A program made the translations under genes and the position numbers. Shown here in pieces: positions 1-61,969 of a stretch of DNA of 61,969 nt (position 1 is its first letter; the number at the start of each line of letters is the position of its first letter). A model generated the notes under the pieces. The model saw nothing but the letters and a program-made list of their open reading frames with translations. It ran no database searches and was not told the origin of the DNA. Source of the DNA: Frankia sp. AgB32 (GTDB lineage: Bacteria > Actinomycetota > Actinomycetes > Frankiales > Frankiaceae); the NCBI RefSeq assembly GCF_023243045.1, contig NZ_JALKFX010000033.1:1-61969 (forward strand). The letters run 5' to 3'.

Positions 1-387
1 AAAGTTGACCGGAAAGGGATCGGGTGTTGGCGTGTCGGGATGGACGAACACCCCTCCTCCTTAACCGAGTGGCATTGCGCCATGGCCAGCAGTAAACCCT
101 TATGCCATCGGTGGATAAGAGCCGATAGTCGGAGGGCAATCCGGTCGACACGCTCTTCTTGCTCCGAACTTTCTTTCCCGCTGCGGAATCCATCCCACCA
201 GAAAGTGGCGGCCTGGCATATTCTCCCGGTTTGCGAGTCGCCGACACGACGGGGAACTGTTCTTGCCGTCCGCATCAACACGGCCCTACGGTGGGTGCGT
301 GTCAAAGACATGATTCAACGCTGGCCGAGACGGTGTTCCCGACCTCCGTATCTGGCCGATCCATTTGTTTCCGAGGAGAACCGTGCC
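1..387. other. No gene recognised
   Basis: No reading frame here has recognisable family features. The only functional element seen is the purine-rich ribosome binding site at about 373-380 (GAGGAGAA), which belongs to the broken gene that starts at 388. Confidence 0.5.
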
Positions 388-654
388 ATGAACAGACACC
401 GAATCCTTGCCTGAGCAGCGGTGGCCACAGGTGCACTGGTCGGCCTGTGCACCATTGCGGCCGTGCCCGCCCTCAGCGCCACTTCCGCGGTCCCATCATT
501 TTCCGCCCCGCGGCTCGTTGTGAACAATTTCAGTCCCTCCACCGGCTGGCAGGTCGACCGTCATCATCGTGAACTTGGTGACGTCAACGGTGACCACCGT
601 GCCGACATCGTCGGCTTCGGCGAAGCCGGCGTCTGGGAATTACTTCCGTCGTAA
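388..654 (+). pseudogene. Broken secreted FG-GAP/VCBS-repeat protein
   Basis: ATG 388 has a good ribosome binding site (GAGGAGAA, 8 nt upstream) and encodes MNRHRILA, followed by an in-frame TGA at 412-414. The same frame then continues as the hydrophobic core and AXA-type end of a signal peptide (VATGALVGLCTIAAVPALSA). After that comes a start of the kind seen in FG-GAP beta-propeller repeats (GDVNGDHRADIVGFGEAGVW), and the frame stops at 652-654 after a single repeat. Family members are secreted proteins of several hundred residues with many such repeats. The stop inside the signal peptide and the missing repeats both indicate a dead gene. A sequencing error at the TGA would still leave a truncated protein. 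Confidence 0.6.
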
Positions 655-796
655 CACCGAGCACGGTCCTGGCGCCGCCTCCGGATCGGTGGAGCCGACA
701 ATGGCAACACCTTGAGGTCCTTATCGAATCCGTATCTGCAAAAACGAATGTCCTGCTTCCCGTCCGGGCATGTGCCGGGCGGGACACAGGAGGTTA

Positions 797-880
797 GGAC
801 TGCTCGACACCACCCTCGCGTACGCCGACCTGATACCCGCCATCGACGGAGGCATCGGCGTCGACGGGAGTGCACGAGAA
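797..880 (+). pseudogene. Scrap of a ThiF/E1-like adenylyltransferase
   Basis: One frame reads GLLDTTLAYADLIPAIDGGI followed by GVDGS. This resembles the ThiF/E1-type segment after the catalytic cysteine region, where a 'LAY..LIPVIDGG' stretch is common. Nothing recognisable continues on either side in any frame, so it is at most a short relic. The match rests on pattern memory of the family only. Confidence 0.3.
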
Positions 881-969
881 ATATCCTGCCGCCCGGGACT
901 GTGTCGCCAACGGTGTTTCCGGCATGCTTGATCAGTAGGTCTCGGCGGCAGGCCAGTCGGGCGGTCGGG

Positions 970-1050
970 ACGACGGGCCGTCGGTGGCCGTTGGCGATGT
1001 TCGGTGGCCGTTGGCGGCTGGTCGGTGGCTGTCGGCGGCGTTCGTTGGTC
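970..1050. repeat. Imperfect tandem repeat, CGGTGGCCGTTGGCG-like unit
   Basis: A unit close to CGGTGGCCGTTGGCG recurs three to four times with drift (about 975-990, 999-1015 and 1020-1045). It lies just downstream of the HNH endonuclease gene on that gene's strand. It could be slippage-derived filler. No function can be assigned. Confidence 0.5.
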
Positions 1051-1164
1051 GTGAGGTGCGCCGCGGGTTGGCTTTGCTGGTGTGCGCGCACGTGGTAGCG
1101 GGCGGCCACCGGGTGGTGGCCGCCTGGGCGGGTCTGGGGGTGGGTCCTGCCGTGGGGTTGTGGG

Positions 1165-2622
1165 TCAGGGTGGGAAGGTGATGGTGGGGTTGCGGTGGCA
1201 GTGGGGGTTCTGTCGGGGCCGTCGCTGCGGGTCGATGTAGGCGGGTGGGTGAAGCTGGGGTCGGCCGTGGCCGTCGAAGCTGACGTCCCACCCTTCACTG
1301 TGGATCCGCCGGTGGTGCTCGCCACAGACGAGAACCAGATTGTCCAGGGATGTGGTTCCGTCCTGCCACCATTCGATGACATGGTGAGCGGCACACCACG
1401 AGGCGGGTCGATCACACGCGGGGAACACGCAGCCCCGATCGCGGGCGATGAGGGCTTTGCGAATCTGCGGCGGAATCGTGCGGGTCGTGCGCCCTACATC
1501 GAGTGGAACACCATGGGGATCGAGAACGATCCTGGTGATCTCACAATCGCACAGGATGCGGTTCAGCGCGGCGCGGGGCAGAGGAAGCCCCCAGCTGGTT
1601 TCGGCGGGGTTGATGCCGGCGTCGAGGAGCATTTCCCACGTCATGATCACGCTGACGTGTGGGTGGGTCCCGCCTGAGGTCGGCACGGTCTGCGCGGTCA
1701 GTGCATGGTCGATGAGTTCGAGCAGGGCGTCTGCGCGGCGCCGTGCGGGGCTGCGCGGGTCAGGGGTGTCGTTTTCCCCGGGCCGCGGGGCAGCGAGATT
1801 GTCGATGGCAGTGCGCAGCATCGCCGCGCCTTCGGCGTCGAGTTCTCCGTTGAGGAGGCTGGTGCCGGACGGAGTGTCGGTGATGGTGAACCGGCGGATG
1901 GCCGTGGGGTCGGGTGCGGGGCCGCGGTTGTCCCCGGGTCTGTCCCGCCCATCCGGGTCGCCGACGCCGCCGCCTGTCCTGTCACCGCTGTTGTCCGCGC
2001 CGCCGCTGTCGGCGTGGGGGTCGCCGCCGCCGGGGCTGATGTCGGTCATGGTGAGGCTCTCGCAGATACCGGCGGCCATTTTCACCAGGTCATAGGGGTT
2101 GTAGGTGGCGGCGAACTCCAACAGCATTGCTTCGGCCCGCGCGCGCTGTTCGTCGCTGGTCTGCGGGGGCAGGACGCGCATGGCCTCACAGATCACCCGG
2201 GCATGATCCAGATCGATGGTGCCGGTGGCCAGGGCCTGTCCGGTCACCTGGCAGGTACCGCTGAGCTCACGGGCCACCCTGACGAGACGGCGGGCTTCGC
2301 GGGGGGCGAGGGCGTGCTGGCCGATCAGCCAGGCGGGCAGGTCCGGCGCACCAAGGCGGGCCGCGAGTCCCCGGTCGGACGCTTCCACCAAAGCCACACC
2401 CCGCGCCGCCGCCACCCGCGCACCCACCCGGTGAAAGCCATGCAGCAGATCGGCGAGCTGGCCGTCAGGCAACTGCCAGTGCCCGCCCGCAAGAAGACCG
2501 TCAAGCTCGGCCTCGATCGTCTCCAAGGCGGTGAGCAGCGGATGTTTCCTCGGCTCGCCAACCGGACCACCGACTGCAGCACCCCCGGCAAGGCCGGCGC
2601 CGGGGTCTTCGTCCAGGAACAT
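1165..2622 (-). CDS. DUF222 (13E12-type) HNH endonuclease
   Basis: The 485-residue protein has the DUF222 helical region in its N-terminal two thirds and a C-terminal HNH nuclease fold. The nuclease part includes CVFPACDRP, then AAHHVIEWWQDG, then LVCGEHHRRIH; its Cys pairs and His residues match the zinc and metal sites of the family. Proteins of the mycobacterial 13E12 family have this architecture and occur as multicopy, DNA-damage-responsive genes. I chose ATG 2622 because a -10 box (TACGGT) lies exactly 6 nt upstream, typical of leaderless actinobacterial mRNAs; an in-frame start 24 nt earlier lacks a ribosome binding site. A perfect LexA box overlaps the -35 region. The protein's target in the cell is not known to me. 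Confidence 0.85.
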   Translation of the reverse strand: MFLDEDPGAGLAGGAAVGGPVGEPRKHPLLTALETIEAELDGLLAGGHWQLPDGQLADLLHGFHRVGARVAAARGVALVEASDRGLAARLGAPDLPAWLIGQHALAPREARRLVRVARELSGTCQVTGQALATGTIDLDHARVICEAMRVLPPQTSDEQRARAEAMLLEFAATYNPYDLVKMAAGICESLTMTDISPGGGDPHADSGGADNSGDRTGGGVGDPDGRDRPGDNRGPAPDPTAIRRFTITDTPSGTSLLNGELDAEGAAMLRTAIDNLAAPRPGENDTPDPRSPARRRADALLELIDHALTAQTVPTSGGTHPHVSVIMTWEMLLDAGINPAETSWGLPLPRAALNRILCDCEITRIVLDPHGVPLDVGRTTRTIPPQIRKALIARDRGCVFPACDRPASWCAAHHVIEWWQDGTTSLDNLVLVCGEHHRRIHSEGWDVSFDGHGRPQLHPPAYIDPQRRPRQNPHCHRNPTITFPP

Positions 2623-2628
2623 GGAACA

Positions 2629-2658
2629 ACCGTATGGCCCCGCCACCCGGATGTCGAA
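2629..2658 (-). promoter_or_regulatory. Leaderless promoter of the HNH endonuclease gene
   Basis: Read on the minus strand there is a -35 element TTCGAC (2653-2658), an 18 bp spacer, a -10 element TACGGT (2629-2634), 6 nt, and then ATG 2622. No ribosome binding site lies before this ATG, so a leaderless transcript is the simplest reading. Confidence 0.6.
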
Positions 2659-2669
2659 CTAATGTTCGA
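2654..2669. promoter_or_regulatory. LexA (SOS) box
   Basis: TCGAACTAATGTTCGA is a perfect inverted repeat and matches the actinobacterial SOS consensus TCGAAC-N4-GTTCGA at every fixed position. It overlaps the -35 element of the HNH gene, so LexA bound here would block RNA polymerase and DNA damage would release it. 13E12-family genes in mycobacteria are known to be LexA-controlled, which agrees with this site. Confidence 0.85.
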
Positions 2670-2876
2670 ACGGGTGCGTGGGTGTCGCAACTCGCCCGAC
2701 AACGACGGAGGAGACCGACTTGCCCCGCCTGGCGGCCCGCCGGGCAGGCACCTGCATCCCGGCGCTCACCGTCGGTTGACAGAGACCACCACGTCCGCGA
2801 CGTACAGAGCCTGGGGCCGTCTGCGAGCGGTTCCGCGTAACCGCGCTGCCGCCGGCCGGCTCCAGTCCGGCGTGCG

Positions 2877-3434
2877 TCAGCTGGCGAACGAATGCAGGCG
2901 GGCCACGCTCAGGCTCTGCTGGGCGCCGAATTCCTCGAAGACACAGACGTGCCGGAAGCCGAGCCTGTCGGAGAGCGCCAGCGATCGCTGGTTGGCGGTC
3001 TGCGTGACGACGAGGATGGGCTGATCGGGCAGTTCGGCCGCCGCGGCCCGCAACGCCGCCATTGCTGCCTCGAACGCGAGCCCGGCGCCCCATTCCTCGC
3101 GCCGCAGCGTATAGGACAGCTCCAGTTCGTCGCGGTCATCCGTGACATGTCCGGGTCGGTCAGCCGGCCGTCGGGCGAGCATCAGGGTTCCGATGAGACG
3201 ATCGGTTCCGTTGCGGGCAATCACGTAGCTGCCAGGCTTGGCAGTGGCATTCTCGATGCCGCTTGTGTCGAGGTGGGACTCGACGTCGCGCCGCGGCCTG
3301 GGGCCGCCGAGGTAGGTCCGTACCACTGGATCGGTAAAAAGCTCGATGATGCCACTCCGGTCGGCATCGTGCGCCTTGCGGAGCACGACACGGCCGGACG
3401 AGATCTCCTGTGCGGACAGCGTCGGCATACTCAC
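2877..3434 (-). CDS. GNAT-family N-acetyltransferase (RimJ/RimL-like)
   Basis: The 185-residue protein has the GNAT order: an N-terminal strand with VVLRKAHDADRSGIIELFTDP, a central LIGTLMLARR strand, ELSYTLRREEWGAGLAFEAA (acetyl-CoA-binding beta4-alpha3 region), and near the end NQRSLALSDRLGFRHVCVFEE. The NxxS...LGF end is typical of RimJ/RimL-type acetyltransferases, which transfer acetyl from acetyl-CoA to protein N-termini or small amines. The substrate is unknown. The start may be GTG 3434 or ATG 3428; a GAGGA sequence about 7-12 nt upstream serves either. It stands alone, transcribed away from the HNH promoter region. Confidence 0.8.
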   Translation of the reverse strand: MSMPTLSAQEISSGRVVLRKAHDADRSGIIELFTDPVVRTYLGGPRPRRDVESHLDTSGIENATAKPGSYVIARNGTDRLIGTLMLARRPADRPGHVTDDRDELELSYTLRREEWGAGLAFEAAMAALRAAAAELPDQPILVVTQTANQRSLALSDRLGFRHVCVFEEFGAQQSLSVARLHSFAS

Positions 3435-3793
3435 TCACCAATCCTCGCCATGCACAGCCGACTCTTCAACGCCGCCGCGCCGCCGGCAGCGGGTGGGGTG
3501 CGTCGGGGCCGGGAGCTGCCGAGGCCCCGGAGACGCGGCTTTCCCGGTCAACGCTGATCAGCTTCTGGTCGACCGGGATGCCACCGCGCAGTCCCGCAAG
3601 CCCTGGCCGATGGCGCGAGGAGTAGGAATCTTGCCTGAAGTTGCCGGCAAGAAAGGGCAAACCAGCTGCCGATTCTGCGTGGGTGGCATCTCTCACGCTG
3701 GAATCGACGCCGCCCGGGTCCTTCGCGCAGGCTGATCGGCCCTGATCCTGCCCCGCCCGCATCGACGGCCGGGAGCATTCCCTGAACGCGAGG
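3435..3793. other. No gene recognised
   Basis: Apart from the ribosome binding site of the acetyltransferase gene at its left edge, I see no coding, repeat or RNA feature in this stretch. Confidence 0.4.
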
Positions 3794-3937
3794 TCACCAT
3801 GTCCCCTGAAGACTCGTCCCACGCAGTGAGCCATTTCCAGCGCCGACCGACGCGACGATCAGGTTGCGGTACGCCGCTCCGGCCTGCAGCACCCTGTCGT
3901 CCACGTGGATGTGCGGATCACCCAGGCCCGTCGACAT
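3794..3937 (-). pseudogene. Truncated copy of the small Cys/His protein gene
   Basis: The 47-residue frame begins MSTGLGDPHIHVDDRVLQAG and continues to VASVG almost identically to the intact gene at 7697-8041. After VASVG the sequence diverges and stops. Only the N-terminal third is kept; the Cys-rich part is lost. It is one of three copies in the window, all on the minus strand. Confidence 0.65.
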
Positions 3938-4563
3938 CACGTCAGTATGCGCCGGTCAGCATGTTCCGGCGAGGTCGGCGAGATGCCTGCGACAGGAGGT
4001 GGACGGGCGTGCTGGTCAGCTCGTCGGGACGAAGGCGTCCGCAGGTCCGGCGAACCTCCCACCACCGTGACGAGGCGTGGAAGCACAAGGATTCAGGATG
4101 TGGTCGGGACGGGTCGGCATGATGTCGATCGTGTCGGCGCGGTAGACGACGACTTCTACGCCGATTCGTCAGGGGTGCGTCCTGAAGCCGTACGTCAAAG
4201 CCGATTTCCGCGTTCCAGCCCGGCAGCGGCCTCCAACGGGACCGCGAGGATCTCGATCAGACGGCTGTGCCGTGTGATCCCGCCGGGCCTCACGACCGGG
4301 ACAGCGCCAAGTTTGCTGGTCAGCGGTTTGGCGCCGACAGTCCGCTGCTGCTGTGCGTCGACAGCCCCCCGGTGTACCGATGCGCGTCATTTTTGAGAAT
4401 GCAATGATCATTTATGGGATCGGTCTGTGTGTAGTGGTTGCGAGGGTTGGTGGGTCACCCGCATGCTGATCGGCTGACGTGCTCGCGGGCAGTGCTCCCG
4501 CGTGATCGACCACAGCTTCCCACCACCGGTCTACAGCCCGGAGCGGATGTCAACGAGTCTGGA
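3938..4563. other. Degenerate region, possible minus-strand gene remnant
   Basis: No intact gene is visible. On the minus strand two short stretches look like decayed protein: VVYRADTIDIMPTRPDHIL (around 4085-4145) and GGITRHSRLIEILAVPLEAA (around 4194-4310), with a stop and frame changes between them. I do not recognise the family. The final part, around 4390-4440, is locally AT-rich. Confidence 0.3.
4484..4502 (-). terminator. Hairpin after the DEAD-box helicase gene
   Basis: CGCGGG (4484-4489) pairs with CCCGCG (4497-4502) around a 7 nt loop, about 60 nt past the helicase stop codon. It has no U-tract, as is common for actinobacterial terminators. Confidence 0.4.
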
Positions 4564-6012
4564 TCAGCGGGCGCGGCGTGCGCTGAACGTCGCGGCGCTG
4601 TGGGTCGGTTGCGACCTGGTTCGCGCCGCCGCCGGCGCAGCGGCCTCGTGGTCAGGTGCGCTGCCGCGAGCCGTGGCCGCGAGCGGTCGGGGCGCCGCGG
4701 CCCGCCCGGGACGGTGGTTGCGGCCGCCGGCGGGGCGGCGTCCACGCCGGGTGCCCGTTCGAGGGGTCGGCTCGGCGCCGCGATGTCCACCGGCCGGTGT
4801 GCGTTGGCCTGGCGTGATGCTGGTTTCCGGCTCGATCGCGGGGCTGGTGAGCGACCGGACGCCGGGAGCGAGCCTGGCGAGGATGGGGTGATCGGCGGAG
4901 GCGACCCGGGTGGTCGTCGGCCTGATGCCCGCGGCGCGGGCCAGCTGCGTGACCTCACCGAGCTGTTCCGTGGTCGCCAGGGTGATGACGGTGCCGCTGT
5001 TGCCGGCGCGCGCGGTGCGCCCGGAACGGTGCAGGTAGGCCTTGTGGTCGGCCGGCGGATCGGCGTGGATCACGAGGGCCACGTCGTCCACATGGATACC
5101 GCGGGCGGCGATGTCCGTGGCGACCAGCGCCGAGGCCCGGCCGGTGCGGAAGTCGTCGAGGTTGCGGGTACGGGCGCCCTGGCTCAGGTTGCCGTGCAGT
5201 TCGACCGTGGGCACGCCGGCGCGGTTGAGGCGGCGGGCGAGCGCCTTGGCCCCGTGCTTCGTGCGGGTGAACACGACCGTGCGGCCCGGTGCGGCGGACA
5301 GGTCGACGAGCACGGGGAGCCGGCCGTCCCGCTCGACGTGCAGCAGATGGTGGGCCATGGTGCCCACCGGGGACTGGGCGGAGTCGGCCTCGTGCACCGC
5401 GGGCCTGCTGAGGTACTGGCGCACCAGGGTGTCGATGGCCTTGTCCAGGGTGGCCGAGAACAGCATGCGCTGCCCGCCGGTCGGGGTCTGGCCGATCAGC
5501 CGGCGCACGGCAGGCAGGAACCCCAGGTCGGCCATGTGGTCGGCCTCGTCCAGCACGGTGATCTCCACCTGGGCCAGCGAGCAGTGGCCCTGCTTGAGGA
5601 GATCCTCGAGCCGGCCTGGGCAGGCCACGACGATGTCGGTGCCCCGCCGGATCGCGGCGACCTGCGGGTTCTGCGCGACGCCGCCGAAGACGGTGCACGA
5701 GGTGAGGCCGGCCGCGGCAGCGAGCGGGCGCAGCGCCGTGTCGATCTGCGCGGCAAGCTCGCGGGTGGGTGCCAGGATCAGCGCGCGCGGGGCCCTGGCC
5801 CGGGCCCGGGGGCCGCCGGAGAGGCGGGTGACCACGGGCAGGAGGAACGCGAGCGTCTTGCCGGAGCCGGTGCGGCCGCGGCCGAGGACGTCACGGCCAG
5901 CGAGCGCGTCCGGCAGCGTTGCCCGCTGGATGGGGGTGGGGGTCTCGATGGCGAGACGGGTGAGAACGTCGGTCAGGCGCGTGGGCACACCAAGTTCGGT
6001 GAACGAGGACAA
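4564..6012 (-). CDS. DEAD-box ATP-dependent RNA helicase
   Basis: The 482-residue protein carries the DEAD-box motifs in order: Q-motif (FTELGV...TPIQRATLP), Walker A GRTGSGKT, Ia (APTRELAAQI), DEAD (VLDEADHM), SAT (LFSATLDK), the domain-2 VVFTRTKHGAK, and motifs V-VI (ATDIAARGIHVDD ... HRSGRTARAG). Such enzymes unwind short RNA duplexes in ribosome assembly, mRNA turnover or cold adaptation. The last 100 residues are a low-complexity Arg/Pro/Gly tail, common in actinobacterial members, that probably binds RNA. The start at MSSFTELGV fits the family N-terminus. It appears to be a single-gene unit bracketed by two hairpins (4484-4502 and 6228-6255). Confidence 0.9.
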   Translation of the reverse strand: MSSFTELGVPTRLTDVLTRLAIETPTPIQRATLPDALAGRDVLGRGRTGSGKTLAFLLPVVTRLSGGPRARARAPRALILAPTRELAAQIDTALRPLAAAAGLTSCTVFGGVAQNPQVAAIRRGTDIVVACPGRLEDLLKQGHCSLAQVEITVLDEADHMADLGFLPAVRRLIGQTPTGGQRMLFSATLDKAIDTLVRQYLSRPAVHEADSAQSPVGTMAHHLLHVERDGRLPVLVDLSAAPGRTVVFTRTKHGAKALARRLNRAGVPTVELHGNLSQGARTRNLDDFRTGRASALVATDIAARGIHVDDVALVIHADPPADHKAYLHRSGRTARAGNSGTVITLATTEQLGEVTQLARAAGIRPTTTRVASADHPILARLAPGVRSLTSPAIEPETSITPGQRTPAGGHRGAEPTPRTGTRRGRRPAGGRNHRPGRAAAPRPLAATARGSAPDHEAAAPAAARTRSQPTHSAATFSARRAR

Positions 6013-6227
6013 GAAAAGATCGCTATCTGTGTGGATGTCCCGCCGAATTCCGGAGGTCCGAGGTTCTCAACCGGTTACGCGCGGAGCTAAGGCCCGACGC
6101 TGGGCACTAGGTGCTACGACGCGCGGACAACTCGCGGCAGGAGCTCGACGAGCTGATGCGTCGAGTGTAGCTGATCCGTGTGACGGTGCGTGCGGGCCGG
6201 CGCCGCCGCCGGGTCGGCGGACACGAG

Positions 6228-6255
6228 AATGGCCCGCGCCTGGCAGCGGGCCATT
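6228..6255 (-). terminator. Strong intrinsic terminator
   Basis: A perfect 10 bp stem (AATGGCCCGC pairing with GCGGGCCATT) encloses an 8 nt loop, just past the end of the decayed phytase-like gene on the minus strand and before the helicase gene. The A/T ends give a short A-tract and U-tract. Confidence 0.7.
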
Positions 6256-6272
6256 CCGGAGGGCGGGGTCGG

Positions 6273-6978
6273 TTAACACCTGATCGTGACCGTCGCCGTG
6301 GCGAGCGCCGGCGGGAGCTTCGTCACGTTGATCCTGAGGATCTGGCCGTCGTCGACGATGCCGCTGGCGTCCAGCGTCTTCTGGTGGACGAGGTACCTGC
6401 CGGTCGTCGTCGACCTCACCGGCGCGCATGCCGTCGTGTCGGACAGGCCCGACGTCTCACACGCGGCCTCGTCCTGGCCGAGCAGGTGGGTCCATGCCGA
6501 AGTCGCTGTCGTTGGCGAGGTACAGCGTCCTGCCGCCGTCGAGGGCCGCGACGCCCTCGATCTTGTCGTGGCCGAACAGCGCGCCCGACGGGTCCAGCGT
6601 GTTCAGCAGGGTGCCGACCTCGAGGTAGGTGGTCTTGCTGACCGGCTTGACACCCGCCTTCGTGAGCAGCGCCTGGGCGTCCGAGGTGGACACGTCACCA
6701 ACGTAGGCGTCGATCGACCTGTCGCCGATCGTGTAGCCCAGCGGGTTCGTACCGTCACCCCGAACGTCGGTCGCGCCGGTCAGGTCGATCTCGAAGAGGT
6801 CCTTGACCGCCGGCTTGCCGGGCTTCTCCTGGTTGCCGTCACGCTCGTCGACGAGGAACTTCGTCGCGGACAGCGCGCTGATCTCGCTGACGGCGTTGCC
6901 GGACGTGCCCGGGTTGTCGAGCAGGTACAGGTACTCGTGGGTCGCCCTGGTCCGCAGGTCGACGGTCACGATCCGCAC
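6273..6978 (-). pseudogene. Decayed phytase-like esterase (C-terminal part)
   Basis: The frame at 6978-6457 (RIVTVDLRTRATHEYLYLLD ... GVAALDGGRTLYLANDSDFG) looks like the esterase-like activity of phytase domain, whose members end with an 'ANDSDFG' blade. The frame then shifts near 6465: the natural continuation (ETSGLSDTTACAPVRSTTTG ... ILRINVTKLPPALATATVTI) is in another frame and ends at TAA 6273. The N-terminal half is absent. The words NAKGKAVKAANV, now the end of the neighbouring nuclease frame, probably belonged to this gene too. Family proteins are normally secreted and over 350 residues long. At least two frame breaks make it non-functional. Confidence 0.6.
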
Positions 6979-7700
6979 CGGGCGACGTTCGCCGCCTTGA
7001 CGGCCTTGCCCTTCGCGTTAAGGCCGTAGTCGGCCACCGTGAGGGCCGACTGCATGATGCCGACGAGGGGTAGCTGGCGTATCGATAGAGACAAGAGATC
7101 TTCGTGGTACTCGGGCGGGAACCAGCCGACGATCCCGCCATTTGTTATGATTGCTTGGGGTCGGTGCGGAAGAGAGCTGGCATAACATGGAACATAAGGG
7201 TCGCCGAACTGGGCTGCCACGCGGAGCTTGAAGTCGAGTACGGCATCGATACCGTCGACAGCTGCGGCCCGGATATCCTGTTTGCCGAAGAGGATGACGT
7301 TCAGTTCCTTGCCGCTGCGTAGAGCTTCGACTGCATTGTCGCTGTAGTCGCTCATGGACACCATCACGCCGATGGTGCCGGTCAGCTTGCCGTCAACCTT
7401 GCCCTTGAATTGGTAGATCGTCGATGCTGGGATCTTATTGCCATGCCACTTGGCTTCAAGGAGGTAGGCTCGGCCACACCGTACAAACGAGCCGTCGATC
7501 TCCTCGCCCTTCGGCCTGAAGGCGGGCCATGGCTGCAGGCCGGCACGGGCAGGTAGCCCCATGAGCCACGCTTCGAAGCGCCTGCCCCGCTCGTGCGGCG
7601 GTAGTCGAGCGAGTGACTCCAGCTTCTCCGTGGGCCCCCTAGATCGGAGCGTATCTGCGCGTAACCTGCCGAAGGGTGCGGTCGGAGCACTGACGGTCAC
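6966..7700 (-). CDS. PD-(D/E)XK restriction-endonuclease-like protein
   Basis: The 244-residue protein has a PD-(D/E)XK nuclease signature: EEID with Asp69, then YLLEAKW with Glu82 and Lys84, followed by IPASTIYQFKGKVDGK and a Rossmann-like TIGVMVSMSDYS strand. This is the layout of Mrr-like and related restriction endonucleases that cleave DNA with Mg2+. The start GTG 7700 overlaps the stop of the upstream small gene (GTGA), so the two are translationally coupled. Base composition is lower in GC than the neighbours, suggesting recent transfer. The last 12-15 residues (NAKGKAVKAANV...) read into the decayed phytase gene, so the natural C-terminus may have been lost or replaced. The target is unknown. 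Confidence 0.65.
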   Translation of the reverse strand: MTVSAPTAPFGRLRADTLRSRGPTEKLESLARLPPHERGRRFEAWLMGLPARAGLQPWPAFRPKGEEIDGSFVRCGRAYLLEAKWHGNKIPASTIYQFKGKVDGKLTGTIGVMVSMSDYSDNAVEALRSGKELNVILFGKQDIRAAAVDGIDAVLDFKLRVAAQFGDPYVPCYASSLPHRPQAIITNGGIVGWFPPEYHEDLLSLSIRQLPLVGIMQSALTVADYGLNAKGKAVKAANVARCGS

Positions 7701-7924
7701 CCGCTGGAGAAGCGTGCGGCGAGGTCCCGGGCCCAGCGGGCGGCGCTGGTTGCCTGTCCGGCGGCGACCGGGCTGCCCGGCAGTCGGCCCAGGCGCTCCA
7801 CGTGCTCGGCGAAGCGCAGGTGCTCGCGCTCGGCGTGGTCCCGGCAGGCGAGGCAGGTGACGCTCTCCGGCCGGCGGGACGTCATGGCGTAGGGAACGCG
7901 CAGACCGCACCCCGCAGTGACGAC
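7694..7924. repeat. Direct repeat, left copy (pairs with 31677-31906)
   Basis: This segment, the 3' two thirds of the small Cys/His gene, is repeated in the same orientation at 31677-31906 with roughly 85% identity by eye. The two copies bracket the Nudix, nucleosidase and BREX genes. Confidence 0.75.
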
Positions 7925-8041
7925 GGTCGGCGCGTCCGGAGCGCTTCCGACCGACGCGACAACCAGATTGCGGTACGCCGCTCCGGTCTGCAGCACCCTC
8001 TCGTCGACGTGGATGTGCGGATCGCCCGGGCCCGTCGACAT
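7697..8041 (-). CDS. Small Cys/His protein, three copies in window
   Basis: The 114-residue protein starts MSTGPGDPHIHVDERVLQTG and has a possible zinc-binding set in its middle: AGCGLRVPY, then SVTCLACRDHAEREHLRF (a lone Cys, a CxxC pair and His residues). I do not recognise a named family. It is coupled by a GTGA overlap to the nuclease at 6966-7700, so the two probably act together, perhaps as a small restriction or toxin module with this protein as regulator or DNA-binding partner. Two other copies in the window are broken: an N-terminal fragment at 3794-3937 and a C-terminal copy with a stop at 31683-31906. The start is the conserved MSTG shared with the truncated copy. Confidence 0.6.
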   Translation of the reverse strand: MSTGPGDPHIHVDERVLQTGAAYRNLVVASVGSAPDAPTVVTAGCGLRVPYAMTSRRPESVTCLACRDHAEREHLRFAEHVERLGRLPGSPVAAGQATSAARWARDLAARFSSG

Positions 8042-8257
8042 CGCTTCAGTATGCGCCGGCGAGGTCAGCGAAAGGTCCGGGCGAACGTGCGCGCCGACCA
8101 CCTTGTCGGGCGAGCTCTCCAACCGGGGTGGGGGAAGTCGCGATCGACGCCAACCGGCCGTGTCGCGGTGAGGGGCAGCGTCGTCAACGTCGATGGGCGT
8201 TCGCGTAAAGCAGGTGCGGCATCGCGATGCTCACCGGAGACCTGGGCAGTGGATCAG

Positions 8258-8263
8258 TAGCCT
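8258..8263 (+). promoter_or_regulatory. Leaderless -10 box of the Nudix regulator gene
   Basis: TAGCCT sits exactly 6 nt before ATG 8270 and there is no clear ribosome binding site, the usual arrangement of actinobacterial leaderless genes. Confidence 0.4.
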
Positions 8264-8269
8264 GGCGGA

Positions 8270-9010
8270 ATGAGCCGCCAACGTGCGACGGTCACGGTCA
8301 CTGCGGACCTGGTGATCCTCACCATCCGGGCGGGGCAGCTCTGTGTGCTCACCGTGGAGCGCGGCAACGAGCCGTTCGTGGGCCTGCCGGCGTTGCCCGG
8401 CGGATTCCTTCGGGGGGACGAGAGCCTCGAGGAGACAGCCTGTCGCGAGCTTGCCGAGGAGTCGGGGCTGGATGCCACGTCCCTGTATCTGCAACAGGTG
8501 GGTGTCTACTCCGCGCCGGACCGGGATCCGCGCAGTCCGCGAGTGATCACCTGTGCGTACCTTGCCATCGCGCCGAACCTTCCGCTGCCGCAGGCGGGTT
8601 CGGATGCCCGGGCGGCCAGGTGGACCACCGTTGCCGACGCCCGCCAGGAGCAGTTGGCCTTCGATCACGGTCGGATCCTCGCGGACGCGGTGGAACTGGC
8701 TCGTGACCAGCTTCAGTTCCGTACCCTCGCTCCATCGTTCTGCCGGCATGAGTTCACCATCGCGGAGCTGCGCGAGGTGTATGAGGTCGTCTGGGGCGTG
8801 GAACTAGACAAACCTAACTTTCATCGCAAAGTGACCGAGTCGCCGGAATTTATCGTGCCGACCGGCCGGAAGCGCTCCACAGGTAACGGGCGCCCTGCTG
8901 CTCTCTACCGCGCTGGTCGCGCCGCCGAGCTGGCCCCTCCGATGATGCGGCCGCGCCGACCTGCTCTCCAGCAAGCACGGAGACCGCTTACCGTCAAAAT
9001 CCGAGAATGA
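8270..9010 (+). CDS. NrtR-type Nudix transcriptional regulator
   Basis: The 246-residue protein has an N-terminal Nudix domain with an intact Nudix box (GGFLRGDESLEETACRELAE followed by ESGL, matching GX5EX7REUXEEXGU). A C-terminal winged-helix segment follows (FTIAELREVYEVVWGVELDK, then NFHRKV). This pair is typical of NrtR-like regulators, which sense ADP-ribose or related nucleotides and control NAD metabolism, although family members also regulate other operons. The intact box suggests it may hydrolyse as well as bind its ligand. It lies at the edge of the defence island, upstream of a nucleosidase-domain gene. Whether it controls the island, where NAD or nucleotide signals could matter, is an inference. 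Confidence 0.8.
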   Translation: MSRQRATVTVTADLVILTIRAGQLCVLTVERGNEPFVGLPALPGGFLRGDESLEETACRELAEESGLDATSLYLQQVGVYSAPDRDPRSPRVITCAYLAIAPNLPLPQAGSDARAARWTTVADARQEQLAFDHGRILADAVELARDQLQFRTLAPSFCRHEFTIAELREVYEVVWGVELDKPNFHRKVTESPEFIVPTGRKRSTGNGRPAALYRAGRAAELAPPMMRPRRPALQQARRPLTVKIRE

Positions 9011-9425
9011 CTTGATGTCTTGATGACACGAACGTAGTGTGGTCCTCCGTCAGGTAAAGTTCCCGATGTGCCCGTCGACGGCCAAAAAAGTCGACGCCCT
9101 CCCCTGATCATGCTGGAGGAAGCCACGAGTCCCGCTCGTCCGTGACGTTCCTGAATCCAGGCTCATCCTTCTATGGGCCTGCGACTTTCACCGCTTCCGG
9201 TGGCGATCCATCGCTGCCGAAACGGCATCCTTCTCACTTCTGTGTGTGGGATTTTCCGGTGTTGCCCCGCGGGTCTTCCGCGGTACGGATGAGCTTCGGA
9301 GGCACCGTTGTGCGCCGACTTCGAGTGCCCGCTCGAACAATGGTTTGCCGCGCTCGAAGAGTCGCTTCTCCTATCGACTCGGAGTCAGTCCAGTTTCTTT
9401 CCATACCCCTGGTCGGGAGTTCTTT
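9011..9425 (+). other. Intergenic region with hairpin before the nucleosidase gene
   Basis: No gene is recognised. CGTCGAC (9073-9079) pairs with GTCGACG (9090-9096) around an A-rich loop, a plausible terminator for the Nudix gene or leader structure for the next one. GC content is lower than in the flanks. The ribosome binding site GGGAG at about 9415-9418 serves GTG 9426. Confidence 0.45.
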
Positions 9426-10340
9426 GTGATTGCAATTCTGACCGCGCTGAGCGTCGAGCATGATGCGGTGCGGGAGCTGCTCGTGGATGTGGAAGAGCGC
9501 ACTAGTGCCGGTGGAACGATCTTTGATGTCGGCCGGCTCGCGACGGATCCTGAGGTACGCATCGCGCTTGGCGTCACCGGTACGGGCGCGCTGAACGCCG
9601 CAACGCTGGCGGAACGAGTCATGGCCAGGTTCTCGCCAGCCGCCGCCCTGTTCGTCGGGGTGGCCGGCGGCCTGCGCGACTGGTTGGAGATCGGTGATGT
9701 CGTCGTCGCCACCAAGATCCACGGCTATCAGGCCGGACGAAGCGAGGACAGCGAGTTTCTGGTCCGTCCGAACGCCTGGCTGGTCTCTCACGAGCTGGAG
9801 CAGCTCGCTCGTCGGCTGCCGCGGGATGGCCAGTGGCGATCCGGTCTGCCGTCGAGTCCTGGGGAGAAGGCCCCCGCCGTCCACTTCGAGGCGGTGGCCG
9901 CCGGCGACGTCGTGCTGAACTCGAGGATCTCCGCGGAGGCCGAACGAATTCGGCGGAGTTTCAACGACGCCGTCGCGGTCGAGATGGAGAGTTCGGGCTT
10001 CGCCCATGCCTGCCACCTGCGTGGCCGGGTGCCGACGGCAACGATCAGGGCGATCAGCGACCGGGCTGATGGCACCAAGAGCGTCACGGATGGCCGTGGC
10101 AGCCAGCGCCTGGCCGCTGCCAACGCCGCCGCCTTCGCCGCCGCTCTCGCGACAGCCGTCGTCAACCGGGACGAGCCCCATGACGGGCAGGAGACTCGGT
10201 CGCCGAACCGTCCCGCGCCCGCCGCGCCCACGTCCGTCCGAACCTCCAACGTCGTGCGTGATGGACGGGTCGGCGTGCAGAGCGGCAGCAATACGGGCGA
10301 ATTTCGGGTGACTTTCTCCGGAAGTCCCGATCATGACTGA
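9426..10340 (+). CDS. MTA/SAH-nucleosidase-like protein with C-terminal Gly/Gln/Asn motif
   Basis: The 304-residue protein has a phosphorylase/nucleosidase (PNP_UDP, MTAN-like) fold. It shows IAILTALSVEHDAV with the early Glu, LFVGVAGGL, GDVVVA, VAVEMESSGF (the ribose-contacting Met-Glu) and AISDRAD (the Asp acting as general acid). Such domains cleave the glycosidic bond of nucleosides and are also found as effectors in bacterial immune and NLR-like proteins. After a Pro-rich linker the last 25 residues contain GRVGVQSGSNTGEFRVTFS, not part of the enzyme fold. I chose GTG 9426 because the fold starts there and GGGAG lies 7 nt upstream. The gene overlaps the next one by 8 bp. I infer a toxic or signalling role rather than housekeeping. 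Confidence 0.7.
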   Translation: MIAILTALSVEHDAVRELLVDVEERTSAGGTIFDVGRLATDPEVRIALGVTGTGALNAATLAERVMARFSPAAALFVGVAGGLRDWLEIGDVVVATKIHGYQAGRSEDSEFLVRPNAWLVSHELEQLARRLPRDGQWRSGLPSSPGEKAPAVHFEAVAAGDVVLNSRISAEAERIRRSFNDAVAVEMESSGFAHACHLRGRVPTATIRAISDRADGTKSVTDGRGSQRLAAANAAAFAAALATAVVNRDEPHDGQETRSPNRPAPAAPTSVRTSNVVRDGRVGVQSGSNTGEFRVTFSGSPDHD

Positions 10341-12402
10341 CGAGGACTCGACCGGGTACCAGAACCCGTATGCCGAGTACAGCAACTCGAATGAGAACGG
10401 GTGGGTTGGCCAGCAGGTCAACAACAACAGTGGGCATATTTTCACTCACATCAGCCCGGTCTATCACATCAACGAGGACGACCCGCCGGAGAAAAAGCAG
10501 GAAGTCGCCGTCGCGTACCTTCGCAGTGGAGCGCCGAGGCCGGCGGAAAAGATCCTTCGTGACCTCCTGTGGAACGGACATGCCACCGCGGAGCGGGCCT
10601 ACTATTATGTTCTGTCGGTTCTCGGCGCGCGATCGGTATACGAGATCGACAGTGGCCTGATTGAGGAAATCTGGCAGGCCCGGAAGATCTGCGCCACGGA
10701 TGCTGACGGCGAGTGGCGCGACGCGCTCGAAGTGGTCATGGGACTGCTGCGCTGGCAGCCAGACCAAAGCGGTGAGGAAGTCGAATGGGACGGTCAGTGG
10801 CAGAGTCTGCGGGTGTTCGATGCTCTGCCGGCGCGGCGGCGAGAAGAGATCGGTGAGCATCTCACGCTCGTCGTCCAGGGGCGCGTTCGTGAGCATCTTG
10901 AGGCGCAGGCACGTAGACGCGTCCTGAGCGAAAGGGTGCGGGACGACAGGGTGAAGCGCGCCTGGAAGTTCTTCGAGCTGCCGCCGCTTGAACCCAGGCT
11001 GTATCCGCGGGCGCCGCTGGCGGAGCAGCCACCCGACCGAGGGGCGTACATCGGAGGAGCACTGTTCCTGCTGGCCGGCGTGGGCGTGCTGCTGGCCAGC
11101 CTGTGGTGGACGGTGGTCCTTGCGATTCCCCTGCTGACCGGCAGCGGTTGGGTGCTGATGCGCCATCGGACGGATGCGCAGGCACGTCAGCTTGTCGACG
11201 CGGCTGACGATCTCGACGGCCAGCTGTACCGCACCTTGGGGGAGCCAAAGTCTCCCGGGCACTATGTGCCGAACGAACTCGTGGCCGATCTGCGCAGGGT
11301 GGTCGACGAGCAGTTCGCGGCGGTCCGGCCGCACCGTCGCGGGAACTGGCCGGAGCAGACGGCTGCGACCCGTGCCTATCTCAAACATCGTCTCGTCACG
11401 CAGTACGGGAACTCGCAGCGGTCGGCGGACCAGGTGAAATGGCTGGCTCGTTGGTACGCGCGTCGGGTGACCGAGCCGGTCGCCCACCCTTGGCAGCCGC
11501 GTGGGAGGCCGGTCGACGACGCGGTCGATCAGCCAAACCGCGATCGGGACTTCTGGTTCGGCGTCCTGGGTTCGGTCCTCACCCTCGCGATCCTCCTGGC
11601 CTTCGGTCAGATCGTCGCGGTGCCGCTGCTGGGCGCTGGTGCTGGGTGGGTCGTCGTGATGGGGCGCAAGGCATTTATAGTGCGGCTCGCCGGCACGATG
11701 CGACAAGGGGACGAACAACGGCTGCTGGTGGAGGAGCGGCAGGGCCTTGCCGAGTGGCACGAGTTGCTTGCTGACCGGCCGAGCGACACCGAGATGGCCC
11801 GCTGGCTGGCGATGGACAAAGCGCACATCAGGTATGACGCCATGGATCGAGCGGGCCTGACCGACCGCGATGTCGTGGCGCACATCATTATGACCGAGGG
11901 TGCCAAGGGCGCGAATGCTGCCCGTCTCGGCGATGGTCCGCTCTACTACTCGTCCTACCTGGTCAGGGTGTTCCTGCTCAGCCGCAGCGGGGTTCGGGAG
12001 GCGAGCGCCGAACTCGACCTTCTCACGGGAGACGTTCGCAACGAGAAAAGAAACCTCTTTCGATACGACGCGCTGGCATCGGCACGCGTGAGAGAGACCG
12101 GAGTGCGTCGGACTCGCGCGAAGAACGGCCAGCCGACCAGCAGTGCGAAGCTGCAAGCGGTGTCCTTCAAGCTGTGTCTGGTCAACGGCGAGGAGATCGT
12201 CTCGGTGTCCGAAGCACTTCGGCGTCCGGAGAGCTCCCTCGACGAGGAGGAGGGCCTCGCCGACCTCGTCCTTCGGACCTCGGGTATCGAAAGCGCGCTG
12301 CGTGTCCTGGAGTCGGTGGCCGCGGAAGGATCTGACTGGATCGTTCGCGACCAGGAACGACGAGCCCGGTGGAGCCACGACCTCTTCGGATCCGACCGGT
12401 GA
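10333..12402 (+). CDS. Four-helix membrane protein, partner of the nucleosidase
   Basis: I do not recognise this 689-residue protein as a named family. Residues 23-41 read GWVGQQVNNNSGHIFTHIS, matching the C-terminal motif of the overlapping upstream nucleosidase at G, V, G, Q, N, S/T, G and S. Residues about 53-230 are helical and TPR-like. Two hydrophobic hairpins follow (about 237-275 and 407-450), giving four membrane segments, and then a 230-residue cytoplasmic-looking C-terminal region. The gene starts inside the end of the nucleosidase gene, so the two are co-translated. It meets the BREX operon tail to tail with a 15 bp gap. A sensor or anchor that recruits the nucleosidase through the shared motif is an inference. 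Confidence 0.6.
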   Translation: MTDEDSTGYQNPYAEYSNSNENGWVGQQVNNNSGHIFTHISPVYHINEDDPPEKKQEVAVAYLRSGAPRPAEKILRDLLWNGHATAERAYYYVLSVLGARSVYEIDSGLIEEIWQARKICATDADGEWRDALEVVMGLLRWQPDQSGEEVEWDGQWQSLRVFDALPARRREEIGEHLTLVVQGRVREHLEAQARRRVLSERVRDDRVKRAWKFFELPPLEPRLYPRAPLAEQPPDRGAYIGGALFLLAGVGVLLASLWWTVVLAIPLLTGSGWVLMRHRTDAQARQLVDAADDLDGQLYRTLGEPKSPGHYVPNELVADLRRVVDEQFAAVRPHRRGNWPEQTAATRAYLKHRLVTQYGNSQRSADQVKWLARWYARRVTEPVAHPWQPRGRPVDDAVDQPNRDRDFWFGVLGSVLTLAILLAFGQIVAVPLLGAGAGWVVVMGRKAFIVRLAGTMRQGDEQRLLVEERQGLAEWHELLADRPSDTEMARWLAMDKAHIRYDAMDRAGLTDRDVVAHIIMTEGAKGANAARLGDGPLYYSSYLVRVFLLSRSGVREASAELDLLTGDVRNEKRNLFRYDALASARVRETGVRRTRAKNGQPTSSAKLQAVSFKLCLVNGEEIVSVSEALRRPESSLDEEEGLADLVLRTSGIESALRVLESVAAEGSDWIVRDQERRARWSHDLFGSDR

Positions 12403-12417
12403 GGAGGTCAGCGCCTG

Positions 12418-14631
12418 TCAGGCCGGCAGGAGGGCGAAGCGGACCGGTTGCCGGAGGACGGCGGACGCGGCGGTGAGGTCTGCGCCGCGGGTGGCGAGGG
12501 TGGCTTCTGCCAGGCGTGGCGGGAGGGCGGTGCTGAACTTCAGGCCCGCCAGGGCCTCGTCGGTGACATGTGGCAGGCAGAGGCGGGACTCGAGGTCTGC
12601 CGTCGCGGTGTTCCACATCTGCGGGGTCAGGTCAGTGCGCAGCCGAAGGGAGGCAGCGGTCGGGGCCTGGAGGGGATCTGCCAGGTCGCCGAGACTCGCG
12701 GTCAGGGTGCGGTTGGCGCGTTCGCCGGCCCAGGTCCACCAGCGGACGTCGGTCAGGTCGGCAGTACGGACGATCATCGTTCCGCCGGGGTGAACGACGT
12801 GGAGATGGTCGGCGCGGATGGCGGCAAGCCGTTCCTGGGCGCGGCGAGTGAGCGGAATACCGGGGTCGTTGCCGAGGAGGACGTCGCGCATCGCTCGGGT
12901 CATCTCGTAGGACATGGCCCCCTCGCCGACGGTCAACCAGCGGGCCCGGCCGCCGCGGTCGGCGGGTTCGACGAAGCAGCGGCGACGTTTCCAGTCGATG
13001 TGGGTGACTCGCCAGCTGCGGCCGGCGAGCAGGAGCATCCGCGGGCCCTCGACCTCGTCGGTGAGCAGGACGGGATCGGTTCGCCCGATCTCGTCGCGGC
13101 CGCACAGGACGGTGAACTCGGGCGCGGCGGTGAAGACCGCCGTCAGCTCGGCGAAATGGCGGTGGCCGAACGCACGCTCGGCCTCGGGGCCGATGAACAG
13201 CATGCCGCCGTCGGAGTCCAGGTAGCCCATGCGGACGAGGTGGCGCACGATGGGTTCGGCGGAACGGTCGAACGGGATGAGACCGTTCCATTCATCGATC
13301 CACATCTGGTCGCCGACCCGGTTCTCCTGCAGACAGTAGGCGAGCAGCTGCTGGGCGACGATGTGGCGCGGTTCCGGTGGGGGAGTGACGGGCTCGACCC
13401 AGCCGCGACCCCAGAGCAGCAGCAGTCCGGCGGCGTGGACGAGGGCGCTCTCGGACAGTGCGAGGAAAAGGCAGTTGCGTGCGGTTCCCGGGCGCCGGCC
13501 GGTGCGCCCGAGGCGTTGCAGGAACGAGGCGACCGTCGCCGGTGCGTTGATCTGGACGACGCGGTCGAGGTCGCCTACGTCGATGCCGAGTTCGAGTGTG
13601 CTTGTCGAGACGATCACGCAGTCCCGGGCCTGGGCGAACGCGTCTTCCGAGCGACGCCGCTCGTCGACCGACAGCGACGCGTGCGAGAGAAACGTCGTCA
13701 CGCCAAGCGACCGCAGCGCTTGGCCCAGCTCCTCGACGATCTTCTTGGAGTCGCAGAAGACGAGCCGCTTCTCGCCCCGGTGCAGCGCCGCCAGAACCTT
13801 CGCCGCGTTTGATACCGAGCCGACGTAGTCCAGCTCGATATCGCCGGCCGGTGGTGCGCCTCGCGCGGCAGCTGCCTGCGCTGCGGGGGCCATCGGCGGG
13901 GTGGGCGACGGCCCGGGCTGGGCAACCGGCAGGCCGGGGGCGATGACCCGCGCCGGGCGGTGGCCGGCGCGGGAGCCCTGCAACCAGTGCAGCAGTTCCT
14001 CCGGGTTGCCGACCGTCGCCGACAGGCCAACGACCTGCAACTCTGAGTGAGCGGCGACGATGCGCCGCAGGCGTTCGAGGACAGCGAGCAGGTGCCAGCC
14101 ACGGTCGTCGCCGGCGAACGCGTGTACCTCATCGATGACGATCATGCGAACGTCGGCGAAGAAACCGCGGTGATCGGTGCGGACGCTGACCAACATCGCT
14201 TCCAGCGACTCGGGCGTGGTCAGCAGGACGTCGGGGCGTTCGCGGCGGATCCTGTTGCGGCGGCTTTCGGTGATGTCGCCGTGCCAGACGGCGGTGCGTC
14301 GGCCGAGCCAGCCGGTGTAGGTCTCCAGGCGTGGCGCGAGGTTGTTGAGCAGTGCCTTCAGCGGACACAGGTACAGGACCGACGTTCCCTGCCAGTTCTC
14401 GGACGCCATCCGCGTGAGGACCGGAAACGCGACGGCCTCGGTTTTCCCGCCCGCCGTCGGGGCGAGCAGCAGCGCGTCCGCGCCGGCGAGCAGCGGCTCC
14501 ACGGCCGCCTCCTGCAACGGCCGCAGCCCCGGCCACTGCAGGGTGTTCACGATGTGGTGCAGCACGATCGGGTGCAGCAGGTCGGCGACGTCCGCCCCAC
14601 CGGCGGCCGGGGACGGGACGGGTTCGGTCAC
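12418..14631 (-). CDS. brxHI: BREX type 2 helicase BrxHI (Lhr-like)
   Basis: The 737-residue superfamily 2 helicase has Walker A APTAGGKTEA (Lys63), motif Ia YLCPLKALLNN, a DEVH box (VIDEVHAFAG), SATVGNP, and motifs V-VI (STSTLELGIDVGD, then QRLGRTGRRPG), followed by a long C-terminal region. This is the Lhr-like helicase that closes BREX type 2 operons. The start GTG 14631 overlaps the stop of brxD (GTGA). It is the last gene of the six-gene operon and probably acts on DNA during phage interference; its exact step is not established. Confidence 0.85.
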   Translation of the reverse strand: MTEPVPSPAAGGADVADLLHPIVLHHIVNTLQWPGLRPLQEAAVEPLLAGADALLLAPTAGGKTEAVAFPVLTRMASENWQGTSVLYLCPLKALLNNLAPRLETYTGWLGRRTAVWHGDITESRRNRIRRERPDVLLTTPESLEAMLVSVRTDHRGFFADVRMIVIDEVHAFAGDDRGWHLLAVLERLRRIVAAHSELQVVGLSATVGNPEELLHWLQGSRAGHRPARVIAPGLPVAQPGPSPTPPMAPAAQAAAARGAPPAGDIELDYVGSVSNAAKVLAALHRGEKRLVFCDSKKIVEELGQALRSLGVTTFLSHASLSVDERRRSEDAFAQARDCVIVSTSTLELGIDVGDLDRVVQINAPATVASFLQRLGRTGRRPGTARNCLFLALSESALVHAAGLLLLWGRGWVEPVTPPPEPRHIVAQQLLAYCLQENRVGDQMWIDEWNGLIPFDRSAEPIVRHLVRMGYLDSDGGMLFIGPEAERAFGHRHFAELTAVFTAAPEFTVLCGRDEIGRTDPVLLTDEVEGPRMLLLAGRSWRVTHIDWKRRRCFVEPADRGGRARWLTVGEGAMSYEMTRAMRDVLLGNDPGIPLTRRAQERLAAIRADHLHVVHPGGTMIVRTADLTDVRWWTWAGERANRTLTASLGDLADPLQAPTAASLRLRTDLTPQMWNTATADLESRLCLPHVTDEALAGLKFSTALPPRLAEATLATRGADLTAASAVLRQPVRFALLPA

Positions 14632-15962
14632 CCGAGATCCAGTTCGACGTCATCGGCGCTGGTCGCGGCCGCATTGCGCTCCAGGTCGCTCATCTCGGCC
14701 GACGTGAGGGTCAGCGGGTAGTCGCGGCGCGGGTCGAAGTCGTCGAACTGGTCGACGCGGTCCAGGACGTCACCGACGAGCTTCTTCAGGAACAACCGCG
14801 GCGCGACGCCGACCTTCCCACCGAGGCGCCCGGCGACCGCTCCGGCCAGCTCGCCGAGATAGGCGTCGTCGACGAGGTTCTCGATGCGCCGCGCCGCGTC
14901 GCCCGACGACCCGGCCGCGTACAGCCCGCGGACTCGCCCGCCGAGTTCCACCAGCGACGCCTCGGTGAACCCGGCGAGGCGCAACTGGACGGCCCGCGGG
15001 TTGTCGAACTTCGCCTGGGCGGTGAAGTCGGTCGCCAGCCGTTGGGCGAGCGGCGCCAGCCGTTGCACGCCCTGCGGACCGTCATAGAACGCCGGTGTCC
15101 CGGTGATGACGAGGAACAGCCCCGGGAACCGGCCGCCGTGGACCTCGTCGATGAGCTGCCGCAGGGCGTTGAGCGCCTTGTCCCGGGCATCGGAACGGAC
15201 CCGCTGCAGGGTCTCGACCTCGTCGAGGACCACGAGCAGGCCGCGGAAGCCGCTGTCGCGCAGCACCACCAGCAGCCCCTGCAGAAAACCGAGCGCGCCG
15301 AAATGGTCCAGGTCGCCGCGCACGCCGGCCGCCCGCCGGGCGCTCGCCGCGACGTGCGGCTGCCCGCCGAGCCAGGCGAGCACGGCCGCCGCGGTCGCCT
15401 CGTCGCCGGCCGCGAGCGCCCCCCGGTATCCCCGCAGCGCGGCGGCGAACGCGGGTGCGGTGCGACCGACGTCGGCGAGCCGTCCGTCGACCAGTTTGTC
15501 CACGGCCCGGTCCAGCGTCTCGGTGTCCGCACCGGTCGCGCTGTCGGTGGCGAGGACGTCCTCCTCCAACGCGTAGAACCAGCCGTCGACGACCTGGCGC
15601 AGTGCGCTGGGTGGGAAGGTCGCGGTGGTCAGCCGTTCGGTGAGGCGGCGGTAGACGGTCTCCAGCTTGTGCAGCGGGGTCTCGTTCTCCGAGATCTGCA
15701 CTTCGGCGACGGCGAGCCCCGCCTTCTTGGCGCGTTCGGCGAGCCAGCGGGTGAAGAACGTCTTGCCCGAGCCGTATTCGCCCCGGACGGCCTTGAACAC
15801 CGACCCGCCGCCGGCGGCCGCCGCGAGGTCATCGGCGGCGGCGCGCTCGAACCGATCCAGCCCGACCGCGAGCAGGTCCAGCCCGGCCGCCGGGACGGCC
15901 CCCCGCCGCAACGCGTCCAGTACATCCCGGCGCCGCGCCGCGCTGACGTCGTCGCCGCTCAC
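14628..15962 (-). CDS. brxD: BREX ATP-binding protein BrxD
   Basis: The 444-residue P-loop protein has Walker A RGEYGSGKTFF (Lys67) and Walker B LLVVLDEVETLQR, then PGLFLVITGTPAFYDG as a sensor-type strand. This is the BrxC/BrxD (DUF2791-like) architecture of BREX type 2 systems. GTG 15962 overlaps the stop of pglZ (GTGA), and its own stop overlaps the start of brxHI, so pglZ, brxD and brxHI are coupled in translation. The role is presumably ATP-driven assembly or loading of other BREX components; the family is not mechanistically resolved. Confidence 0.85.
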   Translation of the reverse strand: MSGDDVSAARRRDVLDALRRGAVPAAGLDLLAVGLDRFERAAADDLAAAAGGGSVFKAVRGEYGSGKTFFTRWLAERAKKAGLAVAEVQISENETPLHKLETVYRRLTERLTTATFPPSALRQVVDGWFYALEEDVLATDSATGADTETLDRAVDKLVDGRLADVGRTAPAFAAALRGYRGALAAGDEATAAAVLAWLGGQPHVAASARRAAGVRGDLDHFGALGFLQGLLVVLRDSGFRGLLVVLDEVETLQRVRSDARDKALNALRQLIDEVHGGRFPGLFLVITGTPAFYDGPQGVQRLAPLAQRLATDFTAQAKFDNPRAVQLRLAGFTEASLVELGGRVRGLYAAGSSGDAARRIENLVDDAYLGELAGAVAGRLGGKVGVAPRLFLKKLVGDVLDRVDQFDDFDPRRDYPLTLTSAEMSDLERNAAATSADDVELDLG

Positions 15963-18900
15963 CGGGCCAGCCCGAACTGCTGGCGCAGCAGGTCGACGTT
16001 GAGCCGCAGGGTGTGGCCGTCGTCGAGCTCATCCAACACGGGGTAGTTGTCGATGTTGAACAGTCGTCGCAGGTTCACCGCGAACCCGCTGGCCCGCCGG
16101 GAGATCTCGCCGGCCTGCTCGGCGACGACAGGTGTCGCCAGCGTGCCGTTCGCGGCCAGCAACGCCCGCACGGCCGCCTCGACCTTACCCACCGCGAGGG
16201 GCCGAGCCAGCCCCTTGAGCTGGGACTGGAACAGCTCCGAGCCCAGCAGCCCGGCGACGAGCAGGTCGACCGGATCCTCGCGGGCAGCGGCCGGGGATGA
16301 GGGCATGGAAGCCGGGCTGTCGGCAGCCGCGGCGGGACCGGCGCCCGTTTCGGACACGCTGGTTGTCTGCGCGGGCAGGTCGAACAGGGCCGGGCCGGCC
16401 TGTTCCTCCACGGGCCGGCGGCGCCTGCGGGGTGCAAGGGCCGGCTCCGCAGCCGCGCCGGCGATGCGTCGATCAGCGGCCCGTGAACCGATCCTGACGG
16501 TGTCGCCGCCGAGATTGGCGAGCAGATCGGAGGTGTCCAGGGACCACCAGCGTGGGCGCTGGTCGGGCAGTGGGCGCCAGCCAGGTGGCAGCTCTCGGCG
16601 GGCGGAGGTCGACGAGAGCCGGAACGGCAGGAAGGCCAGCAGGGGGACGGTCACCTCGGCCGGCGACGCGCCGCCGTGGTAGCCGCCCCTACGGCCCAGA
16701 TAGTGCAGCGCCGGATCCCACAGGGCGATGACGCGGCCGCCGGGGGCGAGCACCCGCGGCCCGGCGAGCGCCACCTCGCCGTCGCCGGCCGCGCCGCCGC
16801 CATCGCCGCCGCCGCCGCCGTTGCCGGCGGGGACCCGGTGGCGCGCTGACACCGCGTCCGTCGCCGCCAGTCCCGCCGCGCCATGGTCGACGACGTGGCC
16901 GTGGTCGCTGGTCACGATCACGATCCGGTCGGCGCTGCGGGCGTAGTCCAGCACCGCGCGCAGTCTGCCGACGTCGGCCAGGGTCCAGCCGGCGTCGTCG
17001 CGCTGCCGGCCCTTGTCGAGGGTGTCGTCGACGGTGTTGATCACGACACCGACCAGCCGGGTATCGGAGGTGAGCGCCTGCGTGAGGTCGTGGTCGAGCG
17101 GGGCGCCGGGCACGCCTTCCAGGTCCGCGTGGTGGAACAGCCGGGCGTGATGGCGGCCCCAGCGCGCGTGGTTCTCGAACGCGGCCTTCTCCGTCGCCTT
17201 GTCCCCGGTGGTCAGCGTGCCGCAGAGCAAGGACGTCCGCGAGGTGGCGGTGATGGTCGGTAGCACGGCGACGGCGGCTCGCCGCCGGACGGAGGCAGCC
17301 GGCTCGCCCACGTCCGCACCGGATGTCGACGGGACGCCTAGGGGGTCGTACTCCTGCCAGCGGCCGCGGCGCAGTTCGGCGGCGAGCTGGGTGGCCACGG
17401 CGGCGCTCATTCCGTCGAGCACGAGCAGCAGCGCGCGCCAGCCGCCGCGGGCGGTGACGACGGGCGCGACGACCCGGTCGAGGATCTCCTCGACGAGCAG
17501 CGGCCCACCGGGCATCGGCGGGCCGGCCGTCCAGTCGGCGAGCAGGCCCGCGAAGGATGCGTCGAGAGCGCGCCGCCGCCCGGCGGCGACGCGGAACAGG
17601 TCGCCGTACACGGTGGCGACGGCGGGCACCAGCTCCCCGCCCGCCAGGTGGCTGAGCGCGACATCGACCCAGGACGAGTCGTCCAGGTGGGCGTCGAGAG
17701 CCGCGGCCAGTGTCCTCGGCTCGCCCGGTCGAACCCGGGCTTCGCGCGCCGGGCCGGCCGAGGCGCCGCGCAGCGAACCGGTCGGCTGGGTGGCGAGCCA
17801 GCCCACGACCCGCGTCGCCATCACCGCCCGCTCGACCTCGGCGCGGTCGACGCTCGCCAGCAGGTGCGCACGCAGCGAGCCGACGGCGGCCACGACGTCA
17901 CGCGCGGCGCTCGCGAGCAGCGCGCGGTCGACGCCGGACTCTGCGGCCGCCAGGAAATCGCTGATCGTGGTCGCGACGCGCGAGAGCCGATGGTGGAACC
18001 CGGCCCGCAGAATGTCACTCGCGGCGCCGGCGGCTCGTCCGTCGAGCTCGTGAAGCAGCCGCTCGGCGGTGTCGAGCAGGACCGCGAGCTCGTCGTCCGG
18101 GTGCAGGGTCAGCGAGGTCGTGGCGAGGGTGAGACCGAGCCGGTGCGTGCCGGGGCGCGTGGGTGCCAGCGCGGCCGCGACGACCTCCCGGGTGGCGTCG
18201 GCGAACGCGCGCATCGCCGTCTCGTCGAGCCGGGCGTCGCCGAAATGGCGTTCCACGCGGACCTTCGCGCGCTCGACGGCCGCGACGTCCACGGCGGCCG
18301 GCCCGGGGGAGTCGACCGGGTCGCGTCGGGGCCACAGGCAGTCGCAGACCAGGCCGAGCGCGAGCGCCTGGTCGCCGTTGCCGGCCGCGACCAGGGTGAA
18401 CAGCGTCCGGCCCGCGCGGCCGGTGCGCTCGCCCAGGTAGGCGGTGAGGCCGGTGCGTTCGTCGTCGCCGAGCCGGCGGAACGCCTCGGTCGCGCCGGGG
18501 ACGGTCGTCCAGCGCAGCAGTGTGGCGATGTCGAGATCGGCGGCGCCGAGACCGAACTCGGTCAGGCCGAGCCGGACGGCGGCGAGCTCGGAGAGCGCGT
18601 CCTCGCGGCTGAGCAGCCCGCCGGACCGACGCGGCCAACCGGCGGGCGGTCGGGCCTCCAGCAGCGCCTGCACGACCCAGCGATCCTCCGGCGCGCGCAG
18701 CCGCGGGTCGGTCTGGGTGGCGCCGAAGTCCTCCAGCACCGCCGCCCACGGTTCGATGATGTCGACGCGCTGCCGGTGGACCTGCGCGAGCACGGTGTCG
18801 CCGAGGAGCTCCTCGTCCGCGTCGGTGAGCAGCACCAGCCAGCCGTCCTCGACAGGCTCGCGGGCCCAGCGGGTGACCTCCTCCAGCACCGCGAGCGGCG

Positions 18901-19117
18901 ACACGCACGGCACCACCCGCACCGGCCGGCCGCCGACGGCCAGCTCGACGGGCGCCGGCCAGTCCGGCTGGGCGCGGACCAGCAGGACGCGCGGCTGCCC
19001 GCCGGGGTTGGTGTGGGAGGCGCGTTGCAGCCTGCCGACCCGGCCCAGCACAACGGCCGGCGTCACCCGGGAGATGCCGGCGCCCGCGGGCCGCGCCGCG
19101 GTCGGCTGGACGCTCAT
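15959..19117 (-). CDS. pglZ: BREX type 2 phosphatase-like protein PglZ
   Basis: The protein has 1052 residues from ATG 19117, which overlaps the pglY stop as ATGA; a longer upstream reading has no support. The N-terminal half is helical and probably structural. The central PglZ domain of the alkaline phosphatase superfamily shows LLLVLDGMSAAVATQL (metal Asp), LPTITATSRTSLLCG (Thr/Ser nucleophile region) and IVIVTSDHGHVVDHG (metal-binding Asp/His). Family members are metal-dependent phosphodiesterase- or nuclease-like proteins and are found in all BREX types. A low-complexity Gly/Asp stretch interrupts the fold after the DHGH motif (around 16780-16830). Spacing and order fit the type 2 operon exactly. 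Confidence 0.9.
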   Translation of the reverse strand: MSVQPTAARPAGAGISRVTPAVVLGRVGRLQRASHTNPGGQPRVLLVRAQPDWPAPVELAVGGRPVRVVPCVSPLAVLEEVTRWAREPVEDGWLVLLTDADEELLGDTVLAQVHRQRVDIIEPWAAVLEDFGATQTDPRLRAPEDRWVVQALLEARPPAGWPRRSGGLLSREDALSELAAVRLGLTEFGLGAADLDIATLLRWTTVPGATEAFRRLGDDERTGLTAYLGERTGRAGRTLFTLVAAGNGDQALALGLVCDCLWPRRDPVDSPGPAAVDVAAVERAKVRVERHFGDARLDETAMRAFADATREVVAAALAPTRPGTHRLGLTLATTSLTLHPDDELAVLLDTAERLLHELDGRAAGAASDILRAGFHHRLSRVATTISDFLAAAESGVDRALLASAARDVVAAVGSLRAHLLASVDRAEVERAVMATRVVGWLATQPTGSLRGASAGPAREARVRPGEPRTLAAALDAHLDDSSWVDVALSHLAGGELVPAVATVYGDLFRVAAGRRRALDASFAGLLADWTAGPPMPGGPLLVEEILDRVVAPVVTARGGWRALLLVLDGMSAAVATQLAAELRRGRWQEYDPLGVPSTSGADVGEPAASVRRRAAVAVLPTITATSRTSLLCGTLTTGDKATEKAAFENHARWGRHHARLFHHADLEGVPGAPLDHDLTQALTSDTRLVGVVINTVDDTLDKGRQRDDAGWTLADVGRLRAVLDYARSADRIVIVTSDHGHVVDHGAAGLAATDAVSARHRVPAGNGGGGGDGGGAAGDGEVALAGPRVLAPGGRVIALWDPALHYLGRRGGYHGGASPAEVTVPLLAFLPFRLSSTSARRELPPGWRPLPDQRPRWWSLDTSDLLANLGGDTVRIGSRAADRRIAGAAAEPALAPRRRRRPVEEQAGPALFDLPAQTTSVSETGAGPAAAADSPASMPSSPAAAREDPVDLLVAGLLGSELFQSQLKGLARPLAVGKVEAAVRALLAANGTLATPVVAEQAGEISRRASGFAVNLRRLFNIDNYPVLDELDDGHTLRLNVDLLRQQFGLAR

Positions 19118-22100
19118 GGCGCCGGCCGCCAGCTGATCTCGATCTCGCCGGGCCGGTCGCCGACATCGGCGCGCAGCTCGGCCAGCGTCTGGTCCAGCGC
19201 GTCGGGACGGATGCGCCACTGTCGCGTGGCCCCGGCCTTCGTGTGGTCCGCCGGGTCCGCGACTTTTCCGGTGGTGAGGCCCGGGTTCACGCCGGGAATC
19301 GTGGGCGGGCGGCCTCCAACGTTCAGCCGGGGATCGGGTGTGACCGGAACACTGATCCGCGGCGGCCCGACAGGCGGCGTCACGACGGGCGGTTTCGGTT
19401 CGACGGATCTGGCCGCCATGGCGTGCCGAAGCAGCGCCGTGGCCTCGGCGCGGGCCGTGCCGAGCGCGGTGGCCAGCGGGTTGAGCGGGTTCTCGTCGGC
19501 GGCGCCGACGGCCCGGATCCGGTCGAGGATCTCGTGGGCCTGCGCGTCGTACGGTTCGCGCAGGCCGGCGATGACGCCGAACGTGTCGTCCCAGGGCGCC
19601 GCCCTGATCGCCGCGGCGACCTCGGCGGCCGTGCTCATGCTGACCAGGAGGCGTTTCGCGGAGCCGGCGAGGTCGGCGCGGGCGAGACGCTCGACGAGCT
19701 GGGGGCCGGGCGCCGCGTCGTCCAGCGCCAGCAGCAGGTCACGCGCTGCCCGCGCGGTGCGCAGCCGGCCGCCGGTCGTGCCCTCGACAGCCGGCCCGGC
19801 GGCAGCGGTCCCGGTGCCCAGGTCAAGACCGAGCTCGGACGCGTGCGTCTCCAGGGCGACGACCAGCTCCTGGCCGGCTGCCCGCCGACGCTCGGCCTTG
19901 ACGACCAGCTCCTGGGCGAAGTCGCGCAGTAGCCGGCCGCGCAGGAGTGGCTGCGGCCGCACCCCGAAAAGTGCCTGGGCCCGCTCGCCCGCTTCCGCCC
20001 AGTCCGCCTGGCTGGGCAGCGGCTGCTGGCGCAGCGTCATGTCCCTGCCGATCGTGCCCAGCTCGGGCGGCGGCGACAGCAGGCCGCCGTAGCGGTACCA
20101 GGCCCGGTCCGTCTGCTCGGCGAACGCGGCGACGACCAGATACGCGACGTTGTCGTCCAGACCCCGCGCCCGCGGTTCGTCGATCCAGCGCAGCAGATCG
20201 GCGACCCGCAGCTCGCCCGGACCCGACCCGGTCCCGCTGTCGAGCGCTGCCTGGGCGGCACACCGGGTGAAATGGTCGACCCACTCACGGCCGAGCTCGA
20301 AGCGCACCTCGTGCATCACGCCGAGCCCGAGCGCCGGGGCGATCCGCCGCATCGGCCCACGGTCGACCTTCGCGACCTCGATGGAACTCCCGTCGGCCTC
20401 CGCCGCCCTGCGGACGTAGCCGAGAACGAGCTTGAGATCGGCGAGCTTCACCGGCACGCCGGTCCGGTCCGGGTCGAGATCCGGATGGCCGGGGAACTGG
20501 TCGGCGAGCAGGTCACCGACGAGCCGGCGGGCCGCGTCCCGAAACGACGCCCCGAGCGGCAGCGTCGGATTCAGGCCCGGCCACAACGAGCGCAGATGGT
20601 CGTGGAAATCCGCGGTGACGTCGGTTTCGTCCTTGGACGTGAGGCCGTACGCCGAGCGCAGCGTCGTCTTCGTCTTGGTCAGCAGCGCGTCATAGCGGCT
20701 CTTCAGGACGCTGCGGGCCCGCTGCCGGTCGTCGGCGCTCAGATGCTGGGCATGGCTGTCGAACCGGTGGCCGCCGCCGGCGAGCAGATGGTCGAGCCGG
20801 ACGAGCATCCCCAGGTCAACAAGGCGGCTCGCGGTGAGATCGGCCGGGATCCAGCCGACCGTCCGGTGCTGGACGCCGGAGCCGCGCAGCCGTTCGATCC
20901 GGGCCCGGGCGTTGACCGGCGGCTCGCCGGCGTCGTCGAACGGGTAGTCGACGACGAGCCGCCAGGACTCCGGGTCGATCGGGGCGAGCTGGTCGTCGCG
21001 CAGCTCCGCGCCGCGCAGGGAGGCGAAGATGACCTCGGCGGAGCGCTTGCTGCCCCGCCAGACCAGGTCGAGCCGGTCGCCGAACGCGTCGCCGGTGAGG
21101 GTGACCCCCAGCTCCTCGACGAGCAGGCGCCGCACGAGGGCACGCCGGTTCCCGGCGCTGTCGTAGCCGACGGCGGAGTTGAGGATGCTGTCGACCTCGA
21201 CGCCGACGAGCTCCAGCCCGACGCCCGGATCGCCGCCGTCCACGGGCAGGTACTTGATCTCGCCGAACTGGCCGGCCCACCGCTCGACCTTCTTGCCGAC
21301 CTGACCGGCCTCGCCGCCCGGGATCGGACTGGTGATGCTGCCGTGGTTGAGCGCCGAAAGCCGCCGCGGCGTCAGGTTCTGCAGCGCGGGGACGCTGGGC
21401 GCGAGGGCCGCGAGCAGCAGCGTCTTGACCAGCCGGTCGTCGGCGGTGAACCGGCGGACCTTGGTGGCGAGCACCGCGTCGACCGCCGCGCCGGTGGCCC
21501 GGGCGCGGCGAACCTGGGCCAACGCCTCCTCGTCGAGACCTTCGGCGTCGAGCAGGTAGGGCCGCAGCCGGCGGCCGTAGAGCTTCTGGGCGGCGTCGAA
21601 CTCGGCCTTGAGCACGTCGGTGAACGGCGTGTCCGCACCCCGGGTGATGACGTCCCACAGGTCACCGAGCGGGACGACCTGCCCGAGGCGCAGATCGCCG
21701 CGATGGTCGACGAGCAGCTGGCGCATCAGCTTCAGCGCGGTCCGGTTGCGCTGCAGCGCCGACGACACGTGGACGAGGGTGTCCACGAAGGCCGGGCTGA
21801 ACGGGTAGGAGAGGCGGAACGCGTCCCGGTCGGCGCCGATCTGGGCGCTGCCGCCGAGCATCGTCTCCCACACCTCGGCGCGGACCTTTGCCGTCGTCTC
21901 GAACGCCTTCTCGATCGCCCTCGCCGCGTCGGCGTCCACCGGCTTCAGCAACCGCCGGTTGGCGATCAGGGGGAGGTTGCGGTCCTCCAGGACGATCTTG
22001 TCGAAGCGGCCGTCGGCGAGAGTCAGGACGTCGAGGAAGCTCAGCCGGACGTCGCCGGCGACCTGCTCGCCGACGAGCTCGCGCAGGTCGCGCTGGCGGG

Positions 22101-23067
22101 CGATGAAACTGACGATCGGAACGGCCCGGGCGCCCAGCCCACCCTCGACGAAGTTGGTGACCTTCTGCACCTCGCGGGAGACGAACGCCTGGTCACCCAT
22201 GTTGTTCGCCAGCCACAGGATCAGCTCGTCGAGGAACAGGATGACCGCGTCGTAGCCGAGGTCCTTGGCATGCCGGGCGATCTCGGCGAGGCCGGCGTCG
22301 AGGGAGATGAACCCCTCGGCGTCCTCGCGCAGATCACGGTAGGTGTTCGCGAACCAGGACGAGAGCAGATCGGAGACCAGCCGGCGCCGCGCCGGGGTGT
22401 CCTGCGCGGCCGGGGCGAGCGCCGCGTCCAGCTCGGGCGCCGTCCAGGAGGCGTCATTGCCCCAGTCGTCCTGCTCGCCGTCACTGGAGCCGGTGCCGGC
22501 GCCAGCGCGGTTGAGCTCGGCCAGGAACCTCTCGTCGCCGACCCTGGCCCGGATGTTGCGAGCCTCGTCCAGCAGCGCGCCGGCGCGCTGCACGGCGGCG
22601 ATCGGCGCGTCCGGGCGCAGCGCGCGCAGATGATCGGTGTAGCCACCGAGGACGCGCTGCTCGATCGACTTCGCGCCGAGCAGGTGAAACGGAACCAGCA
22701 GGAACTTCTTGCCGGCCAGATCCGAGCCATGCTTGTTGAGAACATCGGTCAGCCGGTCGTCAAAGCTGTGGGCGGCCGGCTCGCCGCGCAGCAGCGCGTG
22801 CAGCACCGCCATGAAATGCGACTTGCCGGAGCCGAACGAGCCGTGCAGATAGACGCCCTTCGACGCCCCGGTGCTCACCGCCTGCGCGATCAGGCCGAGC
22901 GCCTCGTCGAAGTTCCCGACGAGCCGATCGGTCAGCACGTAGTCCCGCATCGTCGCGGCCGCGTCGGTGACACCCTCGGTCAGCTTGAGGACGAAGTCAC
23001 TGTCGGAGGTCCGCTCCGGAATATCGATGACCTCACGCAGCAGCGGCGGAGACGGCAAGCTGGTCAT
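19114..23067 (-). CDS. pglY: BREX type 2 ATPase PglY
   Basis: The 1317-residue protein has Walker A near its N-terminus, YLHGSFGSGKSHF (Lys82), and a Walker B-like VILFLDELILWL around residue 270, followed by a long helical body and a C-terminal segment that ends REGEISWRPAP-like. This matches PglY, the large ATPase of BREX type 2 (the counterpart of BrxC). It is thought to work with PglX and PglZ at phage DNA. It starts 70 bp after the pglX stop and overlaps pglZ by 4 bp. The length is near the family norm. Confidence 0.9.
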   Translation of the reverse strand: MTSLPSPPLLREVIDIPERTSDSDFVLKLTEGVTDAAATMRDYVLTDRLVGNFDEALGLIAQAVSTGASKGVYLHGSFGSGKSHFMAVLHALLRGEPAAHSFDDRLTDVLNKHGSDLAGKKFLLVPFHLLGAKSIEQRVLGGYTDHLRALRPDAPIAAVQRAGALLDEARNIRARVGDERFLAELNRAGAGTGSSDGEQDDWGNDASWTAPELDAALAPAAQDTPARRRLVSDLLSSWFANTYRDLREDAEGFISLDAGLAEIARHAKDLGYDAVILFLDELILWLANNMGDQAFVSREVQKVTNFVEGGLGARAVPIVSFIARQRDLRELVGEQVAGDVRLSFLDVLTLADGRFDKIVLEDRNLPLIANRRLLKPVDADAARAIEKAFETTAKVRAEVWETMLGGSAQIGADRDAFRLSYPFSPAFVDTLVHVSSALQRNRTALKLMRQLLVDHRGDLRLGQVVPLGDLWDVITRGADTPFTDVLKAEFDAAQKLYGRRLRPYLLDAEGLDEEALAQVRRARATGAAVDAVLATKVRRFTADDRLVKTLLLAALAPSVPALQNLTPRRLSALNHGSITSPIPGGEAGQVGKKVERWAGQFGEIKYLPVDGGDPGVGLELVGVEVDSILNSAVGYDSAGNRRALVRRLLVEELGVTLTGDAFGDRLDLVWRGSKRSAEVIFASLRGAELRDDQLAPIDPESWRLVVDYPFDDAGEPPVNARARIERLRGSGVQHRTVGWIPADLTASRLVDLGMLVRLDHLLAGGGHRFDSHAQHLSADDRQRARSVLKSRYDALLTKTKTTLRSAYGLTSKDETDVTADFHDHLRSLWPGLNPTLPLGASFRDAARRLVGDLLADQFPGHPDLDPDRTGVPVKLADLKLVLGYVRRAAEADGSSIEVAKVDRGPMRRIAPALGLGVMHEVRFELGREWVDHFTRCAAQAALDSGTGSGPGELRVADLLRWIDEPRARGLDDNVAYLVVAAFAEQTDRAWYRYGGLLSPPPELGTIGRDMTLRQQPLPSQADWAEAGERAQALFGVRPQPLLRGRLLRDFAQELVVKAERRRAAGQELVVALETHASELGLDLGTGTAAAGPAVEGTTGGRLRTARAARDLLLALDDAAPGPQLVERLARADLAGSAKRLLVSMSTAAEVAAAIRAAPWDDTFGVIAGLREPYDAQAHEILDRIRAVGAADENPLNPLATALGTARAEATALLRHAMAARSVEPKPPVVTPPVGPPRISVPVTPDPRLNVGGRPPTIPGVNPGLTTGKVADPADHTKAGATRQWRIRPDALDQTLAELRADVGDRPGEIEISWRPAP

Positions 23068-23137
23068 GAGACACCTCGGCGGGTCAGGCGAGCGGTCAGG
23101 TCATGCATCCGAGCACGGATGATACGGACGGTCCCCA

Positions 23138-26100
23138 TCACTTCTGCGCCGCTTTCCGGCCACGGCTGGCCGCCGGCGGGCGCCAGCCGGTGAGGTCATC
23201 GGCGGTCACGCCGTGGCGACCCATCGCGTCGGCGAGAAACGCGTCGTAGACCTCGGCGGGGGAGCCGTCGTAAAGCGGATCGACCTCGCCATGCCACTGC
23301 CGCACCCAGGGCATCACCTCCAGCAGCCCAGCGAGCAGCGGGGTCAGGCGCTCGGCACCCCAACCGTCGTTGTCCTGACGTTCGACGATCAGCGTCGCCA
23401 GCGCCTGGGCCTGCTCGCGGTGATCCCAACCGGCCCAGCCGATCAGCAGCGTCGGATCGTTGTCCGGCCCAGCCGGCTGATAGGAGATGAACCGCTCCTT
23501 GGGCACATCCAGCTTGCCGCGAGCCCGCCAGTAACTGACCTTGCGAAAGTCGGCCGGAGCGTACTTTGGCGGCACCGGAATGCGGTCGCGAATCTCCTTC
23601 GCGGCCTCCGGACTCGGGGCGGCATCCTCGGCGCGCTGCTGATCCCAGACCGACTCCCAGTCGGCCCGCTTGACCAGGCCGGAGTCCTTGTAACGCAAGG
23701 CAGCCGAGAACGGGACATGCTCGTTCTCGACCAGGTCGTTGACGACCTTGACCAGGTTCTCGCCCGCCCGGTAGATCTCGGCGACGGCCACGAAGTCCGC
23801 GTCGCCGGCCAGCTCGTCGGCCAGTCGGCCGGTGGTCCACAGCCGCGGCTGGACCATGCCATCGAGATCGGCGAACCACAGCTCGCGGGCCTCAAGCCGG
23901 TCGAGTAGCCAGCCCCGCAGCGCCGCGTCCTGGAGCTTGTCCCAGCCCTCGGTCGCCCACCGGCGCTTATGTTCGGGCCGCTCGATCAGCCCGATGTTCC
24001 GATCGGTCTCAATGACGGAGATCCGCTTCTCCACCAGCACCCGATACTCGGTGGGCCAGTGCACCGGCAGTTCAGTGATCGGGGTGGAACCATGGCGGAC
24101 GAACCACTCGGACGTCTCCTCGCCGGCCGCGATCTTCCGCGCCAGCACCACCTCGAACGCCCGCTCACCCAGCTTGATCTCCGGAACCTCGGCCATTGGC
24201 AGCGTCAGATCATCGGCAAGTAGCCGATACTGCCGATAGACCCGCCAGTCCAGCTCCTCCTGCAACGCAATCATCCGTACCCGGGCGGAAGCCCACTCGG
24301 CCTGGGCCACAGCCAACCGGGAGCGCGTCGGCACACCGTCTGCCGTCACCGACGCCGGGCTCACCGCCGTCAGCCGCTGTGCCAGCCCATCCAGCTCCTG
24401 AGCCAGTTCCAACGGACACTCCGTCGGAAGTGGGAACTCCTCAAGCTTTGTCCCGGTGAACTCATAGCGGTTCTCCCACGCCTCGTCCTGCACACCGCGA
24501 CCGATACCACTCCCACCCTTTGGCTGGCTGACCTGCTTGAGCCAGAAGCACGCCGTCGAGCTGTTCAACACCCCCAACAGCCGCAGATGCTCATCCTCTG
24601 ACGCCCCCGCCGGCAACTTAATCACCGGCGCCGATTGCTTGAAGACTTTTCCGCCTCTGTCAAGGGTGAAATTGTTGTGGGTCGCCACAAAAGCAAGAAC
24701 TATCGAAAATGGTACTCGAAGCTTTGATGCTGTGAGTCGACCAAATTCGGTCCATCGGAGGCCGCTTTCGATCTTCGTCCTGCCTCCGAATAGAATATTG
24801 TTAGAGAGTTCGCTACGGCCGACCCAGAGATACCTCAGCATCTCTGGAACGGTCGCGACGTCAATGGCGACTAGATCTGAGTCGTACGGAAATACTGTCA
24901 CTTCTGCCGGTATCCACGACCAGTCTCGCACCGAGTCTCCGACCACCATCGGTCGGGTCCACTCGACTGCGAGACGCTGCCTGCGCGCACTTATTTCGGG
25001 CAGCAGATAAATCTCGTCGGCGAGGGTAAAGCTAGTGATGCCGATCGAATGGGATTTCGTCGCCAATCGAGTATGATTATTCTCCTCGAGGAATTCCCGA
25101 AGTTCCCCGCTGCCTCCGCCACCCACGCTCCATGGATGAGTCGCCCACTGGCCGCGCTGAGAGTCGTTCGCGCTGACCCATTGGCTCTCCGAGTCGGGGC
25201 GGCTTACCTGGGTGACGATAGCCCTCCACACGGTGCCATCGGCTGGATCTTCAGGTTGCGCCGGTTCACCCCTGATACCTAGGACGGTACGGATCGTGCT
25301 GGAGCGCCTGGACAGGTTGCGCCGGCCCGCAAGAATCACAGTCGGCGTGCCGTGGTCAGGTATGTAGGCGCCAGAGGTGTCTATGATGTGTGTGAGTTCA
25401 ACAGCCGCTGCGAAGAATTCTTCGATCAATTTCTTGCCGAACTCGCGCTTCATGAACGAGTTCGAGGTAATCTGTCCGGTACGGCCGGCACTGTTTCCCT
25501 CGGCGTCCGCGGCCTTAGCTAGCTCAAACAGGCGCTGCGCAAAGGGTACCGAGAGGGCGTATTTTCCTGCGCAGGTGCTGTACATTTCGCGGTACAGCTG
25601 ATTGAGCTTCTTGTCCTTGACAGTTATGTAGGGCGGGTTGCCAACGACGGCGTGATAGCGACCCTCTTCGAGGATGCTGGGGTGCTCGGCGAGGTCCTCG
25701 GTGGTATAGGAGAACTCGGCGAGCTCGTCGCGCTCCTCACCGAAGAGATCGAGCTGGCGGTGTTTGATCAGCGAGTCGCCGGTGGCCACATGCAGTGGGA
25801 ATGTGTAGCCGGCTGCCGCGCCCAGAGTCCTGAGCCGTGCGGCTCGAAGCGCCTCGACCGTCAAGCGGAACCTGGCGATCGCCGTCGCATATGGGTTGAT
25901 GTCCACGCCGTGCACCGCGTCCAGGGCCAAGTGGACCCGCTCGAAGACGTCGCGGTCGGGGGCGTGTTTTTCCCATTCGGCGAGGAGGCGGCGGAAGGCG
26001 CCGAGGAGGAAGTGGCCGGAGCCGCAGGTGGGGTCGATGAGTTTGACGACGTCGTGGCCGAACTCGTCGATGGCCGGGGTGAGCGTCAGGTCGAGGATGA

Positions 26101-26731
26101 ACTCCTCGACGAACTCCGGGGTCTGGAGCAGGGCGTATTTCTTGCGGACGTCCTCGGAGAGGTCCTGGTACATGTCGCCGAGGAAGCGGGTGTCCCAGGT
26201 GGCGTCGGTGAAGTCGTGGACCAGGGTGCCGGTCTCGGTGCGTCGTCGCCAGAAGGCCAGGAGGTTCTTCGCCGCGTCGTGGGTGGGCGGGATCTGGAAC
26301 AGGGCGTTGTGGCGCCGGTCGAACAGGGCCGCGCCGACGGGCACCTTGGCGATCTCGTCGAAGCCGGCCAGCAGCCAGTCGCGTGCTGTCTTTTCCGGGT
26401 GCCGGGTGTAGAAGTCCTCGGTGCGTTCCTCGGCGAGGGTGAGCCGGGCCGTGGTGGGGCCGGCGAGGAACGGGTCGCCGATGAGGCCGTTGTCCTCGCA
26501 GAAGCGGACGAACACGGTGCCCAGCACCCAGGCGACCGCCGCCTGGGTGACCCGCTCGCCGAGCCACGCCGACCAGGTCGCCGCCGTCCGGCCGACCTTG
26601 AACGCCCGGTCGTACTCGGCGCGCAGCCGCGTCCCGACCTCGGTCACCTCGTCCACCTGGGCCCGCAGGTCCTTCTCCAGGTTCTTCACCTGTCGCTGGG
26701 CATCCTTCAGCAGCGCCACCCGGTCGATCAC
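23138..26731 (-). CDS. pglX: BREX type 2 adenine methyltransferase PglX
   Basis: The 1197-residue N6-adenine DNA methyltransferase has motif [10 protein letters not shown] (from Asp233) and the catalytic NPPY (Asn365-Tyr368). It methylates one strand of an asymmetric site and so marks self DNA for BREX. I prefer GTG 26731 ([14 protein letters not shown]...) because GGGGAGAG lies 4 nt upstream and PglX proteins begin with this helix; a start 36 nt earlier is open. Residues about 370-695, the region expected to hold target recognition, are encoded by DNA of clearly lower GC (24650-25640) than both flanks, suggesting a swapped specificity segment. No G-tract that could cause phase variation, as in Streptomyces pglX, is visible. 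Confidence 0.9.
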
Positions 26732-26791
26732 AAAGCTCTCCCCATCCACCCAACGAACGTCAGCCAACGAACAGCAGCGGCTTTCCTGCGG

Positions 26792-29700
26792 TCAGGACGC
26801 TGTCCCCGCCCGGCCCGGCTCGGCGCCGCCGGAGCGGTGCCGGTTGATCGCCCAGGAGTCGGGCAACGCGACCCATTCGCTTTCGGTCGTCACCTGGACC
26901 AGGGCGCCGTCGAGGCGTGGGGGGCGGGTCGGCTCGGTCGTCGGGCACAGCACCCAGACACCCCGCCGGCCCGCGCGGGCCCGCTCGGCGAGCGCGAACA
27001 GCAGGCCCATGCCGCGTCCGTCGTAGCGGCCGAGGACGCCGGCGTCGTGCAGCAGCAGCGGCGCCGGCCCGTGCGGGCCCGGCTGGCCGGGGGCGTCGAC
27101 GAGTTCGGCGAGCAGGGGAGCGGCCCGGTCCCAGGCGGCGCGGACGTATTCGGCGAGGTTGCCGGCGGCGCGGCTGCCCGGCTCGGCGGCGTCGGCGCGC
27201 AGGATCGTGGCCCACGCCGGCCTGGGGCGGGGGTCGACCTCGGCGTGCAGCGCGTCGAGGAAGACGGCGGCGATGTCGACCGGCTCGGCGGCGAACCGGT
27301 GCGGCAGGGCCAGCTCCGCGCGGGCGCGCAGGTAGAGGCTGCGCCGGATGGTGAGCGCACGGAATCCGCCGGACTCGGCGGCGGCGATGAGCCGCTGCTC
27401 GGCGAGCGACGCGGCCGCCCGGTCGGGGCTGTCGAACATCAGCCGGGCCGGGCGACTGCCCGTGTCGGTGGAGCGGCGGGCCGTCGGCGTGGCCCGCGAA
27501 CCGAGGCCGGTGGAGGTCAGCAGGCGGTAGGGCGGCACGTAGCCGTCGCGGGCCGCGTCCCATTCGAGGACGAACCCGGCGTCCGTCAGCGGGCGGTCGA
27601 GCGCGGGATGCGGCGGCAGTTCGGTCGTCAGCGCGGGGAAGCGGGTGGCCACGCGTTCGTGGATGACCGCCACCTCCAGCAGCGGCCGGTCGGGGCGTTC
27701 GGCCAGGCCGTCCGGTCGCGCCGGGATCAGCGCCGGCCGCGGCGGCAGCACCCCGGCCTGCGCCAGGCGCAGCGCCCGGACGAGGCCCAGATCGCGCGGG
27801 TAGATCTCCAGGCGGGCGTTCGCGGCGGCGTTGCGGGACGCGGCGGCGGCGAGCCGCACGAGGCGCTGCTCGTCGAGCGCCGGCAACCCGGCCAGCCCGT
27901 CGACCGCCGCCGCGGCATCGCCCGCCAGCCCGGCCTCGTCCGCGCCGCCTCCGGCCGGGGCGGCGCGGACGGCTGCGAGCTCGCGCAGCACGGTCGCCGG
28001 GGCGGGGATCTCCTCGGCCTTCGCGAGCCGGTCGGCGGCTTTGCCCAGGGCGATCGCGTAACCGAAGAGGGCGGGCGCGGTCGGCGTGAGTGGGCTGTCG
28101 TCCTCCGTCGCTTCCAACGCCACCAGCGTCCGGTCGTGGAACTTGCGGCGCGCGAGAACGGGCTCGCTGTCCAGATCGACGGTCTCCAAGGCGGCGCGGA
28201 CGGCGGCCGCCGCCAGCGCCCGGCGCTGCGCCGGTGGCCGCCGGCTGCCATGGCGGGCCAGGACGGCGGTCGCCAGGTCCTCGAAACCCATCACCCTGCC
28301 GGCGTCACCGAGGATCTCGACCAGTTCGTCGCGGACCACGCGGACCGCATCGTCGATATGCCAGGCCTTACGACGCGCCGACAGCACCTGCGCGATACGG
28401 CCCGGGGTGACGCCGACCCGCTCGGCCACCTGCTGCTGCGGCGCCCACAGCGGCACGGCGGGGAGCTGCCCGTCATCGTCGGGAAGTGCGAGCAGCAGCC
28501 GGGTCGCCTCCCGTTCTGTGGCGTTGCGGCCGCCGGGAAGGGCGGCGGGCAGCAGCCGGGCGGCGAGATCCTCGACGGGCAGCCGGGCATAGTCAGGCGC
28601 CACCGCGGACACCTCGGCATCCGGCGACGGCCGCCGCTCGGTCCCGCCCGGCTCGGCCGTCGCCGTTGCTGTCGCCGGGGGCGGCGTCGTGCCGGCGGCG
28701 GCGAGGACGCGGCGCCACTGGCGAATGCGGGACTGCAGCTCCTGCCGGGTCTTCGCGCCCGTACCGGGCAGGCTGATGATCTCCTTGGAACCCAGGGCGA
28801 GCAGGTCGCTGACGGTCGTCGCGTTCAGCCGGTGCGCGGCGGAGACGGCCCGCGGCGAGAGACCCGCGGCCTCCAGCGGGGTCTCGGCCGCCGCCGCCGC
28901 GGCGGCCGCGTCGCGGGCCCGCCGCGCGGACTCCTCATCGGTGACGCCCGCGATCGCCGTCCGCCCAGGAACCCGCGCGAGAGATGCGTGTTCCGTCGCC
29001 CGCGCGCCATCGCTGGCCGCCGGATGACCGGTGATCGCCGGCGGGGTCGAGTCCGCCGCGCGGAACACGGCCTGCCAGGCATCGCGCATGTCCTTCAGCG
29101 CGGGGAAGCGGCTGGCCGCGTCCCGGTCGAGCGCGCGCAGGAAGAAGGAGGTGAGGCCGGCGCGGACCGCGGGGTCGAACGCCTCCGTCGCCAGGGTCGG
29201 CGGGCCCTCGGTGAACCGGTCGAGGGCCGATCCGTTGCCCCACATCGGCAGCTCACCGGAGGCCATCTCGTGCAGGGTGACCGCCAGCGCGTAGCGCTCC
29301 GCGTGGTCGTCGTAGGCGGTGCGGGTGCCGGCGCCGAGGAACGGGTCCAGGTAGCGGGGGGTGCCGGCGGCGAGGTCGCGCACCGAGTGGTTGGCCAGCG
29401 AGAAGTCGATGAGGACCAACTGGTACGTGCGGTTCGGCCGGCGGCGGATGACGATGTTGTCCGGCTTGAGGTCGCGGTGGACGACGCCCTCGCCGTCCAG
29501 ATAGTCGACCGCGCCGAACAGATAGTCGCTGTAGGTCTCCAGCTCGTCGACGGAGAGTCGTCCCTCGCGCAGTTTGCGGGCGACGGTCTGCTCGCCCGCA
29601 TGGTCGAGGACGAGGACGGTGCGCCCGCCGACCAGCAGCGTGTCCGGCCGGGCCAGGCGGATCACCCGGGAGTCGCCGAGGCCACGCAGCACCGCGGCCT

Positions 29701-31582
29701 CGTGCGCCAGCCGCGCCGCGCGCTCGTCGGACAGGGCGATCTTGAGAACCTCGTCGTGGCCGGTCTTCTCGTTGTGCGCGAGAAACGCCCGGCTGGTCGA
29801 GCCGGTGCCGAGGCGCTCCCTGACCCGCCACTCGCCACCGAGCAGATCGCCGCGCTGGGCCTCCAGCGGGTCGGGCTCCGGCTCGTCCTGGCCCGGCGGG
29901 TTCGTCGCCGGGGTGTCCCCGGAGTTGCCCGACCCCGCGGCCGGGTCGGGGCGGGTGAGTTCGTCCTCGACCAGCAACAGCCAGTCGAGGAACTCGCCGA
30001 CGCTCGCGTGCCGGTCCTCGGGCAGCGGATGGGTGGCCCCCGCGACCAGGTCGTTCGCCGTCTCGGTGAGTGCGTCGACGACCTCGGCGGGATGCAGCCC
30101 GCCCGACCGCTCCAGGCGGGCCTTCAGCGCGTTGGGGCCGTCCGCGGGCGGCTGACCGGTCAGGACGAGGTAGGCGAGGGCGCCCAGGCCGAAGACGTCG
30201 ATCCGGATCGCGTCCGGTCTGGGCGCGCCGATCTCGGGCGCAAGGTAGCCGCCGGAGGCCAGCTCCAGGTGCGGGAGCAGCCGGGCTGCCGGCTCGAGGG
30301 CGCCTGCCGCTGCTCCCTTCGCAATCGTGCTGGTCAGGACGCCGGTGCTCGAACCGGAGCCGGCGTCGCGGGCCGCAGCCTGCCAGTCACTGACGATCAG
30401 ACGGGGCGTGAGCCAGCCCTGCTCGTCGCTGCGCCGCCGGCCCGAGGGCACCACCAGGACGCTGCGGGCGGCCAACGCCCGGTGATAGAGGCGCCGGCCA
30501 TGCGCGTAGGCGATGGCCTCCGCCAGCTGGCGGATCATGTTGAGCCGGGTGCCGGCGTCGAGGCGGTCGCCGTAGCGGTCGAGATAGTGGTCGAGGCGCA
30601 GCTCGTCCGGCCGATGCCGGAAGATGAGCGCCGGGCCGGCCTCGTGACTCTCCAGGCCGTCGACCTGCACGATGCCCGGGTGGTTGATCCCGTGCAGCAC
30701 CTCGAACTCGCGGCGGGCGGCCGCCTCACGGCTCGCCCGTTCCGCCTCGCCCGCCGCCCGCTCGACGAGGTAGATCCGCACCCGACGCCGCTCGGAGGCA
30801 ACCTGGGCATGGGCGGCGTGGTGGTCCTGCCAGGTCGGACCCGAGTCGAACGCCGGGAACTCCAGCTGCCAGGAGCCGACCTGCTGGTGACGGCGGCTTC
30901 GCGCGATCCCGACCGCGGGCAGCAGCTTCGCGAGCGCCTTCGAGATTTCGGGGCTGACCCGGCGCCGCTCGTCCTGCACGGGCGCGTCCAGGAGATCGGA
31001 CCAGATCGACGGCAGCGTGAACGCGCCGGCGGCACCCGACGCCGACGCTGACGCCGGGCCGAAGATCCAGTGCAGCTGGTTGGCGGGGAGGTCGACCCGC
31101 AGGGTGGGGTTCGACAGGAAGACTGCCGGTTGAATGAACGGGACCTTTACCCGGCTCCTGCTCTGGGCACGGTTGGCGTTCTCCAGCAGGGAGCGCAGCT
31201 CCTTGGACTTCTGGTTCGCCAGGTGCACGGGGTTGTCGAAGATCCGCGGCTGGCCGGACGCGCGGTGCTGGGTCCAGTTCGATCCCGATGCGGTCAGCCG
31301 CCCGGCGAGACTCTTGATCTCGATGAGGTAGACCCCGCCGCGGGCGATGACCAGCAGATCGACCTCACGGATGTGGCCGGTCGTCGCGGTGAACGTGAAG
31401 TTCGACCACGCCCGGTAGGGCTCGGCGTCCGGCAGCAGCGCCCTGACCTGCTCCAACGCCTCCCGCTCATGCGGAAACTGCGACGGCGTGACCGTCACCC
31501 ACCGGCCGTCCCCCTCCCGCACGCCGACCCCCCGCCGTCGTTGCGACGCCGACCCCCACGCGTCGCGCCCTCTCTGCGCCAA
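26792..31582 (-). CDS. pglW: BREX type 2 kinase PglW (NERD plus two kinase domains)
   Basis: The 1596-residue first gene of the BREX operon begins with a NERD nuclease-like domain (HIREVDLLVIARGGVYLIEI, with the Asp and Glu-Ile-Lys of that fold). A kinase-like domain follows whose catalytic loop is HRALAARS (His367, Ala369 in place of the catalytic Asp), so it is probably a pseudokinase. Next comes a complete Ser/Thr kinase with VVHRDLKPDN (Asp704) and DFS instead of DFG. The last 700 residues are helical with short HhH-like (LPGTGAKTRQEL) and winged-helix stretches. PglW is the proposed control kinase of the Pgl system. The TTG start at 31582 is supported by a -10 box 6 nt upstream, but a later GTG is possible. 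Confidence 0.9.
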   Translation of the reverse strand: MAQRGRDAWGSASQRRRGVGVREGDGRWVTVTPSQFPHEREALEQVRALLPDAEPYRAWSNFTFTATTGHIREVDLLVIARGGVYLIEIKSLAGRLTASGSNWTQHRASGQPRIFDNPVHLANQKSKELRSLLENANRAQSRSRVKVPFIQPAVFLSNPTLRVDLPANQLHWIFGPASASASGAAGAFTLPSIWSDLLDAPVQDERRRVSPEISKALAKLLPAVGIARSRRHQQVGSWQLEFPAFDSGPTWQDHHAAHAQVASERRRVRIYLVERAAGEAERASREAAARREFEVLHGINHPGIVQVDGLESHEAGPALIFRHRPDELRLDHYLDRYGDRLDAGTRLNMIRQLAEAIAYAHGRRLYHRALAARSVLVVPSGRRRSDEQGWLTPRLIVSDWQAAARDAGSGSSTGVLTSTIAKGAAAGALEPAARLLPHLELASGGYLAPEIGAPRPDAIRIDVFGLGALAYLVLTGQPPADGPNALKARLERSGGLHPAEVVDALTETANDLVAGATHPLPEDRHASVGEFLDWLLLVEDELTRPDPAAGSGNSGDTPATNPPGQDEPEPDPLEAQRGDLLGGEWRVRERLGTGSTSRAFLAHNEKTGHDEVLKIALSDERAARLAHEAAVLRGLGDSRVIRLARPDTLLVGGRTVLVLDHAGEQTVARKLREGRLSVDELETYSDYLFGAVDYLDGEGVVHRDLKPDNIVIRRRPNRTYQLVLIDFSLANHSVRDLAAGTPRYLDPFLGAGTRTAYDDHAERYALAVTLHEMASGELPMWGNGSALDRFTEGPPTLATEAFDPAVRAGLTSFFLRALDRDAASRFPALKDMRDAWQAVFRAADSTPPAITGHPAASDGARATEHASLARVPGRTAIAGVTDEESARRARDAAAAAAAAETPLEAAGLSPRAVSAAHRLNATTVSDLLALGSKEIISLPGTGAKTRQELQSRIRQWRRVLAAAGTTPPPATATATAEPGGTERRPSPDAEVSAVAPDYARLPVEDLAARLLPAALPGGRNATEREATRLLLALPDDDGQLPAVPLWAPQQQVAERVGVTPGRIAQVLSARRKAWHIDDAVRVVRDELVEILGDAGRVMGFEDLATAVLARHGSRRPPAQRRALAAAAVRAALETVDLDSEPVLARRKFHDRTLVALEATEDDSPLTPTAPALFGYAIALGKAADRLAKAEEIPAPATVLRELAAVRAAPAGGGADEAGLAGDAAAAVDGLAGLPALDEQRLVRLAAAASRNAAANARLEIYPRDLGLVRALRLAQAGVLPPRPALIPARPDGLAERPDRPLLEVAVIHERVATRFPALTTELPPHPALDRPLTDAGFVLEWDAARDGYVPPYRLLTSTGLGSRATPTARRSTDTGSRPARLMFDSPDRAAASLAEQRLIAAAESGGFRALTIRRSLYLRARAELALPHRFAAEPVDIAAVFLDALHAEVDPRPRPAWATILRADAAEPGSRAAGNLAEYVRAAWDRAAPLLAELVDAPGQPGPHGPAPLLLHDAGVLGRYDGRGMGLLFALAERARAGRRGVWVLCPTTEPTRPPRLDGALVQVTTESEWVALPDSWAINRHRSGGAEPGRAGTAS

Positions 31583-31588
31583 AGGGTG

Positions 31589-31619
31589 ACATTAGCCGAC
31601 TACGTATGAAGCGACTCAA
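31589..31619 (-). promoter_or_regulatory. Candidate promoter of the BREX operon
   Basis: On the minus strand TTGAGT (31614-31619) is followed by 19 bp and TAATGT (31589-31594), which ends 6 nt before the TTG start of pglW. This suggests a leaderless mRNA that begins at or near the TTG. Confidence 0.4.
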
Positions 31620-31676
31620 TCGCTGTCCGTGGTAGCGCTCGCCCATACGAGCAGACCGGCCCGAGCCTCAGGCCTC

Positions 31677-31906
31677 AGGCGGTCACTGGCTGGAGAACCG
31701 CGTGGCGAGGTCGCAGGCCCAGCGGGCGGCGCTGGTCACCGTCGCGGCGGCGACCGGGCTGCCCGGCAGCCGGCCCGGGCACTCCACGTGCTCGGCGAAG
31801 CTCAGGTGCTCGCGCTCGGCGTGGTCCCGGCAGGGCAGGCAGGTGGCGGTCTACGGCCTGCGCGAGGTCATCGCGTAGGCAACGCGCAGACCGCACCCGG
31901 CGGTAA
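31677..31906. repeat. Direct repeat, right copy (pairs with 7694-7924)
   Basis: Same orientation and about 85% identical by eye to 7694-7924. It lies immediately upstream of the BREX operon promoter and marks the right edge of the island. Confidence 0.75.
31683..31906 (-). pseudogene. Broken copy of the small Cys/His protein gene
   Basis: The minus-strand frame reads CGLRVAYAMTSRRP, then an in-frame TAG, then TATCLPCRDHAEREHLSFAE and on to RFSSQ before the stop at 31683. It matches the C-terminal part of the intact gene at 7697-8041, including its CxxC and His residues. The N-terminal third is missing and the internal stop kills the frame. No nuclease gene follows this copy. Confidence 0.7.
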
Positions 31907-32310
31907 AGTCTGCGAGGCGGGTGGCGAAGCTGAAACCTCTTCACCCGCAGTGAGGGATGGAACTGACCGGCATCAAGGCCGGCGAGGAACAGCCCACGGG
32001 CCCGGATGAACGCCGTGTTGTTCGGGACGCAGGCGACGCCAGTCCGCCCAGAAGGCGGCGGTGGGCTCGTACGTGGGCACATCACCACGTTAACCCGACA
32101 TCACCGTACAGTGACAAGCGGCTTGCGCTGCGCGGGGAAGGAAAACGCCGCACTATACGCCAGGTCCACCAGAGATTGATCATCTTGCGGGCGCGGCGAT
32201 GGCCGGCGGGTCAGCGATCCCGCGACGGGCTCGCGGCCGCGACCGGTCTGGCTCCGGCGCTCAGAGGCGGGCGCCTTTGAGTTGGTTGCGGCGGCGGGGC
32301 CGTCGCCGCG
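31907..32310. other. No intact gene; recombined sequence
   Basis: This stretch lies between the broken small gene and the transposase relic. A minus-strand frame (VPNNTAFIRARGLFLAGLDA, around 31955-32020) may be a piece of an older gene, but I do not recognise it. No repeat ends or target duplications of an insertion sequence could be identified by eye. Confidence 0.35.
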
Positions 32311-32601
32311 ACCAGCCCGGGAACCGGGCCGCAGCGGCGGATCGCGGTCGACGGTAAGACCCTGCGCGGCTCCCGCACCGGCGAGGTCACCGGTCGACAC
32401 CTACTCGCCGCGCTCGACCGTGACACCGGCGTCCAAAGCCAGGTCCGGACCGGTGACGCCCCCCAGGTCATGGCCAGCATGCACAACCTCACGATCGCGG
32501 TCCTGCGTCTGACCGGCGTCACCAACATCGCCGCGGGTATCCGTCATCACACCCGCCGCCCCGAACTCCCATTAGGGACGATCATGAAGCTTGCTTGCTG
32601 A
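32311..32601 (+). pseudogene. ISAs1-family transposase relic with internal deletion
   Basis: The frame reads RRIAVDGKTLRGSRTGEVTG, then HLLAALDRDTGV, which is the first catalytic-Asp region of ISAs1 transposases. It runs directly into VRTGDAPQVMASMHNLTIAV, then LRLTGVTNIAAGIRHHTRRP, which is their C-terminus, and stops at 32599. About 150-200 central residues holding the other catalytic acids are missing without loss of frame, and the N-terminal domain is absent. The element is dead and marks past insertion at this boundary. Confidence 0.7.
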
Positions 32602-32646
32602 CCGACAACCTTGCCGAGGCCCTGGGCCGGGATGCGCTGCCGTCGT

Positions 32647-33123
32647 TCATCGATCTTTTTGGTCACCGGGTGAATCGTCTGGGAACACCCGCAACTCGAC
32701 CGGTACCGTCGGGGTAACGATGACGCCTCCGTCGTATTTCCAGCCGTCCTTTTGCTGAACGGCCAGGTGAAGAACAGCCACCAGCAGGTAGCGGCCTCGT
32801 GAGGGATGGCCAGTCCCAGCGCCGTCGTGTCCAGGATGATCCGAGACGGTCACGTCGGCGGACTCGCCTGTCCGCAGTTCCAAGGTGATGCCGGAGGTGC
32901 GAATGCCGCCGCCACTGGTCGAAGTCTGCGTGCCGTCGACTGACCGAAGCGTCAGATAAGGCCGTTTATCGCGGGTAATAGCGAGTGTGTGGTCGCTGCG
33001 GTTCACGAGTCTCAGTGGTAGTTCGGCTGGATTTCTCAGCACAATGCGTTCGGGTATTTGCACCCACTCCAGCGAGACGAGGTCCGCGAGCAGGGGCGTT
33101 GATTCTGGAAGATCAGTTGGCAT
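32647..33123 (-). CDS. Conserved-looking hypothetical protein
   Basis: The 158-residue protein is soluble with no signal peptide or membrane segment. Its alternating hydrophobic pattern (LPLRLVNRSDHTLAITRDKR, then LRTGESADVTVSD, and RYLLVAVLHLAVQ) suggests a beta-sandwich resembling the immunoglobulin-like folds of structural or chaperone proteins. I do not recognise the family. ATG 33123 has a good ribosome binding site (AGGAGAAG, 6-7 nt upstream). It stands alone, tail to tail with the transposase relic. Confidence 0.55.
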   Translation of the reverse strand: MPTDLPESTPLLADLVSLEWVQIPERIVLRNPAELPLRLVNRSDHTLAITRDKRPYLTLRSVDGTQTSTSGGGIRTSGITLELRTGESADVTVSDHPGHDGAGTGHPSRGRYLLVAVLHLAVQQKDGWKYDGGVIVTPTVPVELRVFPDDSPGDQKDR

Positions 33124-33504
33124 GTGGCTTCTCCTGTCTTGCTCGATTTCACAGCGACGTCGAGGTCGCGACGGGCGCGGAGTCAGCCGCCGATCACCTC
33201 GGTTGCGCTAAGTGGCGATCGAGGCGCCTAAAGTTAGATCGTCGTGCCGGTCGGCCCTACTCTACGTCGCGATGTCGCTCAAGGTCACCTGTTCGAAACA
33301 CGGCAGGCCGCGATGCTGCCTACTGGGTGGCCCGATCAGCCGCGTAGCGTGAAACGGCAGGTCCCGGCATGATCGGCCTCGAGTATCGCGAAATGCCCTG
33401 CCGCCCGGTCACTACTAACTGTCAGTGAACTTCTTGAGTCCTCGTTTGATGGCTGCGAGTCTGGCGCTGCAAGCTCCAACGGCCGACCACAGACTGGTGA
33501 GCGT
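33124..33504. other. Divergent intergenic region
   Basis: This holds the leader of the minus-strand hypothetical gene and, at its right end, the promoter region of the protease gene. I could not pick out a convincing -35/-10 pair. No other feature was seen. Confidence 0.4.
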
Positions 33505-34764
33505 ATGCGAATCAAACAGGCCCGCAGGACAGGTGCCGTGGCAATCGCTGCCGCGCTGGCGGGCGTGCTGGGAACTAGTACGGTCGCGCAGGCCGGATCG
33601 CCAGGTGACCCCCCTCATCCCGCGTTACGCGCGGCCCCAGAAATTCTTGACTCGTCGGGCGGGCTGTCGACTTCCCTTGACCAAGGCCTTCGCCGGGTGG
33701 CCCCCAATTGCTATGGCGGAATCGAGCAGACGGGCGACGGTGAACTGACCGTTCACGTCGTCGATGACCCTGGCTGCACGCCTGCCGCGACGAGCGCGAT
33801 CGCGAGACTGACGGGTTCCAGCTCGACTGCGGTGAAGACCGTCTCGGCGACCTACTCGCTGCGGTCACTCGAAGCCAAACGCGACACAATTACCAAGAAC
33901 CGCGCCGCGTTGCGCAGCAACGGGGTCAGCCTGCGCGACTGGGGCGTGAGTATCTCAGATAATCGCCTTCACGTAGGCCTCGCGACAGTCACACCGGCGG
34001 CGACCAGCCGTATGGGCGCGCTCGTTGCCGGAGACAGCGCCCCCGCTGCCAGAAGCAACGGCCTCGTCGCCGGAAACAGCGGTGACCCCAGCATCGAGGT
34101 CACGCAGGACGCCAGCTGGGTACAGACCGATCGCATCGTTGACTCGGCTCCCTGGTACGGCGGCGATCGAATCGTCGGTCCTGTTGGCGCTTGCACCTCG
34201 GGATTCAGCGTCTTCGACAACCAGCACCGCACGTTCAACACGACGGCCGGACACTGCGGTTATGGCACCTACCTACAGGGCGGTCACCCCTACGGTAGGA
34301 CCATCAACGCGAACTACTACGATGATGGGCCGACCGACGCACAGATCATTTCGACCTATCCGGCGAGCGCCGCGGGCCGGATCTGGACCACGCAGAACGG
34401 ATCGAACCCCGTCAAGGGCTGGATCAACAACCAGATCGGTGGCAACAAGGTCTGCGCTAACGGCTCGTTTTCTGGCGAACACTGTGGCGGGAGAATCAAC
34501 GCGACCGACCAGTGCCTCTATTTTGACGACGCCGCCCGGACGATCTGCCATTTGGACACCGTCTACTCGCCGGGGTTCCAGACCGTGGGAGGTGACAGTG
34601 GAGGTCCCGTCTACAATCATGCAGGCGTCACGGCGGACAGTGGCCCCGACATCTATGCCCGTGGCCTCGTTACGGGTGCGTACAACGGAAACAAGAGCCT
34701 GTGGGTGTTTACCCCGATGAATATCTGGACCGCTCAACTGGGCGTGACTGTTCTCGGTGGTTAG
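33505..34764 (+). CDS. Secreted trypsin-like serine protease with propeptide
   Basis: The 419-residue preproenzyme begins with a signal peptide (RIKQARRTGAVAIAAALAGV to VAQA) and continues with a region of roughly 170-190 residues that should be the propeptide chaperone. The chymotrypsin-fold domain then has its triad in order: His250 in TAGHCG, Asp278 in DDGPTDAQII and Ser365 in GGDSGGPV. Cysteine pairs around the His and Ser suggest disulfides. The layout resembles alpha-lytic protease and Streptomyces S1 proteases, which are exported and self-process. The substrate is unknown. Codon use is less GC-biased than in the polyketide genes downstream. Confidence 0.85.
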   Translation: MRIKQARRTGAVAIAAALAGVLGTSTVAQAGSPGDPPHPALRAAPEILDSSGGLSTSLDQGLRRVAPNCYGGIEQTGDGELTVHVVDDPGCTPAATSAIARLTGSSSTAVKTVSATYSLRSLEAKRDTITKNRAALRSNGVSLRDWGVSISDNRLHVGLATVTPAATSRMGALVAGDSAPAARSNGLVAGNSGDPSIEVTQDASWVQTDRIVDSAPWYGGDRIVGPVGACTSGFSVFDNQHRTFNTTAGHCGYGTYLQGGHPYGRTINANYYDDGPTDAQIISTYPASAAGRIWTTQNGSNPVKGWINNQIGGNKVCANGSFSGEHCGGRINATDQCLYFDDAARTICHLDTVYSPGFQTVGGDSGGPVYNHAGVTADSGPDIYARGLVTGAYNGNKSLWVFTPMNIWTAQLGVTVLGG

Positions 34765-35068
34765 CGGCTCCTTGCAGTTGACCGGATGTCGAGTCGGTCC
34801 GGTTTCTCCGGGAGCAGTGCGCGAACGTGACCACGCGATGCAGGTGCCCCACCGCCACGGACGCCCCCGGCCCGCCGGACGCGCCGCCCGGTACGCCTGG
34901 CGCCGCCACCGCCTGGGCGAGGCGCGTCTGGCAGCCGGCGAGGAACTGCTGGATCTGCGCCGCGCGGGCCGGGCGCGGCGCGCCGGGCGCGGGAGCCGGC
35001 CGGCCGAAGCGGTGGGGCTGAGCCTGGGGTGTGCCGCAGCGTTCGCAGCAACCGGAGCCGGGGGGCAC
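34709..35068 (-). CDS. Possible small zinc-ribbon protein (uncertain)
   Basis: The minus-strand frame reads GSGCCERCGTPQAQ, a possible half zinc ribbon, then a short helical stretch (AAQIQQFLAGCQTRLAQAVA). Just upstream in the same frame is WDGTAWTEQRR, reminiscent of the WDG-x-x-W box of DUF2510. No convincing start or ribosome binding site is present and the frame runs into the protease gene on the other strand. It may be a gene remnant rather than a live gene. Confidence 0.2.
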   Translation of the reverse strand: MPPGSGCCERCGTPQAQPHRFGRPAPAPGAPRPARAAQIQQFLAGCQTRLAQAVAAPGVPGGASGGPGASVAVGHLHRVVTFAHCSRRNRTDSTSGQLQGAANHREQSRPVERSRYSSG

Positions 35069-35453
35069 CCGCGGACGTCGCTGCTCGGTCCACGCGGTGC
35101 CATCCCACGTCGACCGGCAGGCCGGCCGCGGAACGCACCACCGCCGGCACCGTCACGGTGGGAACACCAACATGCGCGCCGCCCGCCAGCATCGCGGCAG
35201 TACTCATCCCAGCCCCCCTGAGCGCGGCCCGTCGAACCGGCGGTGGCCCCTCCACCTCGCGGGCGGACGCCGTCCCGACACGTCCGGATGCCACCAGCGC
35301 GAGATCGGTACCTGGCCTGCGCCCGCCGTCGATCAGGCTCGCAGAGCAGGAAAAATACCTCACCGCATCTGCGTGCAAGCAGGCGGTCATCCCGCCGCGC
35401 CGGTCGTGGTACCGCGCTGTGACGCTCCCGGTGCCGTCGACGACAATGTCCGC
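34765..35453. other. Intergenic region, no supported gene
   Basis: Apart from the doubtful minus-strand frame at 34709-35068, nothing in this 690 bp has recognisable features. It separates the protease from the lipoprotein gene. Confidence 0.4.
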
Positions 35454-36092
35454 ATGCGAGGTCGACGGTCCCGGTTCGCGACGGTGTCAGGGGTGGGAGT
35501 GGCACTGCTGCTGGCGGCGTGTGGCGGTTCGGCGGGCTCCGCCGGGAGCGGGGTCTCGCCGGCGGCGGGGAGCGCGGCCGTGGGCTCCGGGGCGCCGCCG
35601 ACCGGCGCGGCACCCGGCGGGACGGCAGCCGCCGGGGCGGCGTCGACAGGTGCCGGCGGCCCGACGGGCGCGGCGCCGCGCTGCGCGGCGGCGGATCTCG
35701 GGGTCGCGTTCGGGTCCGCGGGCGTGAGTACGGGGGACCAGCGGCAGCGGCCGATCATTCTGACGAACCGGGCGGGGCGCGGCTGCGCGGTGACCGGGTT
35801 CCCCGGTGTGCAGCTGATCGCCCGGGACGGGTCCGACTACTTCGACCTGGTCCGCTCGTCGATCGTGCGCCCGACGCGGATCGTGCTGGCACCGGGCGGC
35901 ACCGCCCGCGCCACGATGCGCTACATGCCGGCGCCGCCCGGCGAGACGGGCGCCTACGACGTGGTGCGCGTCGTCGTCACCGTGCCGGACGCCACCACGT
36001 CGACGTCGCTGCCCTGGGACGGCGGCCCGGTGTCCGACCAGTCCGGCGCCACCCACCCGGGGACCTACATCGAGGCGCTCACCGCCGGCTGA
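35454..36092 (+). CDS. DUF4232-type lipoprotein
   Basis: The 212-residue protein has a lipoprotein signal peptide (VALLLAACGG, lipobox Cys at residue 23), a 50-residue Gly/Ala/Thr-rich linker, and a C-terminal beta-sandwich with AADLGVAFGS, PIILTNRAGRGCAVTGFPGV and LIARDG. This is the DUF4232 pattern of actinobacterial surface lipoproteins, whose function is unknown. ATG 35454 places the positive n-region (MRGRRSR) directly before the hydrophobic core. The gene is monocistronic by context. Confidence 0.75.
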   Translation: MRGRRSRFATVSGVGVALLLAACGGSAGSAGSGVSPAAGSAAVGSGAPPTGAAPGGTAAAGAASTGAGGPTGAAPRCAAADLGVAFGSAGVSTGDQRQRPIILTNRAGRGCAVTGFPGVQLIARDGSDYFDLVRSSIVRPTRIVLAPGGTARATMRYMPAPPGETGAYDVVRVVVTVPDATTSTSLPWDGGPVSDQSGATHPGTYIEALTAG

Positions 36093-36740
36093 ACCCAACC
36101 GCGCCAGCGCGCGAGGCCCGAACGCGGTGTGCCGTTCCGGTGGGCGGCATTCATCGACCCACCGCTGCACTGCCCGTCCACGGTGAGACGTCTGTCACGC
36201 GCCCGGACGGGAATCGTCACATGGACATCCGTGACAACGGATATCCGGGCAGGGGCGGGGGGGGGGGGGGGGGGGGGCCGCGCCCGGGGGGGGGGGGGGG
36301 GGGGGGGGGGGCGCGGGGGGGGCGCCCCCCCCCCCCCCCCGGGCGGTCGCGGCGCCGGTTCGGCGCGGCTTGCGGCCGCAACCGTTGCACATTTGTATGG
36401 CAAATATTTCAGGTTGATGCCGCGGTGCTCTCGGCGGGTCAACATTACGATCCGTCGATCTTCCGAAGGTTATTGGGGCGGGCCGGCTCCAGCCGTGGTC
36501 GCTGGACCTTCCGCCAACGTCATGAGATTGTGTGGTGGACAGTGGAAATGCACCTCCCGGGGTGAGAGATGCGCCCGTCGCCGTGCTTCCTCCAGGTGAA
36601 AGGCCGAGGTGGAGGCGTAGCGCGTGGGCGCTTCCCGTGGCGGTGACCGCCGTCGTGGCCAGAACCTGCGTCAACGCTGATGGTGTCAGCCCGACCGTCC
36701 TCGGTGCATACCTTCGTGGCTCGGTGCGCGCTGAATCGCG
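36093..36740. other. Intergenic region with homopolymer block
   Basis: No gene. The centre is the G/C homopolymer block at 36257-36340. To its right, 36380-36470 is relatively AT-rich and may hold the promoter of the LuxR-type gene (TACGAT at about 36445 resembles a -10 box), but no matching -35 is clear. Confidence 0.4.
36257..36340. repeat. Extreme G/C homopolymer block
   Basis: The plus strand has runs of 21 G (36257-36277), 26 G (36286-36311), 8 G (36315-36322) and 16 C (36325-36340), separated by short CG-rich spacers. The G and C runs could pair as a hairpin, and the G runs could form quadruplexes. Runs this long are very rare in a finished bacterial sequence and could be a sequencing or assembly artefact. 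Confidence 0.9.
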
Positions 36741-36748
36741 GGAGGTGA

Positions 36749-38092
36749 GTGGGAGTGAATCCGGTAATGAGGCCCCTTCAGTGTGCGGCGGTGGACCCGT
36801 CCCAGCGAACCAAGTATCCTCCCAACTCCGCGAGAGCGCTGGCTGCTGCTGAACCAGGCCGATTGCCCGGATACCTGCCGGGACTTAAACCGGGCCCGAG
36901 CGCGGCGCAGTGGTCCCGGTCGGCGGGGCCGCGGGACGCGCTCGGCATAATCACCATGGTCTTCCAGGGGAACGGTCGGTCCGACGTCATTCATCGCGCC
37001 GACGCACTGCTGAGAAAGGATGACTTCCGGCGCGACCCGGAATGCGTCTGGCTCGGCCTGCTCGCGTTGACCTACGCGGACAGTCCGGCGTCCATCGACT
37101 ACCACCTCGATTCCGCCGCGAGATCCGCCCGAGGGCAGGATCCACGCCGCCACCATCAGATCATCATGCTGGCGCGGGCGCATGCGGTGCTGCTGTCCGG
37201 CAACGCGAGCCGGGCTCGGCTGCTGCTGGAGACCCTGCTGCGCCAGGTGCCGCCGCGGCCGTTGCTGCTCCTGGCCGCCGCCTGGCTGGTCGAGGCACAG
37301 ATCGAGCTCGGCGCGCTCGATCGGGCGCACCAGGTTCTCGCCAGTTACGACCAGGCCGGCGCGGCCGACGGCGAAGGGCTGGACTGCCCGCACCTGCTGG
37401 CCGCGCGGGGCGCGCTGCACCTGGCCGCGGGGCGCTACCGCCAGGGCATCGACGACTACCGTGCCTGCGGAAAGCTGCTGACCTCGCTGAACGTGCAGAA
37501 TCCCGCCGTCATACCGTGGCGTTCGCGGGCCGTGCCGGCGGCGCTCGCGCTCGGCCGCGTCGACCTCGCCGTGGCGCTGGCCGAGAACGAGCTGGCCGCG
37601 GCGCGGGTGTGGGGTGCGCCGCGGGCGGTGGGCCGGGCGCTGCATGTGCTCGCGCTCGCCCAGCGCGGCTGCGACCCGGCCGTGCTGCTGGAGGAGTCGG
37701 CCGAGCTGCTCGCCCTCGCGCAGGCGTCCGCCGAGCAGGTCCGGGTGCTGCATGAGCTGAGCCGCGTGCAGGCCGCGCGGGGCCAGCGGGCGGCCGCCCG
37801 GAACTCCCTCGACACCGCGCTCGCGCTCGCCCGGGACTGCCGCAACCCGCTGTGGGTGCACCGGCTGGAGGGAGCCCGGCGCCAGCTCGACGGCGCGGCC
37901 GCACCGGTGCGGCTGACCAGGCAGGAGCGTCGGATCGCCCGCCTGGCCTGCGCGGGAAACACCAACCGACTAATCGCGGCCGAACTCTTCCTGACTGTGC
38001 GCACAGTGGAGTTCCACCTCTCCAACGTGTACCGCAAGCTCGGCATCAGCGGACGTCGGGAGCTTCGCGCCGCGCTGGGCACAGTCGACTGA
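36749..38092 (+). CDS. LuxR-family cluster regulator with TPR-like body
   Basis: The 447-residue protein has about 370 residues of helical TPR-like repeats and a C-terminal LuxR/GerE DNA-binding domain (LTRQERRIARLACAGNTNRL ... VRTVEFHLSNVYRKLGISGR). It lacks the N-terminal ATPase of full-length LAL/MalT regulators, so it is a shortened member. It is the first gene of the polyketide region and probably activates the biosynthetic operon. The start is GTG 36749 or GTG 36755; GGAGG at 36741-36745 favours the second by spacing. Two hairpins follow the stop, so it has its own transcript. Confidence 0.8.
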   Translation: MGVNPVMRPLQCAAVDPSQRTKYPPNSARALAAAEPGRLPGYLPGLKPGPSAAQWSRSAGPRDALGIITMVFQGNGRSDVIHRADALLRKDDFRRDPECVWLGLLALTYADSPASIDYHLDSAARSARGQDPRRHHQIIMLARAHAVLLSGNASRARLLLETLLRQVPPRPLLLLAAAWLVEAQIELGALDRAHQVLASYDQAGAADGEGLDCPHLLAARGALHLAAGRYRQGIDDYRACGKLLTSLNVQNPAVIPWRSRAVPAALALGRVDLAVALAENELAAARVWGAPRAVGRALHVLALAQRGCDPAVLLEESAELLALAQASAEQVRVLHELSRVQAARGQRAAARNSLDTALALARDCRNPLWVHRLEGARRQLDGAAAPVRLTRQERRIARLACAGNTNRLIAAELFLTVRTVEFHLSNVYRKLGISGRRELRAALGTVD

Positions 38093-38398
38093 AAATGCCA
38101 GGCGGCGCAGCTGCGCCGCGCACGGCCCGGCTCTCCTCGGAGGGGCGGGCCGTCGTTATTTCCGCCAGCGCTCTCCTGGATGATCGAACACGGAATACCA
38201 TGGCCGCCAGCCGTTTCCTACGGATGGACCACAGGTTTCATATCGTGATCTTGATGTGTGGCCGGCGTCATGCGAGAGTTGTTTCAGACGGCTTCCCGAA
38301 GCGGTGGCCACGATCATTCCGGGAATCTCCCCAGCTAGTTCACTTGGCAGGTCGGCAGCCGTTAACAGGCGTGCGGTGTCGGCGGGAAGGGTGCAGCG
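38093..38398 (+). other. Terminator and leader region of the polyketide operon
   Basis: The left part holds the terminator hairpins of the regulator gene. The remainder is relatively AT-rich (38160-38300) and should contain the promoter of the biosynthetic operon, but I see no clear consensus pair. Confidence 0.4.
38102..38160 (+). terminator. Double hairpin terminator after the LuxR gene
   Basis: A perfect 18 bp palindrome (GCGGCGCAGCTGCGCCGC, 38102-38119) is followed by a second stem (GGCCCG at 38124 pairing with CGGGCC at 38146-38151) and then a T-rich end (GTTATTT). Together they make a convincing end of transcription 10 nt after the stop codon. Confidence 0.6.
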
Positions 38399-38899
38399 TT
38401 GACCGTTCAGGAGCAGGGGAACGACCTCGTCGCGCAGATTAAGGAGCTGACCGCGCGAGTCGAGCTGCTTTCGACCGTGCGGGAGATTACCGCGCTACGA
38501 CACGCGCTGCCCCGTCGCATCAACGAAAACCGGTGGGACGAGGTGGGCGAGCTGTTCAGCGAGAACGCCCGCCTCGACTATGCCCACCTGGGCCAGGCGG
38601 CTGGCCGCGAGGAGATCCAGCGGTACTTCTCCGGGTTGCCGGCGATGATCGAGGAGAACAGTCCCGCCGCACACGTCATGGTGAAGCAGTTCGTGCACGC
38701 GCACGACGTCGAGGTGCAGGCGGAGACGGCGACCGGGGTGTCCTTCTTCGAGGAGAAGGTCGTCTTCGACAGCGAGAGCTCCTTCGTCGCCGGCAAGTTC
38801 ACCGACGCCTACGCCCGCGAGCACGGCCGCTGGCTGTTCTCCCACATCCGGCTCGAGCTGTTCTGGGTCATTCCGTACCAGCGCGGCTGGGAGCGCTGA
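38399..38899 (+). CDS. SnoaL-like (NTF2-fold) protein, first copy
   Basis: The 166-residue protein has an N-terminal helix, RRINENRWDEVGELFSENAR and LDYAHLGQAAGREEIQRYF, then VKQFVHAHDVEVQAETATGV and RWLFSHIRLELFWVIPYQRGW: the SnoaL_4/NTF2 cone fold. In aromatic polyketide pathways such proteins act as cyclases, hydroxylases or ring-modifying enzymes. Three copies occur in this cluster. The TTG start follows GGGAAGG at 38384-38390. It is the first biosynthetic gene of the long operon; its specific step cannot be told from sequence. Confidence 0.7.
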   Translation: MTVQEQGNDLVAQIKELTARVELLSTVREITALRHALPRRINENRWDEVGELFSENARLDYAHLGQAAGREEIQRYFSGLPAMIEENSPAAHVMVKQFVHAHDVEVQAETATGVSFFEEKVVFDSESSFVAGKFTDAYAREHGRWLFSHIRLELFWVIPYQRGWER

Positions 38900-38937
38900 G
38901 GCACCGACCGCCCGGCGGACGAGGAGGAGATCACGAC

Positions 38938-39363
38938 ATGCTCCAGCAGAACACCACCAAGCGCATCGGCTACTGGTTTCTCCACCTGCACGAACGCTTC
39001 GAGGAGGGGACCGCGACGGCGCTGCGCGACGAGCGGCTGACCCGGCGGCAGTGGCAGATCCTGCACGCGCTGGCCATCGGCGTCGACTCCGTCGCCGCGC
39101 TGGACGCGGCGTTCGCCCCGTTCCTGCGGGTGGACGGGGTGGCGACGTACCAGCCGATCGTCGACGAGCTGACCGGCCGCGGCTGGGCCACGACCGAAGC
39201 CGGCCGGACCACGCTGACCCCGGCCGGCAGCGCCGCGCACGACCGGGCCGACGTGCTGGTCGAAGCACACGCCGCGCACTCGCTGCGGGGGATCGACGAG
39301 GAGGAGTTCGCCCTCGCCAACGCGGTCCTCGCGCGGATCTCCGACAACCTCGACGACGCATGA
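38938..39363 (+). CDS. MarR-family regulator
   Basis: The 141-residue protein has the MarR winged-helix order: RLTRRQWQILHALAIGVDSV, VATYQPIVDELTGRGWATTE and RTTLTPAGSAAHDRADVLVE, with dimerising helices at both ends. MarR proteins bind short palindromes and release them on binding phenolic ligands, so the polyketide or an intermediate may be the signal. ATG 38938 follows GAGGAGATC. The gene overlaps the next one by 4 bp (ATGA), an unusual place for a regulator inside a biosynthetic operon. Confidence 0.75.
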   Translation: MLQQNTTKRIGYWFLHLHERFEEGTATALRDERLTRRQWQILHALAIGVDSVAALDAAFAPFLRVDGVATYQPIVDELTGRGWATTEAGRTTLTPAGSAAHDRADVLVEAHAAHSLRGIDEEEFALANAVLARISDNLDDA

Positions 39364-40592
39364 CGACGCTGGCGGAAGGGGAGCCGACCGTGCCCGAGAC
39401 CATTCCCGACCGGGCGGAACTCGTCGAAAGAGCCGCGAAGCTCGTCCCGCTGCTGCGCTCGCGCGGCCCGTGGATCGACGACAACCGCCGCCTTCCCGAC
39501 GACGTCGTGCGTGCCCTGGAGGAGTCCGGCCTGCTGCGCATGGCCGTGCCGGTGCAGTACGGCGGCTACGAGTCGGACGTGCGGACGTTCGTCGACGTGC
39601 TCGCGGAGATCGCGACGGGCAACGGCTCGGCCGCGTTCTGCCTGTCGGTGTACAGCGCGTTGACGTGGATGGCGGGGTTGTGGCCCGACCAGGCGCTCGA
39701 CGAGGTGTTCACCCGTCCTGACGTACGGGTGACCGGGACCACCGCGGCCACCGGAACCGCCCGGACGACCGAGGGCGGCTACCTGCTCAGCGGCCGGTGG
39801 ACCTTCAACAGCGGCATCCTGCACGCGCAGTGGAAGATCTGCGTCGCGATGCCCACAGGCGGGGACGGGGGCGGGGACGGCGACGACCCCGCCGCGGCCC
39901 TGCCGGTCTTCGCGCTGGTGCCGGTCGGCGATCTGCAGATCGTGGACGACTGGTACACCAGCGGGCTGGAAGGCTCGGGCAGCGTCACCACGGTGGCGCA
40001 GGAGGTGTTCGTCCCCAGCCACCGGGTGATCACCGGAGCCGACTTCTACCAGAACCGGATCAGGTCGACGGTCAACGCGAGCAAGCCGGCCTACGCGGTA
40101 CCGATCCTGGTGACCACGAACGCGATCCAGATCGGCCAGCTCGTCGGCGCCGGCCGGGCGGCACTGGCCGCCTTCCTGGAGCGGCTGCCCGGGCGCCCCC
40201 TGACCTACACCGACCACGCCAGCCAGCGCGACGCCGCCGTCACCCACCTCCAGGTCGGCGAGGCGGCGCTGCTGATCGAGGACGCCGAGCACCGGGCGCG
40301 GCGGTTCGCCGAGTCGATCACCGACAAGGTGGCCCGGGCCGAGGCGTGGACCACGGCCGAGCGGGTCTCCGCCCGGGTCCAGATCGGCTGGGTCGCCCGC
40401 CAGGTCAGGGAGGCGGTGCGGATCCTCGCCGACGCCAGCGGCGGCTCCTCGGTCCACCGCCACGTCCCGATCTCGCGGATCCACCGGGACACCACCGCCG
40501 CCGCCCTGCACGCGATGATCACGCCGAGCACGAACATCGAGCTCTACGGCCGGTCGCTGTGCGGCCTCAAGCCGAACTCCGTCTACCTCTGA
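39360..40592 (+). CDS. ActVA-ORF5-like flavin hydroxylase (acyl-CoA dehydrogenase fold)
   Basis: The 410-residue enzyme has the acyl-CoA dehydrogenase/HpaB-type fold: DDVVRALEESGLLRMAVPVQ, then the beta domain GTARTTEGGYLLSGRWTFNS, VFVPSHRVI, and a C-terminal helical half with DASGGSSVHRHVPISRIHRD. It resembles the oxygenase parts of two-component flavin monooxygenases in aromatic polyketide pathways (ActVA-ORF5, and the NcnH and HsaA types), which hydroxylate phenolic rings using reduced flavin from a separate reductase. No reductase gene is visible in the window, so one must be supplied from elsewhere. ATG 39360 overlaps the MarR stop. Confidence 0.75.
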   Translation: MTTLAEGEPTVPETIPDRAELVERAAKLVPLLRSRGPWIDDNRRLPDDVVRALEESGLLRMAVPVQYGGYESDVRTFVDVLAEIATGNGSAAFCLSVYSALTWMAGLWPDQALDEVFTRPDVRVTGTTAATGTARTTEGGYLLSGRWTFNSGILHAQWKICVAMPTGGDGGGDGDDPAAALPVFALVPVGDLQIVDDWYTSGLEGSGSVTTVAQEVFVPSHRVITGADFYQNRIRSTVNASKPAYAVPILVTTNAIQIGQLVGAGRAALAAFLERLPGRPLTYTDHASQRDAAVTHLQVGEAALLIEDAEHRARRFAESITDKVARAEAWTTAERVSARVQIGWVARQVREAVRILADASGGSSVHRHVPISRIHRDTTAAALHAMITPSTNIELYGRSLCGLKPNSVYL

Positions 40593-40646
40593 CCCCCCGC
40601 GAGTTCCGCGGGCCCACCGCGGCCAGACGAGATCCAGGAGTCACGC

Positions 40647-42131
40647 ATGGACACTTCCGTCGTCGTCGTGGGCGCCGGTCCGACGGGCCTGATGCTGGCA
40701 GCGGAGCTGCGGCTGGGCGGTGCCGAGGTGGTGCTGCTGGAACGGCTGCCGGAACCGACCGGTGAGTCCCGGGGCATCGGTTTCACCCTGCGCACCATGG
40801 AGATCTTCGATCAGCGTGGGCTGCTGCCCCGGTTCGGCGAGCTGGCCACGAGCACGGCCGGTCACTTCGGGGGCATCCCGCTGGATCTTGGCGTGCTGGG
40901 CGCGACGCACGAGGCCGCGCGCACCGTGCCCCAGTCGACCACCGAGGCGGTGCTGGCGGCGCGGGCCAGCGAGCTGGGCGTGCGGATCCTGCGCGGACGG
41001 ACCGTCACCGGCGTCGAGCAGGGCGACGATCACGTCACCGTCACCACCGCCGAGGGCACGACCGTCACCGCGCGCTACCTCGTGGGCTGCGATGGCGGGC
41101 GCAGCGTCGTGCGCAACGCCGCCGGGTTCGACTTCCCCGGCACCCCGGCCACGACCGAGCTGTTCCTCGCCGACCTGCGCGGGGTGGACCTGCCGCCCCG
41201 GATGAGCGCGCAGCAGGTGCCGGGCGGCATGGTCATGACGGCGAAGCTGCCCGGCGGAGTGCACCGCATCATCGTCGGCGAACGCGGGGTGCCGCCGCGC
41301 CGGCGCACCGGCCCGCCGGCGTTCGCCGAGGTCGCCGACCTGTGGAAGCGGCTCACCGGCATCGACGTCGCGCAGGCCGAACCCGTGTGGGTCAGCGCGT
41401 TCGGCGACGCCGCCCGCCTGGTCACCGAGTACCGCCGCGGCCGGGTGCTGCTCGCGGGCGACGCCGCGCACGTGCACCTGCCCGCCGGCGGCCAGGGCAT
41501 GAACACCGGCATCCAGGACGCGCTCAACCTCGGCTGGAAACTCGCCGCGGTGGTGCGCGCGACGGCGCCGGAGGCGCTGCTGGACACCTACCACGACGAG
41601 CGGCACGAGGTCGGCCGTCGGCTGCTCGCCAACACCCGGGCGCAGGGCCTGCTCATCCTCGGCGGGGAGGAGGTCGCGCCGCTGCGTGAGGTCCTCACGG
41701 AGCTCGCCGACCATCCGGAGGTGGCGCGTGACCTCGCGGCGCGGGCGAGCGGGCTGGACGTCCGCTACCCGGCCGCCGGCGACAGCCCGCTGCTCGGCGC
41801 GCGGATCCCGCAGCTCGCGCTGACCCGCGCCGGGCGCGACACGACGGTCTTCGAGCTGCTGCGCGGCGGCCGCGGAGTCCTGCTCGACCTGGCGGACAAC
41901 GCGCGGCTGCGGGCCCGGGCCGAGGGTTGGCGCGAGCAGGTCGCCGTGGTCACCGCCGAGGTGCGCGCGGCGGCGGACACCCGTCGCCTCGACGGCACGA
42001 CAGCGGTGCTCCTGCGCCCGGACGGCTACGTCGCCTGGGCGGCTCCCGGCAGCTACCAGGACCTTCCGACGGCGCTGCGCCGCTGGTTCGGACCTGGTCG
42101 CGGCACCGGGCGCCCTGCGCCCCTGGACTGA
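40647..42131 (+). CDS. FAD-dependent aromatic monooxygenase (UrdE/PgaE-type)
   Basis: The 494-residue class A flavoprotein has [19 protein letters not shown] (dinucleotide motif at the N-terminus), [11 protein letters not shown] (DG motif), and [20 protein letters not shown] with [16 protein letters not shown] (GD motif), then a C-terminal thioredoxin-like domain. This is the PHBH-fold of polyketide hydroxylases such as RdmE and PgaE. Its position directly before the TcmI-type cyclase and the minimal PKS matches urdE/lanE/pgaE in angucycline clusters, where the enzyme hydroxylates C-12 to start quinone formation. Substrate assignment is by synteny and remains to be shown. Confidence 0.8.
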
Positions 42132-42172
42132 GACCACCCGGGACCGAGACACGGACGAGACGAAGGGAAGCC

Positions 42173-42499
42173 ATGCACAGCACACTGATCGTGGCCAGGA
42201 TCGCGCCCGGTTCGACCGACAGCGTGGCCGGGCTGTTCGAGGAGTTCGACGGTGGGCAGACGCCGCACCGGATGGGCACCCGTCGGCGTCAGCTCTTCGA
42301 GTACGGCGGGCTCTACTTCCATCTCCAGGACTTCGACGCGGACGACGGCGGCGAGCGGATCGAACAGGCGAAGACCGACCCGGCGTTCATCAAGATCAGC
42401 AACGACCTCAAGGCCCACATCGAGGCCTACGACCCGAGCACCTGGCGGTCACCGGCGGACGCCCTCGCGACCCGGTTCTACTCCTGGAGCGCCCGGTGA
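42173..42499 (+). CDS. TcmI-family polyketide cyclase (UrdF-type)
   Basis: The 108-residue protein has the TcmI ferredoxin-like fold: [42 protein letters not shown] and [19 protein letters not shown], the last being a hallmark of these cyclases. In angucycline pathways this enzyme (UrdF, JadI) with the didomain aromatase closes the angular fourth ring. Its stop overlaps the KSalpha start (GTGA), so the two are made together. The start is ATG 42173, with AAGGGAAG upstream. Confidence 0.85.
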
Positions 42500-43773
42500 G
42501 CCCGGCGCGGCGCCGGGTCGTCATCACCGGGGTCGGGGTGCTCGCCCCCGGCGGGGTCGGCGTGAAGAACTTCTGGCAGCTTCTCGCCGACGGGCGCACC
42601 GCCACCCGCCGCATCTCCCTGTTCGACCCGAGCCCGTTCCGCTCCCAGGTCGCCGCGGAGGTGGACTTCGACCCCGAGCTCGCCGGCCTGAGCCCGCAGC
42701 AGGTGCGTCGGATGGACCGCGCGGCGCAGTTCGCGGTCGTCGCGGCCCGGGAGGCCGTCGCCGACAGCGGCCTGGAGTTCGCCGCGCTCGCCGCGGAGCG
42801 CACCGGCGTCACGATCGGCACCGCCGTCGGCGCGACGATGGGCCTGGACCAGGAGTACCGCACGGTCAGCGACGGGGGCCGGCTCGACCTGGTCGACCAC
42901 ACCTACGCCGTCCCGCACCTGTACGGCTACCTGGTGCCGAGCTCGTTCGCGACCGAGGTGGCCTGGGCGGTCGGCGCGGAAGGCCCGTGCACCGTGGTGT
43001 CGACCGGCTGCACCTCGGGGCTCGACGCGGTCGGGCACGCGGCGCAGGTGCTGCGCGAGGGCGCCGCCGAGGTGATGGTCGCCGGCGCCACCGACGCCCC
43101 CATCTCGCCCATCACCGTCGCCTGCTTCGACGCCATCAAGGCGACGACCCCCCGCAACGACGACCCGCAGCACGCCTCGCGCCCCTTCGACGCCAGCCGC
43201 AACGGGTTCGTCCTCGGCGAGGGCGCCGCCGTGTTCGTCCTGGAGGAGCTCACCAGTGCCCAGCGCCGGGGCGCCCGCATCTACGCCGAGGTGGCGGGCC
43301 ACGCGAGCCGTTCGAACGCCTTCCACATGACCGGGCTGCGGCCCGACGGCCGGGAGATGGCCGAGGCCATCCGGGTCGCGCTCGACGAGGCCCGGGTGGC
43401 CGGCACCGACGTCGACTACATCAACGCCCACGGCTCCGGCACCAAGCAGAACGACCGCCACGAGACCGCGGCGTTCAAGCGCAGCCTGGGCGAGCACGCC
43501 TACCGCACCCCGGTGAGCTCGATCAAGTCGATGGTCGGCCATTCGCTCGGCGCCATCGGCTCGATCGAGATCGCGGCGTCGGTGCTGGCCCTGACCAACG
43601 ACGTGGTGCCGCCGACGGCGAACCTGCACACCGCCGACCCCGAGTGCGATCTCGACTATGTTCCGTTGACGGCCCGTGACCACCGCGTCGACGTGGTGTT
43701 GTCGGTGGGCAGCGGGTTCGGCGGGTTCCAGAGCGCCATGGTGCTCACCGATCCCTTCCGGTGGCGAGCATGA
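42496..43773 (+). CDS. Type II PKS ketosynthase alpha (KSalpha)
   Basis: The 425-residue ketosynthase has an intact active site: Cys172 in [10 protein letters not shown], His312 in [11 protein letters not shown], and Lys344 with His349 in [13 protein letters not shown]. It condenses malonyl-ACP units with its partner CLF and the ACP to build the poly-beta-ketone chain. The sequence has the usual N-terminal [18 protein letters not shown] 42496 overlaps the cyclase stop, and its own stop overlaps the CLF start (ATGA). The position matches urdA/lanA/pgaA. Confidence 0.95.
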
Positions 43774-45026
43774 GCAGAGCGGTCGTCACCGGGCTCGGCG
43801 TCGCCGCCCCGACCGGACTCGGCGTCGAGCGGTACTGGGCCGCCACGATCGCGGGCCACCGCGGCATCCGTCGCCTCACCCGGTTCGATCCGTCGAGCTA
43901 TCCCGCCGGGCTGGCCGGGGAGATCGAGGGCTTCGACGCGGCGGAGCACCTGCCGAGCCGGCTGCTGCCGCAGACCGACCGGATGACCCGCATCGCGCTG
44001 GTGAGCGCGGACTGGGCCCTCGCCGACGCGGGGGTGCGCCCGGAGGAGCTCGCGGAGTACGACGGCAGTGTCATCACCGCGAGCCACTCGGGCGGGTTCG
44101 AGTTCGGTCAGAACGAGCTGCGGGCACTGTGGAACCGGGGCGGCCAGTACGTCAGCGCCTACCAGTCGTTCGCCTGGTTCTACGCGGTCAACAGCGGCCA
44201 GATCTCGATTCGCAACGGTCTGCGCGGGCCGTGCAGCGTGGTGGTGAGCGACACCGCCGGCGGCCTGGACGCGCTCGCGCAGGCCCGCCGGGAGATCCGC
44301 CGCGGCACGCGGCTGGTCATCTCCGGCGCGGTGGACGCGTCGCTGTGCCCGTGGGGCTGGGTGGCGCAGCTCGCCGGCGGCCGGCTCAGTACCGCGGACG
44401 ACCCGGCCGGCGCCTACCTGCCCTTCGATGCCCGGGCCCGCGGCCACGTGCCGGGGGAGGGCGGCGCGCTGCTCGTCATCGAGGACGAGCGGCACGCGGT
44501 GGAGCGCTCGGCGCCGCGCATCTACGGCGAGATCGCGGGCCACGCGTCCACCATGGACCCGGCCCCGGGCGTGGACCGCCCGCCGGGGCTGCGGCGGGCG
44601 ATCGAGCTCGCGCTCGACGACGCCGGCCTCGCCCCGCCGGAGATCGACGTCGTGTTCGCCGACGCCGCCGGCCTGCCCGACCTCGACCGGGCCGAGGCGG
44701 ACGCGATCAACCAGGTGTTCGGCGCCGGCGGGGTCCCGGTGACCGCGCCGAAGACCGCGACGGGCCGGCTGTACTCCGGCGCCGGGCCCCTGGACGTCGC
44801 CGCGGCACTGCTGGCGCTGCGCGACGGGGTGATCCCGCCGACGATCGGCAGTTCGCCGGCGGCCGACTACGCACTCGATCTCGTCACCCGGACGCGGGCC
44901 GTCCCGCTGCGCGCGGCGCTCGTGCTGGCCAGAGGCGTCGGCGGCTTCAACTCCGCCGTCGTCGTGCGGCCGTTCGACCCCGGAACCGACCGAGCCACCC
45001 GGAACCGAGTGACCGGAACTGAATGA
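43770..45026 (+). CDS. Type II PKS chain length factor (KSbeta/CLF)
   Basis: The 418-residue KS-like partner of KSalpha lacks the catalytic Cys, as expected. At that position most CLFs carry Gln in a (E/D)QAGGLDA context; here it is Thr162 in [12 protein letters not shown], an unusual substitution. The rest ([60 protein letters not shown]) is a normal CLF. It sets chain length with KSalpha; angucycline-type enzymes make decaketides, but the tunnel residues cannot be judged by eye. ATG 43770 overlaps the KSalpha stop. Confidence 0.92.
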
Positions 45027-45037
45027 AAGGAAGAGCC

Positions 45038-45301
45038 ATGCCCACGGTGTTCACCCTCGACGACCTGCGGCGGATCCTGCGCGAGGGCTCCGGCGAAACG
45101 GATGACCTCGACGGCGACATCCTCGACCTCGAGTTCGAGTCCCTCGGCTACGAGTCGCTGGCGCTGCTGGAGACCACCAGCCGCATCGAACGCGAGTTCG
45201 GTGTCGTGCTGGACGACGAGGCGGTGGCCGGCGCCGCCACCCCGCGCGCGCTCGTCGAGCTCGTCAACACCCAGCTCGTCGCGGCCCCCCAGGCCGGCTG
45301 A
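45038..45301 (+). CDS. Type II PKS acyl carrier protein
   Basis: The 87-residue ACP has the phosphopantetheine Ser40 in LGYESLALLETTSRIE; most type II ACPs have Asp before this Ser, here it is Glu. The helical ends (FTLDDLRRILREGS; ATPRALVELVNTQL) are normal. It carries the growing poly-beta-ketone. An AAAGGAAG ribosome binding site lies 5-12 nt before ATG 45038. This is the third gene of the minimal PKS (urdC position). Confidence 0.95.
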   Translation: MPTVFTLDDLRRILREGSGETDDLDGDILDLEFESLGYESLALLETTSRIEREFGVVLDDEAVAGAATPRALVELVNTQLVAAPQAG

Positions 45302-45344
45302 CCCGCGGCCGCGGCCCGATCCCGGCCGGGACAAGGAGAGACAG

Positions 45345-46127
45345 ATGACGCAGGATGCGAAGGTCGCGCTGGTCACCGGCGGCACCAGCGGAATCGGGCT
45401 GGCGTCGGTGCGGCTGCTGGCCGAGCAGGGCCACCGGGTGTTCCTCTGCGCCCGCGACGAGCAGGCGGTCGCCAGCACCGTGAAGGAGCTGCGCGACGAC
45501 GGGCTCGACGTGGCTGGCAGCACCGCCGACGTGCGGTCCCGGGACGACATCAGGACGCTGGTCCGGTCCGCCGTGGACCGGTTCGGCCCGATCGACGTAC
45601 TGGTCAACAACGCGGGACGCAGCGGCGGCGGGGTGACCGCCGAGATCCCGGACGAACTGTGGTTCGACGTCATCGCCACCAATCTGCACAGCGTGTTCCT
45701 GGTGACCCGGGAGGTGTTGGGCGCGGGCGGCATGCGTGCGCGGCCCCGCGGGCGGATCATCAACATCGCCTCCACCGCGGGCAAGCAGGGCGTGGTGCTC
45801 GGCGCGCCGTACTCGGCGTCCAAGCACGGTGTCGTCGGGTTCACCAAGGCGCTGGGCAACGAGCTCGGACCGACCGGCATCACCGTCAACGCGGTCTGCC
45901 CCGGCTATGTGGAGACCCCGATGGCCGCGCGGGTCCGCCAGGGCTACGCGCAGGCGTGGGACACCGACGAGGACGCGGTCCTCGCGCGCTTCCACGCGAA
46001 GATCCCGCTCGGCCGCTACTCGACCCCGCAGGAGGTCGCCGGCCTGGTCGGCTACCTGGCCTCCGACCTGGCCGGTTCGATCACCGCGCAGGCACTGAAC
46101 GTCTGCGGCGGGCTGGGCAACTTCTGA
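45345..46127 (+). CDS. Polyketide C9 ketoreductase (ActIII/UrdD-type SDR)
   Basis: The 260-residue short-chain dehydrogenase has cofactor motif GGTSGIG, NNAGRSGGG, catalytic Tyr156 and Lys160 in PYSASKHGVVGFTKALG, and the C-terminus TAQALNVCGGLGN shared with ActIII. Near-identity of these segments to the actinorhodin ketoreductase indicates NADPH-dependent reduction of the C-9 ketone, which fixes the first-ring cyclisation. An AAGGAGAG site precedes ATG 45345. The position matches urdD. Confidence 0.92.
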   Translation: MTQDAKVALVTGGTSGIGLASVRLLAEQGHRVFLCARDEQAVASTVKELRDDGLDVAGSTADVRSRDDIRTLVRSAVDRFGPIDVLVNNAGRSGGGVTAEIPDELWFDVIATNLHSVFLVTREVLGAGGMRARPRGRIINIASTAGKQGVVLGAPYSASKHGVVGFTKALGNELGPTGITVNAVCPGYVETPMAARVRQGYAQAWDTDEDAVLARFHAKIPLGRYSTPQEVAGLVGYLASDLAGSITAQALNVCGGLGNF

Positions 46128-46177
46128 CGATCGCGGGCCGGTGACCTGGGCGGTGCCGGCGAAGAAGGGACAGGGCG

Positions 46178-47146
46178 ATGGCGAAGGACACCGCGGTGCG
46201 GGACAAGGCGAACGAACGCGAGGCCGAGCACGAGATCACCATCGAGGCGCCGGCGGCCGAGGTCTACCGGCTGCTGGCCGACGTGGAGAACTGGCCGCGG
46301 CTGTTCCCGCCGTCGGTCTACGTCGACCGCGTCGAGAGCGACGGCGACACCGAGCGGATCCGCATCTGGGCGACCGCGAACGGCGAGCCGAAGAACTGGA
46401 GCTCACGGCGGGTGCTCGACCGCGAAGGCCTGAAGATCACCTTCTGGCAGGAGGTGTCCGCGCCGCCGGTGGCCCAGATGCGCGGGACCTGGCTGATCGA
46501 GCCGCAGAGTCCACACCGGACCAGACTGCGGCTGCTGCACACCTTCCGCGCGGTCGACGACACGCCCGAGGGCCTGGCGTGGATCGAGCGCGCCGTGGAC
46601 GAGAACAGCCGGGCCGAACTGCCCGGCCTGAAGGCCGCCGTCGAACTCGCCACCGGCACCGCCGACCTGACCCTGTCGTTCACCGACTGGGTGCGCATCG
46701 AGGGCTCGGCCAAGGACGCCTACGACTTCGTCAACGAGGCCGACCAGTGGGAGCAGCGGCTGCCGCACGTCTCGTCCGTGCAGCTCACCGAGACCACGCC
46801 GGGTCTGCAGGTGCTGCGGATGGAGACGCTGACCCGGGACGGGTCGTCGCACGTCACCGAGTCGGTGCGGGTGTGCTTCCCGCACCGGCGGATCGTCTAC
46901 AAGCAGACCACGCTGCCGGCGCTGATGGATCTGCACACCGGCTACTGGGAGTTCGAGGAGAACCCGGCCGGTTTCACCACCGCCGTCTCCCAGCACACCG
47001 TGATCATCAAGCCGGAGAACATCGCGGCGGTCCTCGGCCCGCAGGCGGGTGTCGCCGAGGCCCGGACGTTCATCCGCGACGCGCTCGGCACGAACAGCCG
47101 CACCACCCTGGAGCACGCCCGGCGCCACGCGGAAGGGCGCCGCTGA
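46178..47146 (+). CDS. Didomain aromatase/cyclase (ActVII/UrdL-type)
   Basis: The 322-residue protein has two SRPBCC (START-like) domains: one from about residue 17 (EHEITIEAPAAEVYRLLADV, ENWPRLFPP) and one from about residue 168 (DWVRIEGSAKDAYDFVNEAD, QWEQRLPHV). Didomain aromatase/cyclases act on C9-reduced chains and form and aromatise the first ring, which fits the ketoreductase just upstream. The start is ATG 46178, preceded by AAGAAGGGAC. The position matches urdL/lanL/pgaL. Confidence 0.9.
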   Translation: MAKDTAVRDKANEREAEHEITIEAPAAEVYRLLADVENWPRLFPPSVYVDRVESDGDTERIRIWATANGEPKNWSSRRVLDREGLKITFWQEVSAPPVAQMRGTWLIEPQSPHRTRLRLLHTFRAVDDTPEGLAWIERAVDENSRAELPGLKAAVELATGTADLTLSFTDWVRIEGSAKDAYDFVNEADQWEQRLPHVSSVQLTETTPGLQVLRMETLTRDGSSHVTESVRVCFPHRRIVYKQTTLPALMDLHTGYWEFEENPAGFTTAVSQHTVIIKPENIAAVLGPQAGVAEARTFIRDALGTNSRTTLEHARRHAEGRR

Positions 47147-47148
47147 GC

Positions 47149-49221
47149 ATGGCCGCACCGGATCTCGACACCGACGTGCTCGTCGTCGGCGCGGGCCCGG
47201 CCGGGCTGCTGCTCGCCGGCGACCTCGCCGAGGCGGGGGTGCGGGTCACGGTGGTGGAGCAGCTCGTCGCGCCGACCACGCAGTCGCGCGCGTCGACCCT
47301 GCACGCCCGCACGATGACGCTGCTCGCCGAGCGTGGCATCCTCGGCCGGCTCGGGCAGCTCACCGGCGGCGGCCCGGGGCACTTCGGTGGCATCCGGCTC
47401 GATCTCACGGCGGCCGATCCCGCCCATCCCCACGCCGGGCAGTGGAAGTGCCCGCAGGCGCGGCTGGAGGCCGTGCTCGGGGCCCGGGCCGGCGAACTCG
47501 GCGTGCGGGTGCGCCGCGGGCAGCGGGCCACCGGGCTCGCCGCCGACGGTGACCGGGTGCGTCTCACCGTCCGGGCGGACGACGGCACGTCCGACCAGCT
47601 CAGCGCCCGCTACCTCGTCGGCTGCGACGGCGAGCGGAGCACCGTGCGCGAGCTGGCCGGGTTCGCCGTCACCGGGACCCCGGCGACGAAGGAGATGCTG
47701 CGCGCGGACGTGGCGGGCATCGACGTGCCGAACCGCCGGTTCGAACGGCTCGCGGGTGGCATGGCGACCGCGTCGCGTTGGCCCGACGGCAGCACCCGGG
47801 TGATGGTCCACCGGTACGGTGCGGCGGCGCGCCCCCGCGCCGTCGATCCCGACCTCGCCGAGGTCGCCGCGACCTGGGAGCAGGTCACCGGCGAGCGCAT
47901 CGGGCACGGCGTCCCGGTGTGGCTCAACGCCTTCGACAACACCACGCTGCAGGTCACCGAGTACCGGCGGGGACGTGTGCTGCTCGCGGGGGACGCCGCG
48001 CACCGGCAGATGCCGGTCGGCGGGCAGGCGCTGAACCTCGCCGTGCAGGACGCCGCCGCGCTCGGCGCGGCGCTCGTCGCGAGGCTGACCGGCCGCGGCG
48101 GCGAACCGGGCGACGAGGTGGGCGACGAGCCGCTCGACGGCTACCACCGGGCGCGTCACCCGATCGGCGCCCGCGCGCTGACCAACATCCAGGCGCAGGT
48201 CCTGCTGCTGCTCGGCGGGCCGGAGGTGGATCCGGTCCGGGAGCTGCTCGCGGAGCTGATGCGCCACGACGTCGCGCGGGCGCACCTGGCCGCGATGATC
48301 AGCGGTCTGCCGGGGCCGGACCGCGCCCACCGCCACCAGAGGGACGGCTCCGACCGTGCGTCACGACCCGACCGGGCCGAACCCGTCGCCGGGATCACGC
48401 GCGCCACTCACGGACAAGCCAGGGAGAGGATCAGGATGGGCAGGCTCACGGACACGACGGCGCTGGTGACCGGTTCCAGCCGGGGCATCGGCCGCGCCAC
48501 CGCGCTGCGGCTGGCGGCGGACGGCGCACTGGTCGCCGTGCACTACGCCACGAACGGCGACGCCGCGCGGGAGACCGTGGCGTTGATCGAGAAGGACGGC
48601 GGACGCGCGTTCGCCGTCCGCGCCGAGCTCGGCGTGCCGGGCGACGTGCACGAGCTGTTCCTCGGCCTGGAACGGGGACTGCGGGAACGCACCGGCGAGG
48701 CGGTACTCGACATCCTGGTGAACAACGCGGGCGCGACCACGCCGGCGGGGGTCGCCCCGGAGGAGGTCACCGCCGAGGAGCTCGACCGCCTGTTCGCGGT
48801 GAACGCCAGAGCGCCGTTCCTCATCGTGCAGCGCGCGCTCGGACTGCTGCGCGACGGCGGCCGGATCATCAACATCTCCTCCGGCCTCACCCGTTTCGCC
48901 AACCCCGAGCAGGTCGCCTACGCCATGACCAAGGGCGCGGTCGAGCAGATCACCCTGCACTTCGCCCGCCACCTCGCCTCCCGGGGCATCACCGTGAACA
49001 CCGTCGCCCCGGGGATCACGAACAACGGCAGCCCGCTGTTCGACATCCCCGAGGCCGTCGAGCAGATGGCGCGCCTGTCGGCGTTCGGACGGGTCGGCGA
49101 CGCCTCCGACGTCGCCGACGTGGTCGCGTTTCTGGCCAGCCGGGACGGCCGCTGGGTCACCGGATCCTTCGTCGACGCCAGCGGCGGCACCCTGCTCGGC
49201 GCGGCGGGCGGAGCCGCGTGA
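47149..49221 (+). CDS. Fused FAD monooxygenase/SDR reductase (UrdM/PgaM-type)
   Basis: This single 690-residue frame joins two enzymes. Residues 1-400 are a class A FAD monooxygenase ([53 protein letters not shown]). Residues 430-690 are a short-chain dehydrogenase (ALVTGSSRGIGRATALRLA; NNAG; Tyr and Lys in AYAMTKGAVEQ). They are linked by about 30 Arg/Asp-rich residues. UrdM and PgaM of angucycline pathways have the same fusion; in PgaM the reductase is also made separately from an internal start. Here Met430 (48436) has a strong ribosome binding site, so the same may hold. The expected role is late hydroxylation and ketoreduction of the angucycline core. Confidence 0.88.
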   Translation: MAAPDLDTDVLVVGAGPAGLLLAGDLAEAGVRVTVVEQLVAPTTQSRASTLHARTMTLLAERGILGRLGQLTGGGPGHFGGIRLDLTAADPAHPHAGQWKCPQARLEAVLGARAGELGVRVRRGQRATGLAADGDRVRLTVRADDGTSDQLSARYLVGCDGERSTVRELAGFAVTGTPATKEMLRADVAGIDVPNRRFERLAGGMATASRWPDGSTRVMVHRYGAAARPRAVDPDLAEVAATWEQVTGERIGHGVPVWLNAFDNTTLQVTEYRRGRVLLAGDAAHRQMPVGGQALNLAVQDAAALGAALVARLTGRGGEPGDEVGDEPLDGYHRARHPIGARALTNIQAQVLLLLGGPEVDPVRELLAELMRHDVARAHLAAMISGLPGPDRAHRHQRDGSDRASRPDRAEPVAGITRATHGQARERIRMGRLTDTTALVTGSSRGIGRATALRLAADGALVAVHYATNGDAARETVALIEKDGGRAFAVRAELGVPGDVHELFLGLERGLRERTGEAVLDILVNNAGATTPAGVAPEEVTAEELDRLFAVNARAPFLIVQRALGLLRDGGRIINISSGLTRFANPEQVAYAMTKGAVEQITLHFARHLASRGITVNTVAPGITNNGSPLFDIPEAVEQMARLSAFGRVGDASDVADVVAFLASRDGRWVTGSFVDASGGTLLGAAGGAA
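48421..48438 (+). promoter_or_regulatory. Internal ribosome binding site for a free SDR subunit
   Basis: AGGGAGAGGA (48421-48430) lies 5 nt before an in-frame ATG at 48436, which is exactly the natural start of a short-chain dehydrogenase (MGRLTDTTALVTGSSRGIG). Such a site has no purpose in a simple fusion, so it supports separate production of the reductase domain. Confidence 0.65.
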
Positions 49222-50789
49222 TGACCACCGGACCGCACCTGGTCGCGTTCGCGGACCGGCTCACCGAGTTGGACGAGCGCAAGGAACTCGCCAGATCGGG
49301 ACCCGATCCCGGCGCGACCGAACGTCAGCACGCCAAAGGCAAACTCACCACCCGCGAGCGCATCGACCTGCTGCTCGACCCCGGCACCTTCGTCGAGGTC
49401 GAGCCGCTGCGGCGCCATCGCGCCACGGGCTTCGGGCTGGAGACGCGCCGGCCGTACACCGACGGCGTCGTGACCGGTTGGGGACGGGTCGAGGGGCGGA
49501 CAGTCTTCGTCTACGCGCACGACTTCCGCATCTTCGGCGGCGCCCTCGGCGAGGCGCACGCGCAGAAGATCCACAAGATCATGGATCTGGCGATCAGCGC
49601 CGGCGCACCGTTGGTCTCCCTGAACGACGGCGCGGGCGCCCGCATCCAGGAAGGCGTCTCGGCCCTCGCCGGCTACGGCGGCATCTTCCGCCGCAACACC
49701 CGCGCCTCCGGCGTGATCCCCCAGATCAGCGTGATGCTGGGCCCGTGCGCGGGCGGCGCGGCGTACTCGCCGGCCCTGACCGACTTCGTGTTCGTGGTGC
49801 GGGGCGTCTCCCAGATGTTCATCACCGGGCCGGACGTCGTGCGCGCGGTGACCGGCGAGGACGTCGGCCACGACGGGCTCGGCGGCGCCGACGTGCACGC
49901 CGCGGTGTCCGGCGTGGCGCACTTCGTGCACGACGACGAGCAGACCTGCCTCACCGACGTGCGCCACCTGCTGTCGCTGCTGCCCGCCAACAACCGCGAG
50001 CTGCCGCCGGCACGCCCCGGCGACCCACCCGACCGACGCACCGACACGCTGCCGGACCTGGTGCCGCTCGACGGCAACAAGGCGTACGACATCCGCGACG
50101 TCATCGCCGAGATCGTCGACGACGGCGATTTCCTGGAGATCCACGAGCACTGGGCGCGCAACGTGGTCTGCGCGCTGACCCGCCTCGACGGCCAGGTCGT
50201 CGGCGTCCTGGCGAGCCAGCCCGCGGCGCTGGCCGGCGTCCTGGACATCAGCGCCAGCGAGAAGGGCGCGCGGTTCGTGCAGTTCTGCGACGCGTTCAAC
50301 ATCCCGCTGCTGACGCTCGTGGACGTGCCCGGGTTCCTGCCCGGCGTCGACCAGGAGCACCAGGGAATCATCCGGCACGGCGCGAAGCTGCTCTACGCCT
50401 ACTGCAACGCCACCGTCCCGCGGATCTCGGTGGTGCTGCGCAAGGCGTACGGCGGGGCGTACATCGTGATGGACTCGCTGTCGATCGGCGCCGACCTGGC
50501 GCTGGCCTGGCCCAGCAACGAGATCGCCGTGATGGGCGCGGAGGCCGCCGCCGACATCGTCTTCCGCCGCGAGATCGCCGCCGCCGAGGACCCGTCGGCG
50601 ATCCGTGATCTGAAGATCAAGGAGTATCGGGAGGAGCTCGTCCACCCGTACCACGCCGCCGAACGTGGGCTCATCGACGACGTGATCGACCCGCGGGACA
50701 CCCGCCACGCCCTCGTCCGCGCCTTCGCGATGCTCCAGCGCAAGGACTCCGACCTTCCCCGCCGCAAGCACGGCAACCCGCCACAGTGA
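49221..50789 (+). CDS. Acyl-CoA carboxylase carboxyltransferase (beta) subunit
   Basis: The 522-residue carboxyltransferase of the PccB/AccD type has two crotonase-fold halves: GVVTGWGRVEGRTVFVYAHD with FGGALGEAHAQKIHKIMDLA, and GVLASQPAALAGVLDISASE with RFVQFCDAFNIPLLTLVDVP GFLPG. It transfers carboxyl from biotin to acetyl- or propionyl-CoA, giving malonyl- or methylmalonyl-CoA as polyketide building block. No biotin-carrying alpha subunit is nearby, so the genomic one must be used. ATG 49221 overlaps the previous stop by one base (TGATG). Such genes occur in many angucycline clusters (for example jadomycin). Confidence 0.9.
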   Translation: MTTGPHLVAFADRLTELDERKELARSGPDPGATERQHAKGKLTTRERIDLLLDPGTFVEVEPLRRHRATGFGLETRRPYTDGVVTGWGRVEGRTVFVYAHDFRIFGGALGEAHAQKIHKIMDLAISAGAPLVSLNDGAGARIQEGVSALAGYGGIFRRNTRASGVIPQISVMLGPCAGGAAYSPALTDFVFVVRGVSQMFITGPDVVRAVTGEDVGHDGLGGADVHAAVSGVAHFVHDDEQTCLTDVRHLLSLLPANNRELPPARPGDPPDRRTDTLPDLVPLDGNKAYDIRDVIAEIVDDGDFLEIHEHWARNVVCALTRLDGQVVGVLASQPAALAGVLDISASEKGARFVQFCDAFNIPLLTLVDVPGFLPGVDQEHQGIIRHGAKLLYAYCNATVPRISVVLRKAYGGAYIVMDSLSIGADLALAWPSNEIAVMGAEAAADIVFRREIAAAEDPSAIRDLKIKEYREELVHPYHAAERGLIDDVIDPRDTRHALVRAFAMLQRKDSDLPRRKHGNPPQ

Positions 50790-50995
50790 CCGCCGGGCCG
50801 CCGTTCGTCCTGCGCGTCACGAAGGGCCGGCCGGACCCGACCGAGCTCGCCGCGCTGGTCGCCGTGCTGGCGGCTCTGGCCCGCCGGGCCGACGTGGACG
50901 CCCGCGCCGCGCCCGCCGACGCGGCGGCGCGCTGGGCGCGCCTCGAACGCCGGCCCGCCCATGCCGACCCCCGCGCCTGGACGACGGCGCCCTGA
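50786..50995 (+). CDS. Acyl-CoA carboxylase epsilon subunit
   Basis: The 69-residue protein starts VLRVTKGRPDPTELAALVAV with an Ala-rich helix and ends with a Trp-containing tail (AAARWARLERRP). This is the small AccE/PccE subunit that stabilises actinobacterial acyl-CoA carboxylase complexes. The GTG start overlaps the beta subunit stop by 4 bp, so the two are coupled. Confidence 0.8.
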   Translation: MTAGPPFVLRVTKGRPDPTELAALVAVLAALARRADVDARAAPADAAARWARLERRPAHADPRAWTTAP

Positions 50996-51061
50996 CCCCG
51001 CGCCGGCGTGGCGAGTGCACCGATCCCCGACGAGTAGGCACACCGACGAGGAGACAGCGAG

Positions 51062-52063
51062 ATGGACGTCGGACTGCTGTTCGACCTGCGTAACCCCGCG
51101 CAGTGGGAACGCCCGTGGGCCCGGCACTACGCCCGGGCGCTGGAACTGTGCGAGGAGGCCGACCTGCGGGGCGCGGGCGGCGTGTGGTTCACCGAACACC
51201 ACCTGTTCGACGACGGTTATCTGCCCCAACCCCTGACCTTCGCGGCAGCCGCCGCGGCCCGCACCCGCCGGGTGCGCATCGGCACCTCCGTCCTGCTGCC
51301 CGCGCTGCGCCGTCCGGCCCAGCTCGCCGAGGAGGCCGCCCAGGTCGACCTCATCAGCGGCGGACGCCTCGAGCTCGGCTTCGGCGCCGGCTACCGGGTC
51401 CCCGAGTACGCCCTGTTCGACGTCCCGTTCGAGCGCCGGTTCTCCCGCACCGCCGAGGTGATCCAGCAGGTCCGGCGGCTGTGGGAGGACGGCGGGGTCA
51501 CGCCTGGCCCGCTGCAGCGGCCGGTGCCGCTGTGGGGCGGGTTCTACCGGCCCCGCGGCGCCCGGCTCGCCGGCCGACTCGGCCTCGGCCTGCTGCACAT
51601 CTCCCACGAGATCTTCCCGCACTACCTGCGGGGCCTCGAGGAGGGCGGGCACGACCCGGCCCGCGCCGAGGTCTCCGACCTGCTGCCCGTCATGCTCGCG
51701 GACGACCCCGACGCCGCGTGGCCGCGGGTCGCCCCGCATCTCGCGCACCAGCTGAACTCCTACCGCCAGCTCTCGGTCCAGGGCACCGACCAGCCGGCGC
51801 CGCCGCTGCTGCGGCCCGAGGAGCTGCGCCACCGCGGCGCCGACGGCCCGTGGGGCGCCCTGGAGATCCTCACCCCGGAGCAGGCCGCCGCCCGCATCCA
51901 CGAGCGCGCCGCCGGCCTGCCACTGCGCCACCTGATCTTCTGGACGAGTATCGCCGGCATGCCGGACGACCTCGTCGTGCGCAACATCGAGCTGGTCAGC
52001 GAGGCGCTGCCGCCGCTGCTGGCGCGGGCGTTCGCGGCGGACCCGGTCCCGACCGGTGGCTGA
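51062..52063 (+). CDS. Luciferase-like (LLM) oxidoreductase, first copy
   Basis: The 333-residue TIM-barrel enzyme of the bacterial luciferase family has GVWFTEHHLFDDGY, VRIGTSVLLPALRRPAQLAE, and DLISGGRLELGFGAGYRVPE. Members use reduced FMN or F420 as a diffusible cofactor for oxygenation, Baeyer-Villiger type or reduction reactions. The TEHH motif leans towards an FMN-dependent monooxygenase. It starts 66 bp after the carboxylase pair with GAGGAGACAG upstream, and is probably a tailoring enzyme of the polyketide. Confidence 0.8.
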   Translation: MDVGLLFDLRNPAQWERPWARHYARALELCEEADLRGAGGVWFTEHHLFDDGYLPQPLTFAAAAAARTRRVRIGTSVLLPALRRPAQLAEEAAQVDLISGGRLELGFGAGYRVPEYALFDVPFERRFSRTAEVIQQVRRLWEDGGVTPGPLQRPVPLWGGFYRPRGARLAGRLGLGLLHISHEIFPHYLRGLEEGGHDPARAEVSDLLPVMLADDPDAAWPRVAPHLAHQLNSYRQLSVQGTDQPAPPLLRPEELRHRGADGPWGALEILTPEQAAARIHERAAGLPLRHLIFWTSIAGMPDDLVVRNIELVSEALPPLLARAFAADPVPTGG

Positions 52064-53285
52064 ACGGACCGCCGCCACCGCCGCCGCCACCACCGCCGCC
52101 GCCACCACCGCCGCCGCCGCCGGCGCACCCTCGGGCCTGCTGCCCGTCCTGTCGGGCAACATGATTCTCGACGCGCTCGAGGTGTCGATCGTCCTGCTCG
52201 CGCTGCCCGTCGTCGGCGCCGACCTGCACGCGTCGCTGTGGACCGTGCAGTGGCTGATGAGCGGGTTCGCGCTGGGGTTTGCGGCGATGCTGCTGCCCGG
52301 CCCGGCCCTCGCCGCCCGGTGGGGCCGGCGCCGCACGTATCTGGCGGCGTTGCTGGTGTTCGCGCTCGCCTCGCTGGTCGGCGGTCTCGGCAACGGCATC
52401 GTCGTGCTGGTCGCGGCACGGGTCGTCAAGGGTGGCTGCGCGGCCCTGACCGCTCCGGCCGGGCTGGCGGTGATCAGCACCGCCTACCCGCAGGGCGCCC
52501 GGCAGCGGCGGGCCGTCTCGACCTACTCGATGTTCGGCGCCGCCGGCTTCACCTGCGGCCTGGTCCTTTCGGTGCTCCTGCTGCGGGCCGGCTGGCGCTG
52601 GGTGTTCCTGTTTCCCGCGCCGGTGGCGCTGGTGCTGCTGGGCCTGGCCTGGGCGGCGGTGCCCCGCGACGAGGCCGCCGCGGCACCGCGGATCACGCTG
52701 TCGGTGCTGCGCCACGGTGCGCTGGCCCGCAGCGCGATCGGTGCCGCCACCCTCAACGGCGCCTACGTCAGCCTGCTCGTGCTGGTCTCCGCGCGGCTGG
52801 ACGCCCACGGCTGGCCGGCGTGGCGGATCGCGCTGGGCCTGCTGCCCGCCTGCGTGCCGCTGATGGTCTGTGTGCCGTTCGCCGCCGGGCTCGTCGCGCG
52901 GTTCGGCACGGCCCGGCTCGTGGCGGCCGGCGCGGTCGCGACGTTCGCCGGCGAGCTGCTCGCGCTGGCCCGGGGCCTGCCCGGGGCCTACCTCGACACC
53001 ACACTGCCGGTCCTGCTGCTGGTGGAGGCGGGTTTCGTGCTGTCGTTCGCGGCGCTGAACATGCAGGCCGTCTCGGCCGTGCCGGCCGCACTGCGTCCGG
53101 TCGCCGTGCCGGTGTACCAGACGGCGGTGCAGCTCGGTGGGGTGATCATGCTGCCGCTGGTGACCGCGCTGGCGAGCGGGCACGCCGGACGGCGGCCCCT
53201 GCTGGCCGTCGCCGCGGCCGGCCTCGTCGGCGTCGCGGCCGCGCTCGGCGGGCGCCGCCCGGACCCGCGCGAGGCTCCGTCCTGA
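52056..53285 (+). CDS. MFS transporter, first copy
   Basis: The 409-residue membrane protein has about 12 hydrophobic segments, with ILDALEVSIVLLALPVVGAD (DHA-type motif), ARWGRRRTYLAALLVFALAS (motif A region) and TAPAGLAVISTAYPQGARQR. It probably exports the polyketide by proton antiport. The GTG start overlaps the previous gene by 8 bp. Its first 24 residues are almost only Ala and Thr, encoded by a GCC/ACC repeat; a later start inside the repeat cannot be excluded. Confidence 0.8.
   Translation: MAERTAATAAATTAAATTAAAAGAPSGLLPVLSGNMILDALEVSIVLLALPVVGADLHASLWTVQWLMSGFALGFAAMLLPGPALAARWGRRRTYLAALLVFALASLVGGLGNGIVVLVAARVVKGGCAALTAPAGLAVISTAYPQGARQRRAVSTYSMFGAAGFTCGLVLSVLLLRAGWRWVFLFPAPVALVLLGLAWAAVPRDEAAAAPRITLSVLRHGALARSAIGAATLNGAYVSLLVLVSARLDAHGWPAWRIALGLLPACVPLMVCVPFAAGLVARFGTARLVAAGAVATFAGELLALARGLPGAYLDTTLPVLLLVEAGFVLSFAALNMQAVSAVPAALRPVAVPVYQTAVQLGGVIMLPLVTALASGHAGRRPLLAVAAAGLVGVAAALGGRRPDPREAPS
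52068..52121 (+). repeat. GCC/ACC trinucleotide repeat at the MFS gene start
   Basis: Eighteen consecutive codons are GCC, ACC or a final GGC, forming an in-frame trinucleotide microsatellite. Slippage here would change the length of the N-terminus without shifting the frame. Confidence 0.8.
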
Positions 53286-53373
53286 CCGACCACCGTACCC
53301 GTGCCCGCACCCGTGCCCTGGTCCCGGGCCGATCCGCGGGCAGGTCTCCCCACCGAAGCCTGGAGGTGTCCCT

Positions 53374-54255
53374 GTGACGTCCATCCACGACCGCCCGTTC
53401 CGCTTCGGGCTGTGCGTGTTCACCCCGACCAGCCGCGCCGAGTGGATCGCGAAGGCGCGCGCGGCGGAGGACCTCGGCTACGACGTCCTGTCGGTGTCCG
53501 ACCATCTCGGCATGCCGGCTCCGGTGCCGACGCTGCTGCTCGCGGCGGAGGCGACCGAACGCATCCGCCTCGGCACGCTCGTGCTCAACACGACGCTCTA
53601 CGAGCCGACGGTGCTGGCCCGCGACCTCGCCGCCGTCGACCGCTACTCCGGGGGTCGCCTGGAGATCGGCCTCGGCGCGGGCTACGACCGGGCCCAGTTC
53701 GACGCGGCGGGCCTGCCGTGGACGCCGCCGTCGGAACGGACCCGGAAGCTGGAGCGCACCGTCGCGGAGCTGCGCCGGGCCGCTCGCGGTGACCACCACG
53801 CGGTGTTCGAGCAGGCCGGCGGGCCGCCGCTGCTCGTCGCCGGCCGCGGCGACCGGGTGCTGCGGCTGGCGGCCGAACAGGCCGACGTCATCGCGTTCAC
53901 CGGAACCGCCGCGGTCCGCGACGGCGACGGACTGCGGCTCGGTGACCCGGCCGAGATCGCCGGCCGGATCCGTTACGTCCACGGTCTGCTCGGCGAGCGG
54001 ATCAGCGACGTGGAGCTGAACATCCCGATCCACCGCGTGCTGGCTGCCGGCGGCGCCCCGGTCAGCGACGTCTGGCGCAACGAGCTCGACCTCACCCCCG
54101 ACGACCTGGCCGAACTTCCGTCGGTACTCGTCGGGAGCCCCGCGGAGTGCGCCGAGCGGCTGCGCGAGCGCCGCAAGGACCTCGGGTTGACCTACTACTC
54201 GGTGCTGGAGCCGGAGATGGAGTCGTTCGCCCCCGTCCTCGAGGCGTTGCGGTGA
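53374..54255 (+). CDS. Luciferase-like (LLM) F420-type oxidoreductase, second copy
   Basis: The 293-residue LLM enzyme has DVLSVSDHLGMPAPVPTLLL, RIRLGTLVLNTTLYEPTVLA, RYSGGRLEIGLGAGYDRAQF and a conserved end with LVGSPAECAERLRERR. The SDHL and LGAGYD motifs resemble actinobacterial F420-dependent oxidoreductases. It probably reduces or oxidises a late intermediate with F420. GGAGGTGT precedes the GTG start at 53374. The gene overlaps the P450 gene by 4 bp (GTGA). Confidence 0.8.
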   Translation: MTSIHDRPFRFGLCVFTPTSRAEWIAKARAAEDLGYDVLSVSDHLGMPAPVPTLLLAAEATERIRLGTLVLNTTLYEPTVLARDLAAVDRYSGGRLEIGLGAGYDRAQFDAAGLPWTPPSERTRKLERTVAELRRAARGDHHAVFEQAGGPPLLVAGRGDRVLRLAAEQADVIAFTGTAAVRDGDGLRLGDPAEIAGRIRYVHGLLGERISDVELNIPIHRVLAAGGAPVSDVWRNELDLTPDDLAELPSVLVGSPAECAERLRERRKDLGLTYYSVLEPEMESFAPVLEALR

Positions 54256-55490
54256 CCGGCGTGGACGACCGGCCCGCTCGGCCGGACCTCGCCCGGCAAC
54301 CGGCGTCGATGCCGAACAACCGCCGCGACCCGGGCCGTCCGTTCGCCCCCGCGGCCGAGCTGGTGCGCCGCCACCGGGCGGCGGTGCTCGCGCGGGTTGC
54401 GGTGCCGAGCTCGCAGCTCGGCACCTACGACGCGGTGCTCGTGACCGACGCCGCGGACGCCCGCGAGGTGCTCGTCGACGCGCGGTACGCGGCCGGCTTC
54501 GGCTTCCAGCGCGACAGCAGCGGGCCGCGGACCGTCATGAACCAGCCCGGCATCCTGCTCAACTACGACGGCGAGGAGCACCTGCGTTACCGGCGCATGC
54601 TCACCGGCGCCTTCTCCCCGCGGCGCGTGCGGGCGCTGGGTGACGTGGTGGCCCGCATCACCGCGGGGCGCCTCGACGCGCTGGCCGCCGCGGGGCCCGG
54701 AGCGGACCTGATGAGGGTGTTCGCCGGGCCGGTGCCGCTGCTGGTGATCTGCGAACTGATCGGCGCGCCGCCGCGGGACCACGCGGGGATCAGCCGGCGC
54801 AGCGAGATCGGCACCAGCGTGGACACCACCCTGCAGGTGCAGCAGGAGAACTTCGCCGAGATGACGGCGTACATGGGCGAGCTGATCACGCGTCACCGGC
54901 GGGGTCCGGGCGACAACATCCTCGGCGACCTCGTCCGCCAGCACGGCGCCGAGCTCACCGACGACGAGCTGGTCGGCATGGGAAACAGCATCCTCGTCGC
55001 CGGTCACGAGACCATGTCGAGCATGATCGGGCTCGGCACGCTGGCGTTGCTGCGCAGCCCCGGCCAGCTCGGCCTGCTGCGTGACCACGACGACGTCGCC
55101 GACACGGCGGTCGAGGAACTGCTGCGGGTGCTGTCGGTCGCACCGCCGCTGGTGCGCCGGGCCGACACCGGGCTGACGCTGCGTGGCCAGGAGATCCGGG
55201 CCGGCGAGCACGTGATCGTCTCCACGCTGATGGCGAACCACAGCACCGGGGTGATCGGTGCCGCCGCGGACGAGCTCGACCTGCGCCGGCCGCGCGCCGC
55301 GCACCTCGCGTTCGGGCACGGGCCGCACCACTGCCTGGGCCACCAGCTCGCGCGGCTCGAACTGCGGGTGGTGCTGCCGGCGCTGCTCCGGCGGTTCCCG
55401 GCGCTGCGCCTGGCGGTGTCGTTCGAGGAGCTGGAGTACCGCGCCGACGCGCTGGTCTTCGGGGTGAAGGAGCTTCCCGTCGCCTGGTGA
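54252..55490 (+). CDS. Cytochrome P450
   Basis: The 412-residue soluble P450 has the I-helix oxygen-binding motif AGHETMSS, the ExxR pair (EELLR), the PERF-like DELDLRRPRAAHLAFGHGPH region, and the haem ligand Cys361 in HHCLGHQLAR. Actinobacterial P450s of this size (CYP105/107-like in style) hydroxylate or couple polyketides using ferredoxin as electron donor; no ferredoxin gene is adjacent. GTG 54252 overlaps the LLM stop. Confidence 0.9.
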   Translation: MTGVDDRPARPDLARQPASMPNNRRDPGRPFAPAAELVRRHRAAVLARVAVPSSQLGTYDAVLVTDAADAREVLVDARYAAGFGFQRDSSGPRTVMNQPGILLNYDGEEHLRYRRMLTGAFSPRRVRALGDVVARITAGRLDALAAAGPGADLMRVFAGPVPLLVICELIGAPPRDHAGISRRSEIGTSVDTTLQVQQENFAEMTAYMGELITRHRRGPGDNILGDLVRQHGAELTDDELVGMGNSILVAGHETMSSMIGLGTLALLRSPGQLGLLRDHDDVADTAVEELLRVLSVAPPLVRRADTGLTLRGQEIRAGEHVIVSTLMANHSTGVIGAAADELDLRRPRAAHLAFGHGPHHCLGHQLARLELRVVLPALLRRFPALRLAVSFEELEYRADALVFGVKELPVAW

Positions 55491-55496
55491 CGCGCC

Positions 55497-55580
55497 TTGC
55501 CAACCTGATGGTCGCTTATACTGCACTCACGGGTCCAGATTGATGGACTTGATGATATGGTGTGAGCGACCGGTTGGTCG
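55497..55580 (+). promoter_or_regulatory. Exporter promoter and palindromic TetR-type operator
   Basis: This short gap breaks the otherwise tight operon. It has a -10-like TATACT (55517-55522) with a weak TTGCCA (55497-55502, spacing only 14). Further on is a perfect inverted repeat CGACC-GGTT-GGTCG (55567-55580) about 40 bp before the transporter start. TetR-controlled exporters usually have such an operator, and a TetR gene lies two genes downstream. Confidence 0.5.
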
Positions 55581-55621
55581 TGTGACGTCCTTCTGTACTC
55601 CGATCCCGCTGGAGAGACCCG

Positions 55622-57073
55622 ATGACAGAGGTGGCCGAGAACCGGCTCGACGCGGCCCTGCGGCGCATGATCGTCGTGACGCTGCTCGGTGGCATCATGG
55701 GCGTGCTCGACGGTTCGATGGCGGCCCTGGCGGTGGACACCCTCGCCAGTCGGTTCCACGCCTCGCTGGCCGCGATCGGCTGGGTCTCGACCGGCTACCT
55801 GCTGGCGCTCACGATCACCATCCCCGTCGGTGCCTGGGCGGCGGACAGGTTCGGCGCCCGGCGGCTCTGGCTGACCGGCCTGATCGTGTTCTTCCTCGGC
55901 TCGGTCGGCTCGGGGCTGGCCTGGAACGTGGAAGCGCTGATCTTCTTCCGGCTCGTGCAGGGCGTCGGCGCGGGAATCGTCGATCCGCTCATGCTGACGC
56001 TGCTGGCCCGGGCCGCGGGCCCGGCGCGGATGGGCCGGGTGATGGGCCTCATGGGCATCGTCGGCTCGACGGGCCCCATCGCGGGGCCGATCATCGGCGG
56101 GCTGATCCTGTCCAACCTGAGCTGGCGGTGGATGTTCCTGGTCAACGTGCCCATCGTCATCGTCGCCTTCGCGCTCGCGGTGCGCGTCCTGCCGAAGGAC
56201 CGGTCCGCGCGGGGCGCCGTCCCGTCCAGGCCCGACGTGGTCGGCGTCGCGCTGATCGGCCCGGGCGTGGCCGCGGGCGTGCTGGCCCTGTCGCAGACCG
56301 CGCAGCGCGGCACGTTCGCGTCCTGGCAGGCGTGGCTGCCGCTGGTGGTGGCCGCGGTGCTGCTGGGGATCTACGCGGTGCACGCGCTGCGCCCCCGGCG
56401 CACGCCGCCGCTGATCGACCTGCGGCTGTTCGCTCGTCCCAGCTTCGGTGCCAGTGTCGTGGCCGCCGCGCTGCTCGGCCTGGTCACCTTCGGCAGCATC
56501 TTCGCGATCCCGCTGTACTACCAGCAGGTCCGCGGGCACGGCGCGTTCGAGTCCGGTCTGCTGCTGGCGCCCTTCGGGTTCGGGTCGGCGCTGGTCATGC
56601 CGCTGGCCGGGCGCCTGTCGGACCGGCTCGGCTCGCGCCGGCTGGCGCTGCTCGGCGCCTCGCTGGCGCTGATCGCCGCGCTCGGGATCACCCAGTTCGA
56701 CGCCAGCACGCCCCAGTGGTTGACCGCGATCGTCGCGTTCGTGCTCGGCACCGGAACCGGCACGGCGGGCGCGCCGGTGATCGGTTCGGTGTACCGGACG
56801 CTGCCGCCCGAGCTGGTGCCGCAGGGCAGCTCGGTGCTGTACATGCTCAACCAGCTCGGCGCGTCGATCGGCATCGCCCTGGTCGCCCTGATCGTGCAGA
56901 CGGCGGACTCGACGGAGGTCGGCTTCCAGCACGCCTATGTCGGGATCGCCTGCGCGGCGGTCGTCCTGATCGGCGCGGCGTCGCTGATCCCCGGCCGATC
57001 GGCGCCGCAGCCCGTCGTTCCCGAGCAGGCGCCCGAGGCCGTGCCCGTCGGCGGGAGCGTCGAACATGCCTGA
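55622..57073 (+). CDS. DHA2-type MFS exporter, second copy
   Basis: The 483-residue protein with about 14 membrane segments has the DHA2 (EmrB/QacA) pattern: VLDGSMAALAVDTLASRFHA (motif D1), VGAWAADRFGARRLWLTGLI (motif A) and GIVGSTGPIAGPIIGGLIL (motif C, typical of antiporters). It should export the polyketide and give self-resistance. It heads a sub-operon with its own promoter and operator region, and is coupled by an 8 bp overlap to the transposase-derived gene. Confidence 0.85.
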   Translation: MTEVAENRLDAALRRMIVVTLLGGIMGVLDGSMAALAVDTLASRFHASLAAIGWVSTGYLLALTITIPVGAWAADRFGARRLWLTGLIVFFLGSVGSGLAWNVEALIFFRLVQGVGAGIVDPLMLTLLARAAGPARMGRVMGLMGIVGSTGPIAGPIIGGLILSNLSWRWMFLVNVPIVIVAFALAVRVLPKDRSARGAVPSRPDVVGVALIGPGVAAGVLALSQTAQRGTFASWQAWLPLVVAAVLLGIYAVHALRPRRTPPLIDLRLFARPSFGASVVAAALLGLVTFGSIFAIPLYYQQVRGHGAFESGLLLAPFGFGSALVMPLAGRLSDRLGSRRLALLGASLALIAALGITQFDASTPQWLTAIVAFVLGTGTGTAGAPVIGSVYRTLPPELVPQGSSVLYMLNQLGASIGIALVALIVQTADSTEVGFQHAYVGIACAAVVLIGAASLIPGRSAPQPVVPEQAPEAVPVGGSVEHA

Positions 57074-58061
57074 CGACGAGTGGGTGCCCGCCCGCACCGC
57101 CGCCGCGGGGAAGCCGTGGCTGCGGATCCTCACGGAACCGGAGCGCGAACGGATCTCCGTCAGCGAGGTCTGCCGGCGCCACGGTGTCTCCCGCCAGACC
57201 TACTACCGGATGCTCGACCGCTACCGGGAAGCCGGCGTCGACGGGCTCGCCCCCCGGTCCCGCCGGCCGAAGCACTCGCCGGGGCGGATCTCCGCGGCGG
57301 CGGAGGCGGCCGTGGTGCGGCTGCGGCTGGCGCGGCCGTGGCCGGGCGCCCGGCGCATCGCCGAGGAGCTGGCCGGCAGTCCCCCCATGGCGGCGCCCTC
57401 GGTGTCCACGGTGCACCTGGTCCTGCGCCGGCAGGGCCTGGTCGGGGACGGCGAGGACGTGCGCCACCTGCGCCACCTCGTCACGTCCGGCCGCGCCCGT
57501 CTCGACGTGCTCGGGCTCGACCTGCGCGACGGCTTCGCCTGGCTGCTCGGCGCGCTCGACGAGCGGGACCGGCTGGTCGCCGTCCGCGCCGCGCCGCGCG
57601 CCTCGGCCGAGGAGGTGTGCGCCTGCCTCGAAGCGGCGGGCGCGGGCGGCAGCGCCGATCTCCGCGCGCCGGCGGGGACCGCGCCGCCGCGCGGCGCGCT
57701 CGAGCGGTGGCTGGCCTGGCACGACCCGGTGCGCACCGCCGCGCAGCTGACGGCGGTCGTCGAGCAGTTCCGACCGGGCCGCGTGCCGCACGGTGGCCCG
57801 GCCGGCACGGCGCACCGGGCCCGCGGGTCGCGGGTCAACCCGTACGGGACGATCAGCTACCGGCACCGCAAGATCCAGGTCGGCGCCCAGCTCGCCGGGC
57901 AGACGGTGCACGTCGCCGAGGACGGCGACCTCGTGCGGATCCACCACGGCTCCTCGCTGATCCGCGAGCTGCGGCTCGGTGCCGTGGGCAGCTACCACGG
58001 CAGCGGTGCCAAGCCCACCGGCCGGCCGATGCTGCGCCCCGCCGAGGGACGGCCACGATGA
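57066..58061 (+). CDS. IS481-transposase-derived protein without catalytic core
   Basis: The 331-residue protein has the N-terminal helix-turn-helix of IS481-type transposases (VSEVCRRHGVSRQTYYRMLD, GLAPRSRRPKHSP), the second DNA-binding part (ARPWPGARRIAEEL, STVHLVLRRQGL) and the family's C-terminal beta segment (NPYGTISYRHRKIQVGAQLA). The middle is shrunken: the usual DDE region with a 'SDNGPEF' motif is absent, replaced by LDVLGLDLRDGFAWLLGALD and an Ala-rich stretch. It cannot be an active transposase but keeps its DNA-binding modules. It is coupled at both ends (8 bp overlap upstream, ATGA downstream to TetR), so it is a fixed operon member. A regulatory role is inferred. Confidence 0.65.
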   Translation: MPDDEWVPARTAAAGKPWLRILTEPERERISVSEVCRRHGVSRQTYYRMLDRYREAGVDGLAPRSRRPKHSPGRISAAAEAAVVRLRLARPWPGARRIAEELAGSPPMAAPSVSTVHLVLRRQGLVGDGEDVRHLRHLVTSGRARLDVLGLDLRDGFAWLLGALDERDRLVAVRAAPRASAEEVCACLEAAGAGGSADLRAPAGTAPPRGALERWLAWHDPVRTAAQLTAVVEQFRPGRVPHGGPAGTAHRARGSRVNPYGTISYRHRKIQVGAQLAGQTVHVAEDGDLVRIHHGSSLIRELRLGAVGSYHGSGAKPTGRPMLRPAEGRPR

Positions 58062-58795
58062 GTGCGAACGGCGCCGGGACCGCCGACCACGGCTCACGCG
58101 GCCGGATCGACAAGAGACGGGCGATCGTCGACGCCGCGTTCACCGTCTTCGCCCGGGCCGGCTACGAGCAGGCGAGCGTCCAGGACATCGCCGACGAGGC
58201 CGGGGTGGCCAAGCCGACGGTCTACAACCACTTCCCGGACAAGGACGCGGTCCTCACCGCGGCCGTCACCGCCGCCGCGAGGACACTCCTGGCCGAGAAC
58301 CTCGCGGTGGTCGAGCAGCTGCGGGAGACCGACGCGCCGCTGGAACCGGCGCTGCGGGCGGTCGCGACCGGCCTGCAGCAGGTCTGCGGCAGCCCGCGAG
58401 CCCACGCGCTGCGGCGGATCACCTACAGCCAGCTGAACCGCCAGCCCGAGCTGATCGACATCGTGCAGGCCCGGACCTGGGGGCGCGTCGCGCAGGCACT
58501 GGCGGACCGGCTCGCCTGCCTGTCCCTCGCCGGGCGCCTGCGCCCGCTCGAGCCGGCCCAGGCGGCGGAGCAGCTCCTGGCGCTGCTGAGCGCGCCGATC
58601 GAGAACCGCTCCCGACTCGGCTCCCGCCCTGTCCCCGCGGGAGAGTCCGCCGCCATCGTCGACGCCGCCGTCGACACCTTCCTGCGCGCCTACCACCACG
58701 TCGAGCTCACGTCCGCGGACGAGCTGGCGGCGCCGCTGCGCACCACCGCGGCGGCCCTCGCGGACCGTCGCCGGCCAGAAGGAGTGCAGGCATGA
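58058..58795 (+). CDS. TetR-family regulator, first copy
   Basis: The 245-residue protein has an N-terminal TetR helix-turn-helix (RGRIDKRRAIVDAAFTVFAR, VQDIADEAGVAKPTVYNHFP) and an AcrR-type ligand-binding C-terminus (AAEQLLALLSAPIENRSRLG). It is strikingly like the second TetR at 61012. Because it sits in the exporter sub-operon it is the best candidate to bind the palindrome at 55567-55580 and release it when the product accumulates. ATG 58058 overlaps the preceding stop (ATGA). Confidence 0.85.
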   Translation: MSANGAGTADHGSRGRIDKRRAIVDAAFTVFARAGYEQASVQDIADEAGVAKPTVYNHFPDKDAVLTAAVTAAARTLLAENLAVVEQLRETDAPLEPALRAVATGLQQVCGSPRAHALRRITYSQLNRQPELIDIVQARTWGRVAQALADRLACLSLAGRLRPLEPAQAAEQLLALLSAPIENRSRLGSRPVPAGESAAIVDAAVDTFLRAYHHVELTSADELAAPLRTTAAALADRRRPEGVQA

Positions 58796-59667
58796 GCACG
58801 GATGTTCCCGCGCTGGTCGGCGTCGACTGGCTGCACCAGCGGCTGGGCGAGCCCGGCCTGCGCGTGCTGGACACGACCGCGTGGCTGCGCCTCGGCGACG
58901 ACCGCACCGTCCGTTTCGACAGTGGCCGCGAGGCCTGGGCCGCGGGGCACATCCCGACCGCCAGCTTCGTCGACCTGATCGACGAGCTGTCCGCGCCGAA
59001 CTCGCCGCTGCCGTTCACCGTGCCCGCCGCCGACCGGTTCGCCGCGGCCATGTCGCGCCTGGGCGTGGGCCCCGGAACGCACGTCGTCGCCTACGACGCC
59101 GAGTCCGGCATGTGGGCGACGCGCCTGTGGTGGCTGCTGCGGCTGTTCGGTTTCGACGCGGTCAGCGTTCTCGACGGTGGGTTGACCGCCTGGCGCGCCG
59201 CCGACCTGCCCGTGACCACCGATCCGCCGGTGCCGCCCGCCGCGCCCGCGCCGCCCTTCGTCGCCGCGCCGCGCCCCGAGCTGCTCGCCACCACCGCGCA
59301 GGTGCGCCAGCGGCTCGCGGAGCCCGCGGGATGGCTGGTCAGCGCGCTGCCCGAGGAGATCCACCGGGGTGGCGGTCCGCAGACGGCGGCTCGTCCCGGC
59401 CACATCCCCGGCGCCCGCAGCGTGCCCGCGAGCGACCTCGTCGACCCGAGCACCGGGCGTCTGCGTCCCACCGAGCAGCTCCGGGCCCGCTTCGCGGCCG
59501 CCGGTGTCAGCACCGAGGCGCCGGTGGTGACGTACTGCGGCGGCGGCATCGCGGCGACCCTCGACGCCTTCGCCCTGAACCTGCTCGGCCGGCACGACGT
59601 GGCCGTCTACGACGGCTCGGTCATCGAGTGGGCCGCGCATCCCGAGCTGCCGCTGGAAGTCGGTTGA
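58792..59667 (+). CDS. Two-domain rhodanese-type sulfurtransferase
   Basis: The 291-residue protein has two rhodanese domains. The first (AWAAGHIPTASFVDLIDELS, HVVAYDAESGMWATRLWWLL) is the inactive type; the second ends with the active loop YCGGGIAATLDAFALNLLG, where the Cys takes sulfur from thiosulfate or mercaptopyruvate. A sulfurtransferase inside a polyketide operon is unusual. It could supply sulfur to the product or protect against quinone or cyanide stress. ATG 58792 overlaps the TetR stop (ATGA). Confidence 0.85.
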   Translation: MSTDVPALVGVDWLHQRLGEPGLRVLDTTAWLRLGDDRTVRFDSGREAWAAGHIPTASFVDLIDELSAPNSPLPFTVPAADRFAAAMSRLGVGPGTHVVAYDAESGMWATRLWWLLRLFGFDAVSVLDGGLTAWRAADLPVTTDPPVPPAAPAPPFVAAPRPELLATTAQVRQRLAEPAGWLVSALPEEIHRGGGPQTAARPGHIPGARSVPASDLVDPSTGRLRPTEQLRARFAAAGVSTEAPVVTYCGGGIAATLDAFALNLLGRHDVAVYDGSVIEWAAHPELPLEVG

Positions 59668-59722
59668 ACCGGCCCGCCCCTGTTGTCACCCCTTCTCGTT
59701 GGAACCGAAAGGCGACCCCGTC

Positions 59723-60307
59723 ATGACCGTCCAGGGCACAGGACCAGCCGGTGACACGGTGACCATCGATGGCCCGGTGATCTCCGCCGCGGCGCCCACC
59801 TCCGGCGGCGCCGGCGCTCTGGGCGCCCGGGTCGCCCGGCTGGAGGCCGAACGCGACATCATCCGCACCTTCACCCGTTTCTTCTGGCTCATCGACAACC
59901 GGGCCTATGACAGCATCGCCACCCAGTGCCTCACCCCGGACGCGGACCTGGAGTTCGACCTGCCGGCGCCGCACCGGCTGCGCGGACACGACGAGTTCAC
60001 CGGCTACCTGCGCACCCGGGTGGCGCCGGAGTCGGAAATGGTGGCGCACGTGCCCGGGCTCGCGACGGTCGAGTGGGCGGACAGCGGCCAGGCCACCCTG
60101 ACGGCCTACACGACGGCCTGGCACTGGTTCACCGCCCGTGCCCAACTCGGAGCGCTGCGCCCCGCCGACTGGACCGCGGTCGGGCTGGTCGACGACGTCT
60201 ACCAGCGCCACGACGGCCGCTGGCTCATCGCCCGCCGGCGCGTCACGCCCGCGGCCGGGCTGGTCGCGGCCGGTTCACCGCCGCCGGCCGGCGCGCCCTC
60301 CCGCTGA
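59723..60307 (+). CDS. SnoaL-like (NTF2-fold) protein, second copy
   Basis: The 194-residue NTF2-fold protein has a 35-residue disordered N-terminus, then RLEAERDIIRTFTRFFWLID, PHRLRGHDEFTGYLRTRV, a WHWF strand, and VGLVDDVYQRHDGRWLIARR. The AWHWFT and GRWLIA strands are typical of SnoaL_4 proteins. It is paralogous to the next gene and has the same length. Enzymatic function (cyclase, hydroxylase or dehydratase) cannot be assigned. A GAAAGG site lies 12 nt before ATG 59723. Confidence 0.7.
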   Translation: MTVQGTGPAGDTVTIDGPVISAAAPTSGGAGALGARVARLEAERDIIRTFTRFFWLIDNRAYDSIATQCLTPDADLEFDLPAPHRLRGHDEFTGYLRTRVAPESEMVAHVPGLATVEWADSGQATLTAYTTAWHWFTARAQLGALRPADWTAVGLVDDVYQRHDGRWLIARRRVTPAAGLVAAGSPPPAGAPSR

Positions 60308-60339
60308 CCCGACGGCGACTCCGGACAGGAGACCACCCC

Positions 60340-60924
60340 ATGCCCAGCGCCCCCGCGACGCCCGCCGGCCCGGTGACACCCGGGCAGCTCGAGACGCCGG
60401 CGGCCGAGCTGCCCGCCGTCCTCGACCGCCTGGAGGCCGACAGCGCGATCCGCCGCACCTACTTCCACTTCTTCCGGCTCAGCGACACCGCCCAGTACGA
60501 ACTGCTCGGTCGACGCTGCTTCACCGCCGACGCGCACATCGAGTACCGGCTCATGCCCGGTCCGCCGCAGCGGTTCGCCGGCCGTGACGAGTTCGTCGCG
60601 TTCATGGTCGCCGGCCGGCCGCCGGGCGGCGCGGTCGCCCGCCTCGCCGGTCCCGCGGTCGCGCACACCAGCGCGCCGGCGGACATCGACTGGAGCTCCG
60701 GCGAACCCCGGCTCACCGGTTACGCCACCGTCTGGCACTGGGCGGTGACCCGCACCCTCGCCGGTCGCCACCGGCCGGCGGACTGGACCACCATCGGCCT
60801 GGTCGAGGACACCTACCGCCAGGACGACGGGCAGTGGCTCATCGCCAGCCGCCTCGTCACCCCCGCTGCCGGCCTCGTCGCGACCGGCGGTGCTCCCGGC
60901 GCCGGTCGTCCCACGGACCGCTGA
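60340..60924 (+). CDS. SnoaL-like (NTF2-fold) protein, third copy
   Basis: The 194-residue paralogue of the preceding gene has the same blocks (DRLEADSAIRRTYFHFFRLS, RFAGRDEFVAFMVAGRPPGG, VWHWAVTR, ADWTTIGLVEDTYRQDDGQW). Equal length, adjacent position and shared RPADWT-x-(V/I)GLV-(D/E)D segment show a tandem duplication. The pair may act as a heterodimer or on successive intermediates. GACAGGAGA precedes ATG 60340. Confidence 0.7.
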   Translation: MPSAPATPAGPVTPGQLETPAAELPAVLDRLEADSAIRRTYFHFFRLSDTAQYELLGRRCFTADAHIEYRLMPGPPQRFAGRDEFVAFMVAGRPPGGAVARLAGPAVAHTSAPADIDWSSGEPRLTGYATVWHWAVTRTLAGRHRPADWTTIGLVEDTYRQDDGQWLIASRLVTPAAGLVATGGAPGAGRPTDR

Positions 60925-60950
60925 CACGGCCCCGGCGGTCGCCGGCGCCG

Positions 60951-61005
60951 GGCTGATCGCCGGGAATCGCCGGGAATCGCCGGCCCGTGCGGGCGCCGCT
61001 ACGAT
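60951..61005 (+). promoter_or_regulatory. Tandem repeat and leaderless promoter of the second TetR gene
   Basis: ATCGCCGGG occurs three times in tandem (about 60956-60983, unit CGGGAATCGC). Downstream is TACGAT (61000-61005), ending exactly 6 nt before GTG 61012 with no ribosome binding site, so the transcript is probably leaderless. The repeat sits in the -35 region and may be an operator. Confidence 0.5.
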
Positions 61006-61011
61006 GGTCCG

Positions 61012-61662
61012 GTGAGCGCAGTGCAGGCGCCGGTCTCCCGGACGTCCCCCCGCGGACGTATCGACAAGCGCCAGGCCATCCTCGACGCCGCCTTCACCGT
61101 CTTCGCCAGCCGGGGCTACGAACAGACCAGCGTGAAGGACATCGCCGACGAGGCACGCGTCGCGAAGACCACGGTCTACAGCCACCTTGAGGACAAGGAA
61201 CAGCTCTTCCGGCTGACCCTGGCGGCCGCGGCCGAGTCGGTGCTGGCCGCGAGCGTCGACGCGGTCGACCGGCTGCGCGCGCCGGGCGACGACCTTCGTG
61301 CGGTGTGCGAGGATGCCGCTCGCGAGCTGCTCCAGGTGTGCTGCGGCGAGCGTTCCCGGGCCCTGCGATGGCTCACGTACGGGCAGGTCGCCCGCTTCCC
61401 CGATCTCATCGACACCGTCCAGGGCCGGACATCCGTGCGCCTCGCCGAGGCGCTCGCCGACCGGTTCGCCCGGCTGTCGCTGACCGGGCGGATCCGCCGC
61501 TGCGACCCGGCGGAGGCCGCAGAACAGTTCCTCGCGCTGCTGACCGCTCCGATGGAGACGCGTTCGCGGATGGGCACGCGCGACATTTCCGCAGAGGAGA
61601 TCGACGCCGTCGCGCGATCCGCGGTCGACACCTTCCTGCGCGCCTACGCCGCCGGGAGCTGA
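61012..61662 (+). CDS. TetR-family regulator, second copy
   Basis: The 216-residue TetR protein has the helix-turn-helix RGRIDKRQAILDAAFTVFAS and VKDIADEARVAKTTVYSHLE, nearly the same as the TetR at 58058, and a matching C-terminal ligand domain (AAEQFLALLTAPMETRSRMG). The two are clearly paralogues. It has its own leaderless promoter and ends the recognisable cluster. It may control a different operator or respond to another intermediate. Confidence 0.85.
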   Translation: MSAVQAPVSRTSPRGRIDKRQAILDAAFTVFASRGYEQTSVKDIADEARVAKTTVYSHLEDKEQLFRLTLAAAAESVLAASVDAVDRLRAPGDDLRAVCEDAARELLQVCCGERSRALRWLTYGQVARFPDLIDTVQGRTSVRLAEALADRFARLSLTGRIRRCDPAEAAEQFLALLTAPMETRSRMGTRDISAEEIDAVARSAVDTFLRAYAAGS

Positions 61663-61969
61663 CAGCCGCCGACCGGGCTGCCCCGACCCTCGCCAGCGAG
61701 GCGGCGTGACGCGAACCCGCTGGGCCGACGGTCGCCCGGCTCGTCCTCGGCAAGGCGATCGAGGATGCCGACGCCGCCGTGCGCAACGCCGTGGGGCGGG
61801 CAGTCTGCCTCGCCGAACTCGCCTGATCACCGCCGGCCGACCTGGCGAAGGACCCATGCGCCTCGCCGCCGGCCTGCCTCGCGGAGCACCCGTCCCCAGC
61901 CCGCCCGGCCGCCCGGCCGCCCGGCCGCCCCGCCCGCCCGGGGCCCCGGCCCCGGGACGCGCCCCGCGC
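61663..61969. other. Cluster end; low-complexity GC-rich tail
   Basis: A short frame ending at about 61826 (VARLVLGKAIEDADAAVRNA) could be a gene remnant but is not recognisable. From about 61901 the sequence is low complexity, with CCCGGCCG repeated three to four times and then a GGGGCCCC-type palindrome. Confidence 0.4.

Follow-up and report, generated by a model that had tools for sequence, protein, structure and literature searches.

Locus and tract

The window analysed here is the whole of contig C201, 61,969 bases long, from the draft genome of Frankia sp. AgB32 (G000; 6,682,039 bases in 274 contigs). It contains a G/C tract lying between two genes that are both on the plus strand. The last gene to the left of the tract encodes a DUF4232 protein (positions 35031 to 36092), and the first open reading frame to the right, taken from its earliest GTG start (36749 to 38092), encodes a LuxR-type GerE DNA-binding domain. 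This regulator is followed by genes for an acyl-CoA dehydrogenase, an FAD-binding hydroxylase, two ketosynthases, a short-chain dehydrogenase and a polyketide cyclase, a gene set that we interpret as a type II polyketide cluster. On the minus strand of the left half (12418 to 31582), six adjacent genes match the PADLOC models PglW, PglX, BrxC/PglY, PglZ, BrxD and BrxHI; together they look like a full set of genes for BREX type 2 (Pgl) phage defence.

The tract itself is a block of 95 bases without A or T (36252 to 36346, not assigned to a strand), in which four homopolymers are separated by short GC islands: G21 at 36257 to 36277, G26 at 36286 to 36311, G8 at 36315 to 36322 and C16 at 36325 to 36340. 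Direct reading and a run scan agree on these positions, and thus on the 21 G, 26 G and 16 C that a sequence-only reading had placed at 36257 to 36340. The same reading had a LuxR gene about 400 bp downstream, which holds as well, with the regulator frame opening about 410 bp after the tract. The scan of all 61,969 bases returned no homopolymer of at least 8 other than these, and the longest G or C run elsewhere in the window is 6. Under a first-order model of the window, the expected number of G runs of 21 or longer is 5e-7 and that of C runs of 16 or longer is 1e-4, so the runs in the file are far beyond chance. The absence of A and T is by itself less odd than the homopolymers, since A/T-free stretches reach 62 bases in 58,001 bases taken from the single-contig genomes G003 and G005.

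As written, the block would fold at -38 kcal/mol as DNA (z -2.58). Its segment 36296 to 36340 is a near-palindromic GC string, 84% identical to the tract's opposite strand. The sequence at the right edge is ordinary and can form a strong GC hairpin at 36343 to 36379 (plus strand) according to DNA folding; the piece from 36341 to 36410 folds at -20.4 kcal/mol (z -2.50). Folding of the left flank, 36180 to 36256, is unremarkable (z -0.96).

Similar tracts across the draft

Tracts of this kind are found throughout the AgB32 draft. With both strands counted, there are 219 G or C runs of at least 14, and 98 of at least 20. The latter form 77 sites on 62 contigs; of these, 44 are no more than 200 bp from a contig end, against about 1.6% expected from the share of the genome that falls in this zone. 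We inspected 82 sites having runs of at least 12, with 21 located at left contig ends, 25 at right ends and 36 in contig interiors (nine of the 98 runs of at least 20 fall outside the inspected loci and enter the 77-site tally only). A run of N occurs within 150 bp at 15 of the 36 interior sites; the window's tract belongs to the 21 interior sites without N. Tracts of this draft are also found inside genes. At the right end of the window's own contig there is a second A/T-free stretch of 58 bases (61899 to 61956), which may have the same origin as the tract.

Two sister sites were compared with relatives, namely one with N on contig C8 and one, interior and without N, on contig C220. On C8 (locus L024), 10 N together with G runs interrupt a gene, presumably for an acetyl-CoA carboxylase subunit, judging from its letters. 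The genomes G003, G005, G008 and G011 match across this place in one piece, and G010 matches in two pieces at one place. The linker that the relatives carry there is ordinary coding sequence, GC-rich and variable, consisting of a series of Gly-Ala repeats in G005 and being short in G003, and none of the five relatives' loci has a G or C run of at least 8.

The second sister site gives a different picture. The left half of C220 (locus L003) matches G005 at 7.09 Mb, G003 at 6.02 Mb, G008:C68, G011:C99 and G010 at 5.07 Mb, and its right half matches G005 at 4.83 Mb, G003 at 0.70 Mb, G008:C197 and G011:C97. The two halves are thus about 2.3 Mb apart in both G005 and G003 (genomes taken as circular) and on different contigs in G008 and in G011. 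The alignments end at query position 1003 and resume at 1045 or 1051, that is, at the tract. The join at this tract is a false one, and contig C220 is likely chimeric (tract at L003:1501-1549, corresponding to G000:C220:23026-23074).

Comparison with other genomes

Runs of at least 14 number 0, 0 and 1 in G003, G005 and G010, which are the only single-contig genomes among those of the genus compared here, and the counts in G002, G006, G008, G009 and G011 are 0, 1, 0, 0 and 1. The drafts G001, G004, G007 and G012 hold 75, 173, 80 and 87. These counts indicate that the tracts follow particular assemblies and not a taxon. A restriction of the tract type to the tract-rich Frankia drafts was considered and rejected, as 48 of 396 genomes of the phylum (the AgB32 draft included) have one or more runs of at least 20. 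In one further genome of the phylum, G145, 52 G runs of at least 20 are present, several of them at contig starts, and it is probably another affected draft.

The practical consequence is a warning. The AgB32 draft and at least four related drafts each hold dozens of G/C tracts, beside which gene order, gene ends and cluster borders are not trustworthy, and searches for phase-variable or quadruplex-forming tracts should exclude such assemblies.

Origin of the tract

We conclude that the block from 36252 to 36346 is an artefact of sequencing and assembly, with a probability of roughly 95%, and that the runs are very probably absent from the organism. This conclusion comes from the spread of tracts throughout the draft, their crowding at contig ends and N gaps, their near absence from single-contig genomes, and the two sister cases. 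The sequence-only reading had named an assembly artefact and a real, unstable tract tuning the LuxR gene as its two options. The first gains from the draft-wide spread, the 44 of 77 sites at contig ends, the N gaps at 15 of 36 interior sites and the sites on C8 and C220, while the second loses ground because the tract type is not tied to the regulator.

The published record of the strain is compatible with short-read chemistry as the source. Frankia sp. AgB32 is described as sequenced on a NextSeq instrument with 2 x 150 reads, which were trimmed with fastp at default settings and assembled with SPAdes 3.13.0 (PMC9379372, PMC9760358). The text of the former gives 214 contigs, 6,667,069 bp and an N50 of 55,309 (PMC9379372), and a later table lists 274 contigs and 6.71 Mb (PMC9760358). 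Excerpts of two further papers state that G carries no label on the NextSeq 2000 (PMC11140927), and that poly-G tails are common in NovaSeq data, with trimming listed for NovaSeq and NextSeq (PMC12527978). Poly-G trimming for data from both instruments is among the functions of fastp; given the reported use of this tool, the poly-G tails must have slipped past it if they are the source of the tract. Our literature search returned no published account of poly-G tails bridging contigs, and we do not claim that none exists in print.

The proposed course of events is as follows. Two-colour short reads, in which the lack of signal is called G, would fail downstream of the DUF4232 gene, where the DNA is GC-rich and prone to form a hairpin, with the hairpin at 36343 to 36379 as a possible cause of the failure. 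Reads coming from the left would then end in poly-G and give the G runs. Reads coming from the right would give the C run, since they lie on the other strand and their poly-G tails are read as poly-C. The assembler might finally merge the tails, through the near-palindromic GC string, into a false bridge. We infer these read-level steps for the window's tract, together with the loss of ordinary sequence of some length at that point.

In several respects the tract resembles what two-colour Illumina poly-G tails (NextSeq, NovaSeq) leave in assemblies, namely long A/T-free G runs with a complementary C run opposite, crowding of such runs at contig ends and gaps, and their occurrence in some drafts of the genus with near absence from the single-contig genomes. 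It differs in that short GC islands interrupt it and its position is internal to a contig, with no N, that trimming should have reduced such tails, and that the direction of the runs fits in part only.

The direction of the runs deserves a closer description. The order in the window is G, G, G, C, and genome-wide in the AgB32 draft there are 48 placements of G then C against 15 of C then G. Among the 82 inspected sites, 18 of the 21 at left contig ends have C as their innermost run, as the artefact model predicts, but just 14 of the 25 at right ends have G, and the order at interior sites is not clear. When only runs of at least 20 are considered, 18 of those at right ends are C and 12 are G, which is opposite to the prediction of the model. 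A simple directional rule with G always on the left and C always on the right is therefore borne out only in part.

The idea of a shared trigger motif before the tracts was also discarded. A survey of hexamers in the 25 bp next to each of 95 tract edges showed G+C-rich words only. The string ATCCGGGCA followed by G stands directly before the tract in both the window and C220; it was seen by eye in none of the other listed flanks and was taken as chance.

Continuity of the two sides

An artefact between the DUF4232 side and the polyketide side can mean either that the two are neighbours with a stretch left unread between them or, as a special case, that the tract is a false join, the sides are not neighbours in the genome and contig C201 is chimeric. 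On the comparisons below we regard the former as probable and the latter as rather unlikely. The sister tract on C220 is itself such a false join. In the single-contig genome G003, moreover, the polyketide cluster is found at 7.13 Mb but the relative of a left-side gene (33505 to 34764) at 4.70 Mb, a separation that is compatible with a false join or with plain rearrangement. In addition, 12 loci of relatives contain or adjoin a DUF4232 match, and none of them yielded a match to an open reading frame from 36341 to 40650.

Against a false join stands contig C1013 of G007 (locus L111), which carries in one direction the DUF4232 gene (window positions 35453 to 36085), then the counterpart of window 59790 to 61671, and then that of 12418 to 22479. 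No G or C run of at least 8 is present on this contig. In a relative, DUF4232 hence has the far end of the right half as its neighbour. Had the join been random, this would be an improbable coincidence, and it suggests, as far as gene order can tell, that both sides belong to one neighbourhood. The arrangement would fit an extra polyketide region lying between DUF4232 and the far end of the right half, and a join that is correct though gapped. We grade adjacency no higher than probable because the two genomes do not share the same order of blocks and the G007 draft is also rich in tracts.

The order in G007, with DUF4232, the SnoaL/TetR block (59790 to 61671) and the BREX block (12418 to 22479), is a cyclic reordering of that in the window; this could reflect a mobile or circular element, or a rearrangement.

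An orthologous junction that would give the true sequence was not found, as DUF4232 adjoins the window's regulator in none of the relatives' loci examined. Among the other 12 genomes of the genus, the best match to the regulator reaches 38% identity over part of its length. The spacer that follows DUF4232 in G007 aligns to the window at the gene ends only, leaving the flanks of the tract unaligned.

Functional readings

It could be argued that the homopolymers are real and unstable, form a hairpin or quadruplex upstream of the LuxR-type gene, and alter the expression of the polyketide cluster through changes in length. The tract is indeed intergenic, at its distance of about 410 bp before the regulator frame, its folding energy as written is low, and the available portions of the literature describe phase variation driven by homopolymer tracts in other bacteria. 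However, tracts of the same class are scattered over the draft, within genes as well as beside gaps and contig ends, and are absent or nearly so from the single-contig genomes of the genus. Furthermore, 20 named loci carry relatives of the regulator, in several cases related in the DNA-binding domain only, and at 19 of these loci no G or C run is longer than 6. We consider this explanation extremely improbable. A mixed explanation, in which the tract is partly real, with a long G-rich hairpin or quadruplex element bounding the polyketide region on its left, blocking sequencing there and also acting on the LuxR-type regulator, is to be judged highly improbable too. No support for a function of the tract was found in the 20 loci with regulator relatives, the genomes of the genus or the draft-wide survey, and a regulatory role should not be read into it.

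When set beside phase-variable G tracts such as those of Neisseria and Campylobacter, as the available portions of the literature present them, the tract is alike in being, as written, a long G run near a gene. It is unlike them in comprising several runs that end in a C run instead of one clean tract, in being of a type that occurs at 77 sites of one draft, and in not being conserved in the relatives examined.

The exception among the 20 loci is L116, from Nocardia neocaledoniensis (NZ_JARWOJ010000189.1), where runs of C16 and G20 lie at 151 to 194 of a draft contig, and so close to its start, about 2.3 kb upstream of the match to the regulator. These runs are probably the same kind of artefact, from another sequencing project.
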